64,000 nucleotides of DNA from Oribacterium asaccharolyticum ACB7 (GTDB lineage Bacteria > Bacillota > Clostridia > Lachnospirales > Lachnospiraceae). The DNA lies in assembly GCF_000238075.1 (NCBI RefSeq), contig NZ_JH414504.1, positions 49,927 through 113,926 on the forward strand, in the 5' to 3' direction. The first letter of the stretch is position 1. The number at the start of each line of letters is the position of its first letter. The notes beneath the pieces were generated by a model. The model saw nothing but the letters and a program-made list of their open reading frames with translations, did no database searches and had not been told where the DNA came from. The position numbers were made by a program, and so were the translations under genes. Below are positions 1 through 64,000 of this stretch, piece by piece.

Positions 1-6
1 GACAAG

Positions 7-261
7 ATGAGTAAGCTAAGGTGTTATGAGAGAAACTATGGAAGAGAGAAGCTTCTTCAGTTGGTGCGGATAGGTCGAGAAGAAAGAAAGCTGGAAGCGA
101 CCGGAACAGAAGGGATAAGTGTAAAGGAAATAAGACTTAGAGATGTGTTAAAAGAGCACTATGATGCGTCAAAGAAATATATAGATGGGCTCCATGCATC
201 AATTCCGGGAGAAACGGTTAAGAAGACTTTCTCCATACGGAACCACCTCCGTTTATTATAA
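7..261 (+). CDS. Unrecognised small protein, possibly cut by the window edge
   Basis: An 84-residue reading frame rich in Lys, Arg and Glu, with no signal peptide or membrane segment. I do not recognise a family. No stop codon lies between the window edge and the ATG, so the true start may be upstream and this may be the tail of a longer gene. No ribosome site is visible before the ATG. It lies just before a broken c-di-GMP gene, so it could itself be part of a rearranged region. It may not be a real gene. Confidence 0.3.
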   Translation: MSKLRCYERNYGREKLLQLVRIGREERKLEATGTEGISVKEIRLRDVLKEHYDASKKYIDGLHASIPGETVKKTFSIRNHLRLL

Positions 262-354
262 AATTTTGACATGACATAAAAATGATAATAAGATAATTGA
301 AAAGTTGAGGACCTATATCAAGGTGTATTTTTGAAGCTCGTTAACTGACAGTAA

Positions 355-444
355 GTTTACTCCATCACAAAGGGTAAGAATCATTTTGTCTTCTATACGG
401 ACGAGTTACGATACAGAAAAGAAAAGATCAATCAAATTTTAAAA
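355..444 (+). pseudogene. Residual GGDEF-domain tail fused in frame to the EAL gene
   Basis: Reading the EAL frame upstream of its ATG gives about 30 more codons before an in-frame TAA at 352-354. The translation includes KGKNHFVFYTDELRYRKEK, which resembles the end of a GGDEF domain and the linker found in GGDEF-EAL proteins. The rest of a GGDEF domain, including the signature, is not visible upstream. I read this as the remnant left when the 5' part of the gene was deleted or replaced. Confidence 0.55.
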
Positions 445-1158
445 ATGGTTGAAAGAGCGATTCAACAAAATGCCTTTTATATGGTTTATCAACCGCAGGT
501 AGAGTGTAAGGGAAGAAAAATTGTGGGATTTGAGTCACTTCTTCGCATTCGGAATGAGGCGTGCTCTCCGGACCAGTTTATTCCGGTTGCAGAGCAATAC
601 GGTTATATTACCAAACTTGGAAAGATTGCAGTGGAACAGGTTGTAAGACAATTGGCCAGATGGAAGGATGAAGGCAGGACACTTTGCCCCATTTCGATTA
701 ATTTCAGCAGCTATCAGATTTATGATGATGATTTTGTGGACTTCCTTCTCTATCAAATGGAGAGACACGGGATTCCTCATGAATATGTGGTTTTGGAGAT
801 TACGGAGAGCATTCTCTTCGAAGAATCCAAACAGACCAAAGCGGTTTTTAAAAGACTGGTAGAAGAGGGAATAGAGTTACATCTGGATGACTTCGGAACG
901 GGCTATAGCAGCTTTGCCTATCTTCCCTATATTCCTTTAAATACAGTAAAAATGGATAAGTCTATTGTGGATAACTTTCTTTCCTCCAATGGGGATGTGG
1001 TTCGAAATTTAATCAGCATTGTCCATGATCTGGGAATGGTTGTTATTGTAGAGGGAGTAGAGGAAGAGTGGCAGTACGAAAAGTTGGTAGAGTACGGATG
1101 TGACAGAATACAGGGCTATCTTTTTGGCGGTCCGGTACTTGCGACAGAGATATCTTAA
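445..1158 (+). CDS. EAL-domain c-di-GMP phosphodiesterase, 5'-truncated
   Basis: A 237-residue, nearly complete EAL domain, the family that hydrolyses c-di-GMP to pGpG. Visible motifs are YQPQV, then FESLLR (ESL in place of EAL), INFSS (metal-binding Asn), LEITES, LDDFGTGYSS (Asp pair), VKMDKS (Lys), VEGVE (Glu) and QGYLFG (Gln). All catalytic positions I can place are present, so the domain could be active. There is no signal or membrane segment. The ATG at 445 lacks a Shine-Dalgarno sequence, and the upstream frame encodes a GGDEF-like tail. The gene is therefore probably a truncated GGDEF-EAL protein, and its expression is uncertain. Confidence 0.8.
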   Translation: MVERAIQQNAFYMVYQPQVECKGRKIVGFESLLRIRNEACSPDQFIPVAEQYGYITKLGKIAVEQVVRQLARWKDEGRTLCPISINFSSYQIYDDDFVDFLLYQMERHGIPHEYVVLEITESILFEESKQTKAVFKRLVEEGIELHLDDFGTGYSSFAYLPYIPLNTVKMDKSIVDNFLSSNGDVVRNLISIVHDLGMVVIVEGVEEEWQYEKLVEYGCDRIQGYLFGGPVLATEIS

Positions 1159-1277
1159 AATATTAAAAATGGAATATCGCTTTATCGACTTAATACTATA
1201 TATTGCACAAAAAAATAGAAAATAAAAGAATATTATTATGCACTTTGATTTTATTAAGAGAATAAAGTAGCATTTAA

Positions 1278-1305
1278 TTGAAATATTCTTAAATTGTGCT
1301 AGACT
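1278..1305 (+). promoter_or_regulatory. Sigma-A-type promoter of the CnaB adhesin gene
   Basis: TTGAAA at 1278-1283 and TAGACT at 1300-1305 are separated by 16 bp. A TGTGC extension precedes the -10 element. It lies in an AT-rich stretch (about 1160-1300) about 100 bp before the adhesin start. Confidence 0.6.
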
Positions 1306-1404
1306 GGATAAGCGAATTCTTAATGATTAAGAATTGAATTGGAGAAGAAGAACATACTGTTGGATTTTAATTGCTTTTTAATGAAAGCAAGAAGGAGTAG
1401 AAAG

Positions 1405-3894
1405 ATGAAGCGAAAAAGAAAATTGCTAGCCATCTTGATGGCCGTAGCTATGGCTTGGCAGGGTTTATCCCTTGCACAGGCGGAGGAGCTGGGAAGTTCC
1501 GGCGTCGCATCGGAGAGTACCCTTCCCTCAACCTCTGAGAGCAGCGGTGTTCCTTCTGAGGAAGATATAAGGGCTGCTCAGGCAAAAAGCGAGGAAGCCA
1601 AGGTACAGGAAGCCGGAGAAGCTCAGACTATGGCGCTAAACGCACAAGGTGCAACTGCAACGGAAAACAGTAAATCGATTGCAGTCAATATTACTGATGC
1701 ATCTTATACCGATAAGGACGGAAATCCTTACAACGGTTCAGGAGTACACAACCATAGTTTTCTCGGAATCAAGGTAGCTTATTCGATTCCGGATGGTGAG
1801 AGTCCCAAGGCCGGGGATAAAACAAGTATTAAGTTCCCGGATTCCTTTACGGGATTACAGTCGGAAGACTTCCCCATCACGGACGGAGGAGAGTTGGTTG
1901 CGACGGCTCATTATGATGCACAGAGCAATACCATGGTTTTAACCTACAGTTCATTTGTAGAGAGAAAGAGCAATATCAAGGTGAATTTCCGTCTTTCCGT
2001 GCAGGTTAACTCTGCCGTGGAGCCCAATCCGAAGGATATCACGGGAAATCTTACCATAAATGGAAGCAATACTTTTGCAATTTCCGGAAAAGTCCATTAC
2101 ACCGGGATTGAGAAAGATAGCGATTTTGAGTTGGTAAAGGATGCCAATCAGACTTTGGATGAGGCTACGGATCCACAGACAGGCAATAAGATCAAGCTGG
2201 TTCGGTACCGTATTTTAATAAATCTTGGAGAAGCAAGAACCAATCTGACCTTAACGGATGCTTTGGGAGACGGTGCATTTTCTTATTATGTAGACGATTC
2301 TCATCCTGTATCGGTTCGGAAAGGTGTATGGGAAAGAGGAAGTTTTTCGGGAACAAAGTGGAATCCCGATCCCATTAACGGAAAGCATTGGGATTTAAGG
2401 AATGATACAAAGACAGACGGGGCGCCTCATATTACGGCAATTGAGAAGGAATTTAAGCAGTCCGCTCCCGGAAAGAAGAGTTTTCAGCTTCATCTTGGCA
2501 ATGTGAAGGCCGAAGAAGGCTATGAGATTTTCTACTACGCGAAGTTTGACGGTATTCCCAAGACGAATTTTGATTATAAGAATAATATTGAAGTGAATTC
2601 CGACGGAACTTCCGGCGGGCCGAAGAGAGCTAAGTATGATTTGTATGTAAAGAACTCCGGCGGTTCCGGCAGCGGTGAGAATTATGTTCTCAATATCAAG
2701 AAGGTAAATGAGGACGGAGAAGCCCTGAAGGGTGCAAAATTTGCCATTGCCAACAGTGAGAACCTTTTGGTTGCACAGGTGACGACCAATGAGAACGGAG
2801 AAGCCAGTGTTGGAGATCTTTTAAAGGATAATTATACGGTGCAGGAGATTGCTGCTCCACAGGGATATATTCTTTCCAATGAAAAATATACCGTGTCGGC
2901 GGATAGCTTTGATGCATCCAATACAGCACTTCTTAAGGTTACCAATGTAAAATCCGGACAAAAGAGAAGTGTGGAAGTCACGAAAAAGTGGGTTGATGCC
3001 GGCAACAAAGCACAGTTAAGACCCAATAAAGTAACCGTAGAATTGCTTCGTAACGGAGAGGCTACCGGAGATACACTTGATTTAAGCCAGGATAATGCTT
3101 GGAAGGCTGCTTTTACGGATTTGCCCAAGTACGATGACAATAGTAAGTTATTCAACTATAGTATTCGCGAAAAGGCGGTAGAGGGCTACAGCCCGGCTGT
3201 TTCCGGAACACAGGGACTCGGCTTTACCGTGACGAATACCATCAATACGAAGATTTCCATTCCTGTTACCAAGGTTTGGAACGGAAAGGGAGACCATCCC
3301 GCTTCCGTCAAGGTGCGTTTGCTTGCAAATGGAAAGGAAATAGCATCTCAACTTCTTTCCGATGCCAACAATTGGCAATACACTTTTGTGAATCTGGAGA
3401 GAAGCAAGGACGGACAGCCGATTCAATACACTGTAACGGAGGATGCTGTTCCGGGATTTAGTAGCAGCATTTCCGGTGATGCCAATTCCGGATACGGTTT
3501 TGTATTCACCAATACAAAGCTTAAGCCAAACGACCCGGGAAATTCCGGAAACGGAGGAAATGGCGGTGGAAATAACGGCGGCGGAAACAACGGTGGCGGA
3601 AACAACGGTGGAAACAATGGAGGTACAAGTCCTTCGGTTAAACCGGGCAGTAAGAATCCGTCTTCCGTATTAGGAGACTCTCGTAATGCTTCCACGACGA
3701 CTCCGGATGCCAAAGCCCAGGTAAAAGGTCAGGTAAAAGGTGAGGGAAGAGATCCGGAGAGTAAAGAACCGGAAGTGGAGAGAGATACAAAGACCTCCGA
3801 TCAGAGTAGAGCTTTACAGTATCTCTTACTCTTTGCCGTATCGGCTTGCGGATTGGTAGGCTATCTTTATAACGATAAGAAAAAGAAAGCATAA
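1405..3894 (+). CDS. Secreted CnaB/SpaA-type repeat adhesin with atypical C-terminal anchor
   Basis: An 829-residue surface protein. I chose ATG 1405 because AGAAGGAG precedes it; an upstream in-frame start at 1339 lacks a site and would bury the signal peptide. Order: signal peptide ending near AQAEE; Ser/Ala/Glu-rich stretch; a collagen-adhesin-like beta region (about 80-420); three CnaB-like domains starting near NIKKVNEDGE, VTKKWVD and VTKVWNGKG; a Gly/Asn repeat; a hydrophobic segment (YLLLFAVSACGLVGYL) and a KKKK tail. CnaB domains commonly form Lys-Asn isopeptide bonds. There is no LPXTG: the residues before the membrane segment read DTKTSDQS, perhaps a variant of the common KTGD-type sorting signal. 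A role in adhesion is inferred from domains only. Confidence 0.8.
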   Translation: MKRKRKLLAILMAVAMAWQGLSLAQAEELGSSGVASESTLPSTSESSGVPSEEDIRAAQAKSEEAKVQEAGEAQTMALNAQGATATENSKSIAVNITDASYTDKDGNPYNGSGVHNHSFLGIKVAYSIPDGESPKAGDKTSIKFPDSFTGLQSEDFPITDGGELVATAHYDAQSNTMVLTYSSFVERKSNIKVNFRLSVQVNSAVEPNPKDITGNLTINGSNTFAISGKVHYTGIEKDSDFELVKDANQTLDEATDPQTGNKIKLVRYRILINLGEARTNLTLTDALGDGAFSYYVDDSHPVSVRKGVWERGSFSGTKWNPDPINGKHWDLRNDTKTDGAPHITAIEKEFKQSAPGKKSFQLHLGNVKAEEGYEIFYYAKFDGIPKTNFDYKNNIEVNSDGTSGGPKRAKYDLYVKNSGGSGSGENYVLNIKKVNEDGEALKGAKFAIANSENLLVAQVTTNENGEASVGDLLKDNYTVQEIAAPQGYILSNEKYTVSADSFDASNTALLKVTNVKSGQKRSVEVTKKWVDAGNKAQLRPNKVTVELLRNGEATGDTLDLSQDNAWKAAFTDLPKYDDNSKLFNYSIREKAVEGYSPAVSGTQGLGFTVTNTINTKISIPVTKVWNGKGDHPASVKVRLLANGKEIASQLLSDANNWQYTFVNLERSKDGQPIQYTVTEDAVPGFSSSISGDANSGYGFVFTNTKLKPNDPGNSGNGGNGGGNNGGGNNGGGNNGGNNGGTSPSVKPGSKNPSSVLGDSRNASTTTPDAKAQVKGQVKGEGRDPESKEPEVERDTKTSDQSRALQYLLLFAVSACGLVGYLYNDKKKKA
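3538..3629 (+). repeat. In-gene Gly/Asn-coding tandem repeat
   Basis: Repeated units of roughly GGCGGAAACAACGGT encode a Gly/Asn-rich linker (GGGNNGGGNNGG) between the last CnaB domain and the C-terminal anchor. Near-identical short units of this kind can change copy number by slippage without breaking the frame. Confidence 0.7.
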
Positions 3895-3957
3895 AAGTAA
3901 GATAGAATGAAAAAGAGAAACTTGCGGGTCTTCCTGTAAGGAGACCGGAAAAACGAT

Positions 3958-3999
3958 AAGACGTCAGATTCAATACGATTTGGATCTGACGTCTTTTTT
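3958..3999 (+). terminator. Rho-independent terminator of the adhesin gene
   Basis: A perfect 12-bp stem, AAGACGTCAGAT (3958-3969) with ATCTGACGTCTT (3984-3995), encloses a 14-nt loop and is followed by a T run. Confidence 0.9.
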
Positions 4000-4055
4000 G
4001 TGTTCTTAACGAGGAACGCTTGCGGAGCATTGCGGTATTATGTCGGAAATGCGGT

Positions 4056-4117
4056 TTATAGGACAAAACGTGTTGATGAAAACCGGGATTATAGGACAAA
4101 ACGTGTTGATAAAAACC
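4056..4117. repeat. Two near-identical 29-bp direct repeats, period 33 bp
   Basis: TTATAGGACAAAACGTGTTG occurs at 4056 and again at 4089. Both copies continue as AT(A/G)AAAACC. They fill part of the gap of about 380 bp between the adhesin terminator and the promoter of the next gene. No ORF covers them. The function is unknown. Confidence 0.7.
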
Positions 4118-4197
4118 GCTCTACAGCTAGATAAATAGTATCCGGAATCCGCCGGGATTATAATTCGTTATAATGACCTTCATATATAAATAGTTTA

Positions 4198-4226
4198 TTG
4201 AATCTAATTTATAGTTAGTATATACT
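4198..4226 (+). promoter_or_regulatory. Promoter of the cell-wall-binding protein/protease operon
   Basis: TTGAAT at 4198-4203 and TATACT at 4221-4226 are separated by exactly 17 bp. The -10 element lies inside a perfect palindrome, so this promoter is probably controlled by a dimeric DNA-binding protein. Confidence 0.7.
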
Positions 4227-4232
4227 AACTAT
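4211..4232. promoter_or_regulatory. Perfect 22-bp palindromic operator
   Basis: The 22 bases are identical on both strands, with the half site ATAGTTAGTAT. The palindrome spans the -10 element of the promoter at 4198-4226. A bound dimer would block RNA polymerase, which suggests a repressor. No cognate regulator gene is adjacent. Confidence 0.65.
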
Positions 4233-4271
4233 GTATTATTCTTGAAAATTATTTTGTATGAGGAGGAAATC

Positions 4272-5996
4272 ATGAAAAGAAAAAGAGTGAAGGGGAAAAG
4301 TTGTTTGGGAGCTTTTCTCTTCTTGTCCTGTGCTTTGAGTACCATGGGCTATGCCGGAACATGGAAAAATACCGGGAAGAATTGGCAATATTTGGCAGAG
4401 AGCGGAGACGCACAAAAAGGCTGGCTTTTGGATAGCGGAACTTGGTACTTTTTGGATGAAAATACCGGTGTATTGAAGGATAAATGGCTTTTTTATCAGG
4501 GGAAATGGTACTTCTTAAATCCGCAGTCTGACGGGAGCCGCGGAAAAATGCTTAGCGGCTGGCAGTGGGTTGACGGCTACTGCTATTTTCTAAAAGAGGA
4601 TGGGGAGCTCCTCCTGTCTGCGATTACTCCGGATGGTTATCAGGTAAATGAATTAGGACAGTGGGTTTCGGAAGACGGAAAAGCAATCCATATAGAAGGA
4701 AAGGGATACTCTACTAAGGCAGTGGAAGAGGAAAATAAAAATCCGGTGGTTGCGGGAGCTTCCAGAGCAGTTCCCGGAGGGAGCGGCTCGCAAGGAAGAC
4801 GGGGAGGCTCCGGTTCCGGGGGAGGCGGTCTGGGAGGAGCTTCTGCGGTAAGTCCTGCTGTGCCAAAAGAGGAGAAGAAAGAGATGGGGAATGCGCAGGA
4901 AGAGTCCAATAAGAAAGAAAATCCTGCAGAGCCACCGAAGGAAGAGAAAAAGCCGGAGGAGAAGAAAGAGAACTCGAAGGAAAATGAAGGCGGAAAAGAG
5001 AGCGAGCTTTCCAAGCTTACAGTGACTTCTGTTACGGAACTTGCCGCTGTCTCTATTGAACAGGGAAGAAGCTATTATGACAATGAGTTACCGACAAAGC
5101 TGGAATTAAATCTCAGCAATGGTAAGAAGGTAGAAGTTTCCATTCTTTCCATCGATAAGCAAAATGTAAAAACCTGGCAGCCCGGAGAATATCTTTTAAA
5201 AGTGAACTACAACCTTCCGGAAGGTGTAGAAGGAGAAAAACCGGAAGTATCGCTACGCTTCATTGTACGGAAAAAGAGCAATTTTACTTTAGAAAAAGAG
5301 GAATATGATGTTTCAGAGGATGTAGTCTTGCAGTTCCATGAAGATCAATTGGAAGAGGGAGATACGATCCATCTTGAAGCAGGTAAGTCGGAGGAGGACT
5401 ATTACTACAAGGAGCTTACGGAGGGCAGGGAGTATGAAACGGATTATGAGAATAACAGCGTTATTTTGCATTCCGATGCCTTACTGAAAAAACTATATTC
5501 TTCCGTGTATAAGGACGGAAAGCTTTCCGGATCGAAAAAAGTCTATTTGGATATCAGCAGAAAAAAGAAGGGGCAAATCGGCTTAAGTTCTTACGCCTTA
5601 CATTTTACGTATCGCCATGCAGAGAAAAAGGATGAGAAAGAGGATTCTAAGAAAGAGAATTTGATAGAGGCACATCCGGGCGGAGGTGTGACTTCCTTTA
5701 CGCAAAGAAGAGAAGATCTGCGATTCCCCTTCTATCATGGGAATTACGAATCATTGGATTTTGGGAAAATCGGGCAGATTCGATTCTATGTAGATGGTAG
5801 CAAGGAAGAATTGACAGGGCTTAAGTTGTTCAAGGGATATGCTAACGAGGATGTGCCCGAGGACGGGTACGAGGCGATTCTCGTCTTGCCGTTTTCGACA
5901 GTGCAAGAAAAGCTGCAAGACAATCAGATCAGGATCTATGGAGAGGGAGGCGGCTACAAGATTGCGCCCTTCACCATTAGTTATGAAAAGGAATAG
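4272..5996 (+). CDS. Secreted protein with N-terminal cell-wall (choline)-binding repeats
   Basis: A 574-residue exported protein. ATG 4272 follows GAGGAGGAAATC; an earlier ATG at 4242 has no site and would precede the signal peptide. Order: signal peptide ending near MGYAG; about four aromatic-Gly repeats of the cell-wall/choline-binding type (GWLLDSGTWYFLDE, KWYFLN, GWQWVDGYCYFL); a Gly/Ser linker; a Glu/Lys/Pro-rich stretch (about 200-250); then a C-terminal half of Ig-like or unassigned beta domains. Repeats at the N-terminus attach it to teichoic-acid choline or similar glycans. No enzymatic motif is visible. The protease gene begins 29 bp downstream, so the two are probably cotranscribed and may act together. 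Confidence 0.75.
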   Translation: MKRKRVKGKSCLGAFLFLSCALSTMGYAGTWKNTGKNWQYLAESGDAQKGWLLDSGTWYFLDENTGVLKDKWLFYQGKWYFLNPQSDGSRGKMLSGWQWVDGYCYFLKEDGELLLSAITPDGYQVNELGQWVSEDGKAIHIEGKGYSTKAVEEENKNPVVAGASRAVPGGSGSQGRRGGSGSGGGGLGGASAVSPAVPKEEKKEMGNAQEESNKKENPAEPPKEEKKPEEKKENSKENEGGKESELSKLTVTSVTELAAVSIEQGRSYYDNELPTKLELNLSNGKKVEVSILSIDKQNVKTWQPGEYLLKVNYNLPEGVEGEKPEVSLRFIVRKKSNFTLEKEEYDVSEDVVLQFHEDQLEEGDTIHLEAGKSEEDYYYKELTEGREYETDYENNSVILHSDALLKKLYSSVYKDGKLSGSKKVYLDISRKKKGQIGLSSYALHFTYRHAEKKDEKEDSKKENLIEAHPGGGVTSFTQRREDLRFPFYHGNYESLDFGKIGQIRFYVDGSKEELTGLKLFKGYANEDVPEDGYEAILVLPFSTVQEKLQDNQIRIYGEGGGYKIAPFTISYEKE

Positions 5997-6025
5997 CGCT
6001 TTTTAATTCTTGAAAAGGGGAAGCT

Positions 6026-9000
6026 ATGAGAAATATTTTCAGAAAATGGATAAGCGGCATTCTGGTAATGCTGCTTATATTGGGGAATGTGGCTTATACG
6101 GGGGCATTCTCTTCCTATGCGGCGATAGAAGAAAGTGAAATCGCAAAGATTATAGGAGAGCAGAAAGGCCCCTATGATGTCATGATTCGTCTCGATTATT
6201 TTGGCGCGGACAAAGATGCTTTAAGCAGAAAAGAAAAGGCGGAAAGAGCACAGAAAGAGCTTTTAGCTTATTTATCGGAAGAAAAAGAGAACGGCAACGT
6301 TGAAAAATATGAGGCCTTTTATATTGCTAACGGCGTACATGCCGTTGTGGAAAAGGCGGAGGTCTTATATGAAATTGCAAAGCAGGAAAATGTCATTGCC
6401 GTTACGCCCAATCAAAGAATAAAACTCATTCGACCTGTGGAAGAGGAAAAAAAATCCAGGAAGAAGAGGGAAATCTTTGAGCCGGATGAAAGAAGAATTG
6501 AGTGGGGCGTTTCCATGGTGCATGGAGATAAAGTCTGGGAAGAATATCAGATTACCGGGAAGGGGGTTACCGTAGGAATCATTGATACGGGGGTGAATTA
6601 TAAGCTACCGGCAATCAAGAAAAATTACAAGGGTTACGATGAAACAAGCGGAAAGTTTGACAAATCCTACTATAAAGATTTTGTGGATGGTCTGCCGGAG
6701 CCTATGGCGGATCACGTCAACGATCACGGTACGCATGTAGCCGGAACCATTACCGGTGCGGAAGGAGAAAATTTGAACCGCATAGGTGTAGCGCCGGGGG
6801 CAAAATTCATCAGTGCAAGAGCAATTAATGATCAGGGCGGTGAAACCAGTAATCTGCTTGCTGCGGCGGAATGGATGCTGGAGCAAAAGCCAGATGTGAT
6901 TAACAATTCCTGGGGAGGGGACAGCGACGACAATCGCTGGTTCTATGATATTGCCGAAGCCTGGAAGGAAGCCGGAATTGTAGGCGTTTTTGCTGCCGGA
7001 AATCAAAGCGGAAGGGAAGGCGTTCCCGGACTTGGCACAGTGGCAAATCCGGGCAATATGTTAAATGTCCTTACGGTAGGAGCGGTAGATATCCATAAGA
7101 AATTGGGGACTTTCTCGAAGAAAGGCCCCTCAGCCTTTGATGATACGAAGAAAATCATTAAACCGGAGTTGGTTGCACCGGGAGTACAGGTGCGTTCTTT
7201 GGACGCTACCGGAAATTATGTTTCCTGGAATGGTACCAGTATGGCAACACCCCATGTAGTCGGCGTCGTTGCTTTGCTTAGGGAAGCAAATCCGAATCTT
7301 TCTGTGGAAGAGATTATTTCTCTGTTGGAATCTACGGCAGAACCGCTTTCCGATGCACAATATAAAGACAGTCCTAATATGGCTTACGGCTACGGCCTGG
7401 TCAATGCCTATGATGCCGTCTCTAAGATCAAAGGAAAAGCTATCGGAAAAATCTATGGAAAGATTTTAAAAGAGGGGCAGGACCATACTGCCGCAACAGG
7501 TGAAGCGGAGTCGGAGAAAGAAGCTTATCTGGGAAGAGATTATCGGGTGAGTGCACTGCTTAAGGACGATGTTTCGATTCGTGAAGCTAAGGCTTATTTT
7601 AGCTTTAATGATGAGACGGAAGAACAAAGCATTGCGTTAAACTTACAGAGCGGCATTCAAAATGACGGAATCTATACGGGAGAAATTCAAGCGGAACTTC
7701 TGAAAGAGGGAGTCATGCATCTTCGCATTGCAGCCACGGACTTCGCCGGTAATGTTACGGAAATCAGACAGGAGGTTTCCGTGCATCCGGGGGCAAGTCT
7801 TCCGTGGGACTTTGATTTTGAAAAGGATTTGTCCGGCTTCCTTCTGAAGGGAAATTGGGCGCTTTCCAAGAGAGAATCCTCGAAAGAACCGACACTTCCG
7901 GATGGCAGTACCCAATATATCGGAATCGACGGAGGCTCTCCCATCTTTACAGCAAGCGTAGAAAGCTCCCTGGAATTACCGCCAATGGATTTCAGTGCAT
8001 TTTCCAAAGGAGATAACTTATGTCTTACGGCGGATGTGTACAATTCTTTCCAAGGAATTTGTCGTGCGGAAATTCAGGCAAGATTGGCTTCCGAAAAGGA
8101 ATGGAAGACGGTTTACCAAACGGTTTTAAGACCGGATATTACGGAAAGATCCTGGGAAAGAAACAGCTATTCTTTGGCGGAATATGCCGGAGCGGGAGAA
8201 CCCGTATTGCTGCGCTTTTATTTCCTGGGAAGAGGAGAAGGCGCAGGATGGTATTTGGATAATCTGCATATCGGGCTTGGAGATACCCTTCCTCCGAAAA
8301 AGGTGGAAGGGCTGAAGGCTGAAATGGAGGAAAGGGGGATTCGTCTCCGTTTCACCATGAACGAAGAGACGGATATGAAAGAATACGCCATAGAGAAAAA
8401 GGCTTCGGGAGAGGAGGAATTTCGGGAAATTGCAATTCTTCCGCAGGGCTTTAAGAAGAAATTTATAGATGAGAAGGGCGTAAAAACACACTATGAAATG
8501 TCTTATTTGGATGAAGATGTTTTGGAAGGAGAAAGCTATAGCTATCGGATTATTGCAAGAGATTTGTCGGGAAATGAAAGTGAAAGCTCCAAGACGCTTA
8601 AGGTAAAATACGGAAGCTTAAGAAGCAATGTTTCCTATAATTTTGATGATGAGGATGGCGGTTTTCAGCCGGAGACCCTGCAGTACAATATCAATGATTG
8701 GGAGCATGGCAAGATAGCGCTTCCTGCCGATTGGATGGAGAAGACCCTATTATATCGGAATGTTTACGAAGGTCTTATGGTTAATCAGACCGGCGTATGG
8801 GGGACGGTCCTGAACGGTCCGATGAGTCACGGTTTTACAGTGAAGCAGGATGCGGTTCTTTTGATGCCTTCCTTTACAGTGGAAAAAGGGGATTATTTTT
8901 ACTTTGACAGTTTCTCCGTTCGTAGCAATATCGACCAGAACATCAGTTTCACGGTGGAAATACAAAAGGAGGGAGAGGACAGCTTTGCCACACTGTTCAG

Positions 9001-12000
9001 TAAAGAAAAGATACAGGGCTTTTCTGCACCGCAGCAGTGGCATACCTTATCCCAAAGTCTTGATTCCTACGTGGGGGAAACGGTGCAGGTTCGTTTCAGA
9101 GTGCAGGCTGACGGAGGGCTCCGAGATGAGTATAACGTTGGTTGGTATATTGACAATGTCTATGTGGGAGAAAAAAAGAACTCCACAGAGAATAGTAATA
9201 TTGCAACAAACACTACAATAACAGAGTCGGAAAAAGACGAAATTAATGCTGCCTCAGATACGGATTCGGCCGGTTTTTCCGCTGAAAACGAAGGTCTTTT
9301 TGCTTCCGATGAGGAAAGCTCCATTGACAATGTAGAGGGGTATGCTGAAAAAGAACAGCAGGGAATTCCGCTGGAGGCAAAAATTGAGGTCCTGGAAAGC
9401 GGCAAATATACCATGGCCAGTGTTCTGGACGGAAGCTATTCGCTGGAGCATGCGGTAAACAATCCGGAAGAGCCCTTTACTGTGGAGGTTTCCGCCTATG
9501 GCTATGAGACGGAAGTGAAAAAAATAGATTTAAGCAAGAATCCGGTGCAGGAGTACAACTTCCTTTTAAAAGAAAAGAAAAGGTCCGAAATTCGCGGAAA
9601 GGTACTGGATAAGGACGGACATTCCTTGAAAGGAGTCAGCCTACAGTTATTGGAGGATTCCCGTCTTCCGCGCGCGGAAACGAATGAAGAAGGGACATTC
9701 CTCATTCAGCAGGCCTATACCGGAGCCTATACTCTGAAGGTCTATAAGAAAGGATACCTTCCGAAAGAAATAAGCATTCAGCTTGGAGAGGAGGCTTTGG
9801 AACTCCCAAGTATTGTTCTTAATGAAGAATCGAAAGATGGGAAAGAAGCGGAAACGGATTACGGTTTTCAAGTGGAAGAAAAGAACGGAGCATATGATAC
9901 AATTCATTTTCTAAACGGAATGAAGGGCAGTGCTGTACGTTTTCAGGCCCCCTTTAAGGGTGCTGTCTTAAAGTCTGCAAAGCTTTTCCTGGTCAATAAC
10001 AGCTATTACAACGGAAACCATATCGAAATCGGCGTTTTAGGATATGATACGGAAAAACGTTTACGGGAACTTGCCCCCTTTAGAGACTATGGGAATTATA
10101 GCAAGAATGCCTGGAACGAAATTGATCTCAGTGAATATCAGATTAAGCGGAATGAGCCTCTTTACATTGCAACAAGCTATAAAACCGCTTTGTCGGACAG
10201 TTTGGGACTGTATTATGATGTAAATGCCAAAGAAGAGGCAAAGAAGAGAAGCTATGTTTATGACGGCGCTTTTACCGAGACTTCCGCGTTGCAGGGAGTC
10301 GGTGCGTTTGCCATAAAAGCAACTTGGACTTATCCGGAAGGTGCAGAGAAGAATCCGGAAACGGAGGTGGATGACAGCTCAAACAATACCGGAGGAGATA
10401 TTCATCCCATCGTAGAAGAAGATTTTGACTTTGATGATGCGACACAGACCATTATAAAATACAACGGAAAGAATCCGGAGGTGCTCATTCCGAAAACCAT
10501 TCGGGGTGTTGCGGTAAAACACATCGGAGAGGGAGCCTTTAACAAAATCAATCAGGAATATGAGACAAAGATCAAATCGCTGATTGTCCCGGAGGGTGTT
10601 GAGACAATCGGAAAGGATGCATTTAAAAATAATCGTCTGGAAAAAGTCAGACTTCCGGAAAGCTTAAGTGAAATCGGAGAAGCTGCTTTTCAATTTCAAT
10701 ATAAAGACAGCGGAACGGATAAAACAGACTTTTCAATCAATATTCCAAAGGGTGTGAAAGCCATTCACAAAAATACTTTTTCTTCAGCGGGAAGTCCTCT
10801 TTTAGTGACCTCAGCGGATGGGCTGGAAAAAATTGAAAAAGATGCTTTTTCTTACAATAAAGAGGTGGAGATTCATGCAGACAAGCTGCAAGAAATAGAG
10901 GAAGGTGCCTTTGGCGTGGATAAAAGGGCGATTTTCTCTTATGCAAAAGTTTTTACCAAAGAAGACAGCGCTTTACAGTCCAAAGATGGAGAATATCTGA
11001 TTAATCCTACCTTTGTGAATCTCACTGCGATAGACGCCAAGGATTCGGAAAAAGTATTAAGGAGAAGCGTAGTGTACGGTCCGGGAAATAGTACAGGCTA
11101 CGGACGAAATCAAGAGGTAAAGGCATTTTATCGGATGGGAGAAACAGCCAGGATAGAAGCGGAAGATTTTAAAAAGGGAGGACAAGACTATACCAGCGTG
11201 GAAGAAGCGAAAGAAATGACGCTAGGCAAGCAAAACAGTCTTAGCTTCCAATACTACCTTTTGTCTATGCAGCTTCGCCTTCCGATTCTGGATTCGGATC
11301 GGAATCTTCCCGGCTTTACCCTACCCTCCGGAAAAGTAAAGTTGATTCAAGAGAAGAATGAGGGCGGTACCGTTACACAGGATGAGGTTAAGGCAAATGA
11401 GGATGGATTCTTTGCCCTGCCGCTCCCTGCCTTATCGGAAGGAGACAAAATCATTCTGTCCGTAAACGGTAAAAAGCCATCCGAATATGTAGTAGAGAAG
11501 ACCCCGAACAAAAAGTACGTCGTAGAAAAAGGAAAGCTGCTTCGTTATCTCGGAGAAGAGAAGGCATTGCAGATTCCGACCTCCTTCAGTACTGCGGGAG
11601 ATATAACGGAGATTGGCGACTTTGCCTTTTATGAGAAGAGCCTGGATACGGTGGAAATTCCGGTGAAGGTAAATACTATCGGCGCGGGTGCTTTTATGAA
11701 TAGCGGTTTGCACAGCTTTAGCTTTGCGGCGGAAAATGTTAATTTGGCTGCACTTCGCATCATTAAGGAATATGCTTTTAAAAACAACAAACTGCAGTCT
11801 ATTGAGGCTCTTCCGGAACTGACGCACGTTATTCAGAAAAAGGCCTTTGAAAACAATGCCTTGGAAAAGCTGGTGCTTAGTAAATATCTGGGGCACGTTG
11901 GGGAAGCCGCTTTTAAGAACAACAAAATCAAAACCATTTCCATTCTGGGTAACATAGAGGAACTGGGGAGAGAAGCCTTTATGAACAATGAACTTACTTC

Positions 12001-12859
12001 CGTACAATTCCTTGAGCCGCAAAATGCGAAAGAAGATATGGAAGGGGTGAGCCATCTCGAAGAAGCTGTCTTTGCCAACAATGCCATAAAGGAAGTTGAG
12101 CTGGGAAAAAGCATTAAAACAGTGGATGACACGGCATTTCTCGGAAATCGGGGCGGACTGCCGACCCTAAAAACGGATGCGGAGGGCATTACGGCAACAA
12201 AGACGTATGATGTACTGCGTTCCGACGGTACTCTCTTAAGTCTGGAGAAAAAAGAAGATTCGGAAGGCAAGAAAGAAGACTCACAGAAAGAAGAGAAGAA
12301 GGATTCCAAAGATAAGCCGTCCGGTACTGCCGGAAGACCCTCTCGAGGATCCGGTAGTGCGGGGAGATCGTCTAATGCATCCGGAAGCAGCGGAGGAAAC
12401 GGGAAGGTTCCGCAGGTATTGGGAGTGGCAAAAGACTTATCCGAAGCATCGTCTGCGGATACCTTACCGAAGAATTACCAAGGAGAAGTAAAGCTGCTCT
12501 ATGGAAAAAGAGTTCCTTCCCAAGTTGTGGATCCGATTTGGGTTATGAACTTCCGTAACCATCGTTATATGCTTGTAAACCAAGAAGGAGAATTTTATAA
12601 AAATGCTTGGGTTTTGGTTTTCCGGCACAGTGTAACGGAAAAAACGAACGGTCTGCCTTATGCATGGTATCATTTTGATGAAAACGGGATGATGCAGACC
12701 GGCTGGTTTGAAGAAGCGGGGAATCGGTATTATTTCTCCGAAGAGGAAGGGGCGGACATCGGCGTCATGCTTACGAAGAATCAGGAGATTCACGGAAAAA
12801 ACTATTCCTTTGAAGAAAGTTTTGGCTCACAAATGGGACAGCTTTTATCCGGTGGATAA
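6026..12859 (+). CDS. Giant subtilisin-like (S8) surface protease with BspA-type repeats and C-terminal wall-binding repeats
   Basis: 2277 residues, with GGGGAAGCT before the ATG. Signal peptide about 1-33; I9-like propeptide region about 50-130; S8 catalytic domain about 170-470 with triad Asp187 (IIDTG), His234 (DHGTHVAG) and Ser405 (GTSMATP). After it come two jelly-roll/MAM-like modules ending in WYLDNLHIG and WYIDNVYVG, with a fibronectin-like module between them. Next are carboxypeptidase-regulatory-like beta domains, then two blocks of BspA-type leucine-rich repeats (IGEGAFN, IGKDAFKNNRLEKV, VGEAAFKNNKIKTI). A Gly/Ser linker leads to wall-binding repeats (YAWYHFDENGMMQTGWF). It should be exported and bound to the envelope, and the triad suggests activity. 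Substrates are unknown. Such mosaics resemble mucosal colonisation factors, which is inference. Confidence 0.88.
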   Translation: MRNIFRKWISGILVMLLILGNVAYTGAFSSYAAIEESEIAKIIGEQKGPYDVMIRLDYFGADKDALSRKEKAERAQKELLAYLSEEKENGNVEKYEAFYIANGVHAVVEKAEVLYEIAKQENVIAVTPNQRIKLIRPVEEEKKSRKKREIFEPDERRIEWGVSMVHGDKVWEEYQITGKGVTVGIIDTGVNYKLPAIKKNYKGYDETSGKFDKSYYKDFVDGLPEPMADHVNDHGTHVAGTITGAEGENLNRIGVAPGAKFISARAINDQGGETSNLLAAAEWMLEQKPDVINNSWGGDSDDNRWFYDIAEAWKEAGIVGVFAAGNQSGREGVPGLGTVANPGNMLNVLTVGAVDIHKKLGTFSKKGPSAFDDTKKIIKPELVAPGVQVRSLDATGNYVSWNGTSMATPHVVGVVALLREANPNLSVEEIISLLESTAEPLSDAQYKDSPNMAYGYGLVNAYDAVSKIKGKAIGKIYGKILKEGQDHTAATGEAESEKEAYLGRDYRVSALLKDDVSIREAKAYFSFNDETEEQSIALNLQSGIQNDGIYTGEIQAELLKEGVMHLRIAATDFAGNVTEIRQEVSVHPGASLPWDFDFEKDLSGFLLKGNWALSKRESSKEPTLPDGSTQYIGIDGGSPIFTASVESSLELPPMDFSAFSKGDNLCLTADVYNSFQGICRAEIQARLASEKEWKTVYQTVLRPDITERSWERNSYSLAEYAGAGEPVLLRFYFLGRGEGAGWYLDNLHIGLGDTLPPKKVEGLKAEMEERGIRLRFTMNEETDMKEYAIEKKASGEEEFREIAILPQGFKKKFIDEKGVKTHYEMSYLDEDVLEGESYSYRIIARDLSGNESESSKTLKVKYGSLRSNVSYNFDDEDGGFQPETLQYNINDWEHGKIALPADWMEKTLLYRNVYEGLMVNQTGVWGTVLNGPMSHGFTVKQDAVLLMPSFTVEKGDYFYFDSFSVRSNIDQNISFTVEIQKEGEDSFATLFSKEKIQGFSAPQQWHTLSQSLDSYVGETVQVRFRVQADGGLRDEYNVGWYIDNVYVGEKKNSTENSNIATNTTITESEKDEINAASDTDSAGFSAENEGLFASDEESSIDNVEGYAEKEQQGIPLEAKIEVLESGKYTMASVLDGSYSLEHAVNNPEEPFTVEVSAYGYETEVKKIDLSKNPVQEYNFLLKEKKRSEIRGKVLDKDGHSLKGVSLQLLEDSRLPRAETNEEGTFLIQQAYTGAYTLKVYKKGYLPKEISIQLGEEALELPSIVLNEESKDGKEAETDYGFQVEEKNGAYDTIHFLNGMKGSAVRFQAPFKGAVLKSAKLFLVNNSYYNGNHIEIGVLGYDTEKRLRELAPFRDYGNYSKNAWNEIDLSEYQIKRNEPLYIATSYKTALSDSLGLYYDVNAKEEAKKRSYVYDGAFTETSALQGVGAFAIKATWTYPEGAEKNPETEVDDSSNNTGGDIHPIVEEDFDFDDATQTIIKYNGKNPEVLIPKTIRGVAVKHIGEGAFNKINQEYETKIKSLIVPEGVETIGKDAFKNNRLEKVRLPESLSEIGEAAFQFQYKDSGTDKTDFSINIPKGVKAIHKNTFSSAGSPLLVTSADGLEKIEKDAFSYNKEVEIHADKLQEIEEGAFGVDKRAIFSYAKVFTKEDSALQSKDGEYLINPTFVNLTAIDAKDSEKVLRRSVVYGPGNSTGYGRNQEVKAFYRMGETARIEAEDFKKGGQDYTSVEEAKEMTLGKQNSLSFQYYLLSMQLRLPILDSDRNLPGFTLPSGKVKLIQEKNEGGTVTQDEVKANEDGFFALPLPALSEGDKIILSVNGKKPSEYVVEKTPNKKYVVEKGKLLRYLGEEKALQIPTSFSTAGDITEIGDFAFYEKSLDTVEIPVKVNTIGAGAFMNSGLHSFSFAAENVNLAALRIIKEYAFKNNKLQSIEALPELTHVIQKKAFENNALEKLVLSKYLGHVGEAAFKNNKIKTISILGNIEELGREAFMNNELTSVQFLEPQNAKEDMEGVSHLEEAVFANNAIKEVELGKSIKTVDDTAFLGNRGGLPTLKTDAEGITATKTYDVLRSDGTLLSLEKKEDSEGKKEDSQKEEKKDSKDKPSGTAGRPSRGSGSAGRSSNASGSSGGNGKVPQVLGVAKDLSEASSADTLPKNYQGEVKLLYGKRVPSQVVDPIWVMNFRNHRYMLVNQEGEFYKNAWVLVFRHSVTEKTNGLPYAWYHFDENGMMQTGWFEEAGNRYYFSEEEGADIGVMLTKNQEIHGKNYSFEESFGSQMGQLLSGG

Positions 12860-12902
12860 CGGGGAAGGATGATTTTCGAAGGATTCTTTTGGAGAAAAAG
12901 AG

Positions 12903-12943
12903 AGAAGAGGCGAGGCGAAAACGGTCTTTGCCTCTTCTTTCTT
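12903..12943 (+). terminator. Terminator after the S8 protease gene
   Basis: AGAAGAGGC (12903-12911) pairs with GCCTCTTCT (12930-12938), followed by TTCTT. The T tract adjoins the -35 element of the next promoter. Confidence 0.75.
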
Positions 12944-12970
12944 GTCAGATATTTCATTCTTCAGTAGAAT
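12942..12970 (+). promoter_or_regulatory. Promoter of the PfkB-family kinase gene
   Basis: TTGTCA (12942-12947) and TAGAAT (12965-12970) have a 17-bp spacer. It is close to consensus, lies immediately after the upstream terminator and is about 40 bp before the coding start. Confidence 0.7.
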
Positions 12971-13012
12971 GAAAAGAAAAAATGCAAAAGTAGGATTATG
13001 AAAGGGAAAATC

Positions 13013-13954
13013 ATGGAAGAACGTATAGGAATCTTGGTATTTGGAGCAGTTTTTGTGGATATTAAGGGCTATCCCTTTTCTTTATACAGAGCGGATGGAA
13101 GAAATGCGGGCAAAGTCGTTAAAGTTCACGGCGGAGTCAGCCGAAATATTGTAGAGGACATTGCCAATGTGGAATTGAGACCGACCTTTATTTCTGTTGT
13201 GGATGAGGACGGGATAGGGGAGGAAGTCGTTCAGAAACTGACTCGCCACAAGGTAAATACCCGCTTCATCAAGCGGATTAGTGGAGGGCTTGGGACTTGG
13301 CTTGCTATTTTTGATACGGAAGGAGAACTGATGGGCTCCATTTCGCAACGCCCCGATCTATCCAGTCTCGAAGAGGTAATCCGAGAAGAAGGAGATTATT
13401 TATTTTCCCGCTGTGACAGTGTCATAATAGAAATTGATATGGATTCCAAGCTTCTGAAACTGATTTTTAACCTGGCTGAAAAATATCATAAAAAGGTGTA
13501 TGCGGCGGTATCCAATATGTCTATTGCACTGGAGAGAAGAGACTTGTTGAAAACAACGGCTTGTATTGTTTGCAATCAACAGGAAGCGGGAATGCTCTTT
13601 TCGGAGGAATTTGAGAATATGGGCCTCGAAGAGAAACTTTCTTCACTCTCTTCGCTGGTGGTGAAAGCACAATTTCCGCAGATGATTATGACTTTGGGTT
13701 CCGAGGGGGCAATCTATGCGGAACAAAACGGGAATGCCGGGCACTGTAAGGCCAAGAAGGTGCATGTAATCGATACTGCGGGTGCGGGAGATGCCTTTTT
13801 TGCCGGAGTGGCCATGGGATTGACTTATGGGAAGAACTTAATGGAGGCCTGTGAAATCGGAACCAAGCTTGCAGCTTCCGTCGTTGGCACTTCCGAGAAT
13901 GTGAATCCCCGTTATCTTCCGGAAGAACTCGGATTGGAAAGTCTTACGGAATAG
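13013..13954 (+). CDS. PfkB-family sugar/nucleoside kinase
   Basis: A 313-residue cytosolic kinase of the ribokinase/PfkB family. ATG 13013 is preceded by AAAGGGAAAATC; an in-frame ATG at 12998 would add five residues. The N-terminal family motif is GGVSRNIVEDIANV, and the C-terminal ATP/catalytic motif is DTAGAGDAFFAGVAMG, with Asp as the likely base. The GGVSRNI segment resembles pseudouridine kinases (PsuK), but no pseudouridine glycosidase (psuG) is nearby. The substrate therefore stays open. It is monocistronic by its own promoter. Confidence 0.75.
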   Translation: MEERIGILVFGAVFVDIKGYPFSLYRADGRNAGKVVKVHGGVSRNIVEDIANVELRPTFISVVDEDGIGEEVVQKLTRHKVNTRFIKRISGGLGTWLAIFDTEGELMGSISQRPDLSSLEEVIREEGDYLFSRCDSVIIEIDMDSKLLKLIFNLAEKYHKKVYAAVSNMSIALERRDLLKTTACIVCNQQEAGMLFSEEFENMGLEEKLSSLSSLVVKAQFPQMIMTLGSEGAIYAEQNGNAGHCKAKKVHVIDTAGAGDAFFAGVAMGLTYGKNLMEACEIGTKLAASVVGTSENVNPRYLPEELGLESLTE

Positions 13955-13990
13955 ATGGAAATGTAGAATGAGCAGTCCGAAGAGAGGGGA

Positions 13991-14018
13991 GGAAAGAGAA
14001 GGAAGGAAAGAGAAGGAA
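13991..14018. repeat. Two tandem copies of a 14-bp purine unit
   Basis: GGAAAGAGAAGGAA occurs twice in direct succession in an all-purine stretch upstream of the antiporter gene. It is probably a slippage product. Confidence 0.6.
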
Positions 14019-14064
14019 GGGATAGATTGCTGCAAAGTGTTGATAGAGTGGGAGAGGAGAAATA

Positions 14065-15666
14065 GTGAACCAGATACTTTTACTTTCGGGAGTTGTCATT
14101 ATTCTCAGCGTATTTTTACATAAGCTTTCCATGAAGATGGGTGTACCGGTTTTGCTCGCCTTTCTTTTACTGGGAATTGTGTTTGGGATAGATGGCGTTT
14201 TTAAGATTCATTTTGAAAATTTTGAACTTTCGGGTTCTGTCTGTAGCTTCGGACTGATCTTTATCATGTTTTCGGGAGGCTTCGGCACAAACTGGAAGGA
14301 AGCAAAGTTTGTGGCTGGAGAGGCTGTTCTTTTATCGAGTCTTGGCGTAGTATTTACCGCCTTATCGGTAGCCGCTTTTTGTACTCTGCTTCTTCATATG
14401 GAGTTCTCCTGGGGACTGCTTCTCGGCTCGCTCATCGCCTCAACCGATGCGGCATCCGTCTTCTCTATCCTTCGTTCCAGAAGACTGAGCTTAAAGGACA
14501 GGACGGCATCCCTGCTGGAATTTGAATCAGGGAGCAATGACCCGATGGCTTATATGATGACGCTTCTTTCCCTGGAACTTGTACAGGGAACCGTGAAAAT
14601 CTCCGAGATGCTCAGTATGCTTTTCTTGCAAATTGTCCTTGGGCTTTTGATTGGAGGAGTTATCGCTTTCTTCGCTATATATATGATGAAGAAGGTTGCG
14701 GTTTTGACGGATGGATTTGAACTGATTTTTGTACTGGGCGCAGTACTTCTTTCTTACGCGCTTTCCACTTCGCTTGGAGGAAACGGTTATCTTGCCGTCT
14801 ATCTTACCGGCATCATTTTGGGAAATCAGAAAATCAAGCAGAAGAAAGAGATGGTACAGTTTTTTGATGCTTTAACGGGAATCATGCAAATGCTGCTCTT
14901 TTTTCTTTTGGGCTTGCTTTCGACTCCTTCCCGTCTTCCGGGAGTGGCCTTCAATGCAATAGGAATTTTTCTTTTCCTAACCTTTGTCGGAAGACCGATG
15001 GTTGTCTTTACTCTGATGCATTTCTTTCCTGCCTCCGGAAATAAGAAGCTTCTTCTTTCTTTTGCGGGATTAAGGGGAGCGGCCTCCATCGTTTTTGCAA
15101 TATTGGCGGTAGAAACGGTGGGAAGAGGAGATTATATCTATCACTTGATTTTCCTCATCGTTTTACTGTCTATCTTACTGCAGGGTTCCTTTCTTCCCAA
15201 GGTTTCCGAGAAGTTAGATATGATTGATGCGGAAGGGGATGTTATGAAGACCTTCACGGATTATACGGAGGAAAAAGAAGTACAGTTTATTGAATTTCAG
15301 GTTCCGAAAGGGCATTCCTGGGCAGGGGAGAAAATAAAGGATATTCGTATGCCGCCTGAAACAATGGTGATTCTTTTGGAGAGAGACGGAAAAAAGGACA
15401 TTCCGAATGGAGATACCGAAATCCTGGTAGGAGACAGAGTGGTGATAGCTTCGGCAAAACCGGCACTCAGTTCCGACCTGGAGATTATAGAGCTTGAGGT
15501 GGATTACGGCAGTATCTATGCCGAAAAGAGAATTGCGGAGATTCCAAGAGATGATTCTGAACGCGTGATGCTGATAGAAAGGGGAGAGGAAGTCCTCATC
15601 CCCCGCGGGGATACCTTGATTCAAGTCGGAGATGTACTGGTTATGTACAGACTGAAAAAAGGATAA
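14065..15666 (+). CDS. CPA1-type K+ or Na+/H+ antiporter with C-terminal TrkA_C-like domains
   Basis: A 533-residue membrane protein starting with GTG after GGAGAGGAGAAATA. The first 380 residues form about 12 hydrophobic segments, with the conserved core ASTDAASVFSI and FESGSNDPMA, the Asn-Asp pair used in cation/proton exchange. Residues from about 400 are soluble and resemble two RCK_C/TrkA_C regulatory domains (VPKGHSWAGEKI, GDTEILVGDRVVIA). This is the layout of NhaP2/CvrA-type potassium/proton antiporters. It exchanges cytosolic cations for protons, contributing to pH and ion balance. The ion cannot be fixed from sequence. Confidence 0.82.
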   Translation: MNQILLLSGVVIILSVFLHKLSMKMGVPVLLAFLLLGIVFGIDGVFKIHFENFELSGSVCSFGLIFIMFSGGFGTNWKEAKFVAGEAVLLSSLGVVFTALSVAAFCTLLLHMEFSWGLLLGSLIASTDAASVFSILRSRRLSLKDRTASLLEFESGSNDPMAYMMTLLSLELVQGTVKISEMLSMLFLQIVLGLLIGGVIAFFAIYMMKKVAVLTDGFELIFVLGAVLLSYALSTSLGGNGYLAVYLTGIILGNQKIKQKKEMVQFFDALTGIMQMLLFFLLGLLSTPSRLPGVAFNAIGIFLFLTFVGRPMVVFTLMHFFPASGNKKLLLSFAGLRGAASIVFAILAVETVGRGDYIYHLIFLIVLLSILLQGSFLPKVSEKLDMIDAEGDVMKTFTDYTEEKEVQFIEFQVPKGHSWAGEKIKDIRMPPETMVILLERDGKKDIPNGDTEILVGDRVVIASAKPALSSDLEIIELEVDYGSIYAEKRIAEIPRDDSERVMLIERGEEVLIPRGDTLIQVGDVLVMYRLKKG

Positions 15667-15689
15667 AGCAGTGAAAAAAAGGATAAAGC
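15653..15689. repeat. Direct repeat at the end of the antiporter gene
   Basis: TGAAAAAAGGATAAAGC (15653-15669) is repeated at 15672-15689 with one extra A. The first copy contains the last codons and stop of the antiporter gene, suggesting a small duplication of the 3' end. The facing rsuA gene ends five bases later. Confidence 0.55.
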
Positions 15690-15693
15690 TGTT

Positions 15694-16413
15694 TTACTCC
15701 AAGGCTCTTTGCAAGGCTTCAATTTCCTCGGCGCTGAGCCTTCTGTAATCGCCCGGAGCAAGGTTTTCATCCAGCACTACCTTGCCCATAGAGAGACGCT
15801 TTAACTTCGTCACGACATAGTTTTCGGAAAGAGCAAGGAACATTTTTTTGATTTGATGGAACTTTCCTTCGGTGATAATGATCTCTATGGCGGTTTTTTC
15901 TTTCTCCGCGCTAAGGATTCTTACCTTAGCCGGCTCCGCAATCAAATCCTTGTCATATTGTATGCCGAAACGTAGAGGTGCTATATCTGAATCTTCCAGA
16001 AGAACGGGAATTTCGATATAGTACCTTTTTTCTATGTGGTTTTTAGGAGAAAGCAGCGTGTGGGCCAGCTGTCCGTCGTTCATGATGAGAATCAGCCCTT
16101 CACTGTCTTTATCCAGTCTTCCCACAGGAAAAAGATCTTTTCTGTGTTTTTCCGTAATCAGATCCAATACGGTTTTCTGCTTTCGATCTTCGGTGGAAGA
16201 CAGGACGCCAATCGGTTTATTCATCATATAATAGGAAAACTCTTCATAACAAACTTCTTCTTCACGATAGGAAACAGAGGCATGTAAAGGTACGGAGAAA
16301 CTGGAGTCTCGGATGATTTCACCGTTTACACGGACAAGCCCTTTGCGAATCTCTTTTTTGATATCCGAGCGGCTTGCAAGCCCCATATCGGATAAATATT
16401 TGTCTAGTCGCAT
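15694..16413 (-). CDS. rsuA: RsuA/RluB-family rRNA pseudouridine synthase
   Basis: 239 residues. An N-terminal S4 RNA-binding domain (RLDKYLSDMGLASRSDI) is followed by the RsuA-type catalytic domain with the motif PVGRLDKDSEGLILIMNDG, whose Asp is the catalytic nucleophile. The length and layout match the enzyme that isomerises a uridine in 16S rRNA (position 516 in E. coli); relatives act on 23S rRNA, so the site is inferred. The start overlaps the end of the DUF4317 gene by 10 bp, so the two are translationally coupled. Confidence 0.85.
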   Translation of the reverse strand: MRLDKYLSDMGLASRSDIKKEIRKGLVRVNGEIIRDSSFSVPLHASVSYREEEVCYEEFSYYMMNKPIGVLSSTEDRKQKTVLDLITEKHRKDLFPVGRLDKDSEGLILIMNDGQLAHTLLSPKNHIEKRYYIEIPVLLEDSDIAPLRFGIQYDKDLIAEPAKVRILSAEKEKTAIEIIITEGKFHQIKKMFLALSENYVVTKLKRLSMGKVVLDENLAPGDYRRLSAEEIEALQRALE

Positions 16414-17552
16414 ACTTCACCCTCCTCAAGCTTTCTACGAATGGGGATTCCGTTCACTTCCAGATTGTCGGAGATGGGCAGAAGCAGGTATTCTTTCCCG
16501 TCAATCATCCGGCTTTCCAAAATAGCGGAGATTTCATTTTTGATTTTAAATTGCAGATTTTCCGATTTTAACTCTAAATTCTTATCGACTAAATTTTCAG
16601 CGTAAAAGGCGGAATCGTTTTCTCCGAGACAGTTGTCATAGAGTGCGGAAAAATTGGCCAGTCCTTCTTCGCTTGCGCCGGCATTTTCCAAAAGTTGCTT
16701 TACCCGGGATTTGGAAAGGCTTTGTTCCTTTTCCTCTTCTTTGCTTTGCTCCTTTATCTCCTGTAATTCTTCTTGCAAAAGGCGAATATTTTCAAAATTA
16801 CAATCCTTTTTTAAAACCTCCTGTACCAGTGTGGAAAACTGCATTTTCTGCTCTTTTTCACCGTAAGGAAGTCCGATACCGAAGAGCTCCTCTGTGATAG
16901 AGTCCAGCCCCTCTTCCCGTTTTTTTGTTCGATATAGGAGAGAGTGGATGTCGGCTCCTCTCTCATGAAAAGCAGGATAGAGGAAGGAAATCTCCGGTTT
17001 TTGCACCACGAAATCTTCCGACCGGGCAATAAAACTGTCTTTCTCCTTATCAAAGCACAGCCCTTCTTTTAATAGATTGACCGGGCAGAGGAGAAAAAGA
17101 GTAAAACGATATACGGTATCGGAAGCATCTTCCAAACTTAAGCCGTCCGAGGTTTTTTTAGGGACGTCATAAATTCCATGCGCAAGAATCAGGAGTTTTT
17201 TACCCGGAACAGAGTAGATTTCATTTATTTTTTGAAAGAAACTTTCAGAAAGCGCTTCTTCTTTGAGCTCCGATTCATTTAAACGAAAGAGTGCATCCTG
17301 CTTTCCGCCTTCCTCCTCTTCCTTTAGAGGAAATTCCAGGGTATAAAGCTCGCGACCGAATTTTCCGGAGAGCGAACGCTTAAAGAGCTCGCAGTACTTA
17401 AATACTTCATTATCTTCCAGAGCATAAAAGGAATCGGAAAAACGGGAGAGGACTTCTCCCTCTTCATTGATAAAACAAGTTCTTATTCGGTCAATCCGGC
17501 AGTCTTCCTTTTTAAAACATTTTTTGATTTCATTGATCCCTTTTTTGTCCAT
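16404..17552 (-). CDS. DUF4317 family protein
   Basis: A 382-residue cytosolic protein that I recognise as DUF4317 from its start (MDKKGINEIKKCFKKEDCRI) and length. The family is common in Clostridia and has no established function. The C-terminal third contains a charged helical stretch (residues about 250-320) and the conserved-looking ILESRMIDGKEYLLLPIS segment. No catalytic motif or signal is seen. It is the first gene of a two-gene operon with rsuA and is divergent from the deacetylase gene. Confidence 0.75.
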   Translation of the reverse strand: MDKKGINEIKKCFKKEDCRIDRIRTCFINEEGEVLSRFSDSFYALEDNEVFKYCELFKRSLSGKFGRELYTLEFPLKEEEEGGKQDALFRLNESELKEEALSESFFQKINEIYSVPGKKLLILAHGIYDVPKKTSDGLSLEDASDTVYRFTLFLLCPVNLLKEGLCFDKEKDSFIARSEDFVVQKPEISFLYPAFHERGADIHSLLYRTKKREEGLDSITEELFGIGLPYGEKEQKMQFSTLVQEVLKKDCNFENIRLLQEELQEIKEQSKEEEKEQSLSKSRVKQLLENAGASEEGLANFSALYDNCLGENDSAFYAENLVDKNLELKSENLQFKIKNEISAILESRMIDGKEYLLLPISDNLEVNGIPIRRKLEEGEVCD

Positions 17553-17692
17553 GCTGTTCCTTCCTATCTCTTTTCTTCCTACTTATCAGTCTGTTTTTTC
17601 CTTGCATGGATAGTATTGTAATAAAAACGAAAGAGGGCTACAAGAAAATAATTTGTATATATTTTAAAACTCATTCTGAAAAGTCGGAAAAA

Positions 17693-17704
17693 ATGTGCTA
17701 TAGT
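17693..17704 (+). promoter_or_regulatory. Extended -10 promoter of the deacetylase gene
   Basis: TGTGCTATAGT contains a TG-N extension and TATAGT at 17699-17704, about 38 bp before the ATG. The -35 region (CTGAAA near 17676) is a partial match. The same TGNTATAGT motif is found before the wall-binding gene at 50171. Confidence 0.55.
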
Positions 17705-17742
17705 AGGGAAGTATCATTGCAAGAAATAGAAGGACTTTAAGC

Positions 17743-19092
17743 ATGGCGGATAAACGTAAGTTGGGTAGCGGAGAGAAAAAGTTTCGAGATAGAAGTCAAA
17801 ATTATAAATCCAGTAGAAATGTACATTCCAATATAAAGAGAAAAAGAGTTCTGACAGAAGAAGAAAAGCGGATTCTGATGCGGAGGAGAGCAAGAAGGAA
17901 AAGGCAGGCGGAGCAAAAGAAGGCGAGAATCATCTTTGCTCTTGCTCTTGTGTTTTGTCTTTTTGTTGTTTTCCAGGTTTTTGCCATGGCTTTTCGTTTT
18001 ATTGAGAAAAGTCGGAAAGCCCAGAAAGAAGAATCGGTAACCGTTGTAGAGAGCAGTGTGGAAAGCAGTCCGGCAGAGTCTACCGAGGAGAGCACGGAAG
18101 AGGAAAGTCCGAGTGAAGGAGAGACAAATGCAGAGGGAATGGTTTTCTCCGGAGGACGTTATATTGATCCGAGTAAGCCGATGGTTGCACTTACCTTTGA
18201 TGACGGTCCCGATGTGCAAGTAGACGGGGTCCTCATGGATGAGTTAGAAAAGGTGAACGGAAGAGCCACTTTCTTTGTAGTGGGGCAGAGAGTTGAGAAA
18301 TTTCCGGAAGATATAAAAAACACGGTAGAGCGCGGGCATGAAATCGGAAATCATTCCTATGACCATGATATTCATTTGAGCAGTAAGGGTCAGGATTATA
18401 TCCGAAATGAGTTCGATAAAACGGATGATGCGGTAGAGAAGGCTGCCGGTGTGCGCCCGGCTTTGGTTCGACTTCCGGGAGGAAATATCAGTAATGATGT
18501 CAAGGCAGTTGTCAAGAAACCTCTTATTTTCTGGTCTATCGATACGGAAGACTGGCGCTCTCGGGATGCGGTGAAGACACAAAACAGTATTCTTTCTCAA
18601 GTTAAGGACGGAGATATCGTGCTGATGCACGCCTTGTACCTTTCCACGGCACAGGCTTGCAAGACGGTTATTCCGGAGTTGCATGCCAGAGGGTATCAGC
18701 TCGTTACGGTTTCCGAGCTGATCCATTTCCGCGGACAGAATGTGCAAGGCGGAAACGGAGTACAGTACAAGAACTTTCCGCCTATTGAAACAGCGGCGGC
18801 GGAGAGCAGCACGGCAAGCAGTGTATCGGAAACAGTCAAGGAAACAAGTGTGCAGAGCAGTTTGCAGAGTGTAAAAGAGAGCAGTAAGTCGAGCGAAACG
18901 AAAAAAGAAACAAAGAGCACAAAGACTGCAAGTAAGAGTACGGAAAGTAAGAGCAATACGGAAGCCACGAAGGAAAGCGGAAATATTGTAGAGAATCCAG
19001 GCATAGCGACGGAAAGTAAAACGGCAGAGAAGTCTACAAAGGAAAGTGCAGGCAATATAGCCGGCGCTATTGATGCGGAGGATCCGCAGTAA
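17743..19092 (+). CDS. Membrane-anchored polysaccharide (peptidoglycan) deacetylase, NodB type
   Basis: 449 residues. A basic cytosolic N-terminus (1-62) leads into one transmembrane segment (about 66-88), a Ser/Glu stalk, and the NodB domain. Its motifs are TFDDGPD (Asp153 as base, Asp154 as metal ligand) and HEIGNHSYDHD (His204, His208), then RLPGGN and a HAL segment near the end. From about residue 350 it is a low-complexity Ser/Thr/Lys/Glu tail, likely extracellular. Enzymes of this family remove acetyl groups from GlcNAc in peptidoglycan or related glycans, often giving lysozyme resistance. The exact substrate is inferred. Confidence 0.85.
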   Translation: MADKRKLGSGEKKFRDRSQNYKSSRNVHSNIKRKRVLTEEEKRILMRRRARRKRQAEQKKARIIFALALVFCLFVVFQVFAMAFRFIEKSRKAQKEESVTVVESSVESSPAESTEESTEEESPSEGETNAEGMVFSGGRYIDPSKPMVALTFDDGPDVQVDGVLMDELEKVNGRATFFVVGQRVEKFPEDIKNTVERGHEIGNHSYDHDIHLSSKGQDYIRNEFDKTDDAVEKAAGVRPALVRLPGGNISNDVKAVVKKPLIFWSIDTEDWRSRDAVKTQNSILSQVKDGDIVLMHALYLSTAQACKTVIPELHARGYQLVTVSELIHFRGQNVQGGNGVQYKNFPPIETAAAESSTASSVSETVKETSVQSSLQSVKESSKSSETKKETKSTKTASKSTESKSNTEATKESGNIVENPGIATESKTAEKSTKESAGNIAGAIDAEDPQ

Positions 19093-19184
19093 AAGCGAAA
19101 GCGGGATGTACCTGTTTTTCAGTGCAAATCGGTTTCGTAAATTGCTTAAAGGAAATAAAAAAACTACTGCAGAAAGTGAACACC

Positions 19185-20834
19185 ATGGATTTTAAAGGGT
19201 ATGACAAAAAAATACAGGAAATAATCGAGCTTGTAGAAAAGCAATATACCTTATTTGATGAAGAAATTTTTCACAACTTGGGCTTGCTTTTAGGGATTGC
19301 GGAAGAGCTCGAAGACGATGCATTGGCAGGCTATGTTTATTATCAACTTGCCGATGCTTATTATAGTTTTCATTTTGATGTGGAAGGAATGCAGAAGTAC
19401 CTGTCCCTGGGCATCAAGGTACAGCAGGAAGCACAAGATTTTACCCTTCTGGCCAAGTCCTACAATCTCCTCGGTATTACGGAATTTTTACGGGGAAACT
19501 TCGGCCTGGCATTTGATTACTATATGTCCGCCCTGGACTATTGTAAGTCTTTGACTACCAAAGACAGCGGTCTCCTCGGCATCATCAATTCCAACATCGC
19601 CCGACTGTTTTTTATGCTGAATGATTATGATCACGGAAGATTTTATGCGGAAGAAGCGCTGTATGAAATCAGCGGAAATATCGTAGACAGCAGTTATGTT
19701 TCGAATATGATCAGCATCTATACCTTCTTGGGTAACATTTACCTTAGTAGAAACAGAGATGTGCATGCCGCCCAGGCTTGTATGGAATCCCTCATGGAAA
19801 TCGCCAGAAATTCCGGATATGAGCGGGAACTCTTAAGCAGTGTGGATATTCTGACCTTTTCCATTCGTCTTGCCCATTACGGGAATAAAATAACGGAAAG
19901 AGATATGCTGATTCGCCGTTTCTCCGACAAAGAATTGCTATCCGCACTTCGGACCAATATGATGGAAGATGTATGCGATTTGGCGGATTTTTTCCTGGAA
20001 ATTGATAAGGTGGAAGAGAGCAGGAAGGTTCTGGAGCTTTTGGAAGCAAAACTCTCCGAAATTAATCTTCCGGAGATTGAGAAACGTTTCATAGAATCTA
20101 AAATTCGATATTTTGAAAAATGCGGAGATTTGGAAAAAAGAAACGAAACCTCTTACCATTTCTATTCGCTGATGAAACAGCAGGAGATGGAAAAGATATC
20201 CGCCTTTCTTTTTGCACTGGGAATCAGACAAGACCTGGAGGATTTAAAAGAGCAGAATGCCTTTATGGAGGAAGAAAATGTTCGTCTTACAAAGAAGGCG
20301 GAATATGATGAACTTACAGGTCTGCCTAACCGCTACCATTTAAGCGATTTTTCCGACGCGGCCTTTGAAAGAGCCTATAATGGGAGGACGCCCTTTGCAC
20401 TCGAAATGGTGGATGTGGATTACTTTAAACAATATAATGATTTTTACGGACACCAAAAGGGAGATGAGTGCCTGAAGCTCGTAGCGGGAGAGATTAAGAA
20501 GCTTTGTCAAAAGCATCCCGGCATTTATGCCGCCCGTTACGGAGGAGATGAATTTGTCCTTATCTACGAAAACATGCAGGATGAAGAAGTTCTCCGTTAT
20601 GCTAAGGAGCTGGGAGATGGAGTTAAAGCATTAAATCTGCAACACTCTGAAAAAGAGGGAGGCGTAGTGACGATTTCCCAGGGAATTCGAAACTCGATTC
20701 CGTCCAAGAAGAACAGGGTTTGGGACTATACTTTCTCGGCTGACACCGCTCTTTATCAAGTTAAATCGAAAGAAAGAGGCGGAATCAAGTTGATTCATAA
20801 GGCGAAATTGGAAGGGGAGCGAATGTACGTCTAA
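19185..20834 (+). CDS. TPR-repeat diguanylate cyclase
   Basis: 549 residues from ATG 19185; a GTG at 19122 would add 21 residues but has no ribosome site, so the start is tentative. The N-terminal 330 residues are helical TPR-like repeats (for example AKSYNLLGITEFLRGNFGLA). A short coiled coil (EEENVRLTKKAEYDELTGL) leads to the GGDEF domain, with GGDEF at 453-457 and the upstream DVDYFKQYND substrate loop. It should make c-di-GMP in the cytosol, with the repeats sensing protein partners. The RxxD product-inhibition site expected just before GGDEF reads HPGI, so feedback inhibition is probably lost. The end overlaps the convergent mnmA by 4 bp. Confidence 0.85.
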   Translation: MDFKGYDKKIQEIIELVEKQYTLFDEEIFHNLGLLLGIAEELEDDALAGYVYYQLADAYYSFHFDVEGMQKYLSLGIKVQQEAQDFTLLAKSYNLLGITEFLRGNFGLAFDYYMSALDYCKSLTTKDSGLLGIINSNIARLFFMLNDYDHGRFYAEEALYEISGNIVDSSYVSNMISIYTFLGNIYLSRNRDVHAAQACMESLMEIARNSGYERELLSSVDILTFSIRLAHYGNKITERDMLIRRFSDKELLSALRTNMMEDVCDLADFFLEIDKVEESRKVLELLEAKLSEINLPEIEKRFIESKIRYFEKCGDLEKRNETSYHFYSLMKQQEMEKISAFLFALGIRQDLEDLKEQNAFMEEENVRLTKKAEYDELTGLPNRYHLSDFSDAAFERAYNGRTPFALEMVDVDYFKQYNDFYGHQKGDECLKLVAGEIKKLCQKHPGIYAARYGGDEFVLIYENMQDEEVLRYAKELGDGVKALNLQHSEKEGGVVTISQGIRNSIPSKKNRVWDYTFSADTALYQVKSKERGGIKLIHKAKLEGERMYV

Positions 20835-21931
20835 TCGCTCCTCATTCTTTTGATTGCTTTTGTGATTGTACCGCCTCCGACTACGAGCTCTCCGTCATAG
20901 AGTACGACAGCCTGCCCTGTGGCCACGGCACGTTCCGGGGCTGCAAAGCGAACGAGAACGGTTCCGTCTTCTTTCACGGAAACGAAAGCCGGCACAGGCT
21001 TTGCGTTATAACGGGTTTTTACGGTAACGGCATATTCTTCCTTCGGCGCATCCATACTGATCCAGTTAAAGTCATTCGCTTCTAAGGCCTCGGAATAGAG
21101 ACCTTCTCCGGTAGTCAGGATGACTTGATTTTTTTTCAAATCTTTTCCGGCAACATACATGGGGTGTTTTAGGGCCAGACCGAGGCCCTTTCTCTGTCCT
21201 ATAGTATAACGGACGATGCCTTTGTGCTTTCCGAGTTTATTTCCTTCTTCATCTACGAAGTGTCCTTTCGGATAGGGTTTTCCACGGAATTTTTCGAGGA
21301 AATCTCCGTAATCGCCGCTTGTTACAAAACAGATGTCTTGAGAATCCGGCTTATCGGCATTGTAGAAACCGTTTTTTTCCGCAATGGCGCGAACTTCTTC
21401 TTTCGTTTCAAATTCTCCCAGCGGAAACATACTGTGCTTAAGCTGCTCCTGATTTAAGAAGTAAAGCACGTAGCTTTGATCCTTTTTTTCATCCTTTGCT
21501 TTTAAAAGAAGATAGCGCTTTTTTTCTTCGTCATAGCGAATTCTGGCGTAATGTCCGGTCACGATAACATCACAACCCAGTTCTTCCCCTTTTTTGTACA
21601 ATTTTTCATGCTTCATAAAACGATTGCAGCGAATACAGGGGTTGGGAGTGCCTCCATTTTCATAAGTCTCCACAAAGGGGAGAATGACCTTCTTCTGAAA
21701 GTCATCTTTGAAATTCAGGACATAGTAAGGGATGGAAAGAGTGGAAGCCACCTGTCTGGCATCTTCCACATCCTCTAAGGTACAGCAGGTCCGGCTTCTA
21801 CAAGCCTGTCCCGTTTCACTGTCATATAATTTCATGGTTATGCCGATACAGTCATAGCCTTTTTCTTTCATAAGCAGGGCGGCAACCGAGCTGTCTACCC
21901 CGCCGCTCATGGCGATTAATGCCTTTTTCAT
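20831..21931 (-). CDS. mnmA: tRNA-specific 2-thiouridylase MnmA
   Basis: 366 residues, the usual length. The PP-loop SGGVDSSVA near the N-terminus activates U34 with ATP. The catalytic cysteines lie in TPNPCIRCN and QDICFVTSGDY. It puts sulfur on the wobble uridine of Lys, Glu and Gln tRNAs, receiving it from a cysteine desulfurase not encoded here. The C-terminal beta barrel (about 250-366) is complete. It is a single gene on the minus strand, divergent from rfbA. Confidence 0.93.
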   Translation of the reverse strand: MKKALIAMSGGVDSSVAALLMKEKGYDCIGITMKLYDSETGQACRSRTCCTLEDVEDARQVASTLSIPYYVLNFKDDFQKKVILPFVETYENGGTPNPCIRCNRFMKHEKLYKKGEELGCDVIVTGHYARIRYDEEKKRYLLLKAKDEKKDQSYVLYFLNQEQLKHSMFPLGEFETKEEVRAIAEKNGFYNADKPDSQDICFVTSGDYGDFLEKFRGKPYPKGHFVDEEGNKLGKHKGIVRYTIGQRKGLGLALKHPMYVAGKDLKKNQVILTTGEGLYSEALEANDFNWISMDAPKEEYAVTVKTRYNAKPVPAFVSVKEDGTVLVRFAAPERAVATGQAVVLYDGELVVGGGTITKAIKRMRSD

Positions 21932-22027
21932 AATTCTTTCCTTTATCTTCCGTTGTTTCTCCTTATTCTAGCTTTTATAAAAGATCTTTACAAGATTTTG
22001 AAAATCGAATCTTTTCACAGAAAAACT

Positions 22028-22056
22028 TTGTATATCCCTTCTCACTATGTTAAAAT
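22028..22056 (+). promoter_or_regulatory. Promoter of the rfbA-rfbB-rfbD genes
   Basis: TTGTAT (22028-22033) and TAAAAT (22051-22056) are separated by 17 bp. The promoter sits about 40 bp before the rfbA start. Confidence 0.65.
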
Positions 22057-22095
22057 TCAAGGCAGTGTGCAATAAAATCTCTTAAAAAGGGGGAA

Positions 22096-22977
22096 ATGAT
22101 GAAAGGAATTATTCTTGCAGGAGGTTCGGGAACCAGACTCTATCCATTAACCAGAGTGACTTCCAAGCAACTTCTACCGATTTATGATAAACCCATGATT
22201 TATTATCCGCTTTCCGTGCTGATGGATGCCGGAATTCGGGATGTTTTGATTATTTCCACACCGGTGGATACGCCGCGTTTTAAGGAGCTTCTCGGGGACG
22301 GTTCTTCCCTTGGTATGAACCTGGATTATGCCGTACAGGAAAGTCCGGACGGATTGGCGCAGGCTTTTATTATTGGAGAGGAATTCATCGGAAATGATAA
22401 GGTAGCCATGATTTTGGGAGACAATATCTTCTCCGGATACGGCTTTAAGGAGATTCTGAAGAAGGCGGTGGCGAAGGAAAGCGGTGCGACCGTTTTCGGT
22501 TACTATGTGGACGATCCGGAGCGTTTCGGTATCGTGGAGTTTGACGGGAGCGGAAAGGCTATCTCTATTGAGGAAAAACCGGAGAAGCCGAAGTCGAACT
22601 ATTGCGTGACAGGCCTGTATTTCTATGATAACCGTGTAGTGGACTATGCGAAGAATTTAAAGCCCTCTAAGAGAGGAGAACTGGAAATTACCGACTTAAA
22701 CCGCATTTATCTGGAAAATGGAGAACTGGATGTGGCTCTTCTCGGGAAGGGTTTCACCTGGTTAGATACCGGAACGCAGGAGTCTCTTGTGGATGCGACC
22801 AATTTCGTTTACACCGTGGAAACCCACGAGCACAGAAAAATTGCCTGCCTCGAAGAGATAGCCTATAAGAACGGCTGGATCAGCAGAGAAAAGGTATTGG
22901 AGGCTTACGAGCTTTATAAGAAAAATGAGTACGGTAAATATCTTAAGGACGTTTTAGACGGAAAATACATAGAATAA
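22096..22977 (+). CDS. rfbA: Glucose-1-phosphate thymidylyltransferase
   Basis: 293 residues. The nucleotide-binding loop is [14 protein letters not shown], followed by [25 protein letters not shown] and [12 protein letters not shown], all typical of RfbA/RmlA. It joins dTTP and glucose-1-phosphate to make dTDP-glucose, the first step of dTDP-L-rhamnose synthesis. AAAGGGGGAAATG precedes the start; the ATG at 22099 is also possible. It is the first gene of an apparent rfbA-rfbB-rfbD operon. Confidence 0.94.
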
Positions 22978-23024
22978 AGAAATTGATTTACGGAAGAATA
23001 ATAGCGTGAATCTAAGGAGGAAAG

Positions 23025-24047
23025 ATGAAAACAATCGTGACCGGCGGAGCCGGATTTATCGGCGGAAACTTTATGCATTTTGTTGTCAATGCCTATCCGG
23101 AGGAAGAGTGGATCTGCCTGGATAAGCTGACTTATGCAGGAAATCTGGAAACGCTTAAGCCCCTGGAAGGAAAGAAGAACTACAAGTTTGTAAAGGGGGA
23201 CATTGCGGATAGAGAATTTATCTTTGACTTATTTCGTACGGAAAAGCCGGACAGAGTGATTAACTTTGCTGCGGAATCCCATGTGGACCGCTCCTTAAAG
23301 GATCCGGAGCTTTTCCTGCGCACGAATGTATTAGGCACCGTTTGCCTTATGGATGCTTGCAGAGAGTTCGGTATCGAGCGTTATCATCAGGTTTCTACGG
23401 ATGAGGTTTACGGAGATTTACCGCTTGACAGAACAGATCTCTTCTTCAATGAGAACTATCCTATTAAGACTTCTTCTCCTTATTCTTCTTCCAAGGGAAG
23501 TGCAGACCTCTTTGTTTTGGCGTATCACAGAACCTTCGGGCTTCCGGTTACCATTTCCCGTTGCTCGAACAACTACGGTCCCTATCATTTCCCGGAGAAG
23601 CTGATTCCGCTTGTGATTTCCAGAGCCTTAAATGACGAAAGCATTCCGGTTTACGGTAAGGGAGAAAATGTTCGTGACTGGCTCTATGTGACGGATCATT
23701 GTAAGGCAATCGACCTTATCGTAAGAAAGGGAAAGGTTGGAGAAGTTTACAACGTGGGCGGACACAACGAGAGAACGAATCTCGAAGTGGTAAAAACCAT
23801 TTTAAAGGCACTCAATAAGCCTGAATCTTTGATTACGTATGTGACGGACAGACCCGGTCATGATATGCGTTACGCCATTGATCCGACGAAGCTTGAGACG
23901 GAACTAGGTTGGAAACCGGAGTATACCTTTGATACAGGAATTCCCGTAACGATTGACTGGTACCTGAAGAATAAGGACTGGTGGGAACATATCATTTCCG
24001 GAGAGTATCAGGAGTATTATAAGAAGCAGTACGGAGAAGAGGGATAA
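23025..24047 (+). CDS. rfbB: dTDP-glucose 4,6-dehydratase
   Basis: 340 residues of the extended short-chain dehydrogenase family. The NAD loop is TGGAGFIGGNF. Catalytic motifs are STDEVYGDL and YSSSKGSADL (Tyr and Lys). SRCSNNYGPYHFPEKLIPL and GENVRDWLYVTDHC are signatures of RfbB. It converts dTDP-glucose to dTDP-4-keto-6-deoxyglucose. AAGGAGGAAAG precedes the ATG. It ends one base before rfbD. Confidence 0.94.
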   Translation: MKTIVTGGAGFIGGNFMHFVVNAYPEEEWICLDKLTYAGNLETLKPLEGKKNYKFVKGDIADREFIFDLFRTEKPDRVINFAAESHVDRSLKDPELFLRTNVLGTVCLMDACREFGIERYHQVSTDEVYGDLPLDRTDLFFNENYPIKTSSPYSSSKGSADLFVLAYHRTFGLPVTISRCSNNYGPYHFPEKLIPLVISRALNDESIPVYGKGENVRDWLYVTDHCKAIDLIVRKGKVGEVYNVGGHNERTNLEVVKTILKALNKPESLITYVTDRPGHDMRYAIDPTKLETELGWKPEYTFDTGIPVTIDWYLKNKDWWEHIISGEYQEYYKKQYGEEG

Positions 24048-24048
24048 A

Positions 24049-24975
24049 ATGAAGATTTTTGTCACCGGTGTAAACGGACAGCTCGGCCATGATGTGATGA
24101 ATACGCTATATCGAAGAGGAATATCCGCAATTGGATCGGATATCAAGGAGAACTACTGCGGGGTGGAGGACGGCAGTCCCGCCTGCACGATGCCTTATAT
24201 CGGTCTGGACCTCTGTGATGAGGAAAAGACGAGAAAGGTGATTTCCGAGCTGGAAATCGACGCGATGATTCACTGTGCGGCTTGGACGGCAGTGGATGCT
24301 GCGGAGGATATTGAAAATCGGGCTATTGTGGAGAAAATAAACGGTGAAGTTCCGGGATTGCTTGCCAAGATCATGAAGGAACGAGACGGAAAAATGCTCT
24401 ACCTTTCCACGGATTATGTTTTTTCAGGAGAAGGAACAGAGCCCTGGAAGCCGGATGAGAAAGATTTTAATCCCATCAATGTCTACGGAAAGACGAAGCT
24501 TATGGGCGAGGAAAGGATTCGGGAAGTTTTAGAAAAATACTTCATTATTCGGATTGCCTGGGTTTTCGGCTTGAACGGAAAGAATTTTATTAAGACAATG
24601 TTGAATGTCGGAAAAAGCCATGAGGAAGTCCGCGTAGTGAACGACCAGATCGGGAATCCGACTTATACTCTGGATTTAGCGGAACTTTTGGTGGACATGA
24701 TTTGCACGGAAAAGTATGGCAACTATCACGCAACCAATGAAGGAGAGTATATTTCCTGGTATGATTTTACAAAGGAAATCTATAGACAGGCAGGCTTAAG
24801 CACGAAAGTCCTTCCGGTCAGCACCGAAGAATACGGACTGAGTAAGGCAAGGCGTCCGAAGAACTCTCGACTGGATAAGACAAAGCTTAAGGAGCAGGGC
24901 TTTACACCGCTTCCCGATTGGAAGGATGCTTTATCTCGTTATTTAAAGGCCTTAGCCACGGAAGAAGGATGCTAG
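24049..24975 (+). CDS. rfbD: dTDP-4-dehydrorhamnose reductase
   Basis: 308 residues. The NAD(P) loop is TGVNGQLGHDV, then HCAAWTAVDAAE, YLSTDYVFSG and the catalytic YGKTKLMGE, all typical of RmlD. It performs the last step to dTDP-L-rhamnose. The 3,5-epimerase (rfbC) needed before it is not next to these genes, unlike many rml clusters. A terminator follows at 25054. Confidence 0.93.
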   Translation: MKIFVTGVNGQLGHDVMNTLYRRGISAIGSDIKENYCGVEDGSPACTMPYIGLDLCDEEKTRKVISELEIDAMIHCAAWTAVDAAEDIENRAIVEKINGEVPGLLAKIMKERDGKMLYLSTDYVFSGEGTEPWKPDEKDFNPINVYGKTKLMGEERIREVLEKYFIIRIAWVFGLNGKNFIKTMLNVGKSHEEVRVVNDQIGNPTYTLDLAELLVDMICTEKYGNYHATNEGEYISWYDFTKEIYRQAGLSTKVLPVSTEEYGLSKARRPKNSRLDKTKLKEQGFTPLPDWKDALSRYLKALATEEGC

Positions 24976-25053
24976 AGATGGCATAGCGGTGTTTTGCTAA
25001 GCTAAGACTTTGAAGAAACAGCTATCCCGGGAGAAAAATTGCATTATAAAGAG

Positions 25054-25079
25054 ATTCGGGAGAAATCCCGAATTTTTTT
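25054..25079 (+). terminator. Terminator after rfbD
   Basis: ATTCGGGA (25054-25061), a GAAA loop and TCCCGAAT (25066-25073) form a perfect 8-bp stem with a tetraloop, followed by T7. Confidence 0.92.
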
Positions 25080-25262
25080 ATGGGAAAAGTTTATCGGAAA
25101 GAAAGACATAAAAGCGACACAAAATGGAGTTATAAAAAAGAGAGGCTTTTTATTTTAGAAAGTATTTTAGAAAGAATCGAGTCTGTTCAAAATGCTTGGC
25201 GGCTCGCTACTGGAATGATGTGGATAAAAGTTCTGTGTGAAAACAGAGGCAGGAGGGAAAAG

Positions 25263-26615
25263 ATGGGAAAATATTTTGGAACAGACGGTTATCGTGGAGA
25301 GGCTAACGTGGATTTGACGGCGGATGACGCCTTTAAGGTGGGAAAGTTCTTGGCCTATTATTTTTCGAACAAAGGCACAAAGGAGTGCCGTATTGTCATC
25401 GGTAAGGATACCAGACGCTCCAGCTATATGTTTGAGTATGCACTTTCTGCAGGAATTACCGCTGCAGGGGCTGACGCGTATCTGATGCATGTCACCACCA
25501 CGCCTTCCGTAAGCTATATTGTTCGTTCCGAAGATTTTTCCTGCGGAGTCATGATTTCCGCCTCCCATAATCCTTTCTATGACAACGGTCTTAAGGTCAT
25601 CAATGAAAATGGAGAAAAGGTTTCCGATGATTTTATTGCGGAAATTGAAGCCTATCTGGATGGAGAAACCAAGGAAGTTCCTTTAGCTACCGGGGATAAG
25701 ATTGGAAGAACCGTGGATTTTGCCGCAGGAAGAAACCGCTATATCGGCTATCTGATTTCCTTGGCTACCCGTTCCTTTAAGGGAAAGAAGATTGCTTTGG
25801 ACTGTGCCAACGGTTCCGCATCCTCCTGCGCCAAGGCGGTGTTTGATGCTCTGGGGGCGGATACCCATGTGCTTTCCAACAATCCCAACGGCTATAACAT
25901 TAATGAGAACTGCGGTTCCACCCACATGGAAGCCTTACAGAATTACGTAAGGAACAGTGATTGTGAAATCGGCTTTGCCTATGACGGTGATGCGGATCGT
26001 TGCCTCTGCGTAGACAGTGACGGAGAATTGGTGGATGGAGATCAGATTCTCTATCTTTGCGGAAAGAATATGCGGGATAAGGGACAGTTAAAGGACAATA
26101 AGATTGTTACCACCATTATGTCCAATTTTGGTCTTTACAAGGCTTTGGATGCGGTAGGACTTTCTTATGAAAAGACCAAGGTAGGGGACCGTTATGTCTA
26201 TGAGAATATGGCAGAAAACGGTTATTCTCTGGGAGGAGAGCAGTCCGGACACATCATCTTTATGAGACATGCCACTACCGGAGATGGAATTCTTACCAGT
26301 ATTAAGCTGATGGAAGTGCTTTTAGAGGAAAAGAAGAGCCTGAAGGAAGCTTTGGCAGACTATCAGCGCTTTCCACAGGTTTTAAAGAATGTACGGGTGA
26401 AGGATAAGCTTTTGGTGGAGCAGAATGAAACCGTACAGGAGGCAGTGAAGAAGGTGGAGGAAAGCCTGGGAGAGGATGGAAGAATTCTCCTCCGTGCTTC
26501 CGGAACAGAGCCTTTGATTCGTGTCATGGTGGAGGCCTCCAAGGAAGAGCTTTGTGAGAAGTATGTAGAGGAAGTTATAGCTGTTATGAAAAAGGCAGGA
26601 CTAGTCCTTTCCTAA
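25263..26615 (+). CDS. glmM: Phosphoglucosamine mutase
   Basis: 450 residues. I use ATG 25263, which has AGGAGGGAAAAG before it and starts directly with the family's KYFGTDGYRG; the longer frame from 25080 has an unrelated N-terminus. The phosphoserine loop MISASHNPFYDNG (Ser101) and metal loop DGDADRC are present, with GGEQSGH and RASGTEPLIRVM near the end. It interconverts glucosamine-6-P and glucosamine-1-P for UDP-GlcNAc and peptidoglycan. It stands between the rhamnose genes and leuA, with no clear operon partner. Confidence 0.92.
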   Translation: MGKYFGTDGYRGEANVDLTADDAFKVGKFLAYYFSNKGTKECRIVIGKDTRRSSYMFEYALSAGITAAGADAYLMHVTTTPSVSYIVRSEDFSCGVMISASHNPFYDNGLKVINENGEKVSDDFIAEIEAYLDGETKEVPLATGDKIGRTVDFAAGRNRYIGYLISLATRSFKGKKIALDCANGSASSCAKAVFDALGADTHVLSNNPNGYNINENCGSTHMEALQNYVRNSDCEIGFAYDGDADRCLCVDSDGELVDGDQILYLCGKNMRDKGQLKDNKIVTTIMSNFGLYKALDAVGLSYEKTKVGDRYVYENMAENGYSLGGEQSGHIIFMRHATTGDGILTSIKLMEVLLEEKKSLKEALADYQRFPQVLKNVRVKDKLLVEQNETVQEAVKKVEESLGEDGRILLRASGTEPLIRVMVEASKEELCEKYVEEVIAVMKKAGLVLS

Positions 26616-26737
26616 GTTTATTGATAGAGTAAAAGGAAGTCCTGCAGAGCCTGGAAAAGCTTGTTTGGCAGTACAGGGTAGACTCAAAATAAGAAGTAAG
26701 TAAGAGTAGTAGTGGAAAAATACAATAGGAGGTAAGA

Positions 26738-28405
26738 ATGGATCAGGTAAAACGTTACAGAAAATTTCCGATTTTCCGTTATCCGGAAAGAACTTGGATG
26801 GATCAGGAAATCACTAAAGCACCGATTTGGTGTTCTGTGGATTTAAGGGATGGAAACCAGGCCCTTGTGGATCCCATGACCGTAGAAGAAAAGGTGGAAT
26901 TTTTCCAGCTTCTTTGCAAGCTTGGTTTTAAGGAGATTGAAGTAGGCTTTCCTGCCGCCTCCCAGATAGAATTTGATTATTTACGGACTTTGGTGGAGAA
27001 GAATCTGATTCCGGATGATGTTACGGTTCAGGTTTTGGTACAGTGTAGAGAAGAACTTTTGGAAAGAAGCTTCCAGGCTCTTCAAGGAGTAAAGAAGGCC
27101 ATTGTCCATATTTATAATTCTACCTCCGTATTGCAAAGAGATGTGGTTTTCGGAAAGTCCAGAGAGGAGATTACCGCCATTGCCCTTTCCGCTGTAGAGA
27201 TGGTGAAGCGTCACGAGAAGGATTTTTCCGGAGAGCTTCGTCTGGAGTATTCTCCGGAAAGCTTTACCGGAACGGAGATGGATTATGCTTTGGAAATCTG
27301 TAATGCGGTGATTTCCGCCTGGGGTACTAAGGCGGGAAGGGAGATTATCATTAACCTGCCTAATACCGTAGAGATGCATAGCCCCAATGTCTATGCGGAT
27401 CAGATTGAGTTTATGTCCAAAAATATGAAGGAAAGGGAGCATGTGATTCTTTCCGTGCATCCCCATAATGATAGAGGAGAGGGCATTGCCTCCGCAGAGC
27501 TGGCCCTTCTTGCCGGAGCACAAAGAGTCGAGGGAACCCTTTTTGGAAATGGAGAAAGAACCGGAAATGTCGATATTTTAACCCTGGCTTATAACCTTTT
27601 CTCCCACGGCATCGACCCCAAGCTGAATCTGGAAAATATTCGGGAGATTCAAGAGGTCTACGAGCGTTGCACGAAGATGCATATCCCGGAGAGACATCCT
27701 TATGCGGGGAAATTGGTTTTTACCGCATTCTCCGGTTCTCATCAGGATGCGATTAATAAGGGGCTTCAGGCCATGAAGGAGAGAAAGTCTCTAATCTGGG
27801 AAGTACCTTATCTTCCGATTGATCCGGCGGATATCGGAAGAGAATATGAGCCGGTTGTCCGTATCAACTCCCAGTCCGGTAAGGGCGGTGTGGCCTTTAT
27901 TTTGGATTTCCAGTACGGCTATAAGCTTCCGAAGGGGATGCAGAGAGAGTTTGCGGACTATATCCAGAGCATTTCCGAAAAAGAAGGGGAGGTTAGCCCC
28001 GAACGGATTTTGGAGGTTTTCTTAGCGGAATATGTAGAGGCGAAGGAACCGCTTCTTTTTAAAAACCTTCGTTCCATGGACATGGAAAATGAGAAAGAGC
28101 ACTATGTCAGCTTTGTGCAGTTAAGCTTTGAAAATAAGGGAATATTGAAAGAAATCTCCGCAAGCGGATCAGGACCGATTGATGCGGTGGCGAACGCCTT
28201 ACAGAAAGAACTGAAAAAGGAGTTTGAGGTTATTGACTACAGTGAGCATGCTTTGAGCTCCGCATCCTCCGCGAAGGCGGTTTCTTACATCCATTTACAG
28301 GATAAAGCGTCCGGAAAGATGACTTACGGCGTGGGAATTTCCTCTAACATTACCCGTTCCTCCGTCCGTGCCCTGTTCAGTGCAATAAACAGACTGTACT
28401 ATTAA
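26738..28405 (+). CDS. leuA: 2-Isopropylmalate synthase
   Basis: 555 residues, the long form. The N-terminal TIM barrel has DLRDGNQALVDPM and the metal motif HPHNDRGEG. The C-terminal part (about 430-555) is the LeuA dimer/regulatory domain (SGSGPIDAVANALQ) that binds leucine. It condenses acetyl-CoA with 2-ketoisovalerate, the first step of leucine synthesis. AGGAGGTAAG precedes the ATG. No other leu genes are in the window. No T-box or leucine attenuator is visible in the 122-bp upstream gap. Confidence 0.93.
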   Translation: MDQVKRYRKFPIFRYPERTWMDQEITKAPIWCSVDLRDGNQALVDPMTVEEKVEFFQLLCKLGFKEIEVGFPAASQIEFDYLRTLVEKNLIPDDVTVQVLVQCREELLERSFQALQGVKKAIVHIYNSTSVLQRDVVFGKSREEITAIALSAVEMVKRHEKDFSGELRLEYSPESFTGTEMDYALEICNAVISAWGTKAGREIIINLPNTVEMHSPNVYADQIEFMSKNMKEREHVILSVHPHNDRGEGIASAELALLAGAQRVEGTLFGNGERTGNVDILTLAYNLFSHGIDPKLNLENIREIQEVYERCTKMHIPERHPYAGKLVFTAFSGSHQDAINKGLQAMKERKSLIWEVPYLPIDPADIGREYEPVVRINSQSGKGGVAFILDFQYGYKLPKGMQREFADYIQSISEKEGEVSPERILEVFLAEYVEAKEPLLFKNLRSMDMENEKEHYVSFVQLSFENKGILKEISASGSGPIDAVANALQKELKKEFEVIDYSEHALSSASSAKAVSYIHLQDKASGKMTYGVGISSNITRSSVRALFSAINRLYY

Positions 28406-28446
28406 AAGAGCTTTTGTGAGATACAGTAAAATATCTATTAAATATT

Positions 28447-28538
28447 TGTAAGGCTTCAAACGGTGGCACGTTCTCGCTAGCTTCGCCTGACTGAGCAATG
28501 AGCTTTGAATCCCATTACTACCTGTTTAAAGCCTTACA
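28447..28538. repeat. 92-bp inverted-repeat element between convergent genes
   Basis: TGTAAGGCTTCAAAC (28447-28461) pairs with GTTTAAAGCCTTACA (28524-28538) at 14 of 15 positions, around a 62-nt interior. It sits between the 3' ends of leuA and the facing glycosyltransferase. It lacks a long T run, so it is not a simple terminator. It could be a bidirectional terminator, a small RNA or a miniature repeat element. Confidence 0.6.
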
Positions 28539-28561
28539 GATGTTTTGCTTATATGATTTTC

Positions 28562-29575
28562 TTAAACTCTTACTTGTCTCCGTCTGTTTCGTTCAGAAAG
28601 GTATACAAAGCAGTTTTTCAGGAGTCTCCACTCCAAGGCGATATATCGCGTGAAGGGGATTCCTCGGAAATCTGCTTTTTTCATGCCTTTTCTCTCTTTA
28701 AGACCGCGCATAATCCCCCTTCTATAGGCTTTTCCGTAGCCCTTTTTTTGGAAGTAGAGAGCCTTAATCAAAAAGCCAAGAAGGAAGGGGAGAAAGTTTA
28801 CGATTTTTAGGAGAAACGGAAAGTTCTTATATAAGAGGAAGATAGAATTTCTTGCGGAAAGCTCTACTTTAAAGTCACTATATTTTCCGCCGCTGGTACC
28901 GGAGCCTACATGCTTACAGATTGCACTCGGGCAGTAGTAAATGCTGTAGCCGTAAAGCTGCGCGCGAAAGGAGATATCGACATCTTCCAGATAGGCGAAG
29001 TGCTTTTCATCAAAAAGCCCGGTCTTATCCAGTGCGGAGATAGAGTAGAGTGCAGCTCCCGCACAGGCGGAGAAAACCTTTTCCGTCTTGTTCCAGTTTT
29101 CTACGCGGTCTTCCAAGCCTCTCTGAAAGGGAAAGCCGAGGAGACAAAGCTCGTCACCGGCATCGTCCATGAGCCTCTCGTCATGCATTTTTATCATCTT
29201 GGAAGAAAGGGCAAAAACCTTCTCTCCCTTCGCTTCTTTTTCCGCCATAAAACGGACAAGATTTTCCACGAAACGGGGGTCCACCTCGGTGTCGTTGTTT
29301 AAAAGAAGGGCATAGTCCGCTCCATGCTCCTTCGCATATAGAATACCTTGGTTTACAGCCTTGGCAAAGCCGTAGTTTTCTTTGTTTTCCAAAAGGAAAA
29401 TTCGCTCGGGCTCCTTTTCGATGTATTCTTTTATTACGGGGATACTTCCATCCGAAGACGCATTGTCCACAAAGAGAATAGAAAAGTCTTTCGTGCTTTG
29501 CCGTTCTAACGCCTGCATACACTTTTCCAGAAAATGCTTTCCGTTGTAATTGGGGATAATCACTACTGTTTTCAT
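28562..29575 (-). CDS. Family 2 glycosyltransferase
   Basis: 337 residues. A GT-A fold begins at residue 1 (VVIIPNYNGKHFLEKCMQAL), with VDNASSDGS for the nucleotide and LLNNDTEVDP as the metal-binding DxD-like motif, then ACAGAALYS and YLEDVDISFR in the acceptor region. About residues 260-290 are hydrophobic and basic, likely membrane-associated. It transfers a sugar from a nucleotide donor to a cell-surface glycan. The profile resembles rhamnosyltransferases, which would fit the nearby rfb genes. The donor is inferred. Confidence 0.85.
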   Translation of the reverse strand: MKTVVIIPNYNGKHFLEKCMQALERQSTKDFSILFVDNASSDGSIPVIKEYIEKEPERIFLLENKENYGFAKAVNQGILYAKEHGADYALLLNNDTEVDPRFVENLVRFMAEKEAKGEKVFALSSKMIKMHDERLMDDAGDELCLLGFPFQRGLEDRVENWNKTEKVFSACAGAALYSISALDKTGLFDEKHFAYLEDVDISFRAQLYGYSIYYCPSAICKHVGSGTSGGKYSDFKVELSARNSIFLLYKNFPFLLKIVNFLPFLLGFLIKALYFQKKGYGKAYRRGIMRGLKERKGMKKADFRGIPFTRYIALEWRLLKNCFVYLSERNRRRQVRV

Positions 29576-29707
29576 ATCTTCAAATACCTCGATAGATTGC
29601 TATTTTATCTTAAGAAATCAAAAGCGCATTAAACGTAAAAAACCTTATCACAAATCGGAGAAAAGTGCCAGTCGACATTTCGGATTACTCCGGTCAATGC
29701 TTCTCCA

Positions 29708-29737
29708 CTTTTTCCCATCCTTTTTCCCATCCTTTTT
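29708..29737. repeat. Tandem 12-bp repeat, 2.5 copies
   Basis: CTTTTTCCCATC occurs twice in succession, followed by a third partial copy, in the gap of about 280 bp between two divergent glycan genes. No gene or clear consensus promoter is otherwise visible in that gap, although TATAAAAT lies about 45 bp before the flippase start. Confidence 0.6.
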
Positions 29738-29853
29738 ACATCTCCTTATTACCTATTTGTAAGATGCTTCCAATTTTTCCGGCATTTACATTTTCCTGCG
29801 CTTACTATAAAATTGAACAATCTTTACGGTGAGGAAAGGAACAATAGAAATTC

Positions 29854-31119
29854 ATGGAACAAAAGCGGATTTCCTTTATGGAAAATGATGTACTTTGGAA
29901 TGCGCTCGGGAGCATGATGTATGCGCTTGCTTCCATGATTTTGGCTTTTTTTGTTCTGCGTCTTCTCGGGGAAAAGGAGGGAGGCATCTTCGGATTCGGC
30001 TATTCCACCCTGGGACAGCAGTTTTTTATTCTGGCTTATTTCGGCATTCGTCCTTTTCATATTACGGATATGCGGGGAGAATTTTCCTTTCGGGAATATC
30101 TGGGATTTCGGAACCTAAGCACAGCACTTTCCGTTTTCATTGCTTTACTCTTTCTTCTTTATCAGTATCTGGAGGGGAATTATACGGCAGAGAAGAGTGC
30201 TATCCTGTTTTTTCTTTGCCTGTACAAAATCTTAGACGGCTACGTAGATGTTTATGAGTCGGAACTGCAAAGAAGAGGAAAGCTTTACAAGACAGGACAG
30301 TCTCTCTTCTTCAGAACTCTCTTTGCCGTAGTTCTTCTACTCATTACACTGCTACTCACAAAAAATCTGTTTCTCGGCGTGATTCTTATGAATCTTTGCC
30401 AGCTTTTTTGCTTTTATTTCTTCTGTCTTTCTCCGCTAAAGAAAACTGTTGCGATAGGAGAGGAGAGGCGTTTTAGCTTTGAAGCGGGAAAGAGACTCAT
30501 TATGGAGAGCTTTTTTCTCTTTATTTCGGTTTTTTTGGACTTCTATGTGTTTTCGTCCTCCAAGTATGCCGTAGATGCGGTAATGGGTTCCTCGTTTTCC
30601 GGGATTTACAACCTCCTCTTTATGCCCAGTAATTTCATCTATCTGCTGGCAAATTTCATCATTCGGCCGGCTCTTCCGAGACTCGCCGCGCTTTGGCAGG
30701 AAGGAAAGACCGGGGATTTCAGGAAAGAAGAAGGCAGTCTTATGAAGAAGGTACTCCTGCTTTCCTTTGTTCTTCTTATCTTAGCGGTACTTCTCTCTCC
30801 TCTTGCACTTTGGATTCTGGAGAGACTTCTCGGAGAGACTTTTTACGGGAAAATGACGGCAGAGCGCTTTTCTTTCTGCCTCCTCATTTTGGGAGGCTGT
30901 TTCTATGCCCTTGCGAATCTTGAGTACTATCTTCTTGTGACAAAGAGAAGGCAGAAGAAGATTTTTGCAGGCTATCTTATCGCTTCCGTTCTCTCTTTTC
31001 TCACAGCGGATTATATGCTTGAGAGCGGAGGATTTTTCTTCGGTTCATTGCAATTTGCGGGGATGATGCTCTTTCTCTTCCTTTTTTTCTTCCTCTCTGA
31101 AAAAACAGGAAAGGGCTAG
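29854..31119 (+). CDS. Flippase-like polysaccharide membrane protein
   Basis: 421 residues with about 11-12 hydrophobic segments. The N-terminal NDVLWNALGSMMYALASMI and the regular alternation of helices match the MATE-like polysaccharide flippase (Wzx/RfbX) superfamily. That family moves lipid-linked glycan units across the cytoplasmic membrane. GGTGAGGAAAGGAAC precedes the start at about 20 bp, so the exact start is not certain. It is flanked by two glycosyltransferases, which supports a cell-surface polysaccharide role. Confidence 0.75.
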   Translation: MEQKRISFMENDVLWNALGSMMYALASMILAFFVLRLLGEKEGGIFGFGYSTLGQQFFILAYFGIRPFHITDMRGEFSFREYLGFRNLSTALSVFIALLFLLYQYLEGNYTAEKSAILFFLCLYKILDGYVDVYESELQRRGKLYKTGQSLFFRTLFAVVLLLITLLLTKNLFLGVILMNLCQLFCFYFFCLSPLKKTVAIGEERRFSFEAGKRLIMESFFLFISVFLDFYVFSSSKYAVDAVMGSSFSGIYNLLFMPSNFIYLLANFIIRPALPRLAALWQEGKTGDFRKEEGSLMKKVLLLSFVLLILAVLLSPLALWILERLLGETFYGKMTAERFSFCLLILGGCFYALANLEYYLLVTKRRQKKIFAGYLIASVLSFLTADYMLESGGFFFGSLQFAGMMLFLFLFFFLSEKTGKG

Positions 31120-31323
31120 AAAGTGGAGTCTGTAGGGGTAGAAAGTGGAGTCTTTCTTTTCATTCCGGCTTAGGCATGGTAAAATAGGCTCATTGATTTT
31201 TTATCAAGTCAGATAGGGCCTTAATAGTTGAGAGAGTGTCCTACTCAGAAAGGACACTGAACTTGCATTTTGAATATAGATTTTGCATTGTTATGCAATA
31301 GGGAATTGGAATAGTGTAGGCGG

Positions 31324-32361
31324 ATGACAGATTGTTTTAGGCAGGACAGTCCGGAAGAGGCTGTCCTTAGAGAAGAAAATAGAAGAGAGAAGGAGAACGA
31401 AAGGCGGCAGGGAGGGAGAGAAACGCTCCCCTCTTTTGATGTCTTGATTCCGACCTATAAGCCGGGAGAGAAATTTCGTGCCCTGCTTTCGGCGTTGGAA
31501 GAGCAGGAGTTCCCTCCGGCAAAGATCATTATTGTGAATACCGAGGAACGATATTTCCCAAAAGAGCTTTTAGAAGGAAGGAAAGTGGAAGTCTCGCTCC
31601 ATCACATAAAAAGAGAGGACTTTGATCATGCCTATGCGAGAAATCTCGCGGCCTCCTTTTCCGATGCGGAGTATTTTTTATCGATGACCGATGATGCGGT
31701 GCCGGCGGATAAAAAGCTCACAAAAGAACTGCTTACGGCTTTTTCTTGGGACAATCGTATCGCCGAGGTATACGCAAGACAGCTTTGTACGAAGGACAGT
31801 TCCTTTGATGAAGTGCTCTCCAGAAGCTTTAACTATGGGGATAAAGTGGAAATAAAGGGAATAGAGGATGTGAAAAGACTCGGTATTAAGTGTTTTTTTG
31901 CTTCCAATGTCTGCTGTATGTATAAAAAAGCGGTGTTTCGGGAACTTCAAGGCTTCCAATCGCCTACCATCTTTAACGAGGATATGATTTTTGCGGCAAG
32001 GGCGGAAAAGGCAGGGTATAAGGTCGCTTATAATCCTTTGGCAAGGGTTTACCATTCTCATCATTACTCGGCAGGACAGCAGTTTAGAAGAAACTTTGAC
32101 CTGGGGGTGTCTCATAGGGATTTTCCGGAGATTTTTTCTCTTGTGCCGCCTGAGAAGGAAGGGATGAAGATGTTCAGGCAAAATGCAAAAACGCTTGTTT
32201 CCGAGGGGAAGGCCCTTCTTCTTGTTCCTCTCTTTTTCAGGACGGGAGCACGTTTTCTCGGCTATAAGGCAGGAAAGAAATATCCGGTACTGCCGCGAAT
32301 TTTAAGAAATGCCATTACTTTAAATCCTCAGTATTTTGAAAAAAAGGAAGAGAAGTCGTAA
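31324..32361 (+). CDS. Family 2 glycosyltransferase, rhamnosyltransferase-like
   Basis: 345 residues. A charged 37-residue N-terminal extension precedes the GT-A domain (FDVLIPTYKPGEKF). IIIVNTEE, then REDFDHAYARN and SMTDDAVPAD follow, a pattern typical of bacterial rhamnosyltransferases. The domain continues to NEDMIFAARAEKAGY. The C-terminus has a basic membrane-associated helix. It probably adds rhamnose from dTDP-rhamnose, tying it to rfbA-rfbB-rfbD upstream. The start lacks a strong ribosome site, and a later start is possible. Confidence 0.8.
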   Translation: MTDCFRQDSPEEAVLREENRREKENERRQGGRETLPSFDVLIPTYKPGEKFRALLSALEEQEFPPAKIIIVNTEERYFPKELLEGRKVEVSLHHIKREDFDHAYARNLAASFSDAEYFLSMTDDAVPADKKLTKELLTAFSWDNRIAEVYARQLCTKDSSFDEVLSRSFNYGDKVEIKGIEDVKRLGIKCFFASNVCCMYKKAVFRELQGFQSPTIFNEDMIFAARAEKAGYKVAYNPLARVYHSHHYSAGQQFRRNFDLGVSHRDFPEIFSLVPPEKEGMKMFRQNAKTLVSEGKALLLVPLFFRTGARFLGYKAGKKYPVLPRILRNAITLNPQYFEKKEEKS

Positions 32362-32388
32362 GTTACGGAGAGTGATGGAAGACGAAGA

Positions 32389-32495
32389 CGATAGAGGACG
32401 GTAGAATACGATAAAAGATAATACGATAAAGATAATACGATAAAAGGTGATGGAAGGCGATAAAAGGCGATAGAGAACGATAGAGGGCGAAGAAG
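32389..32495. repeat. Degenerate CGATA tandem repeat region
   Basis: The CGATA core occurs seven times (32389, 32409, 32424, 32438, 32458, 32468, 32478). It includes a perfect 14-bp tandem pair at 32417-32444 (GATAATACGATAAA) and four 10-bp units at 32456-32495. It fills the gap between the glycosyltransferase and export permease genes and has no coding sense. Confidence 0.7.
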
Positions 32496-32531
32496 ATAGG
32501 CACTCTATCCGTGAACCGGAAAGGATAAGAT

Positions 32532-33338
32532 TTGATTAGTCTCTTAAAAGAAATAAAACGAAAGCGAAAGATGATTTTAGACCTGGCAAGAGCCGACTTT
32601 AAAAAGCGCTTTGTGGGCTCCTACTTTGGCGTGGTTTGGATGCTGATTCAGCCACTCGTGACTATTGCGATATACGCCTTTATCTTCGGCCCCTACGGCT
32701 TTAAGTCCAGTCCGCCGGTTCCGAATGTAAGCTATACTCTTTGGCTGATTCCGGGTATCGTTCCCTGGTTTTTCTTCTCCGAAGTGATGAATATGAACAC
32801 GGGAATTCTGCAGGAGTACCATTATCTGGTAAAAAAGGTGGTTTTTCCGATAGAGCTTTTACCCGTGATTAAGCTTTTAAGCTGTACTCTGGTGCATGGC
32901 TTCTTCCTTCTGGTGATGTTTTTATTTTATCTCTTCAGCGGAAAAATGCTGCAGCTGACTTGGCTACAGGTTCTCTATTATTCTTTTGCTGCAGCAATGT
33001 TTGGCCTGGGGCTCAGTTACTTTACTTCCGCGATTTCCGTGTTTTTTAAGGATATGCAGCAGATTGTGGCAATTGTATTGCAGTTCGGTATCTGGATGGT
33101 GCCGATTATGTACGATGAGCTTCTTTTTACCAATAAGGCGCCCTGGCTAAAGATATTCTTTAAAATCAATCCTTTTTACTATATTGTGGCGGGGTATCGT
33201 GATTCGATGATTACGGGAAATTATTTCTTTGAAAGGCCGGGACTGACTCTTTATTTTTGGCTGGTAACGCTCTTTCTTTTATTCGTGGGATTGCGGTTCT
33301 TCCGAAAGCTGCGCCCTCACTTTTCAGATGTTTTATAG
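32532..33338 (+). CDS. ABC-2 type polysaccharide export permease (Wzm/TagG-like)
   Basis: 268 residues with six hydrophobic segments. It starts with TTG after AAAGGATAAG. The N-terminal amphipathic segment (LARADFKKRFVGSYFGVVWMLIQPLV) is the hallmark of Wzm/TagG permeases that export O-antigen, teichoic acid or rhamnan chains. The ATPase partner (Wzt/TagH) is not adjacent: the next gene is an acyltransferase. It must pair with an ATPase encoded elsewhere or be an orphan. The neighbouring glycosyltransferases and the dTDP-rhamnose genes point to a rhamnose-containing polymer, which is inference. Confidence 0.85.
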   Translation: MISLLKEIKRKRKMILDLARADFKKRFVGSYFGVVWMLIQPLVTIAIYAFIFGPYGFKSSPPVPNVSYTLWLIPGIVPWFFFSEVMNMNTGILQEYHYLVKKVVFPIELLPVIKLLSCTLVHGFFLLVMFLFYLFSGKMLQLTWLQVLYYSFAAAMFGLGLSYFTSAISVFFKDMQQIVAIVLQFGIWMVPIMYDELLFTNKAPWLKIFFKINPFYYIVAGYRDSMITGNYFFERPGLTLYFWLVTLFLLFVGLRFFRKLRPHFSDVL

Positions 33339-33347
33339 GAGGAAATC

Positions 33348-34109
33348 ATGATAGCGCTTATTCGAGTGGGACTTTTGCTCTTTGGATTTTTAGGGCTGGG
33401 AAGTCTTCGTTTACTTTTTATCCGAAAAAAGGAGAGGACGAGAGAAAGAGACCTGGAGTGCCTTTCTATCGTGCAGGGAAGGCTGAAGGCCATTTTAAAG
33501 ATATGCAAGGTGGAAGTCCATGCCGAAGGCTTGGAAAATATTCCAAAGGACGAGGCCGTGCTTTTTGTAGGAAATCATCGTTCCTACTTTGATATTGTCG
33601 TCGGTTACAGCCTTTTAAACAATGTGACCGGTTTTATTTCCAAGGATGACTTAACGAGGATCCCGAACTTGAAACTTTGGATGGAAGAGCTTCACTGTCT
33701 TTTCCTGGACAGGGATAATCTGAAGCAGAATTTGAAGGTGATTATTGAAGCGATTCAGGAAATAAAACGCGGAATCTCCTTTTGGATTTATCCTGAGGGG
33801 ACAAGGACAAAGGGAGAGAGTGAAGAGGATATGCTTCCCTTTAAGAAGGGATCCTTTAAGCTTGCCGAGAAAACCGGCTGTAAAATTATTCCCGTAGCCA
33901 TGATTAATACCAGAAAGATTTTCGAAGAGCAATTTCCGCTTCTGAAAAGCACGAAGGTTTATGTGCGATTCGGGGAGCCTATTCTTCTTTCAGCGCTATC
34001 CGAGGAAGAGAAAACGCACATCGACAAATATGCGGAAGAGCAAGTTCTTTCCATGATCCGGGATTTGAAAGAGATAGAGCGGAAAGAGCTGGAAAGTAAC
34101 GAGCAATAA
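33348..34109 (+). CDS. plsC: 1-Acyl-glycerol-3-phosphate acyltransferase (PlsC family)
   Basis: 253 residues. One N-terminal membrane segment precedes the PlsC domain. The catalytic HX4D motif is NHRSYFD (His77, Asp82), and the substrate motif is YPEGTRT. It acylates lysophosphatidate to phosphatidate for phospholipid synthesis; the family also contains related acyltransferases. TAGGAGGAAATC precedes the ATG, 9 bp after the permease stop, so the two are cotranscribed. pheA starts 6 bp after it. Confidence 0.85.
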   Translation: MIALIRVGLLLFGFLGLGSLRLLFIRKKERTRERDLECLSIVQGRLKAILKICKVEVHAEGLENIPKDEAVLFVGNHRSYFDIVVGYSLLNNVTGFISKDDLTRIPNLKLWMEELHCLFLDRDNLKQNLKVIIEAIQEIKRGISFWIYPEGTRTKGESEEDMLPFKKGSFKLAEKTGCKIIPVAMINTRKIFEEQFPLLKSTKVYVRFGEPILLSALSEEEKTHIDKYAEEQVLSMIRDLKEIERKELESNEQ

Positions 34110-34115
34110 GGGGAT

Positions 34116-35276
34116 ATGGAGGAATCAATGGGACTGGAAGAGATTCGGAAGGAACTGGATACGATCGACCGGGAAATCGTTCAACTTTTTCAGAAAAGAA
34201 TGGATCTTTCCATAGAAGTTGCTAAAGATAAGGCAAAGACGGGAAAGGCAGTCTTCGACGGAAAAAGAGAGGAAGAAAAATTAAACAGTATTTCGGATAT
34301 GGTAGGAGATCCGCTATTAAAAACGCCGGCCAGAGAACTGTTCCGGGGCTTAATGACTCTTTCCAGAAGAAGACAGCTTCAATACCTTTCCGAAATTGGA
34401 CACAAGTCGGATTTTTCCTTTCGGGAAGTCGGGGAACTTTCTTTTTCGGGGAAAAAATTAGCCGCACAGGGCGTGAAATGGTCTTATTCTTATCTTGCCG
34501 GAAGAGTATTTTTCCAAGAGGATTCCATAGAATTTGTAGAGCATTTTCAGGACGTGTTGGAGGCTGTCCAATCAGGAAAGGCGGATTACGGAATCCTCCC
34601 CATGGACAATTCCACCTATGGCATGGTGCAGGACAACTATGACCTTTTAAGTCGCTATGAAGAGCTTTCCGTATTAAAAGAAATTAATTACCCCGTTTCG
34701 CATTGTCTTTGCAGCGCCGGGGACTACAGGACGGAAGAAATCAGGAAGGTCTACTCTCACCCACAGGCCCTTGCCCAGTGCAGGGAATTTTTCAAAGAAT
34801 ATCCTTTTATGGAAAAAATAGCGGACTTGAATACGGCGATTGCCGCAAAGAAACTTGCAGAGACAAAAGAGGAGTACGCCGCCGTCTTATGCAGCAGACC
34901 GGCAGCAGAGTATTATGGTCTTCGAATCCTGCAAGACGGAGTGAGCAGTAAAGAAAATACCACCCGATTTTTCCTGATAGGAAAAGAGAAGATTTACACG
35001 AAGGATGCCGATAAATTGACGATGATTCTCTGGGCGGCGAATCAGGCGGGAAGTCTTTATCATGTGCTGGGGGATTTCACCTGGAACGGTTTGTCTCTCA
35101 GTATGATTCAAAGCAGACCTGTGGGAGACAAAGCCTTTTCCTACCTTTTCTTTGTGGATGTAAGCGGAAATCTTTCCGAGCCGGAGATGGAAAATGCCTT
35201 AAGTGCGTTGAAAGAAGAGGGAGTACAATTCAGGATACTGGGGAATTACTTACCCTGTAAAGTAAAGAATTCGTGA
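34116..35276 (+). CDS. pheA: Bifunctional chorismate mutase/prephenate dehydratase
   Basis: 386 residues. An N-terminal AroQ-type chorismate mutase (about 1-90, LDTIDREIVQLFQKRMDL) is followed by prephenate dehydratase (about 105-290, with NSTYGMV and the TTRFFLIG motif) and an ACT domain (about 295-380, GSLYHVLGDF and SMIQSRP) that binds phenylalanine. It converts chorismate to phenylpyruvate, with feedback control expected. ATG 34128, preceded by GGAGGAATCA, is an equally good start and would remove four residues. It is the last gene of the run starting at 32532. Confidence 0.9.
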   Translation: MEESMGLEEIRKELDTIDREIVQLFQKRMDLSIEVAKDKAKTGKAVFDGKREEEKLNSISDMVGDPLLKTPARELFRGLMTLSRRRQLQYLSEIGHKSDFSFREVGELSFSGKKLAAQGVKWSYSYLAGRVFFQEDSIEFVEHFQDVLEAVQSGKADYGILPMDNSTYGMVQDNYDLLSRYEELSVLKEINYPVSHCLCSAGDYRTEEIRKVYSHPQALAQCREFFKEYPFMEKIADLNTAIAAKKLAETKEEYAAVLCSRPAAEYYGLRILQDGVSSKENTTRFFLIGKEKIYTKDADKLTMILWAANQAGSLYHVLGDFTWNGLSLSMIQSRPVGDKAFSYLFFVDVSGNLSEPEMENALSALKEEGVQFRILGNYLPCKVKNS

Positions 35277-35292
35277 ATTAAACGGGAAAGAC

Positions 35293-35322
35293 TTGCCATT
35301 TCAGTCAAAAATTAGGTAAACT
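35293..35322 (+). promoter_or_regulatory. Promoter of the two-component/ABC operon
   Basis: TTGCCA (35293-35298) and TAAACT (35317-35322) have an 18-bp spacer, 42 bp before the regulator ATG. Confidence 0.6.
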
Positions 35323-35363
35323 GAAGCGATCCATAGAAAGTCAGACAGACGAGGAGGACTCTT

Positions 35364-36065
35364 ATGCCACAGATTAATATATTGGTTGTTGATGATGAAA
35401 AAGAGATTGCCGAGCTGGTAGAAATCTATTTGGTTTCTGACGGCTATAAGGTTTTTAAAGCTTATAATGCGGAAGAGGGGTTGAAAATTCTTTCGGAGGA
35501 AGAGATTCATCTGGTTCTTCTGGATGTCATGATGCCGGGAATGAGTGGTCTTGAAATGTGCAGAAAGATCCGGGAAAGCTCCAATATTCCGGTGATTATG
35601 TTATCTGCGAAGTCCGAGGATTTGGATAAGATTGTCGGTCTTACCGGCGGTGCGGACGATTATGTTACAAAGCCGTTTAATCCCCTGGAGCTTACGGCAA
35701 GAGTCAAGTCTCAGCTTCGCCGCTATACACAACTGAATCCGAATGCCGGCACGAACTATATCAATAACGAAATCAATATTCGGAATATGCATATCAATAA
35801 GGATAACCATAAGGTGATTATTGATGAGGAAGAAATTAAATTGACACCGATTGAATTTGATATTCTTTTCCTCTTGGCTTCTCACCCCGGTAAGGTTTTC
35901 TCTACGGATGAAATCTTTGAAAAGGTATGGAACGAGAAGGTCTATGAAGCCAACAATACCGTTATGGTGCATATCCGGAGGCTTCGCGGAAAGATGAAGG
36001 AAGACCAGAGGGAAGATAAGATTATTACTACGGTTTGGGGCGTAGGCTATAAGATTGAGAAATAG
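35364..36065 (+). CDS. OmpR/PhoB-family response regulator
   Basis: 233 residues. The receiver domain (about 1-120) has the acidic pair DDEKE, phospho-acceptor Asp54 (LLDVMMPGMSG) and SAKSEDLD, with the conserved Lys in YVTKPFNPLEL. A winged-helix DNA-binding domain (about 140-233) follows, with LTPIEFDIL and VMVHIRRLRGKM. GACGAGGAGGACTCTT precedes the start. The cognate kinase starts 11 bp downstream. It probably controls envelope genes, possibly its own operon. Confidence 0.92.
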   Translation: MPQINILVVDDEKEIAELVEIYLVSDGYKVFKAYNAEEGLKILSEEEIHLVLLDVMMPGMSGLEMCRKIRESSNIPVIMLSAKSEDLDKIVGLTGGADDYVTKPFNPLELTARVKSQLRRYTQLNPNAGTNYINNEINIRNMHINKDNHKVIIDEEEIKLTPIEFDILFLLASHPGKVFSTDEIFEKVWNEKVYEANNTVMVHIRRLRGKMKEDQREDKIITTVWGVGYKIEK

Positions 36066-36076
36066 GAGTGTGTGAG

Positions 36077-37366
36077 GTGAATCAGGAAAGAGCACCTCAC
36101 CATTTCGGTAGAGGGTATATGATGCAGGTTCTTCTCCATGTGGGAATGTCTGCTATTTTTGCGGGTGTAGTGGAATGTTTTCTGGTTTTTAACATCAGTT
36201 CCTATACCAGCTATCTTTATCAAATGGGAAATGATCATCCCATGGTACAGAGCTTTGCTTTTGCCAGTGTGGTAAGCATCCTGCTTTTTGTACTTTTGGG
36301 CATCGTTATTTTTACGCTCTGCTTTCTTTTTCTGCAAAGGAAGACGGCAAGAGATATTGAAACTTTGGCGCAGGCGGTAAAGCAGATTTCCGCGGGAGAT
36401 TTCAATACGGACATTTCCATTTCCGGAGAGGGAGAAATAGCCCATATTGCGGAGAGCATTCGTATGATGGAAGAAGAACTTTCGCGTCATATTGAAATGG
36501 AAAAGAGTAATGAGCAGTCGAAGACGGATTTAATTACCAATATTGCGCATGATTTGCGAACCCCGCTGACTTCTATTTTGGGATATCTTGATTTAATCAA
36601 AAACAATCAATCCGCGAATGACGAGATGAAAGCGCATTACCTGGAAATTGTTTACAATAAGGCTCTTCGCTTACAAAAGTTAATCGAAGAGCTTTTTGGC
36701 TTTACCAAACTATCCTATGGAAAAATGAATATGAAGCTCATTACCTTGGACTTGGTACAGCTTCTCTCTCAGCTCTTGGAGGAAAACTATCCGAATTTTG
36801 AAAAAAATGATTTGAGCTGTGATTTCAGCTCCAATGTAAAGTCGCTGTACATTGATGGAGACGGGGATCTTCTTTTCCGTTTGTTTGACAATTTAATCAG
36901 TAATGCCATCAAGTACGGTGCCGAAGGAAAGATGATCAAGCTTCGACTTAGAAAAGAAAAGCAATTTGTACGGGTTACGGTCTTGAATTTCGGCTACATC
37001 ATTCCGGAAAAAGAACTGCCCTTGCTTTTTGATAAATTTTACCGTGTGGAGTCCTCTCGTTCCCTTAGTACCGGCGGAACGGGACTCGGGCTGGCAATTG
37101 TAAAGAATATTGCGGAAATGCATCATGGCTATGTGGAAGCGAAGTCAGACCTTTCCGGTACGCGGTTTATTGTTACCCTGCCACTCGAGTATCGGGATGA
37201 AAAGGTCCCCTTTGAGGGGGGAAAGAATCCGGAAGACAAAGAGAAGAAAAAGGCGTCTGAAGGACAAGGAGGAATGGAAAAGGGCTATTCCAAAGTTTTA
37301 CAGGACAAGCGAAAGCGGAAGAAAAAAAGAGGCGGAAGAGAGGAAGATGCTTTTGAAAAATCGTAG
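36077..37366 (+). CDS. Sensor histidine kinase, VanS-like, with charged C-terminal tail
   Basis: 429 residues from GTG 36077, chosen because AGGAG lies 8 bp upstream; a GTG at 36068 has none. Two membrane segments (about 13-38 and 55-85) flank a short extracellular loop. HAMP follows, then the phospho-acceptor His158 (NIAHDLRTPLTS), the N box DNLISNAIKYG and the G box GGTGLGLAIVKN. After the ATPase domain comes an unusual tail of about 60 residues rich in Lys, Glu and Arg (KRKRKKKRGGR). The gene overlaps the next start by 20 bp. It senses an envelope signal and phosphorylates the preceding regulator. Confidence 0.9.
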   Translation: MNQERAPHHFGRGYMMQVLLHVGMSAIFAGVVECFLVFNISSYTSYLYQMGNDHPMVQSFAFASVVSILLFVLLGIVIFTLCFLFLQRKTARDIETLAQAVKQISAGDFNTDISISGEGEIAHIAESIRMMEEELSRHIEMEKSNEQSKTDLITNIAHDLRTPLTSILGYLDLIKNNQSANDEMKAHYLEIVYNKALRLQKLIEELFGFTKLSYGKMNMKLITLDLVQLLSQLLEENYPNFEKNDLSCDFSSNVKSLYIDGDGDLLFRLFDNLISNAIKYGAEGKMIKLRLRKEKQFVRVTVLNFGYIIPEKELPLLFDKFYRVESSRSLSTGGTGLGLAIVKNIAEMHHGYVEAKSDLSGTRFIVTLPLEYRDEKVPFEGGKNPEDKEKKKASEGQGGMEKGYSKVLQDKRKRKKKRGGREEDAFEKS

Positions 37367-39719
37367 TTTTCTATTTATCTTTTTTTGTTTGTTTTTTCTT
37401 TTTTCGATAAAAAGCTATAGTGAGAATCTGAATTTAAGTCTGCAATACGGGATTCAAAATACCGCAAAAGCGGGACGGAGTCTGCCCTTGCAGATTACGG
37501 TTGAAAATGCGGAGGAAAGCACCTTTTCCGGAAGTTTAAAGATGATTCTCGCTGAATCGGGAAAGCATATTGTGGAGTTCTCTTTTCCGCTCGTAGTGGA
37601 GGGGAAAAGCGTAAAAGAAATTGAGAAAAGCTTTATGTTACCCACGGGGGTGAATCAGCTGCTCTTAACGGTAGAGAACCTTTCTTCCGAACAAATTGCC
37701 TATAGACGTGTGGGATTGGATATTTCCGGGTCGGATGCGGAGCTTCTGATTGGCTCCCTGTCGCAAAACGGAGATACCATCAGCTTTTTACAGAATGCCA
37801 GAGTCAACGAAGGACTTCTAAAAACCAGAGTAATCAGCTTTACCGGAGACAGCTTTCCCAAGGAGGAAACGGACCTTTATCTCCTGGACTTACTTCTGAT
37901 TCGTGATTTTGATCTTTTTAATTTGGATAAACAGCAACGAGACAGTTTAAAGCATTATGTTGAGCATGGCGGAGTGCTTTTGTTTTCTTTGTCGGAAAAC
38001 GGCATGCAGACGCTTTCCGAAGATTTTTCATCCTATTTGGAAACACCTCTGGATTTTCAAGAGCGAACCCTTTTTCTCGCCAAGGAAAATGAAGGCGGAG
38101 AGGAAGAGGGGGAATCCTTGCTGGCTTCTCCGGTTTATTTAAAAGGAGGAAGAGAAGGAGCCTTTTCAGAGGGAAAAGCCTATCTTTCGGTTTATCCGAT
38201 GGGGAACGGACTTTTGGCCGTGCTGGGCTATGATGTATTAAAATTGGAGCGTTACGCTACGGAAGATAGTGATTATGTAGGAAAGCTTTTTCTGGAAATC
38301 TATGGCCAGAATCGTTTAAATACACTTTCTATTTCCGCATCGGAAAGAAGCCTGAAACAGTACTGGGACTTGGAAGAATTGATGAACCTTTCGGATTTAT
38401 CTAAGCTTCCCTCCATTCCGCTGTATTTTTGTATTCTGCTACTCTACCTTATCGTAGTGGGGCCCGGACTGTATTTTTTTCTGCGTTCTCAAAATTCACT
38501 TCGTGTCTATAGACCGAGCATTGCCCTAATTTCTCTTTTTATGGTGCTGTTTATTTGGGTGCTTGGAATGGGAACCCGGATTAACGACAGCTTTATTTCT
38601 TATGTAAAGTTACTGCAACTGACGAAAGACAGTGTGGATGAGGAAAATTATATCAACTTCCGCTCCCCGAAAGAGCGTAACTTCTCCATGGAGATTCAGC
38701 CTGAGTATACCGTAAATCCTATCTTGAAAGGCGTGGATTATACAGGGGACTTAAGCGGCTTGGTGAAGGATTCGGGAGTGACTCGTACGGAAGTTTTACA
38801 GGAGAGAGACAAGTCTGCTATTGTCATTCATAAAGGTAGCGCGTTCAGTCCGCACTATTTCCTTTTGAACAAAAAGATACCGAATGATATCGGACAAATC
38901 GAAGGGAAAGTAAGTTATTTTTCGGGAGAGTTGTCCGGTAAAATTATAAATAATACGAACTATGTTCTTTCCGATGCTTTTATTCTCTTGTATGGAAGGG
39001 TAATCAAGCTGGGGAAACTGGAAAAGGGACAGTCCATTGATGTCAGCATTGCCGAATCCATGCCTATGCCGGTGGGAGATTTTGATTATCTGAGTAATGC
39101 CCTTTTTACCGGAAACAGCAAAAACTTTATTCGTTTTATTTTGTCGGAGCAGATTCATTCTTATTTTCCGGATGCACGTTTTTATGCTTTAGCAAGAGAA
39201 GACGGAGTCAGCTTTACAGAAAACGGAGAAGGGGACAAAAAAATAGACAGGAAGAATTTTGAAAAATACGGTTTCAGCATTGTGAATGCGTCCCTTGAGC
39301 TTAGTAGGGAGAAAGACGGTATTATAGAGTATAGCGCACTTTCGAGAGATCCTTCTGTTGATAGTGGAGAGTTTGATATGGCAACCAATACCATGAATCC
39401 CATGATCCCTTTGGAAATCCGTTATAATTTGGGGGAAGAGGAGCAAATCAGCGGAATTTCCTTTGAAATCATGGACATTTCCGGGAATAGCCTGTTAGCG
39501 AATTTTCAGGGAGATATGGCGATTTATAACAACAGCACGGGAGGTTACGACAGTATAGGAAGAAAGGAGGGAGTTTTAAGCGGAGATCGACTAAAGAAAT
39601 ATTTGACAGAAAAAAATGAATTGAAACTTCGCTTTGTTGCCAAAGAGTCAACGGCATCTCCTGAAATCAGACAATTGCTTCCCATGATAACCGTCAGCGC
39701 AAGGGAGGGGAGCGAATGA
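37347..39719 (+). CDS. Large extracytoplasmic membrane protein of the ABC operon, unknown function
   Basis: 790 residues from ATG 37347 (AGAGAGGAAG before it); the longer frame from 37110 runs through the kinase gene. A signal peptide (about 1-26) is followed by a beta-rich region. A segment of about 175-215 (LDKQQRDSLKHYVEHGGVLLFSLSENG) looks like the GATase-like fold seen in GldG/DUF4350-like transporter partners. Two membrane helices about 360-430 (LYFCILLLYLIVVGPGLYFFL) come before a C-terminal beta-rich half. It overlaps the ATPase start by 4 bp. I infer it is the accessory subunit of the transporter; the actual function is unknown. Confidence 0.55.
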   Translation: MLLKNRSFLFIFFCLFFLFSIKSYSENLNLSLQYGIQNTAKAGRSLPLQITVENAEESTFSGSLKMILAESGKHIVEFSFPLVVEGKSVKEIEKSFMLPTGVNQLLLTVENLSSEQIAYRRVGLDISGSDAELLIGSLSQNGDTISFLQNARVNEGLLKTRVISFTGDSFPKEETDLYLLDLLLIRDFDLFNLDKQQRDSLKHYVEHGGVLLFSLSENGMQTLSEDFSSYLETPLDFQERTLFLAKENEGGEEEGESLLASPVYLKGGREGAFSEGKAYLSVYPMGNGLLAVLGYDVLKLERYATEDSDYVGKLFLEIYGQNRLNTLSISASERSLKQYWDLEELMNLSDLSKLPSIPLYFCILLLYLIVVGPGLYFFLRSQNSLRVYRPSIALISLFMVLFIWVLGMGTRINDSFISYVKLLQLTKDSVDEENYINFRSPKERNFSMEIQPEYTVNPILKGVDYTGDLSGLVKDSGVTRTEVLQERDKSAIVIHKGSAFSPHYFLLNKKIPNDIGQIEGKVSYFSGELSGKIINNTNYVLSDAFILLYGRVIKLGKLEKGQSIDVSIAESMPMPVGDFDYLSNALFTGNSKNFIRFILSEQIHSYFPDARFYALAREDGVSFTENGEGDKKIDRKNFEKYGFSIVNASLELSREKDGIIEYSALSRDPSVDSGEFDMATNTMNPMIPLEIRYNLGEEEQISGISFEIMDISGNSLLANFQGDMAIYNNSTGGYDSIGRKEGVLSGDRLKKYLTEKNELKLRFVAKESTASPEIRQLLPMITVSAREGSE

Positions 39720-40657
39720 TTCGATTTACAAATGTAAAGAAGAGCTTCGGAAACTACCTTGTTTTGGAAGATTTCTCACTGGAAGTGGAAACGGGACAGG
39801 TTTTTGGACTTTTGGGACTCTCCGACTCAGGGAAAACTACGGTATGTAAGCTTCTTACGGGGCTTTTGGCTTTGGATTCCGGAGAGATTCTGGTGGATGA
39901 TATGAAAGCGGGTACCGGCGTCAGACGATTAAAAAGACGCTTGGGATATGTTCCGCAGGTCATGGGCTCTTATCCTAAAATGACTGTTTTTGAATTTTTA
40001 CATTTTTTTGCATCCTGCTATCATCTGGAGGAAAGTAAAATAAGGGGAAGGATTCATATGCTCTTGGAACTTGCGGGAATTCGTTCCTGGGAGAATAGTC
40101 CTATGGAGGTCCTTCCGCGTGCCGTGATGCAGAAACTATCCATTGTGCGTGCCATGTTACACGAGCCGAAGATTCTGGTTTTGGACGATCCGATGATGTC
40201 TTTGGATCTACGGACCGTAGCGGAAATCAAGGAAATTCTTTTGGACTATGCCGAGGACGGAAGGACGGTATTTTTGACCGGTTCGGCACTGGGAGACTTT
40301 TCGGACCTCTGTACACATCTTAGCTTTTTGCATCAAGGAAGGGTAATCAGAAAAGGGGCGGTATCCAGAATATTTCAGGAAATCAGTGCTCAAAATCCGA
40401 TTGTGATTCAGGTAGAGGGAAAGCGTACAGCTTTACTGAGTCTCTTAAAGGAAGATCATCGGGTGAAGTCGATCAGCCTTATGGAAAATGAGATTCATAT
40501 TCAATTTAAAGGGGATGCCAGGGAAGAGGCGGAGCTCCTGAAAAAGATAGTGGATGCCGGCATTTTATTGCATTCCTTCTACAGGGAGGCGGGCAATATG
40601 GAAAATATCCTCGGAAAGGAAGATAAGGGAGAAAGGAGCCTGTTTTCATATGAATGA
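39716..40657 (+). CDS. ABC transporter ATP-binding protein with degenerate catalytic motifs
   Basis: 313 residues. Walker A is intact as GLSDSGKT (34-41), and the Q loop is Gln81 (GYVPQ). The signature that should read LSGGQ or LSGGM reads LPRAV (133-137). Walker B is ILVLDDP, with Asp158 at the catalytic Glu position. The H-loop His position reads Ser190 (FLTGSALGD). ATP may still bind, but hydrolysis is probably reduced or absent. The C-terminal 80 residues are a regulatory-like extension (IVIQVEGKRTALLSLL). It overlaps the permease gene by 8 bp. Confidence 0.85.
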   Translation: MIRFTNVKKSFGNYLVLEDFSLEVETGQVFGLLGLSDSGKTTVCKLLTGLLALDSGEILVDDMKAGTGVRRLKRRLGYVPQVMGSYPKMTVFEFLHFFASCYHLEESKIRGRIHMLLELAGIRSWENSPMEVLPRAVMQKLSIVRAMLHEPKILVLDDPMMSLDLRTVAEIKEILLDYAEDGRTVFLTGSALGDFSDLCTHLSFLHQGRVIRKGAVSRIFQEISAQNPIVIQVEGKRTALLSLLKEDHRVKSISLMENEIHIQFKGDAREEAELLKKIVDAGILLHSFYREAGNMENILGKEDKGERSLFSYE

Positions 40658-41363
40658 AAATCCGATTTGGACGAAAGATAATATGCTTTCCGATCGAAGT
40701 CTGTTTATGCCGATGCTGATTTCTTTTACCAATCTGGTTTTACTGATTTTGTTTATTGCAAATCTCTACTATATCTCTTTAAACGGATTGCAAACCGGCG
40801 AGATTCGGTATGCCGGTTTTCTGCAGATTTATTATTTGGTGGCAGCAGGGCTTTTTCTTTTTCTTTTGCTCTTAGCCCCAGCGATTACCGTATCCAGTTT
40901 GAGCACAGAAGAGGAAGAACATATGCTGGAACTTCTTTTGGAAACGGATTTGGACAGTAGAAGCATCATTTTCGGGAAGCTCTTTTCCGAGTTAAGTACT
41001 TTGGGAACGCTGCTTTTGTCCACCTTACCTTTTCTGGCAACCGTATTTATTTACGGAGGTGTGTCGAATTATTATTTATGCCTGTATTTTCTCGGATACG
41101 GGATATCCTGTGTCTTTTTAAGTTCGTTGGGCATTGCCTGCAGCGGCCTGGCAAAAAACAGTGTATATGCAACGATTTTTGCTTACGGAATCAGTTTTTT
41201 GCTGTATGGATTGCTTTTTTACGGGCTTTTCAGTCTGCAAAAGAACAGTTATTTCATTTATGCGACCATCCTTTCTTTCATTCTTTTGGGCTTGTTGAGT
41301 CTGCTCTGCCTCACCATAGGGAGAAAAACTTTGGACAAGCGCTATAACGGAAGAAATCTATAG
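40650..41363 (+). CDS. ABC-2 type transporter permease
   Basis: 237 residues with six hydrophobic segments. ATG 40650 follows AAAGGAG at about 11 bp. It begins with a short cytosolic segment (MNENPIWTKDNML). The motif TEEEEHMLELLLETDLDSRSIIFGKLFSEL is the cytosolic coupling region of the ABC-2 family. It forms the transmembrane channel of the operon's transporter. Substrate unknown. The operon order of accessory protein, ATPase and permease resembles the Gld-type ABC sets, by general layout only. Confidence 0.8.
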   Translation: MNENPIWTKDNMLSDRSLFMPMLISFTNLVLLILFIANLYYISLNGLQTGEIRYAGFLQIYYLVAAGLFLFLLLLAPAITVSSLSTEEEEHMLELLLETDLDSRSIIFGKLFSELSTLGTLLLSTLPFLATVFIYGGVSNYYLCLYFLGYGISCVFLSSLGIACSGLAKNSVYATIFAYGISFLLYGLLFYGLFSLQKNSYFIYATILSFILLGLLSLLCLTIGRKTLDKRYNGRNL

Positions 41364-41465
41364 TTTACAAAGGGAATGAATTAAGCTATTCTTTTTTCAA
41401 AATGAAAAGAAGGGGAAGACAGAAACCCTGCTATATAAGGGAAGTTTAGAGTAAAGGAGAGAAGA

Positions 41466-42944
41466 ATGAATTATCAATCTACCAGAGGCGGAGAAAGAGG
41501 AGTGAGTCCCTCCTTGGCTATTGTAAAGGGACTTGCGAAAGACGGAGGACTGTTTGTTCCAAGTGAGATCCCCTCTCTTCCCTTGTCTGTTAGAGAACTT
41601 TCGGAGTTGAGTTATCAGGACCTGGCCTATGAGATTATGAAGTTGTATTTTACCGATTTTACCGAGGAGGAGCTTCGATACTGTATAAGTAGTGCCTATG
41701 ATACAAAATTTGATACGGAAGAGATTGCTCCGGTGGTAAAGAAGGGGGAGTACTATTATCTGGAACTTTTCCATGGAAGAACGCTGGCATTTAAAGATAT
41801 GGCGCTTTCTATCCTGCCTTATCTTTTGAAGGTCAGTACACAAAAAAATGATATTCGGGAAAAAATTGTGATTTTAACAGCAACCTCCGGAGATACCGGT
41901 AAGGCTGCGCTGGAGGGCTTCTCCGATGTGGAAAATACGGAAATTATCGTATTTTACCCGAAAGACGGTGTTTCCAGTTTCCAGGAGCAGCAAATGAAGG
42001 TGCAAAGAGGAAAAAATACGCATGTGGCTGCTATTTTAGGGAATTTTGATGATGCGCAAAGCGGTGTTAAGCAGATTTTTGCAGATGAAGAGTATAAGGC
42101 GGAGCTTTTAAAACAGGGCTATCGTTTGTCTTCTGCAAACTCGATTAATATTGGACGTTTGGTCCCGCAGATTGTGTACTATGTCTATGCTTACGGGCAA
42201 CTCTTAAAGCGTGGAGAGCTTTCTTCCGGAGAGGAGCTCGCCATTTCCGTTCCGACGGGGAATTTCGGGAATATTTTAGCGGCTTATTTTGCAAAGAAGA
42301 TGGGGCTTCCGCTTGGAACATTGATTTGTGCGTCCAATGAAAATCGGGTTCTGACAGACTTTTTCCATACCGGAGTATATGATAAGAATCGCCCGTTCCA
42401 TGTGACAAGTTCTCCTTCTATGGATATTTTGATTTCTTCCAATTTGGAGAGACTGCTTTATACGGTTCATGCGGATGAAAAGGATGTTGCTTCCTACATG
42501 GAGGACTTACGGGAAAGAGGCAGGTATCAGGTTTCCGAAAATATTGAACAGAAGCTGGATGGAGAGTTTTACAGCGGTTCGGCAAGGGATGGCGAAGCCA
42601 GTGTAACTATTTTTCAGTGTTTTAAAGATTGCGCTTATATCTTGGATCCGCATACGGCAGTTGCAAAGTTTGTGGCGGACAATTATAGCTATAAAAGAGG
42701 AAAACAGGGGAAAACGCTTATTGTTTCTACGGCAAGTCCCTATAAATTCGCTCAGACCGTGCTGAAGGCTTTGAAGGAGCCGGTTCCGGAAGATGTATTC
42801 TCCGCTATTCGTGCCGTTTCTGAACTTTCGGGAGAGAAAATTCCGGATGCAGTGTTAGAAGTTATGGAAGGGGAAGTCAGACACAATACGGTTTGTATGG
42901 TGAAGGATATGAAGCTGACGATTTCACATTTCTTACTTTCCTAA
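41466..42944 (+). CDS. thrC: Threonine synthase
   Basis: 492 residues, the long bacterial form. The PLP lysine is Lys110 in GRTLAFKDMAL. The phosphate-binding TATSGDTGKAALEG, NSINIGRLVPQIVYYVYAY and VPTGNFGNILAAYFAKKMG are typical. It converts phosphohomoserine to threonine. AAAGGAGAGAAG precedes the ATG. No other threonine-pathway genes are adjacent. Confidence 0.94.
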   Translation: MNYQSTRGGERGVSPSLAIVKGLAKDGGLFVPSEIPSLPLSVRELSELSYQDLAYEIMKLYFTDFTEEELRYCISSAYDTKFDTEEIAPVVKKGEYYYLELFHGRTLAFKDMALSILPYLLKVSTQKNDIREKIVILTATSGDTGKAALEGFSDVENTEIIVFYPKDGVSSFQEQQMKVQRGKNTHVAAILGNFDDAQSGVKQIFADEEYKAELLKQGYRLSSANSINIGRLVPQIVYYVYAYGQLLKRGELSSGEELAISVPTGNFGNILAAYFAKKMGLPLGTLICASNENRVLTDFFHTGVYDKNRPFHVTSSPSMDILISSNLERLLYTVHADEKDVASYMEDLRERGRYQVSENIEQKLDGEFYSGSARDGEASVTIFQCFKDCAYILDPHTAVAKFVADNYSYKRGKQGKTLIVSTASPYKFAQTVLKALKEPVPEDVFSAIRAVSELSGEKIPDAVLEVMEGEVRHNTVCMVKDMKLTISHFLLS

Positions 42945-42952
42945 GAATCAAA

Positions 42953-42965
42953 ATTGTGCTACACT
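42953..42965 (+). promoter_or_regulatory. Extended -10 promoter of the aldolase gene
   Basis: TTGTGCTACACT includes a TGNT extension and TACACT (42960-42965). No clear -35 was found. It lies about 60 bp before the fba start, in an 82-bp gap. Confidence 0.45.
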
Positions 42966-43026
42966 CACTCCGTATTGGAAAGATAAAGGAGAGAGCGGAT
43001 TAGTTTTCCGTTTAAGGAGGGAAAAA

Positions 43027-43893
43027 ATGCTGGTAAATGCAAAAGAGATGTTGGATAAGGCGTTAGAGGGACATTATGCAGTACCTCATTTCAATATCAA
43101 TAACTTGGAGTGGACCAAGGCTGTTCTTCTGGCTTGTGAAGAGGTGAAGTCTCCCGTTATTCTCGGTGTGTCGGAAGGTGCCGGAAAGTATATGTGCGGC
43201 TTTGAAACCGTTACCGCCATGGTAAAGGCAATGGATAAGAGTTTGGGAATTACCGTTCCTGTAGCTTTGCATTTGGATCACGGTAGCTATGACGGATGTT
43301 TGGCTTGTATTAAGGCAGGATTTACTTCCATCATGTTTGACGGATCTCATTTCGGAATCGAAGAGAATGTTGAAAAGACAAAGGAACTGGTTGCTACGGC
43401 GCATAAGGCGGGAATGTCCATTGAGGCTGAGGTCGGTGCTATCGGCGGAGAGGAAGACGGCGTTGTCGGCATGGGAGAATGTGCCGATCCGCAGGAATGT
43501 AAGAAGATTGCAGATTTGGGCGTAGACTTCCTGGCTGCAGGAATCGGAAATATTCACGGGATTTATCCGGAGAACTGGCAGGGGCTTTCCTTCGAAACTT
43601 TGGCAGCCATTAAGGCGGCTATCGGAGAGAACTTACCCTTGGTTCTGCATGGCGGTTCCGGCATTCCGGATGACCAGATTAAGAAAGCCATTTCTTTAGG
43701 TGTGTCAAAAATCAATGTCAATACAGAGTTGCAGCTTGTCTTTGCCAAGGCAACAAGAGAATATATTGAAGCAGGTTCCGACAAGAAGGGTAAGGGATAC
43801 GATCCCAGAAAGCTTTTAAAGCCCGGTTTTGATGCAATTATCGAAGAGTGTAAGGCGAAGATTGCCCTTTTCGGATGTGCAAATAAGGCGTAA
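43027..43893 (+). CDS. fba: Class II fructose-1,6-bisphosphate aldolase
   Basis: 288 residues. The motifs are FNINNLEW, HLDHGSYDGC (zinc and active-site Asp/His), EVGAIGGEEDG and LHGGSGIPDDQIKK, followed by INVNTEL. It cleaves fructose-1,6-bisphosphate to dihydroxyacetone phosphate and glyceraldehyde-3-phosphate. The sequence also resembles tagatose-bisphosphate aldolases (GatY/KbaY), but the glycolytic role is the usual one in this group. AAGGAGGGAAAA precedes the ATG. The glycolytic genes gapA, pgk and tpiA are 15 kb away. Confidence 0.9.
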   Translation: MLVNAKEMLDKALEGHYAVPHFNINNLEWTKAVLLACEEVKSPVILGVSEGAGKYMCGFETVTAMVKAMDKSLGITVPVALHLDHGSYDGCLACIKAGFTSIMFDGSHFGIEENVEKTKELVATAHKAGMSIEAEVGAIGGEEDGVVGMGECADPQECKKIADLGVDFLAAGIGNIHGIYPENWQGLSFETLAAIKAAIGENLPLVLHGGSGIPDDQIKKAISLGVSKINVNTELQLVFAKATREYIEAGSDKKGKGYDPRKLLKPGFDAIIEECKAKIALFGCANKA

Positions 43894-43986
43894 GCGTTAT
43901 TTTATACGAAATCATGATTTTATCTTTGATTTTTTGCGGTGTTGAAAAAATCTGTTTTCATATTGCAAAATATTCATTCTTATTGC

Positions 43987-44011
43987 ATGCCGTGCGCGAA
44001 GCGTACGGCAT
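43987..44011 (+). terminator. Weak hairpin after fba
   Basis: ATGCCGTGCGC and GCGTACGGCAT pair with one G-T wobble around a GAA loop. It is followed by CTCCTTTAT, not a true T run, so it may be an attenuator or weak terminator between fba and glnN. Confidence 0.45.
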
Positions 44012-44052
44012 CTCCTTTATAAAGATACTGACAGGAAAAGGAAGGAAAAGGC

Positions 44053-46155
44053 ATGGATAATTTTTCAAAAAATGTTTTTCATGACGGAATGATGCGGGAG
44101 AGACTTCCGAAAAATGTCTATGTGAAATTGAAAAAGGCTATTCAAGAGGGAAATTCCTTAAGTCTTGAGCTTGCGGACGCCGTAGCACAGGGTATGAAGG
44201 AGTGGGCAATTGAGCAGGGAGCTACGCATTATACGCATTGGTTTCAGCCTTTGACGGGTATTACGGCGGAAAAACATGAAGCCTTCTTAAGCCCTGTGGG
44301 GGAAGGAAAGGTGATGCTTGAATTTTCCGGTAAGGAGCTGGTTCGTTCGGAAGCCGATGCCTCCTCTTTTCCATCAGGAGGTCTTCGGGCCACTTTTGAA
44401 GCAAGAGGCTATACGGTTTGGGATTGTACGAGTCCGGCCTTTTTAAGAAGAGAGGGAGAGACGGTTACACTTTGTATTCCCACTGCTTTCTGCTCTTATA
44501 CCGGAGAAGCATTGGATAAAAAAACGCCTTTACTTCGCTCTATGGAAGCGATTAATCGGGAGGCACTACGTATTTTACGCCTGTTCGGCAATACCGGAAG
44601 TCGCTATGTAAAGCCCTCTGTAGGGGCGGAACAGGAGTATTTTCTCATAGATCGGGAAAAATACTTGAAAAGGAAGGATCTGGTTTATACCGGAAGAACA
44701 CTTTTCGGCAGTATGCCGGCAAAGGGCCAGGAGCTCGATGATCATTACTACGGCATTATCCGAAAGAGAGTAGCTGAATTTATGCGGGACTTGGATGAGG
44801 AACTTTGGAGCCTCGGAGTACCGGTAAAGACGGAACATAATGAGGTTGCACCTTCCCAGCATGAGCTGGCTGTGGTTTATGAAGAGGCCAATATTTCTCT
44901 CGATCACAATCAACTGGTTATGGAAAGCCTGAAAAAGGTAGCTTCCCGACATGGTCTGGAGTGTCTTCTGCACGAAAAACCGTTTTCCGGTGTGAATGGA
45001 TCCGGAAAACATAACAATTGGTCCCTTACCACGGATGACGGCATCAATCTGATGAATCCGGGGGAAAGTCCCCACGAAAATATACAGTTCCTTCTGGTAC
45101 TCGCTTGTGTACTTGCTGCAGTGGATACACACAGTGAGCTTCTTCGTATGTCTGCTGCCAATGTCGGAAACGATCATCGTCTGGGAGCTGATGAAGCACC
45201 GCCCGCGATTATTTCCTGCTTTATCGGAAGCCAGTTGCAGGGTGTGGTGGAGCAACTCATTGGAACAGGTTATGCGACGGCGTCTCAAAAGGGGAGAAGT
45301 TTAACGATGGGAGTGCGGGCGCTTCCGAATGTTCTCGCTGATGATACGGACCGAAACAGAACCTCTCCCTTTGCTTTTACCGGAAACAAGTTTGAATTCC
45401 GTATGCTGGGCTCCTCCGATTCCATTGCAAGTGCCAATATTATCTTAAACACGATTACGGCAGAGCAGTTCCAAAAGGCTGCAGACTTTCTGGAGAAGCA
45501 GGAAAATTTCCAGCTTGCGGTGCATGATTATATTAAGGAGCTTCTCACCAAGCATGAAAGAATTATTTTCAATGGAAACGGCTATGCGAAGGAGTGGATA
45601 GAAGAGGCCGAAAGAAGAGGCCTTCCGAACCTTTCCTCGACGGTACAGGCTTTTTCCGCTCTCAGTAAGAAAGAGGCTATTGCGCTTTTTTCCAAGTTTT
45701 CCATTTATACCGAGTCTGAACTTCTGAGTAGAGAGCGGGTTGAGTATGAACATTATACGAAGGTGATTCATATTGAGGCGAGAGCCATGGTGAACATCAG
45801 CGGGAAACAGATTATTCCTGCAGCGGTTCAATATGTGGAGAAGTTGGCCTCCGCCCTTAAGCTTGTGCGAGAGGTTTCGAAGACTGCATCGACTTATGCG
45901 GAAGAGCGATTGTTGAATGAGACTTCCTCTCTTTTGGAGGAGATAGATAGACGGCGGGAAGAACTTTTAAGCAAATTGGAAAACTCCGGAGAAGGTGTTT
46001 CAGAGAAAGAAAAGGCTTTTTATGCCTATGAGACGATTGTTCCGGCTATGCAGGCACTCAGAAAGCCTTGTGATATTCTGGAAACCATTATGGATAAGAG
46101 CCTTTGGCCCTTCCCGAGTTATGGAGACCTCTTGTATGAGGTGTCTGAAATTTAG
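44053..46155 (+). CDS. glnN: Type III glutamine synthetase
   Basis: 700 residues, the length typical of GSIII. The catalytic segment has VGAEQEYFLID, EHNEVAPSQHELAVVYE, VNGSGKHNNWSL and ALPNVLADDTDRNRTSPFAFTG. It makes glutamine from glutamate and ammonia using ATP. It forms large rings of identical subunits and is found mainly in anaerobes and cyanobacteria. GGAAGGAAAAGGC precedes the ATG. No nitrogen regulator or glutamine riboswitch is visible in the upstream gap. Confidence 0.95.
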   Translation: MDNFSKNVFHDGMMRERLPKNVYVKLKKAIQEGNSLSLELADAVAQGMKEWAIEQGATHYTHWFQPLTGITAEKHEAFLSPVGEGKVMLEFSGKELVRSEADASSFPSGGLRATFEARGYTVWDCTSPAFLRREGETVTLCIPTAFCSYTGEALDKKTPLLRSMEAINREALRILRLFGNTGSRYVKPSVGAEQEYFLIDREKYLKRKDLVYTGRTLFGSMPAKGQELDDHYYGIIRKRVAEFMRDLDEELWSLGVPVKTEHNEVAPSQHELAVVYEEANISLDHNQLVMESLKKVASRHGLECLLHEKPFSGVNGSGKHNNWSLTTDDGINLMNPGESPHENIQFLLVLACVLAAVDTHSELLRMSAANVGNDHRLGADEAPPAIISCFIGSQLQGVVEQLIGTGYATASQKGRSLTMGVRALPNVLADDTDRNRTSPFAFTGNKFEFRMLGSSDSIASANIILNTITAEQFQKAADFLEKQENFQLAVHDYIKELLTKHERIIFNGNGYAKEWIEEAERRGLPNLSSTVQAFSALSKKEAIALFSKFSIYTESELLSRERVEYEHYTKVIHIEARAMVNISGKQIIPAAVQYVEKLASALKLVREVSKTASTYAEERLLNETSSLLEEIDRRREELLSKLENSGEGVSEKEKAFYAYETIVPAMQALRKPCDILETIMDKSLWPFPSYGDLLYEVSEI

Positions 46156-46271
46156 AAGCCATAACCTGAAAACGGGATTTTGAAAAAATGAGCTATCTTG
46201 TGTTTTAGCATGCTGTTTTGCTATGCGTAAACGCAGAAAATGAAAGTAGTACAGGACAAAAGCCTTCTTTT

Positions 46272-46300
46272 TTGTTATCATATTGTTCATGAAATATTAT
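46272..46300 (+). promoter_or_regulatory. Promoter of the licCA-like fusion gene
   Basis: TTGTTA (46272-46277) and TATTAT (46295-46300) have an exact 17-bp spacer, about 50 bp before the translation start. Confidence 0.7.
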
Positions 46301-46319
46301 TGTTGTTTGAAAATGAACA
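46284..46319. promoter_or_regulatory. Inverted repeat overlapping the licCA-like promoter
   Basis: TGTTCAT (46284-46290), between the -35 and -10 elements, matches ATGAACA (46313-46319), just downstream of the -10. The half-sites are about 29 bp apart centre to centre, so a bound dimer would need to loop or bend DNA. The encoded protein carries a winged helix and could bind here, which is inference. Confidence 0.5.
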
Positions 46320-46350
46320 GAATGGTTTAGGACATAGAAAAGGAGAAGAG

Positions 46351-48267
46351 ATGAATTCCTGTGCTATTTTATTGCGAAATATTATGGAAAATCCTGATTT
46401 TAGCCAAAGACAGTTGGCAGAGAGAACAGGAATGTCGCTCGGGAAAGTGAATCGTTGTCTGAAAGATTGGGAAGAACAAGGCTATTTAAAAAAAGCAAAT
46501 GAATCCAAAGTAGAAGGCCGTTCCGTAAAGCAAAATGCCACCGAAAAACAGAGCCATGCAGAAAACCGAATTAAAAAGGGGCAGTCACGAATGCTTACGG
46601 AAAAAGGAAAGGCTTTTTTAGAGGCGAATAAGGTAGATGCGGCTCTTATCCTGGCGGCAGGCTTCGGTTCCCGCTTTGTGCCCTTAACTTATGAATGCCC
46701 GAAGGGACTCCTGGAGGTCTTCGGCGAAAGAATGGTAGAGCGGCAGATTAAGCAGCTTCATGAGGTAGGAATTTACGACATTACCATTGTTGTTGGCTAT
46801 CTGAAGGAAAAATTCGACTACTTAATTGATGCCTACGGAGTAAAGCTTTTGTATAATCCGGAGTATTCTGTGAAGAATACGCTCGGGACACTTTATCATG
46901 CGAGAAAAGCCATGGAGGGGAAGAACTTTTATATCCTTTCTTCCGATAACTGGATGCGGGAAAATATGTACCATAGCGTGGAACCCCTTTCCTGGTATGC
47001 GGCGAGCTTTATGGAGGGAGAGACCAAGGAGTGGGTTTTACATTGCGCGAAGGACGGACAAATTAAAAGTGTAGAGGTTGGAGGAGAAAATGCCTATTGT
47101 ATGTACGGCCCGGTATTTCTGAAGAAAGAATTCTTTTCCGCCTTCCTGCCTTACCTGGAGGAATACTACCATAAACCGGGAACGGAAGACTTTTACTGGG
47201 AAGATGTCCTTCGCCTGGCCTTAAAACATTTACCTCCGATTTATCGGAATGAGCAGAAGGATGGACAGATTTACGAATTTGAAAATCTGGAAGAGTTACG
47301 TGCCTTCGATGAGAAATACAATCACAGTTCCGGTTCGGAAGCCATGGAACTGATATCTGCCGTTTTCCATATTCCTGAGTGCGAAATTGTGAAGCTTCGC
47401 TGTCTGAAGGCCGGTATGACCAATCAATCCTTCCTTTTTCGGATCCATAAAGAGAGTAGGAATAAGGACTATGCCGGAAAGGACTTTATCTGCCGCATCC
47501 CGGGAGTGGGAACGGGGAAGCTCATTAATCGAAAAGAAGAGGAAGAAATTTACCGCATTGTGAAGGATTTGCATATTACCGAGGAGCTCCTCTACTTTAA
47601 TCCGGAAAACGGTTATAAAATTTCTCGCTACTATGAAGAGGCAAGAAATGCGGACTTTTCAAAGCAGGAAGAGAGAAGAGCCTGCATGAAGCAGTTACTG
47701 AAACTTCATGAGGGAAAGAAAACAGTGGGTCATCCCTTCTCTTTAAGGGAAAGATTAGCGTATTATGAAGCGATTTGTTTGGAAGGAGGGGGAGAAATTC
47801 CCTATCAGGATTACGAAAAAATAAAGCCGGATAGAGAAAAAATGCTTTCGTTTACGGAGAAATCCAATCCGCCTCTTTGTCTTTGTCATATTGACGCGGT
47901 ACAGGACAACTTCATTTTCACAAAAGAGGGCGTGAAAATGATTGACTGGGAATATGCAGGTATGGCGGATCCTTTACTGGATATTGCGATGGGAGCAATT
48001 TATTCCTATATGGACTTTCAAGAAGCGAAGAGCTTGCTGGAGGACTATCTCTTAGCGGCAGAAGAGGCGAAAGTGGCAGAACCTCTGCTTCTTCACGGCA
48101 GAACGAAAGAACAACTGGAAAAACTTCTCGTTGCTTACATGGGGCTTTCCGGTCTCCTTTGGAGCCTGTGGTGCGCCTATAAGATGCGAAAGGGGCAGGA
48201 ATTCGGAGAATACAGCTTGAAAATGCTTCGTTACTTTAAGGAGGCAAAGAAAACTTTGGGACTGTAA
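46351..48267 (+). CDS. Winged-helix / LicC-like nucleotidyltransferase / LicA-like choline kinase fusion
   Basis: 638 residues from ATG 46351 (AAAAGGAGAAGAG before it); the frame from 46240 crosses the promoter. Residues 1-60 form a winged helix (FSQRQLAERTGMSLGKVNRCLKDW). A nucleotidyltransferase follows (about 97-320, LILAAGFGSRF with Arg108, then PKGLLEVFGERM), similar to CTP:phosphocholine cytidylyltransferase LicC. The C-terminal part (about 345-638) is a choline/aminoglycoside-kinase fold with CHIDAVQDNF (His513, Asp515, Asn520) and MIDWEY (Asp532). The likely pathway is choline to phosphocholine to CDP-choline for decorating wall glycans. Choline specificity is inferred; other alcohols are possible. 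It may regulate its own promoter. Confidence 0.8.
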   Translation: MNSCAILLRNIMENPDFSQRQLAERTGMSLGKVNRCLKDWEEQGYLKKANESKVEGRSVKQNATEKQSHAENRIKKGQSRMLTEKGKAFLEANKVDAALILAAGFGSRFVPLTYECPKGLLEVFGERMVERQIKQLHEVGIYDITIVVGYLKEKFDYLIDAYGVKLLYNPEYSVKNTLGTLYHARKAMEGKNFYILSSDNWMRENMYHSVEPLSWYAASFMEGETKEWVLHCAKDGQIKSVEVGGENAYCMYGPVFLKKEFFSAFLPYLEEYYHKPGTEDFYWEDVLRLALKHLPPIYRNEQKDGQIYEFENLEELRAFDEKYNHSSGSEAMELISAVFHIPECEIVKLRCLKAGMTNQSFLFRIHKESRNKDYAGKDFICRIPGVGTGKLINRKEEEEIYRIVKDLHITEELLYFNPENGYKISRYYEEARNADFSKQEERRACMKQLLKLHEGKKTVGHPFSLRERLAYYEAICLEGGGEIPYQDYEKIKPDREKMLSFTEKSNPPLCLCHIDAVQDNFIFTKEGVKMIDWEYAGMADPLLDIAMGAIYSYMDFQEAKSLLEDYLLAAEEAKVAEPLLLHGRTKEQLEKLLVAYMGLSGLLWSLWCAYKMRKGQEFGEYSLKMLRYFKEAKKTLGL

Positions 48268-48281
48268 AAGATTTTTTATGT

Positions 48282-48321
48282 AAAACGGGATATCGTGTAT
48301 AGGCGCACGATATCTCGTTTT
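48282..48321 (+). terminator. Terminator after the licCA-like gene
   Basis: AAAACGGGATATCGTG (48282-48297) pairs with CACGATATCTCGTTTT (48306-48321), with one G-T wobble, around an 8-nt loop and ending in T4. Confidence 0.8.
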
Positions 48322-48413
48322 GCAAACTTTAGAAGCTTATAGTAAGGCTGAAAAAGGTCGATGAAAAAGAGAATTCTATTTACTAAAAGCAAAATTAAGA
48401 ACAATTATTTATC

Positions 48414-48441
48414 TTGTTTTTCTTTGGAAAAGAAGTAAAAT
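48414..48441 (+). promoter_or_regulatory. Promoter of the NADH oxidase gene
   Basis: TTGTTT (48414-48419) and TAAAAT (48436-48441) have a 16-bp spacer, about 55 bp before the ATG. Confidence 0.5.
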
Positions 48442-48494
48442 AGATTATAAGAGCAGAAATGCTTAAGAGCGATTAAAATTCAAGGAGGATTCCC

Positions 48495-49853
48495 ATGGCA
48501 AAAACAATTTTAGTAGGAGCAAATCACGCAGGAACGGCCTGCGCCAACACCATTCTGTCTTATCCCAATCAGGAGCTTACCATTTATGACCAAAACAGCA
48601 ACATTTCCTTTTTGGGATGTGGAATGGCACTCTGGATTGGAGAGCAGATTCATTCGGGAGACGGTTTGTTTTATGCAAAGCCCGAGAATTTCCTGGCAAA
48701 GGGAGCAAAGGTAAACATGGAATCACAGGTCCTTTCCGTGGATTACGACAAGAAGACTGTGAAGGTACAGCTTAAAGACGGACAGGTGATTGAAGATCAC
48801 TACGACAATTTGGTTTTTGCTACAGGATCTATCCCCAACAGAATCCCGGTAAAGGGCTTTGACTTGGAGAATGTGCAGATGGTAAAGCTTTATCAAAATG
48901 CCGAGGAAGTCATTGAAAAACTGAAGAACAAGGGCGAGTTCAAGAAGGTATGTGTCCTGGGAGGAGGCTATATCGGTGTGGAGCTTGCAGAAGCCTTCCA
49001 GCGTCTTGGCTTGGAAGTAACCTTAATCGATATGGTGGATCGTATTCTTGCAGGCTATTTTGATGCTCCCTTCTCCGATGAGTTAAAGAACAGAATGGAA
49101 GAGCACGGCATTAAGCTTGCTTTGGGTGAGAAGGTAGAAGAGTTCTTAGGAGAAGGTAAGGTATCCGGCGTTAAGACCGATAAGGGCGTATATGATGCGG
49201 ATATGGTAATCTGTGCTGTGGGCTTCAGACCGAATGCAAGCTTAGGAGCGGACCACTTAAAGCTGTATGCAAACGGCGCTTATCTGGTAAACAGAAAGCA
49301 GCAGACCAGCGATCCTTCCGTTTATGCCATCGGAGACTGTGCAAGCCTTTATGACAATGCAAGAGGCAGAGAAAACTATATAGCCTTGGCGACCAATGCT
49401 GTACGTTCCGGCGTTGTGGCAGGACATAACATTTGCGGAACACCTGTAGAAAGCTTAGGTGTTCAGGGCTCCAGTGCTTTGGGAATCTACGGCTATAAGC
49501 TCTCCTGCACCGGACTTTCCTTAGCGGCGGCGGAGAGAGAAGGCATGTCTGTATCCTATGAGGATTATGAGGACACGCAGTTCCCTGCCTTCATGGAAGT
49601 GGAGAATCCGAAGGTCAAGATTCGAATCGTCTACAAGAAGGATGATAAGAAGATTGTGGGCTGCCAGTTAGGATCCAGCTACGATGCAACTGCCATTATT
49701 CATTTCTTCTCTCTGGCTATTCAGAAGGGATTGACCATGCCGGAGCTTCCCTTGGTGGATCTGTTCTTTATGCCGCACTTTAATCAGCCGTATAACTATG
49801 TAACCATGGCAGGCTTGCAGTGGCTTAATAAAGAGTTGGGCTTAAAGGGCTAA
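48495..49853 (+). CDS. nox: NADH oxidase, H2O-forming type (CoA-disulfide reductase family)
   Basis: 452 residues. The FAD site is VGANHAGTACANTI, and the single redox Cys is Cys42 in SFLGCGMALW. The NAD site is VLGGGYIGVELAEAF, and YAIGDCASLYD closes FAD. This is the pattern of water-forming NADH oxidases and NADH peroxidases of Gram-positive bacteria. It regenerates NAD and removes oxygen in an anaerobe. The exact product (water or peroxide) is inferred. CAAGGAGGATTCCC precedes the ATG, and a strong terminator follows. Confidence 0.88.
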   Translation: MAKTILVGANHAGTACANTILSYPNQELTIYDQNSNISFLGCGMALWIGEQIHSGDGLFYAKPENFLAKGAKVNMESQVLSVDYDKKTVKVQLKDGQVIEDHYDNLVFATGSIPNRIPVKGFDLENVQMVKLYQNAEEVIEKLKNKGEFKKVCVLGGGYIGVELAEAFQRLGLEVTLIDMVDRILAGYFDAPFSDELKNRMEEHGIKLALGEKVEEFLGEGKVSGVKTDKGVYDADMVICAVGFRPNASLGADHLKLYANGAYLVNRKQQTSDPSVYAIGDCASLYDNARGRENYIALATNAVRSGVVAGHNICGTPVESLGVQGSSALGIYGYKLSCTGLSLAAAEREGMSVSYEDYEDTQFPAFMEVENPKVKIRIVYKKDDKKIVGCQLGSSYDATAIIHFFSLAIQKGLTMPELPLVDLFFMPHFNQPYNYVTMAGLQWLNKELGLKG

Positions 49854-49914
49854 GATTCCCATTGTGCTGAAAGAAAAAATAATTCGCGGTATTTTTTATA
49901 AATATACTATACCT

Positions 49915-49950
49915 AAAAATGCTCAGACTCTTTACGTCTGAGCATTTTTT
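49915..49950 (+). terminator. Terminator after the NADH oxidase gene
   Basis: AAAAATGCTCAGAC (49915-49928) pairs exactly with GTCTGAGCATTTTT, leaving a 7-nt loop and a T run. It is the strongest terminator in this part of the window. Confidence 0.95.
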
Positions 49951-50069
49951 CTTGAAACATTTTTGGAAGGAAAGAACTTGAAAATAGAAAAAAGCATTAA
50001 AAGGAGAAAAAATTCGTATAATTGTTAAGGAAAAGTAAGAGCTTAGTATAGAAATTTGAAAGCAAGCTA

Positions 50070-50078
50070 TGCTATAGT
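50070..50078 (+). promoter_or_regulatory. Extended -10 promoter of the wall-binding repeat gene
   Basis: TGCTATAGT holds TATAGT at 50073-50078 with a TG extension. It is about 95 bp before the ATG. No -35 at the right spacing stands out. Apart from it, the 317-bp gap before the gene holds the upstream terminator and an AT-rich leader. Confidence 0.5.
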
Positions 50079-50170
50079 TTAGAAAAGACGAAAATGGGCA
50101 GTTTTCTAAGGAAAAAGAGAGCTGCTTTTTTCATAGCCTTGTAATGAATCCGCTTTAAAGGGAGGAAAAT

Positions 50171-51277
50171 ATGAATTTAGGAAAAAGATTCGGTTTGAAA
50201 GCATTGGCGTTAGGACTTTGCATCGCCAGTCTTTCGATGACGGCTTTAGCCGCAGGTTGGGGACAGGAAAAAGGAAAATATTATTTCATTGATCCGAAGA
50301 ATAATGAAAAGGTTAGCGGAAAGTGGATCCACACTTCCTCCGGGTACTATTATATCGGTGCAGATACCTATATGGTGACCGGCTGGAAGAAGATCAATAA
50401 TTCTTGGCATTATTTTCGCCCGTCGGGACTGATGGTGACCGGCTGGAGAGAGGTGGACAAGCTGTGGTATTATCTGAAGTCCGATGGAACCATGCAGACC
50501 GGTTGGTTAAAATTACAGAAGGACGGGAAGGATGTCTGGTATTATCTGAAGGCTTCCGGAGCGATGGCAACGGGCTGGAGAAAGATTTCCGACAAATGGT
50601 ATTACTTTAATCCGGAAGACGGTTCTTTAGTGATGCAGAAATGGCTTAAGATTTCCGATAAGTGGTATTACTTCGGTTCTGACGGTGCAATGCAGAGCGG
50701 TTGGTTGAATCTGAATGGAGAGTACTACTATCTTTCCTCGGCGAATGGCAATATGGAAACCGGTTGGAAGACCGATACCGACGGAAACAAGTACTACATG
50801 GATTTAGGAAACGGAAAGATGTCTACCGGCTGGAAGCAGATAGAGAATGCTTGGTATTATTTCTTAAATAACGGAAAGATGGTAAAAGGTTGGCTGAAAG
50901 AGAAGGGTCATTATTACTATCTGGAAGACGGCAAGATGCTGGCAAACACCACGGTAACCTTGGACGGACGCAGTTTCAGCTTTAATGAATACGGTGTATG
51001 TACTTCGGATACTTCCAATCTGAACTTTACAGAGGCAAATACCCAGAATAACAACAATAACAACAGCAATAGCAACAACAGTCAGGGGCCAGGAGCGGCA
51101 GGACCCGGCGTGACCGGTCCCGGAGGAAACAGCAGTACCGAATCAAATACGAGTCCGAACCCAAGCGCAAACCAGAGCAGTTCTGATGGACCGAGTGCGC
51201 AGGGACCGTCCGGAACGAGTCCCAACGCTTCTTCCGGCGGAACAATACAGCCGGGAAGTACTACCGGACCGCAATAA
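50171..51277 (+). CDS. Secreted cell-wall/choline-binding repeat protein
   Basis: 368 residues. A signal peptide ending near MTALAAG is followed by about ten aromatic-Gly repeats of the cell-wall-binding type (GWKKINNSWHYFRPSG, GWREVDKLWYYLKSDG, GWRKISDKWYYFNPEDG). The C-terminal 90 residues are Asn/Ser then Gly/Pro/Ser-rich, with no further domain. It has no catalytic region, so it may be a structural or adhesive layer on choline-decorated teichoic acid. GGGAGGAAAAT precedes the ATG. Its proximity to the licCA-like gene (2 kb) supports a shared choline theme. Confidence 0.85.
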   Translation: MNLGKRFGLKALALGLCIASLSMTALAAGWGQEKGKYYFIDPKNNEKVSGKWIHTSSGYYYIGADTYMVTGWKKINNSWHYFRPSGLMVTGWREVDKLWYYLKSDGTMQTGWLKLQKDGKDVWYYLKASGAMATGWRKISDKWYYFNPEDGSLVMQKWLKISDKWYYFGSDGAMQSGWLNLNGEYYYLSSANGNMETGWKTDTDGNKYYMDLGNGKMSTGWKQIENAWYYFLNNGKMVKGWLKEKGHYYYLEDGKMLANTTVTLDGRSFSFNEYGVCTSDTSNLNFTEANTQNNNNNNSNSNNSQGPGAAGPGVTGPGGNSSTESNTSPNPSANQSSSDGPSAQGPSGTSPNASSGGTIQPGSTTGPQ

Positions 51278-51291
51278 ATATGCTTTAGAGA

Positions 51292-51317
51292 AAAAAGAGG
51301 CTTGCCCTCTTTTTTTC
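51292..51317 (+). terminator. Terminator after the wall-binding repeat gene
   Basis: AAAAAGAGG (51292-51300), loop CTTGC, then CCTCTTTTTTT give a 9-bp A/T-flanked stem followed by T residues. Confidence 0.85.
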
Positions 51318-51372
51318 TATGTAATAAAATTTCTTCACATAAAGGGTACAGAGAAGCTGGGAGGAACTGCAT

Positions 51373-53289
51373 ATGCTGGACGATTATATGGAAGCAAAAA
51401 AATTGGGAGATCGAGCTTACAGAAATGCTCTTCTTTTCGGACAGGCGCCGTATCTGGAGGCCTTGGACGAGAAACTGGGAAAAGAGGATATACAGGGCGA
51501 AAATGTCTTGGGGCTGTTGGAAATTCCCTTGCAAGATATAGCCGGCACGAAAACCAAGGCCAGACAGCAATCCTTTGCCAGAAATTTTATGCCGATACTC
51601 AGTCCTAAAACGGAATTTGCTTCGAAGTGGGCCAATCTTTTCGATTCCATTACGGAGGAAGGGGTTCGGGAACCTATTCTGGTCTATGAGTATATGTATC
51701 GGTTTTATGTACAGGAAGGAAATAAGCGTGTTTCCGTAAGCCGGTACAATAAGGCGGTTTCCATTCCGGCAAAGGTTATTCGAATCTTGCCGAAGCGAAC
51801 GGAAGAGAAGGAGAATAAGCTGTATTATGAGTTTGTGGATTTTTATAAATCTTCCGGACTCTACGGCATTTACTTTTCGGAGCCGGGAGCTTATGAGCGT
51901 TTTTCTCAGTTTTTGGGAATGAAAAATGGAGAAATTTGGTCTTCCGAACTCTGCAAGGATGTGCGTGCGGCATTCTCCCGTTTTTCGGATTTATACTTTG
52001 CGATGGGGGGAAGAAGGCTGGAAAACACGGTGGGGGATGCCTTTTTTCTTTATATTTCGGTATATGGAATTCATTCCATTTTGGAAAATGCTACGGATAA
52101 AATTCGAGAAAATCTGGAAAAGATCTGGAACGAATTTAAGAAATCGGCCGGAGAAGTGGTTTTGATACAAAATCCGGAGGAAATGAAGAAGGAAAGCAAT
52201 TTCTTCACCGTTTTTTCGGGAGGAAGTTTATCCGGTGCGAAAAAAGAGTTAAAAATAGCCTTTTTATACGAAAGAAGTGTAGCAAGCTCTACCTGGGCTT
52301 ATGCACATGAACTCGGAAGAAACTATATCCAGGATCGATTTAAAGAACAGGTAGAGAGTAGAGCCATGGAAAACTGCAGTACGGATGAAGAGGTCCGTGC
52401 GGCAATTGAAGAGGCTGTCACTTGGGGAGCCAGACTCATTTTTACGACCGCTCCTTTTATGGCGCAGGAGAGTATTAAAATGGCACTTAAGTATCCGGAT
52501 GTTTCTATCTTAAATTGTTCGGTTAATACTTCTTATAATTCTATCAGGACCTATTATGGCAGAATGTATGAGGCCAAGTTCCTTATGGGGGCGCTTGCCG
52601 CCTCCGTTTCGGATGGAAATGATTTAGGCTATGTGGAACAGTTCCCTCTTTACGGTACACTGGCGAATGTCAACGCCTTTGCCATCGGAGCGCAATTTAT
52701 TAATCCCTGGAGCAGAGTTCACCTGTCCTGGAGCGGTTTACAGAATGCGGATTGGAAGGCTGTCTTTCAGTCTAAGGGCATTCACGTGATTTCGGGGCCG
52801 GAGTTCGCAAAGCCTTCCGAGCGTAGTAGAGAGTTCGGCTTGTATTTAAATTTAGACGGGGAAGTACAATCCAATATTGCGGTTTCTATCTACAACTGGG
52901 GAAGGTATTATGAATTGATTTTACATTCCTTCTTGGAAGGCTCCTACCATAGTAACAATCTGGCAAAAAGTTATAGTGCGCTAAACTATTATTACGGTTT
53001 AAAAGAGGGGGTAATCGATGTGATTCTTTCTCGAAACCTGAGCTACTCTTCGAAGAAACTGGTGTCTATCTTGGAAAAAGAAATTAAGGAAGGAAGCCTC
53101 TTGCCATTTTCCGGAGAAATTCACAGTCAGCGGGAAAAAATCCATAGCGAGGGGACAGAGAGTCTGGAAATGGAAGAAATTGTGGATATGCGTTGGTTAA
53201 ATGACAATGTTTTGGGAGAAATTCCTCCTTTGGAATCTTTTACGAAGGAATCACAGGAAGCTATACTTTCAGGAGGATTCCTATTATGA
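51373..53289 (+). CDS. ParB-like / BMP-family ligand-binding fusion protein
   Basis: 638 residues with no signal peptide or lipobox. Residues about 45-145 contain a ParB/sulfiredoxin-like segment (GVREPILVYEYMYRFYVQEGNKRVSVSRY). From about 295 on it is a BMP/PnrA-type periplasmic-binding fold (LKIAFLYERSVASSTWAYAHELGRN, then ARLIFTTAPFMAQESIKMA), normally used to bind nucleosides outside the cell. Being cytosolic, it may be an intracellular sensor. GGGAGGAACTGC precedes the start. The metallophosphoesterase gene overlaps its stop by 4 bp (ATGA), so translation is coupled. Confidence 0.7.
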   Translation: MLDDYMEAKKLGDRAYRNALLFGQAPYLEALDEKLGKEDIQGENVLGLLEIPLQDIAGTKTKARQQSFARNFMPILSPKTEFASKWANLFDSITEEGVREPILVYEYMYRFYVQEGNKRVSVSRYNKAVSIPAKVIRILPKRTEEKENKLYYEFVDFYKSSGLYGIYFSEPGAYERFSQFLGMKNGEIWSSELCKDVRAAFSRFSDLYFAMGGRRLENTVGDAFFLYISVYGIHSILENATDKIRENLEKIWNEFKKSAGEVVLIQNPEEMKKESNFFTVFSGGSLSGAKKELKIAFLYERSVASSTWAYAHELGRNYIQDRFKEQVESRAMENCSTDEEVRAAIEEAVTWGARLIFTTAPFMAQESIKMALKYPDVSILNCSVNTSYNSIRTYYGRMYEAKFLMGALAASVSDGNDLGYVEQFPLYGTLANVNAFAIGAQFINPWSRVHLSWSGLQNADWKAVFQSKGIHVISGPEFAKPSERSREFGLYLNLDGEVQSNIAVSIYNWGRYYELILHSFLEGSYHSNNLAKSYSALNYYYGLKEGVIDVILSRNLSYSSKKLVSILEKEIKEGSLLPFSGEIHSQREKIHSEGTESLEMEEIVDMRWLNDNVLGEIPPLESFTKESQEAILSGGFLL

Positions 53290-53960
53290 AAATTCTTTGC
53301 ATAGCGGATGAAGAGAACAGAGGCCTTTGGGACCATTTTCAGAAAGAAAAACTGGAGGGAATTGACCTGATTCTCTCTGCAGGAGATTTGAGTTCGGACT
53401 ATCTGCAGTTTTTGGTTACCATGGGGCGAGCCCCGCTTCTCTATGTACATGGAAATCATGATGAGTCCTATTCGTTTAAGCCTCCCCTGGGTTGCGAGTC
53501 GGTAGAGGACCGAGTATATGATTTTAAAGGTTTGCGCATTTTGGGGCTGGGAGGTGCTCCATGGTATAAACCGGGAAGCTTTATGTATTCGGAAGATGAG
53601 ATGAAAAGGCGGATTAACAAAGTGAAAAAGGACATTTTGTTAAAAAACGGCTTTGATATTCTGCTTACCCATTCGCCGGTACGAGGTTACGGAGATATGG
53701 AAGATCCTGCTCATAGGGGTTTTTGTGCTTTTGAAGAATTATTGCAGAAGTACAAACCCAAATATATGATTCACGGGCATGTTCACGGGAATTACGGCAG
53801 TGCTTTTAAGCGGGAGCTTCAGCACAGTAGCGGGACGAGGATCATCAATGCTTATGATAAGTTTGTATTGGATATCGAAGAGCACGAGTATCCGAGGGAG
53901 GGAAAGACAGGTTCCCTTCTCTATGATTTATACAAGCAAATGAAGGGAAAGAAGGAGTAA
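53286..53960 (+). CDS. Calcineurin-like metallophosphoesterase
   Basis: 224 residues. The metal motifs are LILSAGDLSSDY, YVHGNHDESY (GNHD), LLTHSPVRGYGD and MIHGHVHGNYG (GHVH), all in the usual order. These bind two metals and cleave phosphomonoester or diester bonds. The substrate is unknown; small phosphoesterases of this kind act on nucleotides or signalling molecules. It is coupled to the ParB-like/BMP gene, and ung begins 8 bp after it. Confidence 0.82.
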   Translation: MKILCIADEENRGLWDHFQKEKLEGIDLILSAGDLSSDYLQFLVTMGRAPLLYVHGNHDESYSFKPPLGCESVEDRVYDFKGLRILGLGGAPWYKPGSFMYSEDEMKRRINKVKKDILLKNGFDILLTHSPVRGYGDMEDPAHRGFCAFEELLQKYKPKYMIHGHVHGNYGSAFKRELQHSSGTRIINAYDKFVLDIEEHEYPREGKTGSLLYDLYKQMKGKKE

Positions 53961-53968
53961 AGTAAGCT

Positions 53969-54637
53969 ATGATTGAAAATGATTGGGCGGAAAAGCTGCA
54001 GGGAGAGTACAAAAAGCCTTATTACCGAAAGCTATACAATACGGTCGTAAGGGAATATAAGGAACAACAGGTTTTTCCGAAAAGCGGAGATATTTTCAAA
54101 GCCTATGATCTTTGCCCCTTTCACAAGCTGAAGGTTGTTATTCTTGGGCAGGATCCTTATCACAATGTAGGACAGGCGCAGGGATTGTCCTTTTCCGTAC
54201 AGAAAGGGATTGCTCTTCCCCCTTCCTTACAAAATATTTTCAAAGAGCTGCAGGATGACCTTTCTTATCCGATTCCAAAGAGCGGAGACTTGAGTCACTG
54301 GGCTGAGCAGGGCGTTCTGCTGTTAAATACCGTCCTCACGGTACGTGCCCATCAGGCTTTTTCTCATAGAGGAATAGGCTGGGAGGAGTTTACCGATGCC
54401 ACGATAAGAGCAATAGAGGAAAAGGAAGAGCCGGTGGTCTATATTCTTTGGGGAAGCCCCGCGCAAAAGAAGAGAGCTATGATTCACCAGAAGAAAAGGC
54501 TGATTTTAACAGCGCCGCATCCCAGCCCATTGAGTGCATATCGCGGATTTTTCGGCTCCAGGCCTTTTTCAAAATGCAATGCCTATCTGGAACAGGAGGG
54601 GCTTAGTCCGATAGATTGGCGTTTATCGGATGAGTAG
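53969..54637 (+). CDS. ung: Uracil-DNA glycosylase
   Basis: 222 residues, the usual length. The water-activating loop is LGQDPYHNVGQAQG with catalytic Asp62. The leucine loop is HPSPLSAYRGFFG with His184. It removes uracil from DNA in base excision repair. It starts 8 bp after the phosphoesterase stop and lies in the same operon. Confidence 0.95.
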   Translation: MIENDWAEKLQGEYKKPYYRKLYNTVVREYKEQQVFPKSGDIFKAYDLCPFHKLKVVILGQDPYHNVGQAQGLSFSVQKGIALPPSLQNIFKELQDDLSYPIPKSGDLSHWAEQGVLLLNTVLTVRAHQAFSHRGIGWEEFTDATIRAIEEKEEPVVYILWGSPAQKKRAMIHQKKRLILTAPHPSPLSAYRGFFGSRPFSKCNAYLEQEGLSPIDWRLSDE

Positions 54638-54726
54638 TGCCGAGGGAAGCATTTTCAATTTTGCAGGATTATACGGTAGTCCGTGTTTTACGGTTTGATA
54701 CGGAAGATTTTGTTTTAAGGAGTTTT

Positions 54727-55569
54727 ATGAATATTGTTGAATTTTTAAAAGTTATTGTATTTTCCTTGGTAGAGGGCTTTACCGAGTGGCTTCCGATTTC
54801 TTCTACGGGGCACTTGATTCTTTTACAGAATATCATTCCTCTGGCAGGGACAAAGGAGTTTTTTTCCACCTTTGAAGTTTTAATACAGCTAGGCGCTGTT
54901 ATGGCTGTTGTACAGGAATTCTTCTTCCGTCTCTGGCCCTTCGGAAAGAGAAAGAAGAGTGGAGGAATCTACCTGAAGGAAGAAAAGGTGATTCTGATTG
55001 GAAAAGTTCTTTTGGCTTGCCTTCCGGCGGCTGTTTTCGGTCTACTCTTGGATGATTTTCTGGATCAATATCTCTACAACGGTTTTGTCGTATCTCTGAT
55101 GCTGATTCTCTACGGCGTATTTTTTATTGTTTTGGAGCAGAGAAATGCAAGCCGCAAATTTGCGTTCAACAGGGTTGAAGATTTACCCTGGACACTTTGT
55201 CTCGAAATCGGTCTTTTTCAGTGTCTGGCCCTAATTCCCGGTACTTCCCGTTCAGGGGCAACCATTATCGGAGCCATGCTGTTATCGGTAGGGAGAGTTG
55301 CGGCAACGGAGTTTTCCTTTTTCTTAAGTGTTCCCGTTATGGCAGGAGCAAGCCTCTTGAAACTCATAAAGCACGGCGGTCATTTTTCGGGAATGGAGTG
55401 GTTTACACTTCTGCTTTCCATGGTTTTGGCATATCTTGTCAGCTTGTACTGCATTCGATTCCTGCTTCGTTATATTCGAAGTCATGACTTTAAAATTTTC
55501 GGCTACTATCGGATTATCTTTGGCGGCATTATGCTGATGTGGTTTTTGGTTTCCCGTTTTCTCCTGTAA
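54727..55569 (+). CDS. uppP: Undecaprenyl-diphosphatase (BacA/UppP)
   Basis: 280 residues from ATG 54727, with AAGGAGTTTT before it; the longer frame from 54637 has a non-homologous N-terminus. It has about eight membrane helices. The catalytic motifs are EGFTEWLPISSTGHL and LIPGTSRSGATI. It removes a phosphate from undecaprenyl diphosphate to recycle the lipid carrier for peptidoglycan and other wall glycans. It also gives bacitracin resistance when abundant. Confidence 0.93.
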   Translation: MNIVEFLKVIVFSLVEGFTEWLPISSTGHLILLQNIIPLAGTKEFFSTFEVLIQLGAVMAVVQEFFFRLWPFGKRKKSGGIYLKEEKVILIGKVLLACLPAAVFGLLLDDFLDQYLYNGFVVSLMLILYGVFFIVLEQRNASRKFAFNRVEDLPWTLCLEIGLFQCLALIPGTSRSGATIIGAMLLSVGRVAATEFSFFLSVPVMAGASLLKLIKHGGHFSGMEWFTLLLSMVLAYLVSLYCIRFLLRYIRSHDFKIFGYYRIIFGGIMLMWFLVSRFLL

Positions 55570-55677
55570 GAAAACCGTAATAGCACTGTAATGGAAAGGG
55601 GCTTGTATCTCTTTTGGGGAATCGGTATCTTTATAAAGAAGAATAAGGAAAACATAACCATAGGAAAGAGGGATAAA

Positions 55678-56496
55678 ATGAAGGGAAGAGCGATAGTAGT
55701 CGGTCTTATGCTTTCTGCAGTGCTTTCAATACAAAGTTTTGCAGCGACGGAGATAGGCTTGAATTTAAATTGGAAATATGCAAAGAATGCGAAAATCAAT
55801 ACAGGAAAGGCAATTCTTTATACATCGGACAGTAAGAATCCGAAGAAGATTACGATTGCCGTAAATGCCGGACACGGAACAAAGGGAGGAGAGAAGGTCA
55901 GAACCCTTTGCCACCCGGATGGAACAAGGAAGGTTACGGGCGGAACCAATGCTGCAGGCTCTACGACGGCTTTGGCGGTATCTTCCGGGATGACCTTTAA
56001 GGACGGCACCAAAGAAGCTACGGTTACCGGCCAGATGGGGCATATTTTTGCGAAAAAACTCTTGGATGCCGGATATGATGTTTTACTCATTCGTGACGGT
56101 GATGATGTACAGCTGGATAATGTTGCCAGAACCGTTTTAGCTAACAATAAGGCGGATGCACACATTGCCTTACACTGGGATTCCACGGAAAAAGATAAAG
56201 GCGCATTTTTTATGTCCGTTCCCGACTCCTTAAAGAAGATGGAGCCGGTTGCTTCTCACTGGGAAAGTCATGAAAAGCTGGGAGAAAGTTTAATTGCCGG
56301 CTTAAAGGGAAAAGGGGTAAAGATTTTCTCAAGCGGCAGTATGGATATGGATTTAACACAGACCTCCTATTCGACGGTTCCTTCCGTTGACATTGAACTT
56401 GGAGATAAGATTTCGGATCACAGCGAAAAGCAGCTGAATCTTCTTGGAGATGCTTTGGTGGACGGAGTCAATAAGTATTACGGCTTTACATCTTAA
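55678..56496 (+). CDS. Secreted N-acetylmuramoyl-L-alanine amidase (Amidase_3)
   Basis: 272 residues. ATG 55678 follows AAAGAGGGATAAA; an upstream in-frame ATG at 55591 lacks a site and would bury the signal peptide (ends near SFAA). Zinc and catalytic residues are His66 (NAGHGTKGG), Glu113 (TKEATVTG), His166 (IALHWDS) and Glu240 (VDIELGDK). It cleaves the amide bond between muramic acid and the stem peptide. It has no wall-binding repeats of its own. A terminator follows at once. Confidence 0.85.
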   Translation: MKGRAIVVGLMLSAVLSIQSFAATEIGLNLNWKYAKNAKINTGKAILYTSDSKNPKKITIAVNAGHGTKGGEKVRTLCHPDGTRKVTGGTNAAGSTTALAVSSGMTFKDGTKEATVTGQMGHIFAKKLLDAGYDVLLIRDGDDVQLDNVARTVLANNKADAHIALHWDSTEKDKGAFFMSVPDSLKKMEPVASHWESHEKLGESLIAGLKGKGVKIFSSGSMDMDLTQTSYSTVPSVDIELGDKISDHSEKQLNLLGDALVDGVNKYYGFTS

Positions 56497-56518
56497 GCTT
56501 TTTGAAAAGGAAATTCTT

Positions 56519-56554
56519 AAGAGCCTTGAAGAAAACTTCTTTGAGGCTCTTTTT
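56519..56554 (+). terminator. Terminator after the amidase gene
   Basis: AAGAGCCT (56519-56526) pairs with AGGCTCTT (56544-56551), with an inner GAAG/CTTC stem around AAAA, and is followed by T residues. Confidence 0.9.
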
Positions 56555-56632
56555 CTTATATTTTTTCAGAACTGTGTCGAAAGACAAAAGAACGGAAAAA
56601 GCTAATCGATTTTTGTTTAGAGAAGATCGTCC

Positions 56633-56652
56633 CAAAATCTTGTAAGATTTTG
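56633..56652. repeat. Short perfect hairpin in the non-coding gap
   Basis: CAAAATCTT-GT-AAGATTTTG forms a 9-bp stem with a 2-nt centre. It is followed by CTTTCATTTATTC, so it could be a weak terminator or part of a small RNA region. Confidence 0.4.
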
Positions 56653-56749
56653 CTTTCATTTATTCTTTCTAAAAGGAGGATAGCAAGACGCTTCGGTATT
56701 TCGAAAGGATGGAAAGCCGCGCTCAAAGTGATATTTCTCCTTCTATTGT

Positions 56750-56858
56750 AAAAAGCTGGCTTTTGTGGAGGGACCATGAAGGGACCATTATCCAAGGATG
56801 GATATAGGGTAGTGCTATAGGAATAGTATGCTCTATGCCATAAAGGGCAGCTTTTTTT
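56750..56858 (+). ncRNA. Possible structured small RNA with its own terminator
   Basis: The outer stem pairs AAAAAGCTGGCTTTTGTGG (56750-56768) with CCATAAAGGGCAGCTTTTT (56838-56856), using G-T pairs. Inside is a perfect hairpin TATCCA-AGGA-TGGATA (56789-56804). The 3' end is a T7 run. It ends about 40 bp before the promoter of the next gene, so it is not that gene's leader. A 32-codon frame (56709-56807) covers part of it but lacks a placed ribosome site. No known RNA family was recognised. Confidence 0.4.
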
Positions 56859-56898
56859 CTTTTAGAGAATTCGCTTTTTTCTTTTTCGGAACTAGTTC

Positions 56899-56927
56899 TT
56901 GTATTTTCAAAAAAGCGTTTGTATACT
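56899..56927 (+). promoter_or_regulatory. Promoter of the Na/Pi cotransporter gene
   Basis: TTGTAT (56899-56904) and TATACT (56922-56927) have a 17-bp spacer, about 80 bp before the ATG. Confidence 0.7.
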
Positions 56928-57008
56928 AAGCCAAGGTGTCATTAGACAGCAGGGCTTATTTTTTTGGGAGAAAAGAGTCTATCCTGTGGAGAAGGGTGAG
57001 GAAGGTTT

Positions 57009-58694
57009 ATGAGTTATCTTTCTAGTTTATTCAGCCTCTTTGGGGGCTTGGGTATGTTTTTGTACGGCATGACCGTGATGAGCGACGGTATGCAGAAGGC
57101 GGCCAGTTCCAAAATGTCCAAATTCTTAAATATTGTAACGGAAAATCGCGTTATGGCGGTTATTTTGGGAGCTGGCATTACAGCCCTGGTGCAGTCTTCT
57201 TCTGCAACTACCGTTATGGTGGTCGGCTTTGTTAATGCCGGTATTCTCAATCTTTCTCAATCCGTTGGTATTATTATGGGCGCCAATATCGGAACGACCA
57301 TTACTGCATGGATGGTATCTTTGACACAGGTGTCCGGTTCCGCCTTGAGTATTTTCAAGCCGGAGTTTTTTGCTCCGCTACTCGTGGGGTTCGGCTCTTT
57401 TCGCCTGCTTTTCGGAAAAAAAGGAAACGATGATCTTCTTGCGGACTTCTGCGTCGGTGTGGGGCTTATTTTTATTGGACTTGAATTTATGAGTTCCGCC
57501 GTATCGCCTTATGCCAATTCCCCCGTTTTTTCCAGGGCATTTCAGATTATGGGAGGAAATCCGATTCTGGGTATTCTTACCGGAGCGGTTGTCACCGGGC
57601 TGATTCAGTCCTCCGCGGCTTCCGTATCCATTTTACAGACCTTGGCTCTTTCCGGGGCGGTACCGAGAGTGGCAGGCTTTTACATTACTCTGGGACAGAA
57701 TATCGGTACCTGTGTTACCGCAATGATTTCCTCTGCCGGAGCCTCCAGGACCGCGAAGAGGGCGGCTATGATTCACTTACTTTTCAACGTGACCGGTGCA
57801 GTACTCTTTGGAATCCTCATCTTTTTAATGAGTTTGCCTTTTGCAAGCTTTTTTCAGGGACGCTTAAGTCCGGTCGAGATTTCCATGTTTCACACCATTT
57901 TTAATATCAGCTGCACAATCGTGCTCTATCCTTTTGCCGATCTTTTGGTGGCTCTTTCCGGCAAGCTTGTTTTGGAGACAAAGAAGGATAAGGAAGAGGC
58001 TGAAAATCCGAATCATTATACGGAAGTGGAGAAAAGCCTTATTCAGCATCTTGACCTACGTATTTTGGAATCTCCGGCAATTGCCATTGCGGCCGCAAAG
58101 TCGGAAGTTGTCAATATGGCACGGATTACGGAAGAAAATATTCATCATGCCACAGATATTCTTTTAGAAGAGAAAACAGAAGAAATCCCGGAGATTTTTA
58201 AACAGGAAAAGGTAATTGACAATATGCAAAAGCTCCTGACCGAGTACTTGATTCATATCGGAAATTTATCCTTAAATGAAATGCAGAAATTGGAAGTGAA
58301 CAATATGTTCAATACCATTACGGATATAGAACGTGCGGGAGACCATGCTGAAAATATTGCGGAGCAGGCAAAGTTCGCGGAGGAGCATGCCATTTCCTTC
58401 TCGGAAATCGGACAGGACGATATTCGTAAGATTTCGAAGACGGTTGTAGAATCTTTCCATGCCAGTATAGAGGCCTTTGAGAAAAATGATTTGGATATGG
58501 TTGTGAAGACAGCACACTTGGAAGATCAGGTGGACGAGATGGAAGAGGATATGAGGGAAACGCATATCGAGCGTCTGAATTCTGGAGCCTGCGCCCCACA
58601 GGCAGGAGTGGTGTTCTTGGATGTCATCTCCGATTTGGAACGCATCTCCGACCATGCGGACAATATCGCCGGCTATGTAAAGGCGATGATTTAA
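57009..58694 (+). CDS. Na+/phosphate cotransporter with C-terminal PhoU-like domain
   Basis: 561 residues of the NptA/YjbB type. The first 310 residues form about eight membrane helices with two inverted Na/Pi repeats (GAGITALVQSSSATTVMVVGF and GAVVTGLIQSSAASVSILQ). Residues about 345-561 form a helical bundle like PhoU (NMFNTITDIERAGDHAEN and LDVISDLERISDHADN), with metal-binding Asp/Glu. It imports phosphate with sodium, and the PhoU-like part probably regulates it. No pho genes are adjacent. No Pho box was identified. Confidence 0.9.
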   Translation: MSYLSSLFSLFGGLGMFLYGMTVMSDGMQKAASSKMSKFLNIVTENRVMAVILGAGITALVQSSSATTVMVVGFVNAGILNLSQSVGIIMGANIGTTITAWMVSLTQVSGSALSIFKPEFFAPLLVGFGSFRLLFGKKGNDDLLADFCVGVGLIFIGLEFMSSAVSPYANSPVFSRAFQIMGGNPILGILTGAVVTGLIQSSAASVSILQTLALSGAVPRVAGFYITLGQNIGTCVTAMISSAGASRTAKRAAMIHLLFNVTGAVLFGILIFLMSLPFASFFQGRLSPVEISMFHTIFNISCTIVLYPFADLLVALSGKLVLETKKDKEEAENPNHYTEVEKSLIQHLDLRILESPAIAIAAAKSEVVNMARITEENIHHATDILLEEKTEEIPEIFKQEKVIDNMQKLLTEYLIHIGNLSLNEMQKLEVNNMFNTITDIERAGDHAENIAEQAKFAEEHAISFSEIGQDDIRKISKTVVESFHASIEAFEKNDLDMVVKTAHLEDQVDEMEEDMRETHIERLNSGACAPQAGVVFLDVISDLERISDHADNIAGYVKAMI

Positions 58695-58746
58695 AGTGTT
58701 TCCCGCTTTTGTGATTAAATATTTTTAAAAAGTAAGTATTTTTATG

Positions 58747-58784
58747 TGCAGAATCTTTCTATAGGAGATTCTGCATTTCTTTTT
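58747..58784 (+). terminator. Terminator after the Na/Pi cotransporter gene
   Basis: TGCAGAATCT (58747-58756) pairs with AGATTCTGCA (58766-58775), followed by a T-rich tract. Confidence 0.85.
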
Positions 58785-58826
58785 ATGAAAAAAGGGTGAA
58801 ATTTTTAACAAATGCAATAATTTCCC

Positions 58827-58855
58827 TTGAAAAAATAAGCTTCGTGCAATAGAAT
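58827..58855 (+). promoter_or_regulatory. Promoter of the gapA glycolytic cluster
   Basis: TTGAAA (58827-58832) and TAGAAT (58850-58855) have an exact 17-bp spacer. The roughly 85-base leader to the gapA ATG carries no clear regulator site such as a CggR operator. Confidence 0.75.
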
Positions 58856-58941
58856 AGACGCTGTTATGTGAGAGAGGATTCGAAGAACGGATTTTCTCAT
58901 TATAAGAGGAAAATTCACAAATAATTAGGAGGAAAAGGAAT

Positions 58942-59967
58942 ATGGCAGTTAAAGTAGCGATTAATGGATTTGGTCGTATTGGACGTTTGGCATTCCGTCA
59001 GATGTTTGATCATGAGGGGACAGAGATTGTTGCTATCAATGATTTAACCGATCCTAAGATGCTTGCTCACCTTTTGAAATATGATTCTTCTCAGGGAAGA
59101 TATAAGTATTGCGATAGTGTTGTGGCCGGCGAGGACTACATCGAGGTTAAGGGAAAGAAAATTAAGATTTACAAGGAGGCTGATGCTTCCAAGTTACCTT
59201 GGGGACAGCTTTCCGTAGACGTAGTTTTAGAGTGTACCGGTTTCTATACTTCCAAAGAGAAGTCCGAGGCACACATTAAGGCAGGTGCTAAGAAGGTTGT
59301 TATTTCCGCTCCGGCAGGAAATGATCTCCCGACTATCGTTTACAATGTTAACCATGAAATCTTAAAGGCAGAGGACAACATCATCTCTGCTGCATCCTGC
59401 ACAACCAACTGCTTAGCTCCTATGGCTAAGGCTTTAAATGATTTTGCTCCGATTCAGTCTGGAATCATGGCAACCATTCATGCTTATACAGGTGACCAGA
59501 TGCTTCTTGACGGCCCGCACAGAAAGGGTGATTTAAGAAGAGCAAGAGCCGGCGCTGTAAATATCGTTCCGAACTCTACCGGTGCAGCTAAGGCTATCGG
59601 CCTTGTTATTCCGGAGTTAAACGGAAAGCTGATCGGATCCGCACAGAGAGTTCCGGTTCCGACAGGTTCCACGACTATGCTTTTTGCAGTGGTAAAGTCC
59701 TCCAAGGAAGTAACGAAGGAGAGCATCAACGCTGCTATGAAGGCTGCTTCCGATCCTGAGACCTACGGATACACAGAGGATGAAGTTGTTTCCAGCGATA
59801 TCGTTGGAATGACCTACGGTTCTCTCTTTGATGCGACCCAGACCATGGTTTCCAAGGTTGGAGACGATCTCTATGAGGTTCAGGTAGTTTCATGGTATGA
59901 CAATGAGAATTCCTATACTTCTCAGATGGTTCGCACCATTAAGTACTTCGAGAAGTTTGTAAAGTAA
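58942..59967 (+). CDS. gapA: Glyceraldehyde-3-phosphate dehydrogenase, type I
   Basis: 341 residues. The NAD loop is [14 protein letters not shown]. The catalytic Cys153 lies in [10 protein letters not shown], and the later [11 protein letters not shown] and WYDNENSYT complete the family. It oxidises glyceraldehyde-3-phosphate to 1,3-bisphosphoglycerate with NAD in glycolysis. TTAGGAGGAAAAGGAAT precedes the ATG. It is the first gene of the gapA-pgk-tpiA cluster, separated from pgk by a strong hairpin. Confidence 0.96.
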
Positions 59968-60006
59968 TTGAGTTATAAATTAAAAATTATATTGTAAAGC
60001 TATGCG

Positions 60007-60045
60007 GGGAAGCCGCCGGAGTGTGTGCTCCGGCGGTTTTCCCTT
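60007..60045 (+). terminator. GC-rich hairpin between gapA and pgk
   Basis: CCGCCGGAG (60013-60021) pairs with CTCCGGCGG (60028-60036) around TGTGTG, with outer GGGAAG/TTTTCCC extending the stem and a T-rich tail. It may end a share of gapA transcripts or act as an attenuator or 3' stabiliser. A promoter for pgk between it and the pgk ATG was not found, so readthrough is probable. Confidence 0.75.
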
Positions 60046-60102
60046 TATTACGGGGGCTATACGAGAGGTTACAGGCTCCCGCCAATAGGAAAGGGGAATG
60101 AT

Positions 60103-61320
60103 ATGGCAGAATTAAACAAAAAGTCGGTAGATGATATTTCTGTAAAAGGAAAAAGAGTGCTTTGTCGTTGTGACTTCAATGTTCCTTTAAAGGATGGGAA
60201 GATTACCGATGAAAATAGACTTGTAGCAGCGCTTCCCACAATTAAGAAGCTTATTTCCGATGGTGGCAAGGTCATTCTTTGTTCTCACTTAGGAAAGCCG
60301 AAGGGTGAGCCGAAGCCGGAATTATCTCTGGCTCCCGTAGCAAAGCGTCTTTCCGAGCTTTTGGGACAGCCCGTTCTTTTTGCAAAGGACGACAATGTAG
60401 TAGGAGAGAATGCGAAGAAGGCTGTTTCCGAAATGAAGGATGGAGACGTTATTCTTTTAGAGAATACCCGTTACAGAGCGGAGGAGACCAAGAATGGGGA
60501 AGCATTCTCCAAAGAACTGGCTTCTCTTGCAGATGTTTTCGTAAATGATGCTTTCGGTACCGCGCATAGAGCACACTGCTCCAATGTGGGTGTAACCGAG
60601 TTTATTGACGGACCCGCTGTGGTTGGCTACCTGATGGAGAAGGAGATTCGTTTCCTCGGTCAGGCGGTAGAGAACCCGGTTCGTCCCTTCGTGGCTATCC
60701 TCGGCGGTGCAAAGGTTTCCGATAAGCTTGCGGTAATCGACAATCTCTTAGAGAAGTGCGATACTTTGATTATTGGCGGCGGTATGGCATTCACTTTTGT
60801 AAAGGCACAGGGCTATGAAATCGGAAAGTCTTTAGTGGACGACGAGAAGCTTCAGTACTGTAAGGATATGCTTGCAAAGGCAAAGGAAAAGGGCTGCGAG
60901 ATTTTACTTCCTGTAGACGCGGTTTGCGCTTCCGCATTCCCGGATCCGATTGATGACAAGAATCTTCCGGTTAAGACCGTGGATATCAATGCCATTCCTG
61001 CAGATATGTTGGGACTCGATATCGGACCGAAGACACAGGAGCTTTTTGCGAATGCTGTAAAGACTGCAAAGACTGTGGTTTGGAACGGACCTATGGGTGT
61101 ATTTGAGAACCCGATTCTTGCACAGGGAACCATCGCGGTTGCAAAGGCCCTTGCTGAGACGGATGCAACAACTATTATTGGTGGTGGAGACAGTGCTGCG
61201 GCAGTGAATACTTTGGGATTCGGAGACAAGATGACACACATTTCCACGGGCGGCGGTGCTTCTCTGGAATTCTTGGAAGGTAAGGAGCTTCCGGGGGTAG
61301 CAGCTGCAAACAATAAGTAG
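60103..61320 (+). CDS. pgk: Phosphoglycerate kinase
   Basis: 405 residues from ATG 60103 (AAAGGGGAATGAT before it); the frame from 60025 starts in the gapA hairpin. Motifs are [46 protein letters not shown] and IGGGDSAAA. It transfers phosphate from 1,3-bisphosphoglycerate to ADP. No phosphoglycerate mutase or enolase follows in this window. Confidence 0.96.
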
Positions 61321-61408
61321 GTCTTAGCTGATAAGAGACAGCGTATAAATTATCGTGAGCAGTTTGAAAACGGAGTCCAAGTAATTTAAGTATAGTTTGG
61401 AGAAAAAA

Positions 61409-62158
61409 ATGAGAAAAAAAATTATTGCCGGAAACTGGAAGATGAATATGACAATTACGGAGGCGAAAGCTCTCTGTGATACCTTGATTCCGATTTCCAA
61501 TACGGATGAGGTGGACGTGGTCTTCTGCGTTCCGTCCATTGACATTTCTACTGTAGTGGAGAAGGTAAAGGGCACAGATATCTCTGTTGGAGCGGAGAAC
61601 CTCTACTTTGAGGATAAGGGAGCCTATACCGGAGAAATCTCCGCTGATATGCTGGTGGATGCCGGAGTGAAATATGTTATCATGGGACATTCCGAGAGAA
61701 GAGGCTATTTCCATGAGACCGATGCCGATATCAATAAGAAGGCGAAGAAAGCTCTGGAAAAAGGACTTACTCCGATTATTTGTTGCGGAGAGAGTCTTGA
61801 GCAGAGAGAAATGGGAATCTATTTCGAGTGGATTGCAATGCAGATTAAGGCGGCATTCCAGGGGATTTCCGCAGCGGATGCGGCTAAGTGTGTGATTGCT
61901 TACGAGCCGATTTGGGCTATCGGAACAGGCAAGACGGCAACGGCAGAGCAGGCGGAAGAGGTTTGCGGTTATATCCGTAAGGTAATAGAAGAGGTTTACA
62001 ACAAAGAAACTGCAGAGAAGATTCGAATTCAGTACGGCGGATCCATGAACAGTGGAAACTGCAAAGAACTTCTTTCCAAGCCGAATATAGACGGCGGTTT
62101 GATCGGCGGCGCTTCCCTAAAGGAAGAGTTTGCGAAGATTGTGCATTATAACGCGTAG
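61409..62158 (+). CDS. tpiA: Triosephosphate isomerase
   Basis: 249 residues from ATG 61409 (TTGGAGAAAAAA before it; an alternative TTG at 61397 would add four residues). The catalytic residues are Lys11 (GNWKMN), His94 (MGHSERR) and Glu166 ([11 protein letters not shown]). It interconverts dihydroxyacetone phosphate and glyceraldehyde-3-phosphate. It is the last gene of the glycolytic cluster, ending in a 21-bp hairpin shared with the facing chemoreceptor gene. Confidence 0.95.
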
Positions 62159-62197
62159 GAAGCACAACGCATAGTAAGCAATATACGTTCGAAAAGA

Positions 62198-62243
62198 AGA
62201 AAGGAAAAGGGACTGTGGCATTCCACAGTCCCTTTTCCTTTCT
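62198..62243. terminator. Bidirectional terminator between tpiA and the chemoreceptor gene
   Basis: A perfect 21-bp stem around CATT (AGAAAGGAAAAGGGACTGTG and its complement) with A-rich and T-rich flanks. It can serve both tpiA (plus) and the receptor gene (minus). Confidence 0.92.
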
Positions 62244-62287
62244 CTCATGAGTTTTGAAACAGCGATATTTAAAATAATTTTTTCCTT

Positions 62288-64000
62288 TTATTCTTCTTTC
62301 AGCCGGAAACGTTCTACCAACACATTCATCTTATTGGCCTGACCGGTCAGTTCTTCAGAGGCTGCTGCACTCTGCTCCGCTGTGGCGGAATTTGCCTGTA
62401 CCACGGAAGAAATCTGCTGTAAGCCTTGATTCAAAGAAGTAATTCCTTTCAAATCTTTATCGGAAGCGGAAGAAATCTGTTCAATTAAGGTATTGACCTC
62501 TTCCGTACTCTTCGAAACGGAATGTAAGGATTCCGCTGTTTCTTCGGTAATTCTTGCTCCCTTTTCCACTGCTTCAATGGTTTCTTCAATCAGCAAGCCT
62601 GTATTTTGAGCAGCTTTTGCGGATTTCTGAGCAAGATTTCCTACCTCATCCGCAACTACGGCAAAGCCCTTTCCGGCAGCGCCTGCTCTTGCCGCCTCAA
62701 TAGCGGCATTCAAGGAAAGGATATTCGTTTGGAAGGCAATATCATCGATGGTCTTGATGATTTTACTGATTTCATTGGACTTTGCGGTAATATCATTCAT
62801 GGCCTTCCGCATTTCTTCCATCTTCTCATTGGACTGCAGTACAGCCGTACCGGCTTCTCCCTGCAATTTAAATGCCTCTCCTGCGGTTTTTGTAGAGGCT
62901 TGAATAGAGTGAGAAATATCCTGCATATTGGCGGATAACTCTTCGATAGAAGAAGCCTGTTCCGTTGCGCCTTGTGATAAGCTTTGCGCTCCGGTGTTTA
63001 CCTGCTCCGCACTTCTTAATACCTGCACGGAAGAGGAATGTACTTCCTGCAAGGTTTTATTCATATCGCTTTGGATATTTTTCAAACTTTCCAAGAGCGG
63101 TGCATAATCTCCGATATAGTCTTCGCTTTCCAGATTTTCGGTAAAGTTTCCGCCTGCCATGGCTTCTAAGCGGTCTCTCAGATCAAATACAATCTTTTTG
63201 CTTCTTCCGATAACCTCAGAAATGCTGTAAGAAAGTTCTCCGATTTCATCCTGATTAGGATAATGAATTTCCACATCAAAATTTCCGTTAGCCACTTCTT
63301 TCCCCGCGTCACTGATCTTTCGCAATGGCTTTAAGGCTTTGGAAATCCGGACAAAATTGATAATCTGAACCAGCATAAAAATTATGACTTCCGATAAAAT
63401 CAGTGCGAATAATAGTTGATTTTTCTCCTGGTCAAAATGGGGGATAGTCATAGCGGTCTGCACCCACCAATTAACCCCTTCAATTTCCAACGGCACATAG
63501 TAGCGAACCTGGCTGTCTCTTTGGAAAAATGCTTCTTTACTTTGCATCTTCTCCACCAACATATCACTATATTTCTGACCAATAAGGTTTCCTAAGTTCT
63601 TTCCCTTGGCATCCGGGTTATTGCTGTAGACAAAGTTGTTGTGATTGTCTAAAACATCAAAGAACACATTTTCATAGCCAAGAGTACTCATATCCAACTC
63701 GTTAAAAACTTCAGTGGAAATTTCCGTGGTTACGATTCCTAAGAATCGATCTCCGTCCAGAATTGGAACAGTCATATAGAAGCTGCTTTTTCCGGTATCC
63801 GGATTTTCAATGGGAAGCGTTGCGGAAGCCGCTTTGCTATTCTGTGTCTCCTTATAAAAATCTTGTGTACCGTAGACCTCATAGGGAACCATAGAGAATT
63901 TATCTCCATCCGTATCATAGCGAAGAGAGTAATTAACATTTTCCTTGGAAAATGCTCCCGGCTCCAACAGTAAAGCCTGACTGACAATTCCCAGGTTATT
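62288..64000 (-). CDS. Methyl-accepting chemotaxis protein, 5' end outside the window
   Basis: At least 571 residues; the frame stays open to the window edge and the start is beyond it. A dCache-like extracellular region (ending near residue 185, with [22 protein letters not shown]) is followed by a membrane helix, a HAMP domain ([18 protein letters not shown]), and a coiled-coil signalling domain with the tip [20 protein letters not shown] and [13 protein letters not shown]. It relays an attractant or repellent signal to CheA/CheW. The ligand is unknown. Confidence 0.92.

Follow-up and report, generated by a model that had tools for sequence, protein, structure and literature searches.

The closest described counterparts of the locus analysed here are the lic pathway of Streptococcus pneumoniae (LicB, LicA, LicC, LicD1/LicD2 and TacF), the LicCA of Treponema, and NadR and BirA, pathway enzymes that carry a DNA-binding domain, the operator of BirA having widely spaced half-sites. 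C-reactive protein and natural antibodies recognise bacterial phosphocholine, and the host and its gut microbes compete for dietary choline. The locus lies in a 64,000-nucleotide stretch of DNA from Oribacterium asaccharolyticum ACB7 (the window), for which an earlier note had proposed a choline system comprising a fused LicC-LicA protein and nearby proteins with choline-binding repeats. A literature search, which reached few subscription papers, returned no description of the fusion, of the operator presented below or of phosphocholine in Lachnospiraceae.

The licCA product, a single chain of 638 amino acids, combines a winged helix, a LicC part and a LicA part (Table 1), as the earlier note had read it. 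All three score above their Pfam cut-offs (HTH_24, 36.7 against 21.9 bits; NTP_transferase, 51.8 against 21.2 bits; Choline_kinase, 56.2 against 29 bits), and the top PDB sequence matches of the two catalytic parts are pneumococcal LicC (1jyk, E=1.9e-35) and LicA (4r77, E=1.9e-26). The longest open reading frame spans 46240-48267, and the start at 46351 adopted in that note is correct, because AAGGAG lies just upstream of its ATG and most of 14 aligned relatives begin at or adjacent to this position. LicCA homologues are numerous (1789 matches among 7995 candidates scored), and precomputed Pfam labels place both catalytic domains in 119 of the 120 matches listed. In an alignment of 15 sequences, winged-helix residues T55, Q56, R57, S66, L67 and N71 are nearly invariant and G68 is invariant; with its winged helix, the window protein is not of the Treponema type of LicC-LicA fusion, which has no DNA-binding domain.

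Table 1. Features of the window that belong, or may belong, to the predicted choline system
Feature	Position	Strand	Evidence
Second repeat protein	4272..5996 (ORF list start 4242)	+	Choline_bind_3 42.8 bits, Choline_bind_2 30.4 bits
Subtilase with LRR_5 and one marginal choline-binding repeat (30.1 bits)	6026..12859	+	Pfam
Candidate MOP-type (TacF/Wzx-like) flippase, low confidence	29854..31119	+	Polysacc_synt in 3 of 10 aligned homologues
Promoter-like site, extended -10, directly ahead of the operator	46253..46281	+	Consensus scan 9/12 matches, TG ahead of second hexamer
Predicted operator, perfect TGTTCA-N24-TGAACA	46284..46319	.	Sole perfect copy in window; conserved at licCA of relatives
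wHTH-LicC-LicA protein (predicted choline kinase, CTP:phosphocholine cytidylyltransferase and DNA-binding regulator)	46351..48267	+	Pfam, PDB sequence search, predicted structure and fold search, start site
Winged-helix part (HTH_24)	46372..46491	+	Pfam, residues 45-84 of the 46240 ORF
LicC-like cytidylyltransferase part	46633..47316	+	Residues 132-359 of the 46240 ORF aligned to 1jyk
LicA-like choline kinase part	47377..48234	+	Residues 380-665 of the 46240 ORF aligned to 4r77
Secreted choline-binding-repeat protein, downstream of licCA	50171..51277	+	Pfam Choline_bind_3 159.8 bits (cut-off 27); gene order

The LicC part matches 1jyk and 1jyl in both sequence and predicted fold, and a fold search with the predicted structure of the LicA part returned LicA with choline as its first match (TM 0.83 by target). 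The choline-pocket aromatics are retained, and 10 of 11 mapped choline-site or catalytic residues, taken from PMC4364537, are identical. The exception is Glu213, replaced by an invariant tyrosine (Tyr588), which counts against the choline reading. The earlier note had let its reading depend on the kinase not being of ethanolamine or sugar type; with pneumococcal LicA as the best match in sequence and fold, and with this residue conservation, the choline type is favoured. On the strength of sequence and modelled structure, the two catalytic parts are predicted to be a choline kinase and a CTP:phosphocholine cytidylyltransferase.

Three proteins in the window had been credited with choline-binding repeats. 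The assignment holds strongly for the protein encoded at 50171 and above the cut-off for that at 4272; the third is mainly a subtilase, possibly a surface client of the choline system. The order of licCA followed by a repeat-protein gene recurs in 7 of 10 licCA regions examined. Two other neighbours were dropped as members of the system: nox (48495), which only the window, L129 and L130 have at this locus, and a glutamine synthetase gene (44053), which reflects plain synteny. For the putative flippase, the match to lipid III flippase is E=0.014 and distant homologues lie near LicD in five genomes; its AlphaFold model was poor (mean pLDDT 47.6) and was left unused.

The 50171 protein also matches toxin and glucan-binding repeats, so that its repeats might bind glycans and co-occur with choline enzymes through shared ancestry only. 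Clostridial toxin repeat domains give its highest summed score, glucosyltransferase repeats match it as well, and the Trp of a simple GW..WYY motif is found in only 5 of its 9 units. Against this, pneumococcal choline-binding modules align with it at E=3e-30 to 2e-27, choline-binding repeats occur within 4 kb of licCA at 60 of 79 loci, which span many genera, and at least 15 repeat matches are found in 22 of 24 genomes with licCA (all but G076 and G087) and in 1 of 37 without. These observations make glycan binding improbable, and the repeats are predicted from sequence to bind choline.

The latter counts come from 61 related genomes, 24 with licCA (two of them partial), in which LicD follows a similar distribution: it is present in 22 licCA genomes (all but G039 and G087) and in 11 of the 37 others, while BCCT transporters are present in 22 of the 24. 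These tests are not independent, because the genomes are related. The earlier note had held that a genome lacking a LicD-like transferase would weaken its reading; when sought in relatives, LicD was found in both nearest congeners (G038 and G042, with LicCA 85% identical to the window protein), with 9 and 5 matches respectively, including the orthologue tied to licCA, and from these congeners we infer both LicD and the importer for the window organism. This orthologue, which sits among deoxysugar and glycosyltransferase genes, is missing from 7 of the 24 licCA genomes. The association of licCA with LicD and with many repeats supports a coherent choline system, as had been suggested.

Instead of ending on a surface glycan, CDP-choline could be used to make the membrane lipid phosphatidylcholine, which is the reported situation in Treponema denticola. 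A CDP-choline route to this lipid is reported in Treponema (PMC7368946); fused LicC-LicA proteins are encoded at spirochaete loci L063, L066, L068 and L069, and no LicD match was obtained in Treponema genome G023. At least two CDP-alcohol phosphotransferase matches occur in 10 of the 24 licCA genomes, two in each of the congeners, and the sole NCBIfam match of the LicD orthologue is diacylglycerol cholinephosphotransferase, below the cut-off. However, at most one CDP-alcohol phosphotransferase match is found in 14 of 24 genomes with licCA and in 19 of 37 without, so that licCA genomes show no excess, and phosphatidylcholine was rejected on these counts as the general use. With LicD and choline-binding repeats accompanying licCA, and LicD lying among glycan genes, a lipid destination appears quite unlikely, and a surface destination is preferred.

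Upstream of licCA lies an inverted repeat with the consensus TGTTCA-N24/25-TGAACA (36-37 bp). Neither this repeat nor a regulatory layer featured in the earlier note. With at most one mismatch in 12 positions, it is present at 87 of 99 licCA loci, some of which bear the titles Bacillus, Coriobacteriia, Erysipelothrix and Limosilactobacillus. An inverted repeat at spacing 23-25 arose in 0 of 4800 shuffles, and at any spacing of 18-34 in about 0.2%; away from licCA, 1.43 Mb of locus sequence (with overlapping loci counted) held one spacing-24 site and no spacing-25 site, and a chance origin was rejected on the shuffles and this background within the same loci. When up to two mismatches are allowed, the window holds 3 sites against 2.69 expected, which is unremarkable, and the claim therefore depends on the copy being perfect, on where it lies and on its conservation. 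The promoter scan, weak by itself, gave 2 sites where shuffled sequence gave 0.9.

The operator might belong to a separately encoded regulator, the winged helix of LicCA being a structural or protein-protein part, and no good site is present at six licCA loci that have or possibly have the helix. Yet the site accompanies helix-bearing licCA over distant taxa, is absent at four spirochaete licCA genes without the helix (two of them near a contig end), and was found at 0 of 8 distant BCCT genes scanned. A separate regulator is accordingly considered unlikely, and LicCA itself is the candidate favoured to bind the site.

In the window the operator occurs at licCA only, but across relatives it is seen at both this gene and uptake genes. 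Of the 61 genomes, 16 have the same operator ahead of a BCCT importer gene, and 16 of 22 close BCCT genes scanned carry it; neither congener has an operator within 300 bp of its BCCT gene. In other genera, the BCCT genes with an operator mostly lie beside licD. The co-regulated genes score 398-440 bits against TIGR00842 (cut-off 407.55) and fall below the NCBIfam cut-offs for the glycine betaine, carnitine and choline equivalogs, leaving them as candidate choline-type importers by sequence. A looser 10-letter pattern gave 47 sites in eight genomes, against 16 for a reversed control, of which 8 are at licCA (8/8 genomes), 6 at BCCT genes (five genomes) and 33 unclassified. Among the matches listed, a hand tally using simple longest-ORF calls gave 44 perfect sites in 17 of 26 genomes: 12 at licCA, 10 at BCCT, 4 at LicC-CobD and 2 at Ugp-like genes, 13 inside ORFs and 3 in other non-coding positions (L264, L265, L268). 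Thus 28 of the 31 listed sites outside ORFs precede one of these four gene types. Twenty site regions had been picked by eye (AT-rich or near LicD), and to offset this, 18 other listed perfect sites were added, except licCA copies already among the loci.

Domains, pocket residues, co-occurrence, gene order, and the conservation and targets of the operator, all obtained by computation, together make it probable that LicCA both activates choline for the cell surface and represses its own gene through the operator. In this scheme, the LicA part would phosphorylate choline, the LicC part would convert phosphocholine to CDP-choline, and a LicD transferase encoded elsewhere would place phosphocholine on a surface glycan, on which secreted choline-binding-repeat proteins would dock. 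The N-terminal winged helix would turn the enzyme into its own regulator: LicCA, probably a dimer whose state would depend on choline, phosphocholine or CDP-choline, would bind the operator at the licCA promoter and, in relatives, those of the BCCT importer and other choline-supply genes. We infer repression of the operator-bearing genes because the operator is positioned over the promoter; by analogy with NadR or BirA, the enzyme would thereby also restrain choline acquisition.

A broader version, offered tentatively and with rather less than even confidence, is that this protein is the master enzyme-repressor of all choline handling in Lachnospiraceae and their relatives, sensing the CDP-choline it makes. 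One operator would then balance import, by BCCT and a Ugp-like transporter (possibly one for glycerophosphocholine), with a new de novo route in Lacrimispora (a LicC-CobD-like fusion and a methyltransferase, leading from phosphoserine via phosphoethanolamine to CDP-choline), allowing many clostridia to keep a phosphocholine surface and its bound proteins. If the proposal is true, a phosphocholine coat would be found on many bacteria of a large family living in gut and mouth, a single short DNA motif would mark which genes of a genome serve that surface, and enzymes that activate a nutrient while also controlling its uptake would gain a clear example.

The predicted system shares with the S. 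pneumoniae lic pathway the LicA and LicC parts, the LicD family (in relatives) and choline-binding repeat proteins. By contrast, LicA and LicC are here joined in one chain after a winged helix, the linked and predictably co-regulated importer is of the BCCT type, LicD lies among CDP-deoxysugar genes, and the surface phosphocholine is a predicted one. The operator-bearing importer genes belong to the family of BCCT betaine/carnitine/choline transporters, with a substrate call below equivalog cut-offs. With Treponema LicCA the predicted system shares the two catalytic parts in one chain, whereas the four spirochaete loci lack both winged helix and operator, and G023 lacks LicD. LicCA resembles NadR and BirA in the fusion of a DNA-binding domain to a pathway enzyme and in a predicted operator at its own and uptake genes, and the far-apart half-sites recall the BirA operator; unlike NadR and BirA, LicCA comprises other enzymes of another pathway, and its DNA binding and ligand are predicted.

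LicCA combines a winged helix, a nucleotidyltransferase (LicC part) and a choline kinase (LicA part), all over their Pfam cut-offs; against NCBIfam it matches many related families, with no equivalog over its own cut-off. By sequence, the solved structures that match the respective parts best are those of two pneumococcal enzymes, the CTP:phosphocholine cytidylyltransferase LicC (E=1.9e-35) and the choline kinase LicA (E=1.9e-26). In a Foldseek search with the predicted structure (mean pLDDT 82.4, pTM 0.64, built from a 15-sequence alignment), LicA with choline gives the leading matches (TM 0.83 by target) and LicC is found at ranks 5 and 6 (TM 0.85). Pfam, sequence and fold matches agree with the earlier note, which had proposed the three domains in one protein, and its choline-kinase reading is supported by LicA as the top kinase match by sequence and fold, and by ten identical pocket and catalytic residues. 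PMC4364537 names the residues of LicA that surround choline and those that act in catalysis. Their counterparts, mapped by eye on the alignment to the LicA structure sequence, are T394, D552, V554, N557, D569, E571, Y572, W641, W644 and Y658 (positions as in the 46240 ORF, 37 higher than when counted from the true start), each identical to its LicA residue and invariant across 15 aligned sequences, as is Tyr588, which replaces LicA Glu213. Scoring of 7995 candidates gave 1789 LicCA-related proteins, the closest named relative among the matches listed being an Oribacterium protein (57% identical). Judged by sequence, the predicted lic pathway parts LicA, LicC and choline-binding repeats are present, and predicted LicD and importer are found in congeners only. 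Among the papers listed by literature searches, none describes a wHTH-LicC-LicA fusion, the operator, or phosphocholine in Lachnospiraceae.

An inverted repeat, TGTTCA-N24/25-TGAACA, recurs upstream of licCA from locus to locus and is the predicted LicCA operator. The exact GTTCA-N-TGAAC pair occurs in 78 of 96 upstream sequences, with spacings of 24 (65 times), 25 (14) and 33 (1). In a scan that took in the start-codon region as well, the operator is perfect at 59 of 99 licCA loci and has one mismatch of 12 at 28, these loci not all being independent because identical stretches occur in L001/L097, L027/L045/L057 and L037/L100. The other 12, with at least two mismatches or no operator, comprise L048 and L072, both truncated where a contig ends, four spirochaete genes that leave no space for a winged helix (L063, L066, and also L068 and L069, which begin near a contig end), and L056, L061, L071, L076, L078 and L103, in which a winged helix is present or possible and a good operator is absent. 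The left half-site of the consensus shares bases with an extended -10 box, TG.TATAATGTTCA; the perfect window copy begins two bases past a TATCAT box that by itself scores weakly in the scan. Half-site starts are 30-31 bp apart, about three helical turns, and would therefore suit a LicCA dimer held by the large catalytic parts.

The operator also precedes other genes. A motif search of eight whole genomes, made without reference to gene function, found it at BCCT-family importers in G037, G045, G001, G035 and G062. BCCT searches of 61 genomes gave 33 matches, 30 of them as loci (L206 gave no match and was left out of the operator scan). Among these loci, a perfect operator lies at 15 of 21 close BCCT genes (at least 44% identity to that of G037; 16 of 22 counting G037 itself) and at none of the eight distant ones scanned. 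A site is missing at the close genes of G066, G076, G088, both closest window congeners (G038, G042) and G033; the G033 gene is truncated at its start. In other genera, the operator precedes the BCCT gene in 13 of 20 fetched regions, 11 of which also contain LicD, and Bacillus timonensis has licCA and BCCT together in a single operon downstream of it, beside the gene for a choline-binding-repeat amidase.

Five Lacrimispora genomes have the operator before a gene whose product joins a LicC-like domain to a CobD-like PLP enzyme (181-192 bits to TIGR01140, under its cut-off). A methyltransferase gene adjoins it in the three genomes checked, and the two together possibly constitute a de novo CDP-choline route from phosphoserine. 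The fusion occurs in 6 of 32 genomes; in the sixth, G010, it has no operator and lies about 3 kb from LicD. The UgpA/UgpB-like ABC transporter of G015, which scores under equivalog cut-offs, has two perfect tandem operators upstream and perhaps imports glycerophosphocholine; five checked downstream genes include no phosphodiesterase. At least 44 perfect sites were found in 17 genomes, 28 of them at licCA, BCCT, LicC-CobD or Ugp-like genes; the remainder among those listed lie within ORFs (13) or elsewhere (3). A perfect site in Limosilactobacillus G025 spans the start of a 608-codon frame, PTS transporter-like by eye, and is either chance or a further target.

Features in the window and in other genomes
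Feature	Location	Strand	Remark
LicCA	window 46351-48267	+	638 residues; RBS and start at 46351; ORF list start 46240
Operator	window 46284-46319		perfect
Candidate MOP-type flippase	window 29854-31119		multi-helical, weakly MOP flippase-like
Surface-glycan region	window 22096-24975, 28562-32361		nucleotidyltransferase, dehydratase, RmlD-type sugar genes, two GT2, flippase-like
Cna_B/SpaA-type surface protein	window 1339-3894		large
LicC-CobD-like fusion, Lacrimispora	L252:4977-7388; L253:2410-4818; L255:5337-7768		behind operator
UgpA/UgpB-like transporter, G015	L247:5085-8410		
PTS-like frame site, G025	L268:2119-2155		
Separate LicC-like and LicA-like matches	G088:C13:875-3922		unfused
Tandem LicD-domain matches	G038:C1:1298238-1311460		seven; open frames ~650-690 codons

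The scan of named genomes gave at least 80 licCA loci, mostly from Lachnospiraceae among the matches listed; with the Oribacterium protein as closest named relative, this places the window probably in that family. LicD is matched in 27 of 30 genomes chosen from those with licCA loci, over its cut-off in 26; the three without a match are the Treponema genome G023 and two others, G019 and G021. In a 61-genome sample assembled around G001, LicCA with both catalytic domains occurs in 22 genomes, including G087, whose copy has an internal stop; fragments occur in G040 and G066. Between these 24 licCA genomes and the other 37 (G088 included), any LicD is found in 22 vs 11 (Fisher p=1.4e-6), the LicD orthologue, clearly set apart by its score (at least 223 bits, against 112 for the next match), in 17 vs 1 (p=9.9e-9), at least 15 Choline_bind_3 matches in 22 vs 1 (p=2.7e-13) and a BCCT importer in 22 vs 6 (p=4.1e-9), p-values that overstate the independent evidence because the genomes are related; leaving out the two partial genomes alters little. 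G036 is the one exception among the 37: it has no licCA match, yet it carries the LicD orthologue and a BCCT gene behind a perfect operator, and it has 52 repeat matches. A gap in its assembly is the likely cause. Among licCA genomes, G039 and G087 lack LicD, G064 and G087 lack BCCT, G032, G051, G059, G064 and G076 have LicD only of a more distant kind, and G076 and G087 have 0 and 2 repeat matches. In G088, the separate LicC-like and LicA-like matches neighbour the operator-less BCCT gene, and G038 carries its tandem LicD-domain matches besides a single LicD orthologue.

The window order of glutamine synthetase, licCA and a choline-binding-repeat gene recurs in seven of ten fetched regions (L129, L130, L136, L137, L138, L139, L145; not L140, L141, L144), with nox between the latter two genes only in L129, L130 and the window. 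Repeats lie within 4 kb of licCA at 60 of 79 loci (L001-L079), 11 with full flanks having none and 8 having too short a flank. G062 has LicD, several repeat proteins, a BCCT importer and licCA within one 19-kb stretch, and G051 has consecutive genes for licCA, a second LicC-like protein, BCCT, LicD, a flippase-like protein and a repeat-bearing amidase. In G045, the LicD orthologue is grouped with GT2 and genes for glucose-1-phosphate cytidylyltransferase, CDP-glucose 4,6-dehydratase and RfbH, the three sugar-gene products (L135) each scoring over their own NCBIfam cut-off; the two window congeners (G038, G042) have the same genes except that neither has an RfbH-like gene at that place. The phosphocholine acceptor would therefore be a glycan with a CDP-made deoxysugar, to which these sugar genes point. 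The window itself contains a surface-glycan region, and its Cna_B/SpaA-type protein adjoins the two other repeat proteins.

For the candidate flippase, three of ten aligned homologues score against Polysacc_synt (1.7e-6 for the best), and the top solved structure by profile is lipid III flippase (E=0.014, weak). Of the 61 genomes, 25 contain a match to it; beyond the window's closer relatives, the gene lies within about 2 kb of LicD in five of nine genomes with a match (G051, G060, G064, G065, G073). According to PMC7368946, pneumococcal tacF is likewise grouped with licD. Because licCA is missing from G060 and G073, the gene appears associated with LicD glycans, with no clear link to choline.

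In our reading, LicCA doubles as enzyme and repressor: with ample choline or CDP-choline, it would sit on the promoter, halting further import and enzyme synthesis, and when either is scarce the promoter would open, the repressing sign and ligand being suggested by operator position and pathway. LicCA of Treponema denticola is reportedly also a fusion, in agreement with the spirochaete licCA loci found here. NadR and BirA are enzyme-regulators, and the action of LicCA may resemble theirs by analogy, with no membership of either family implied.
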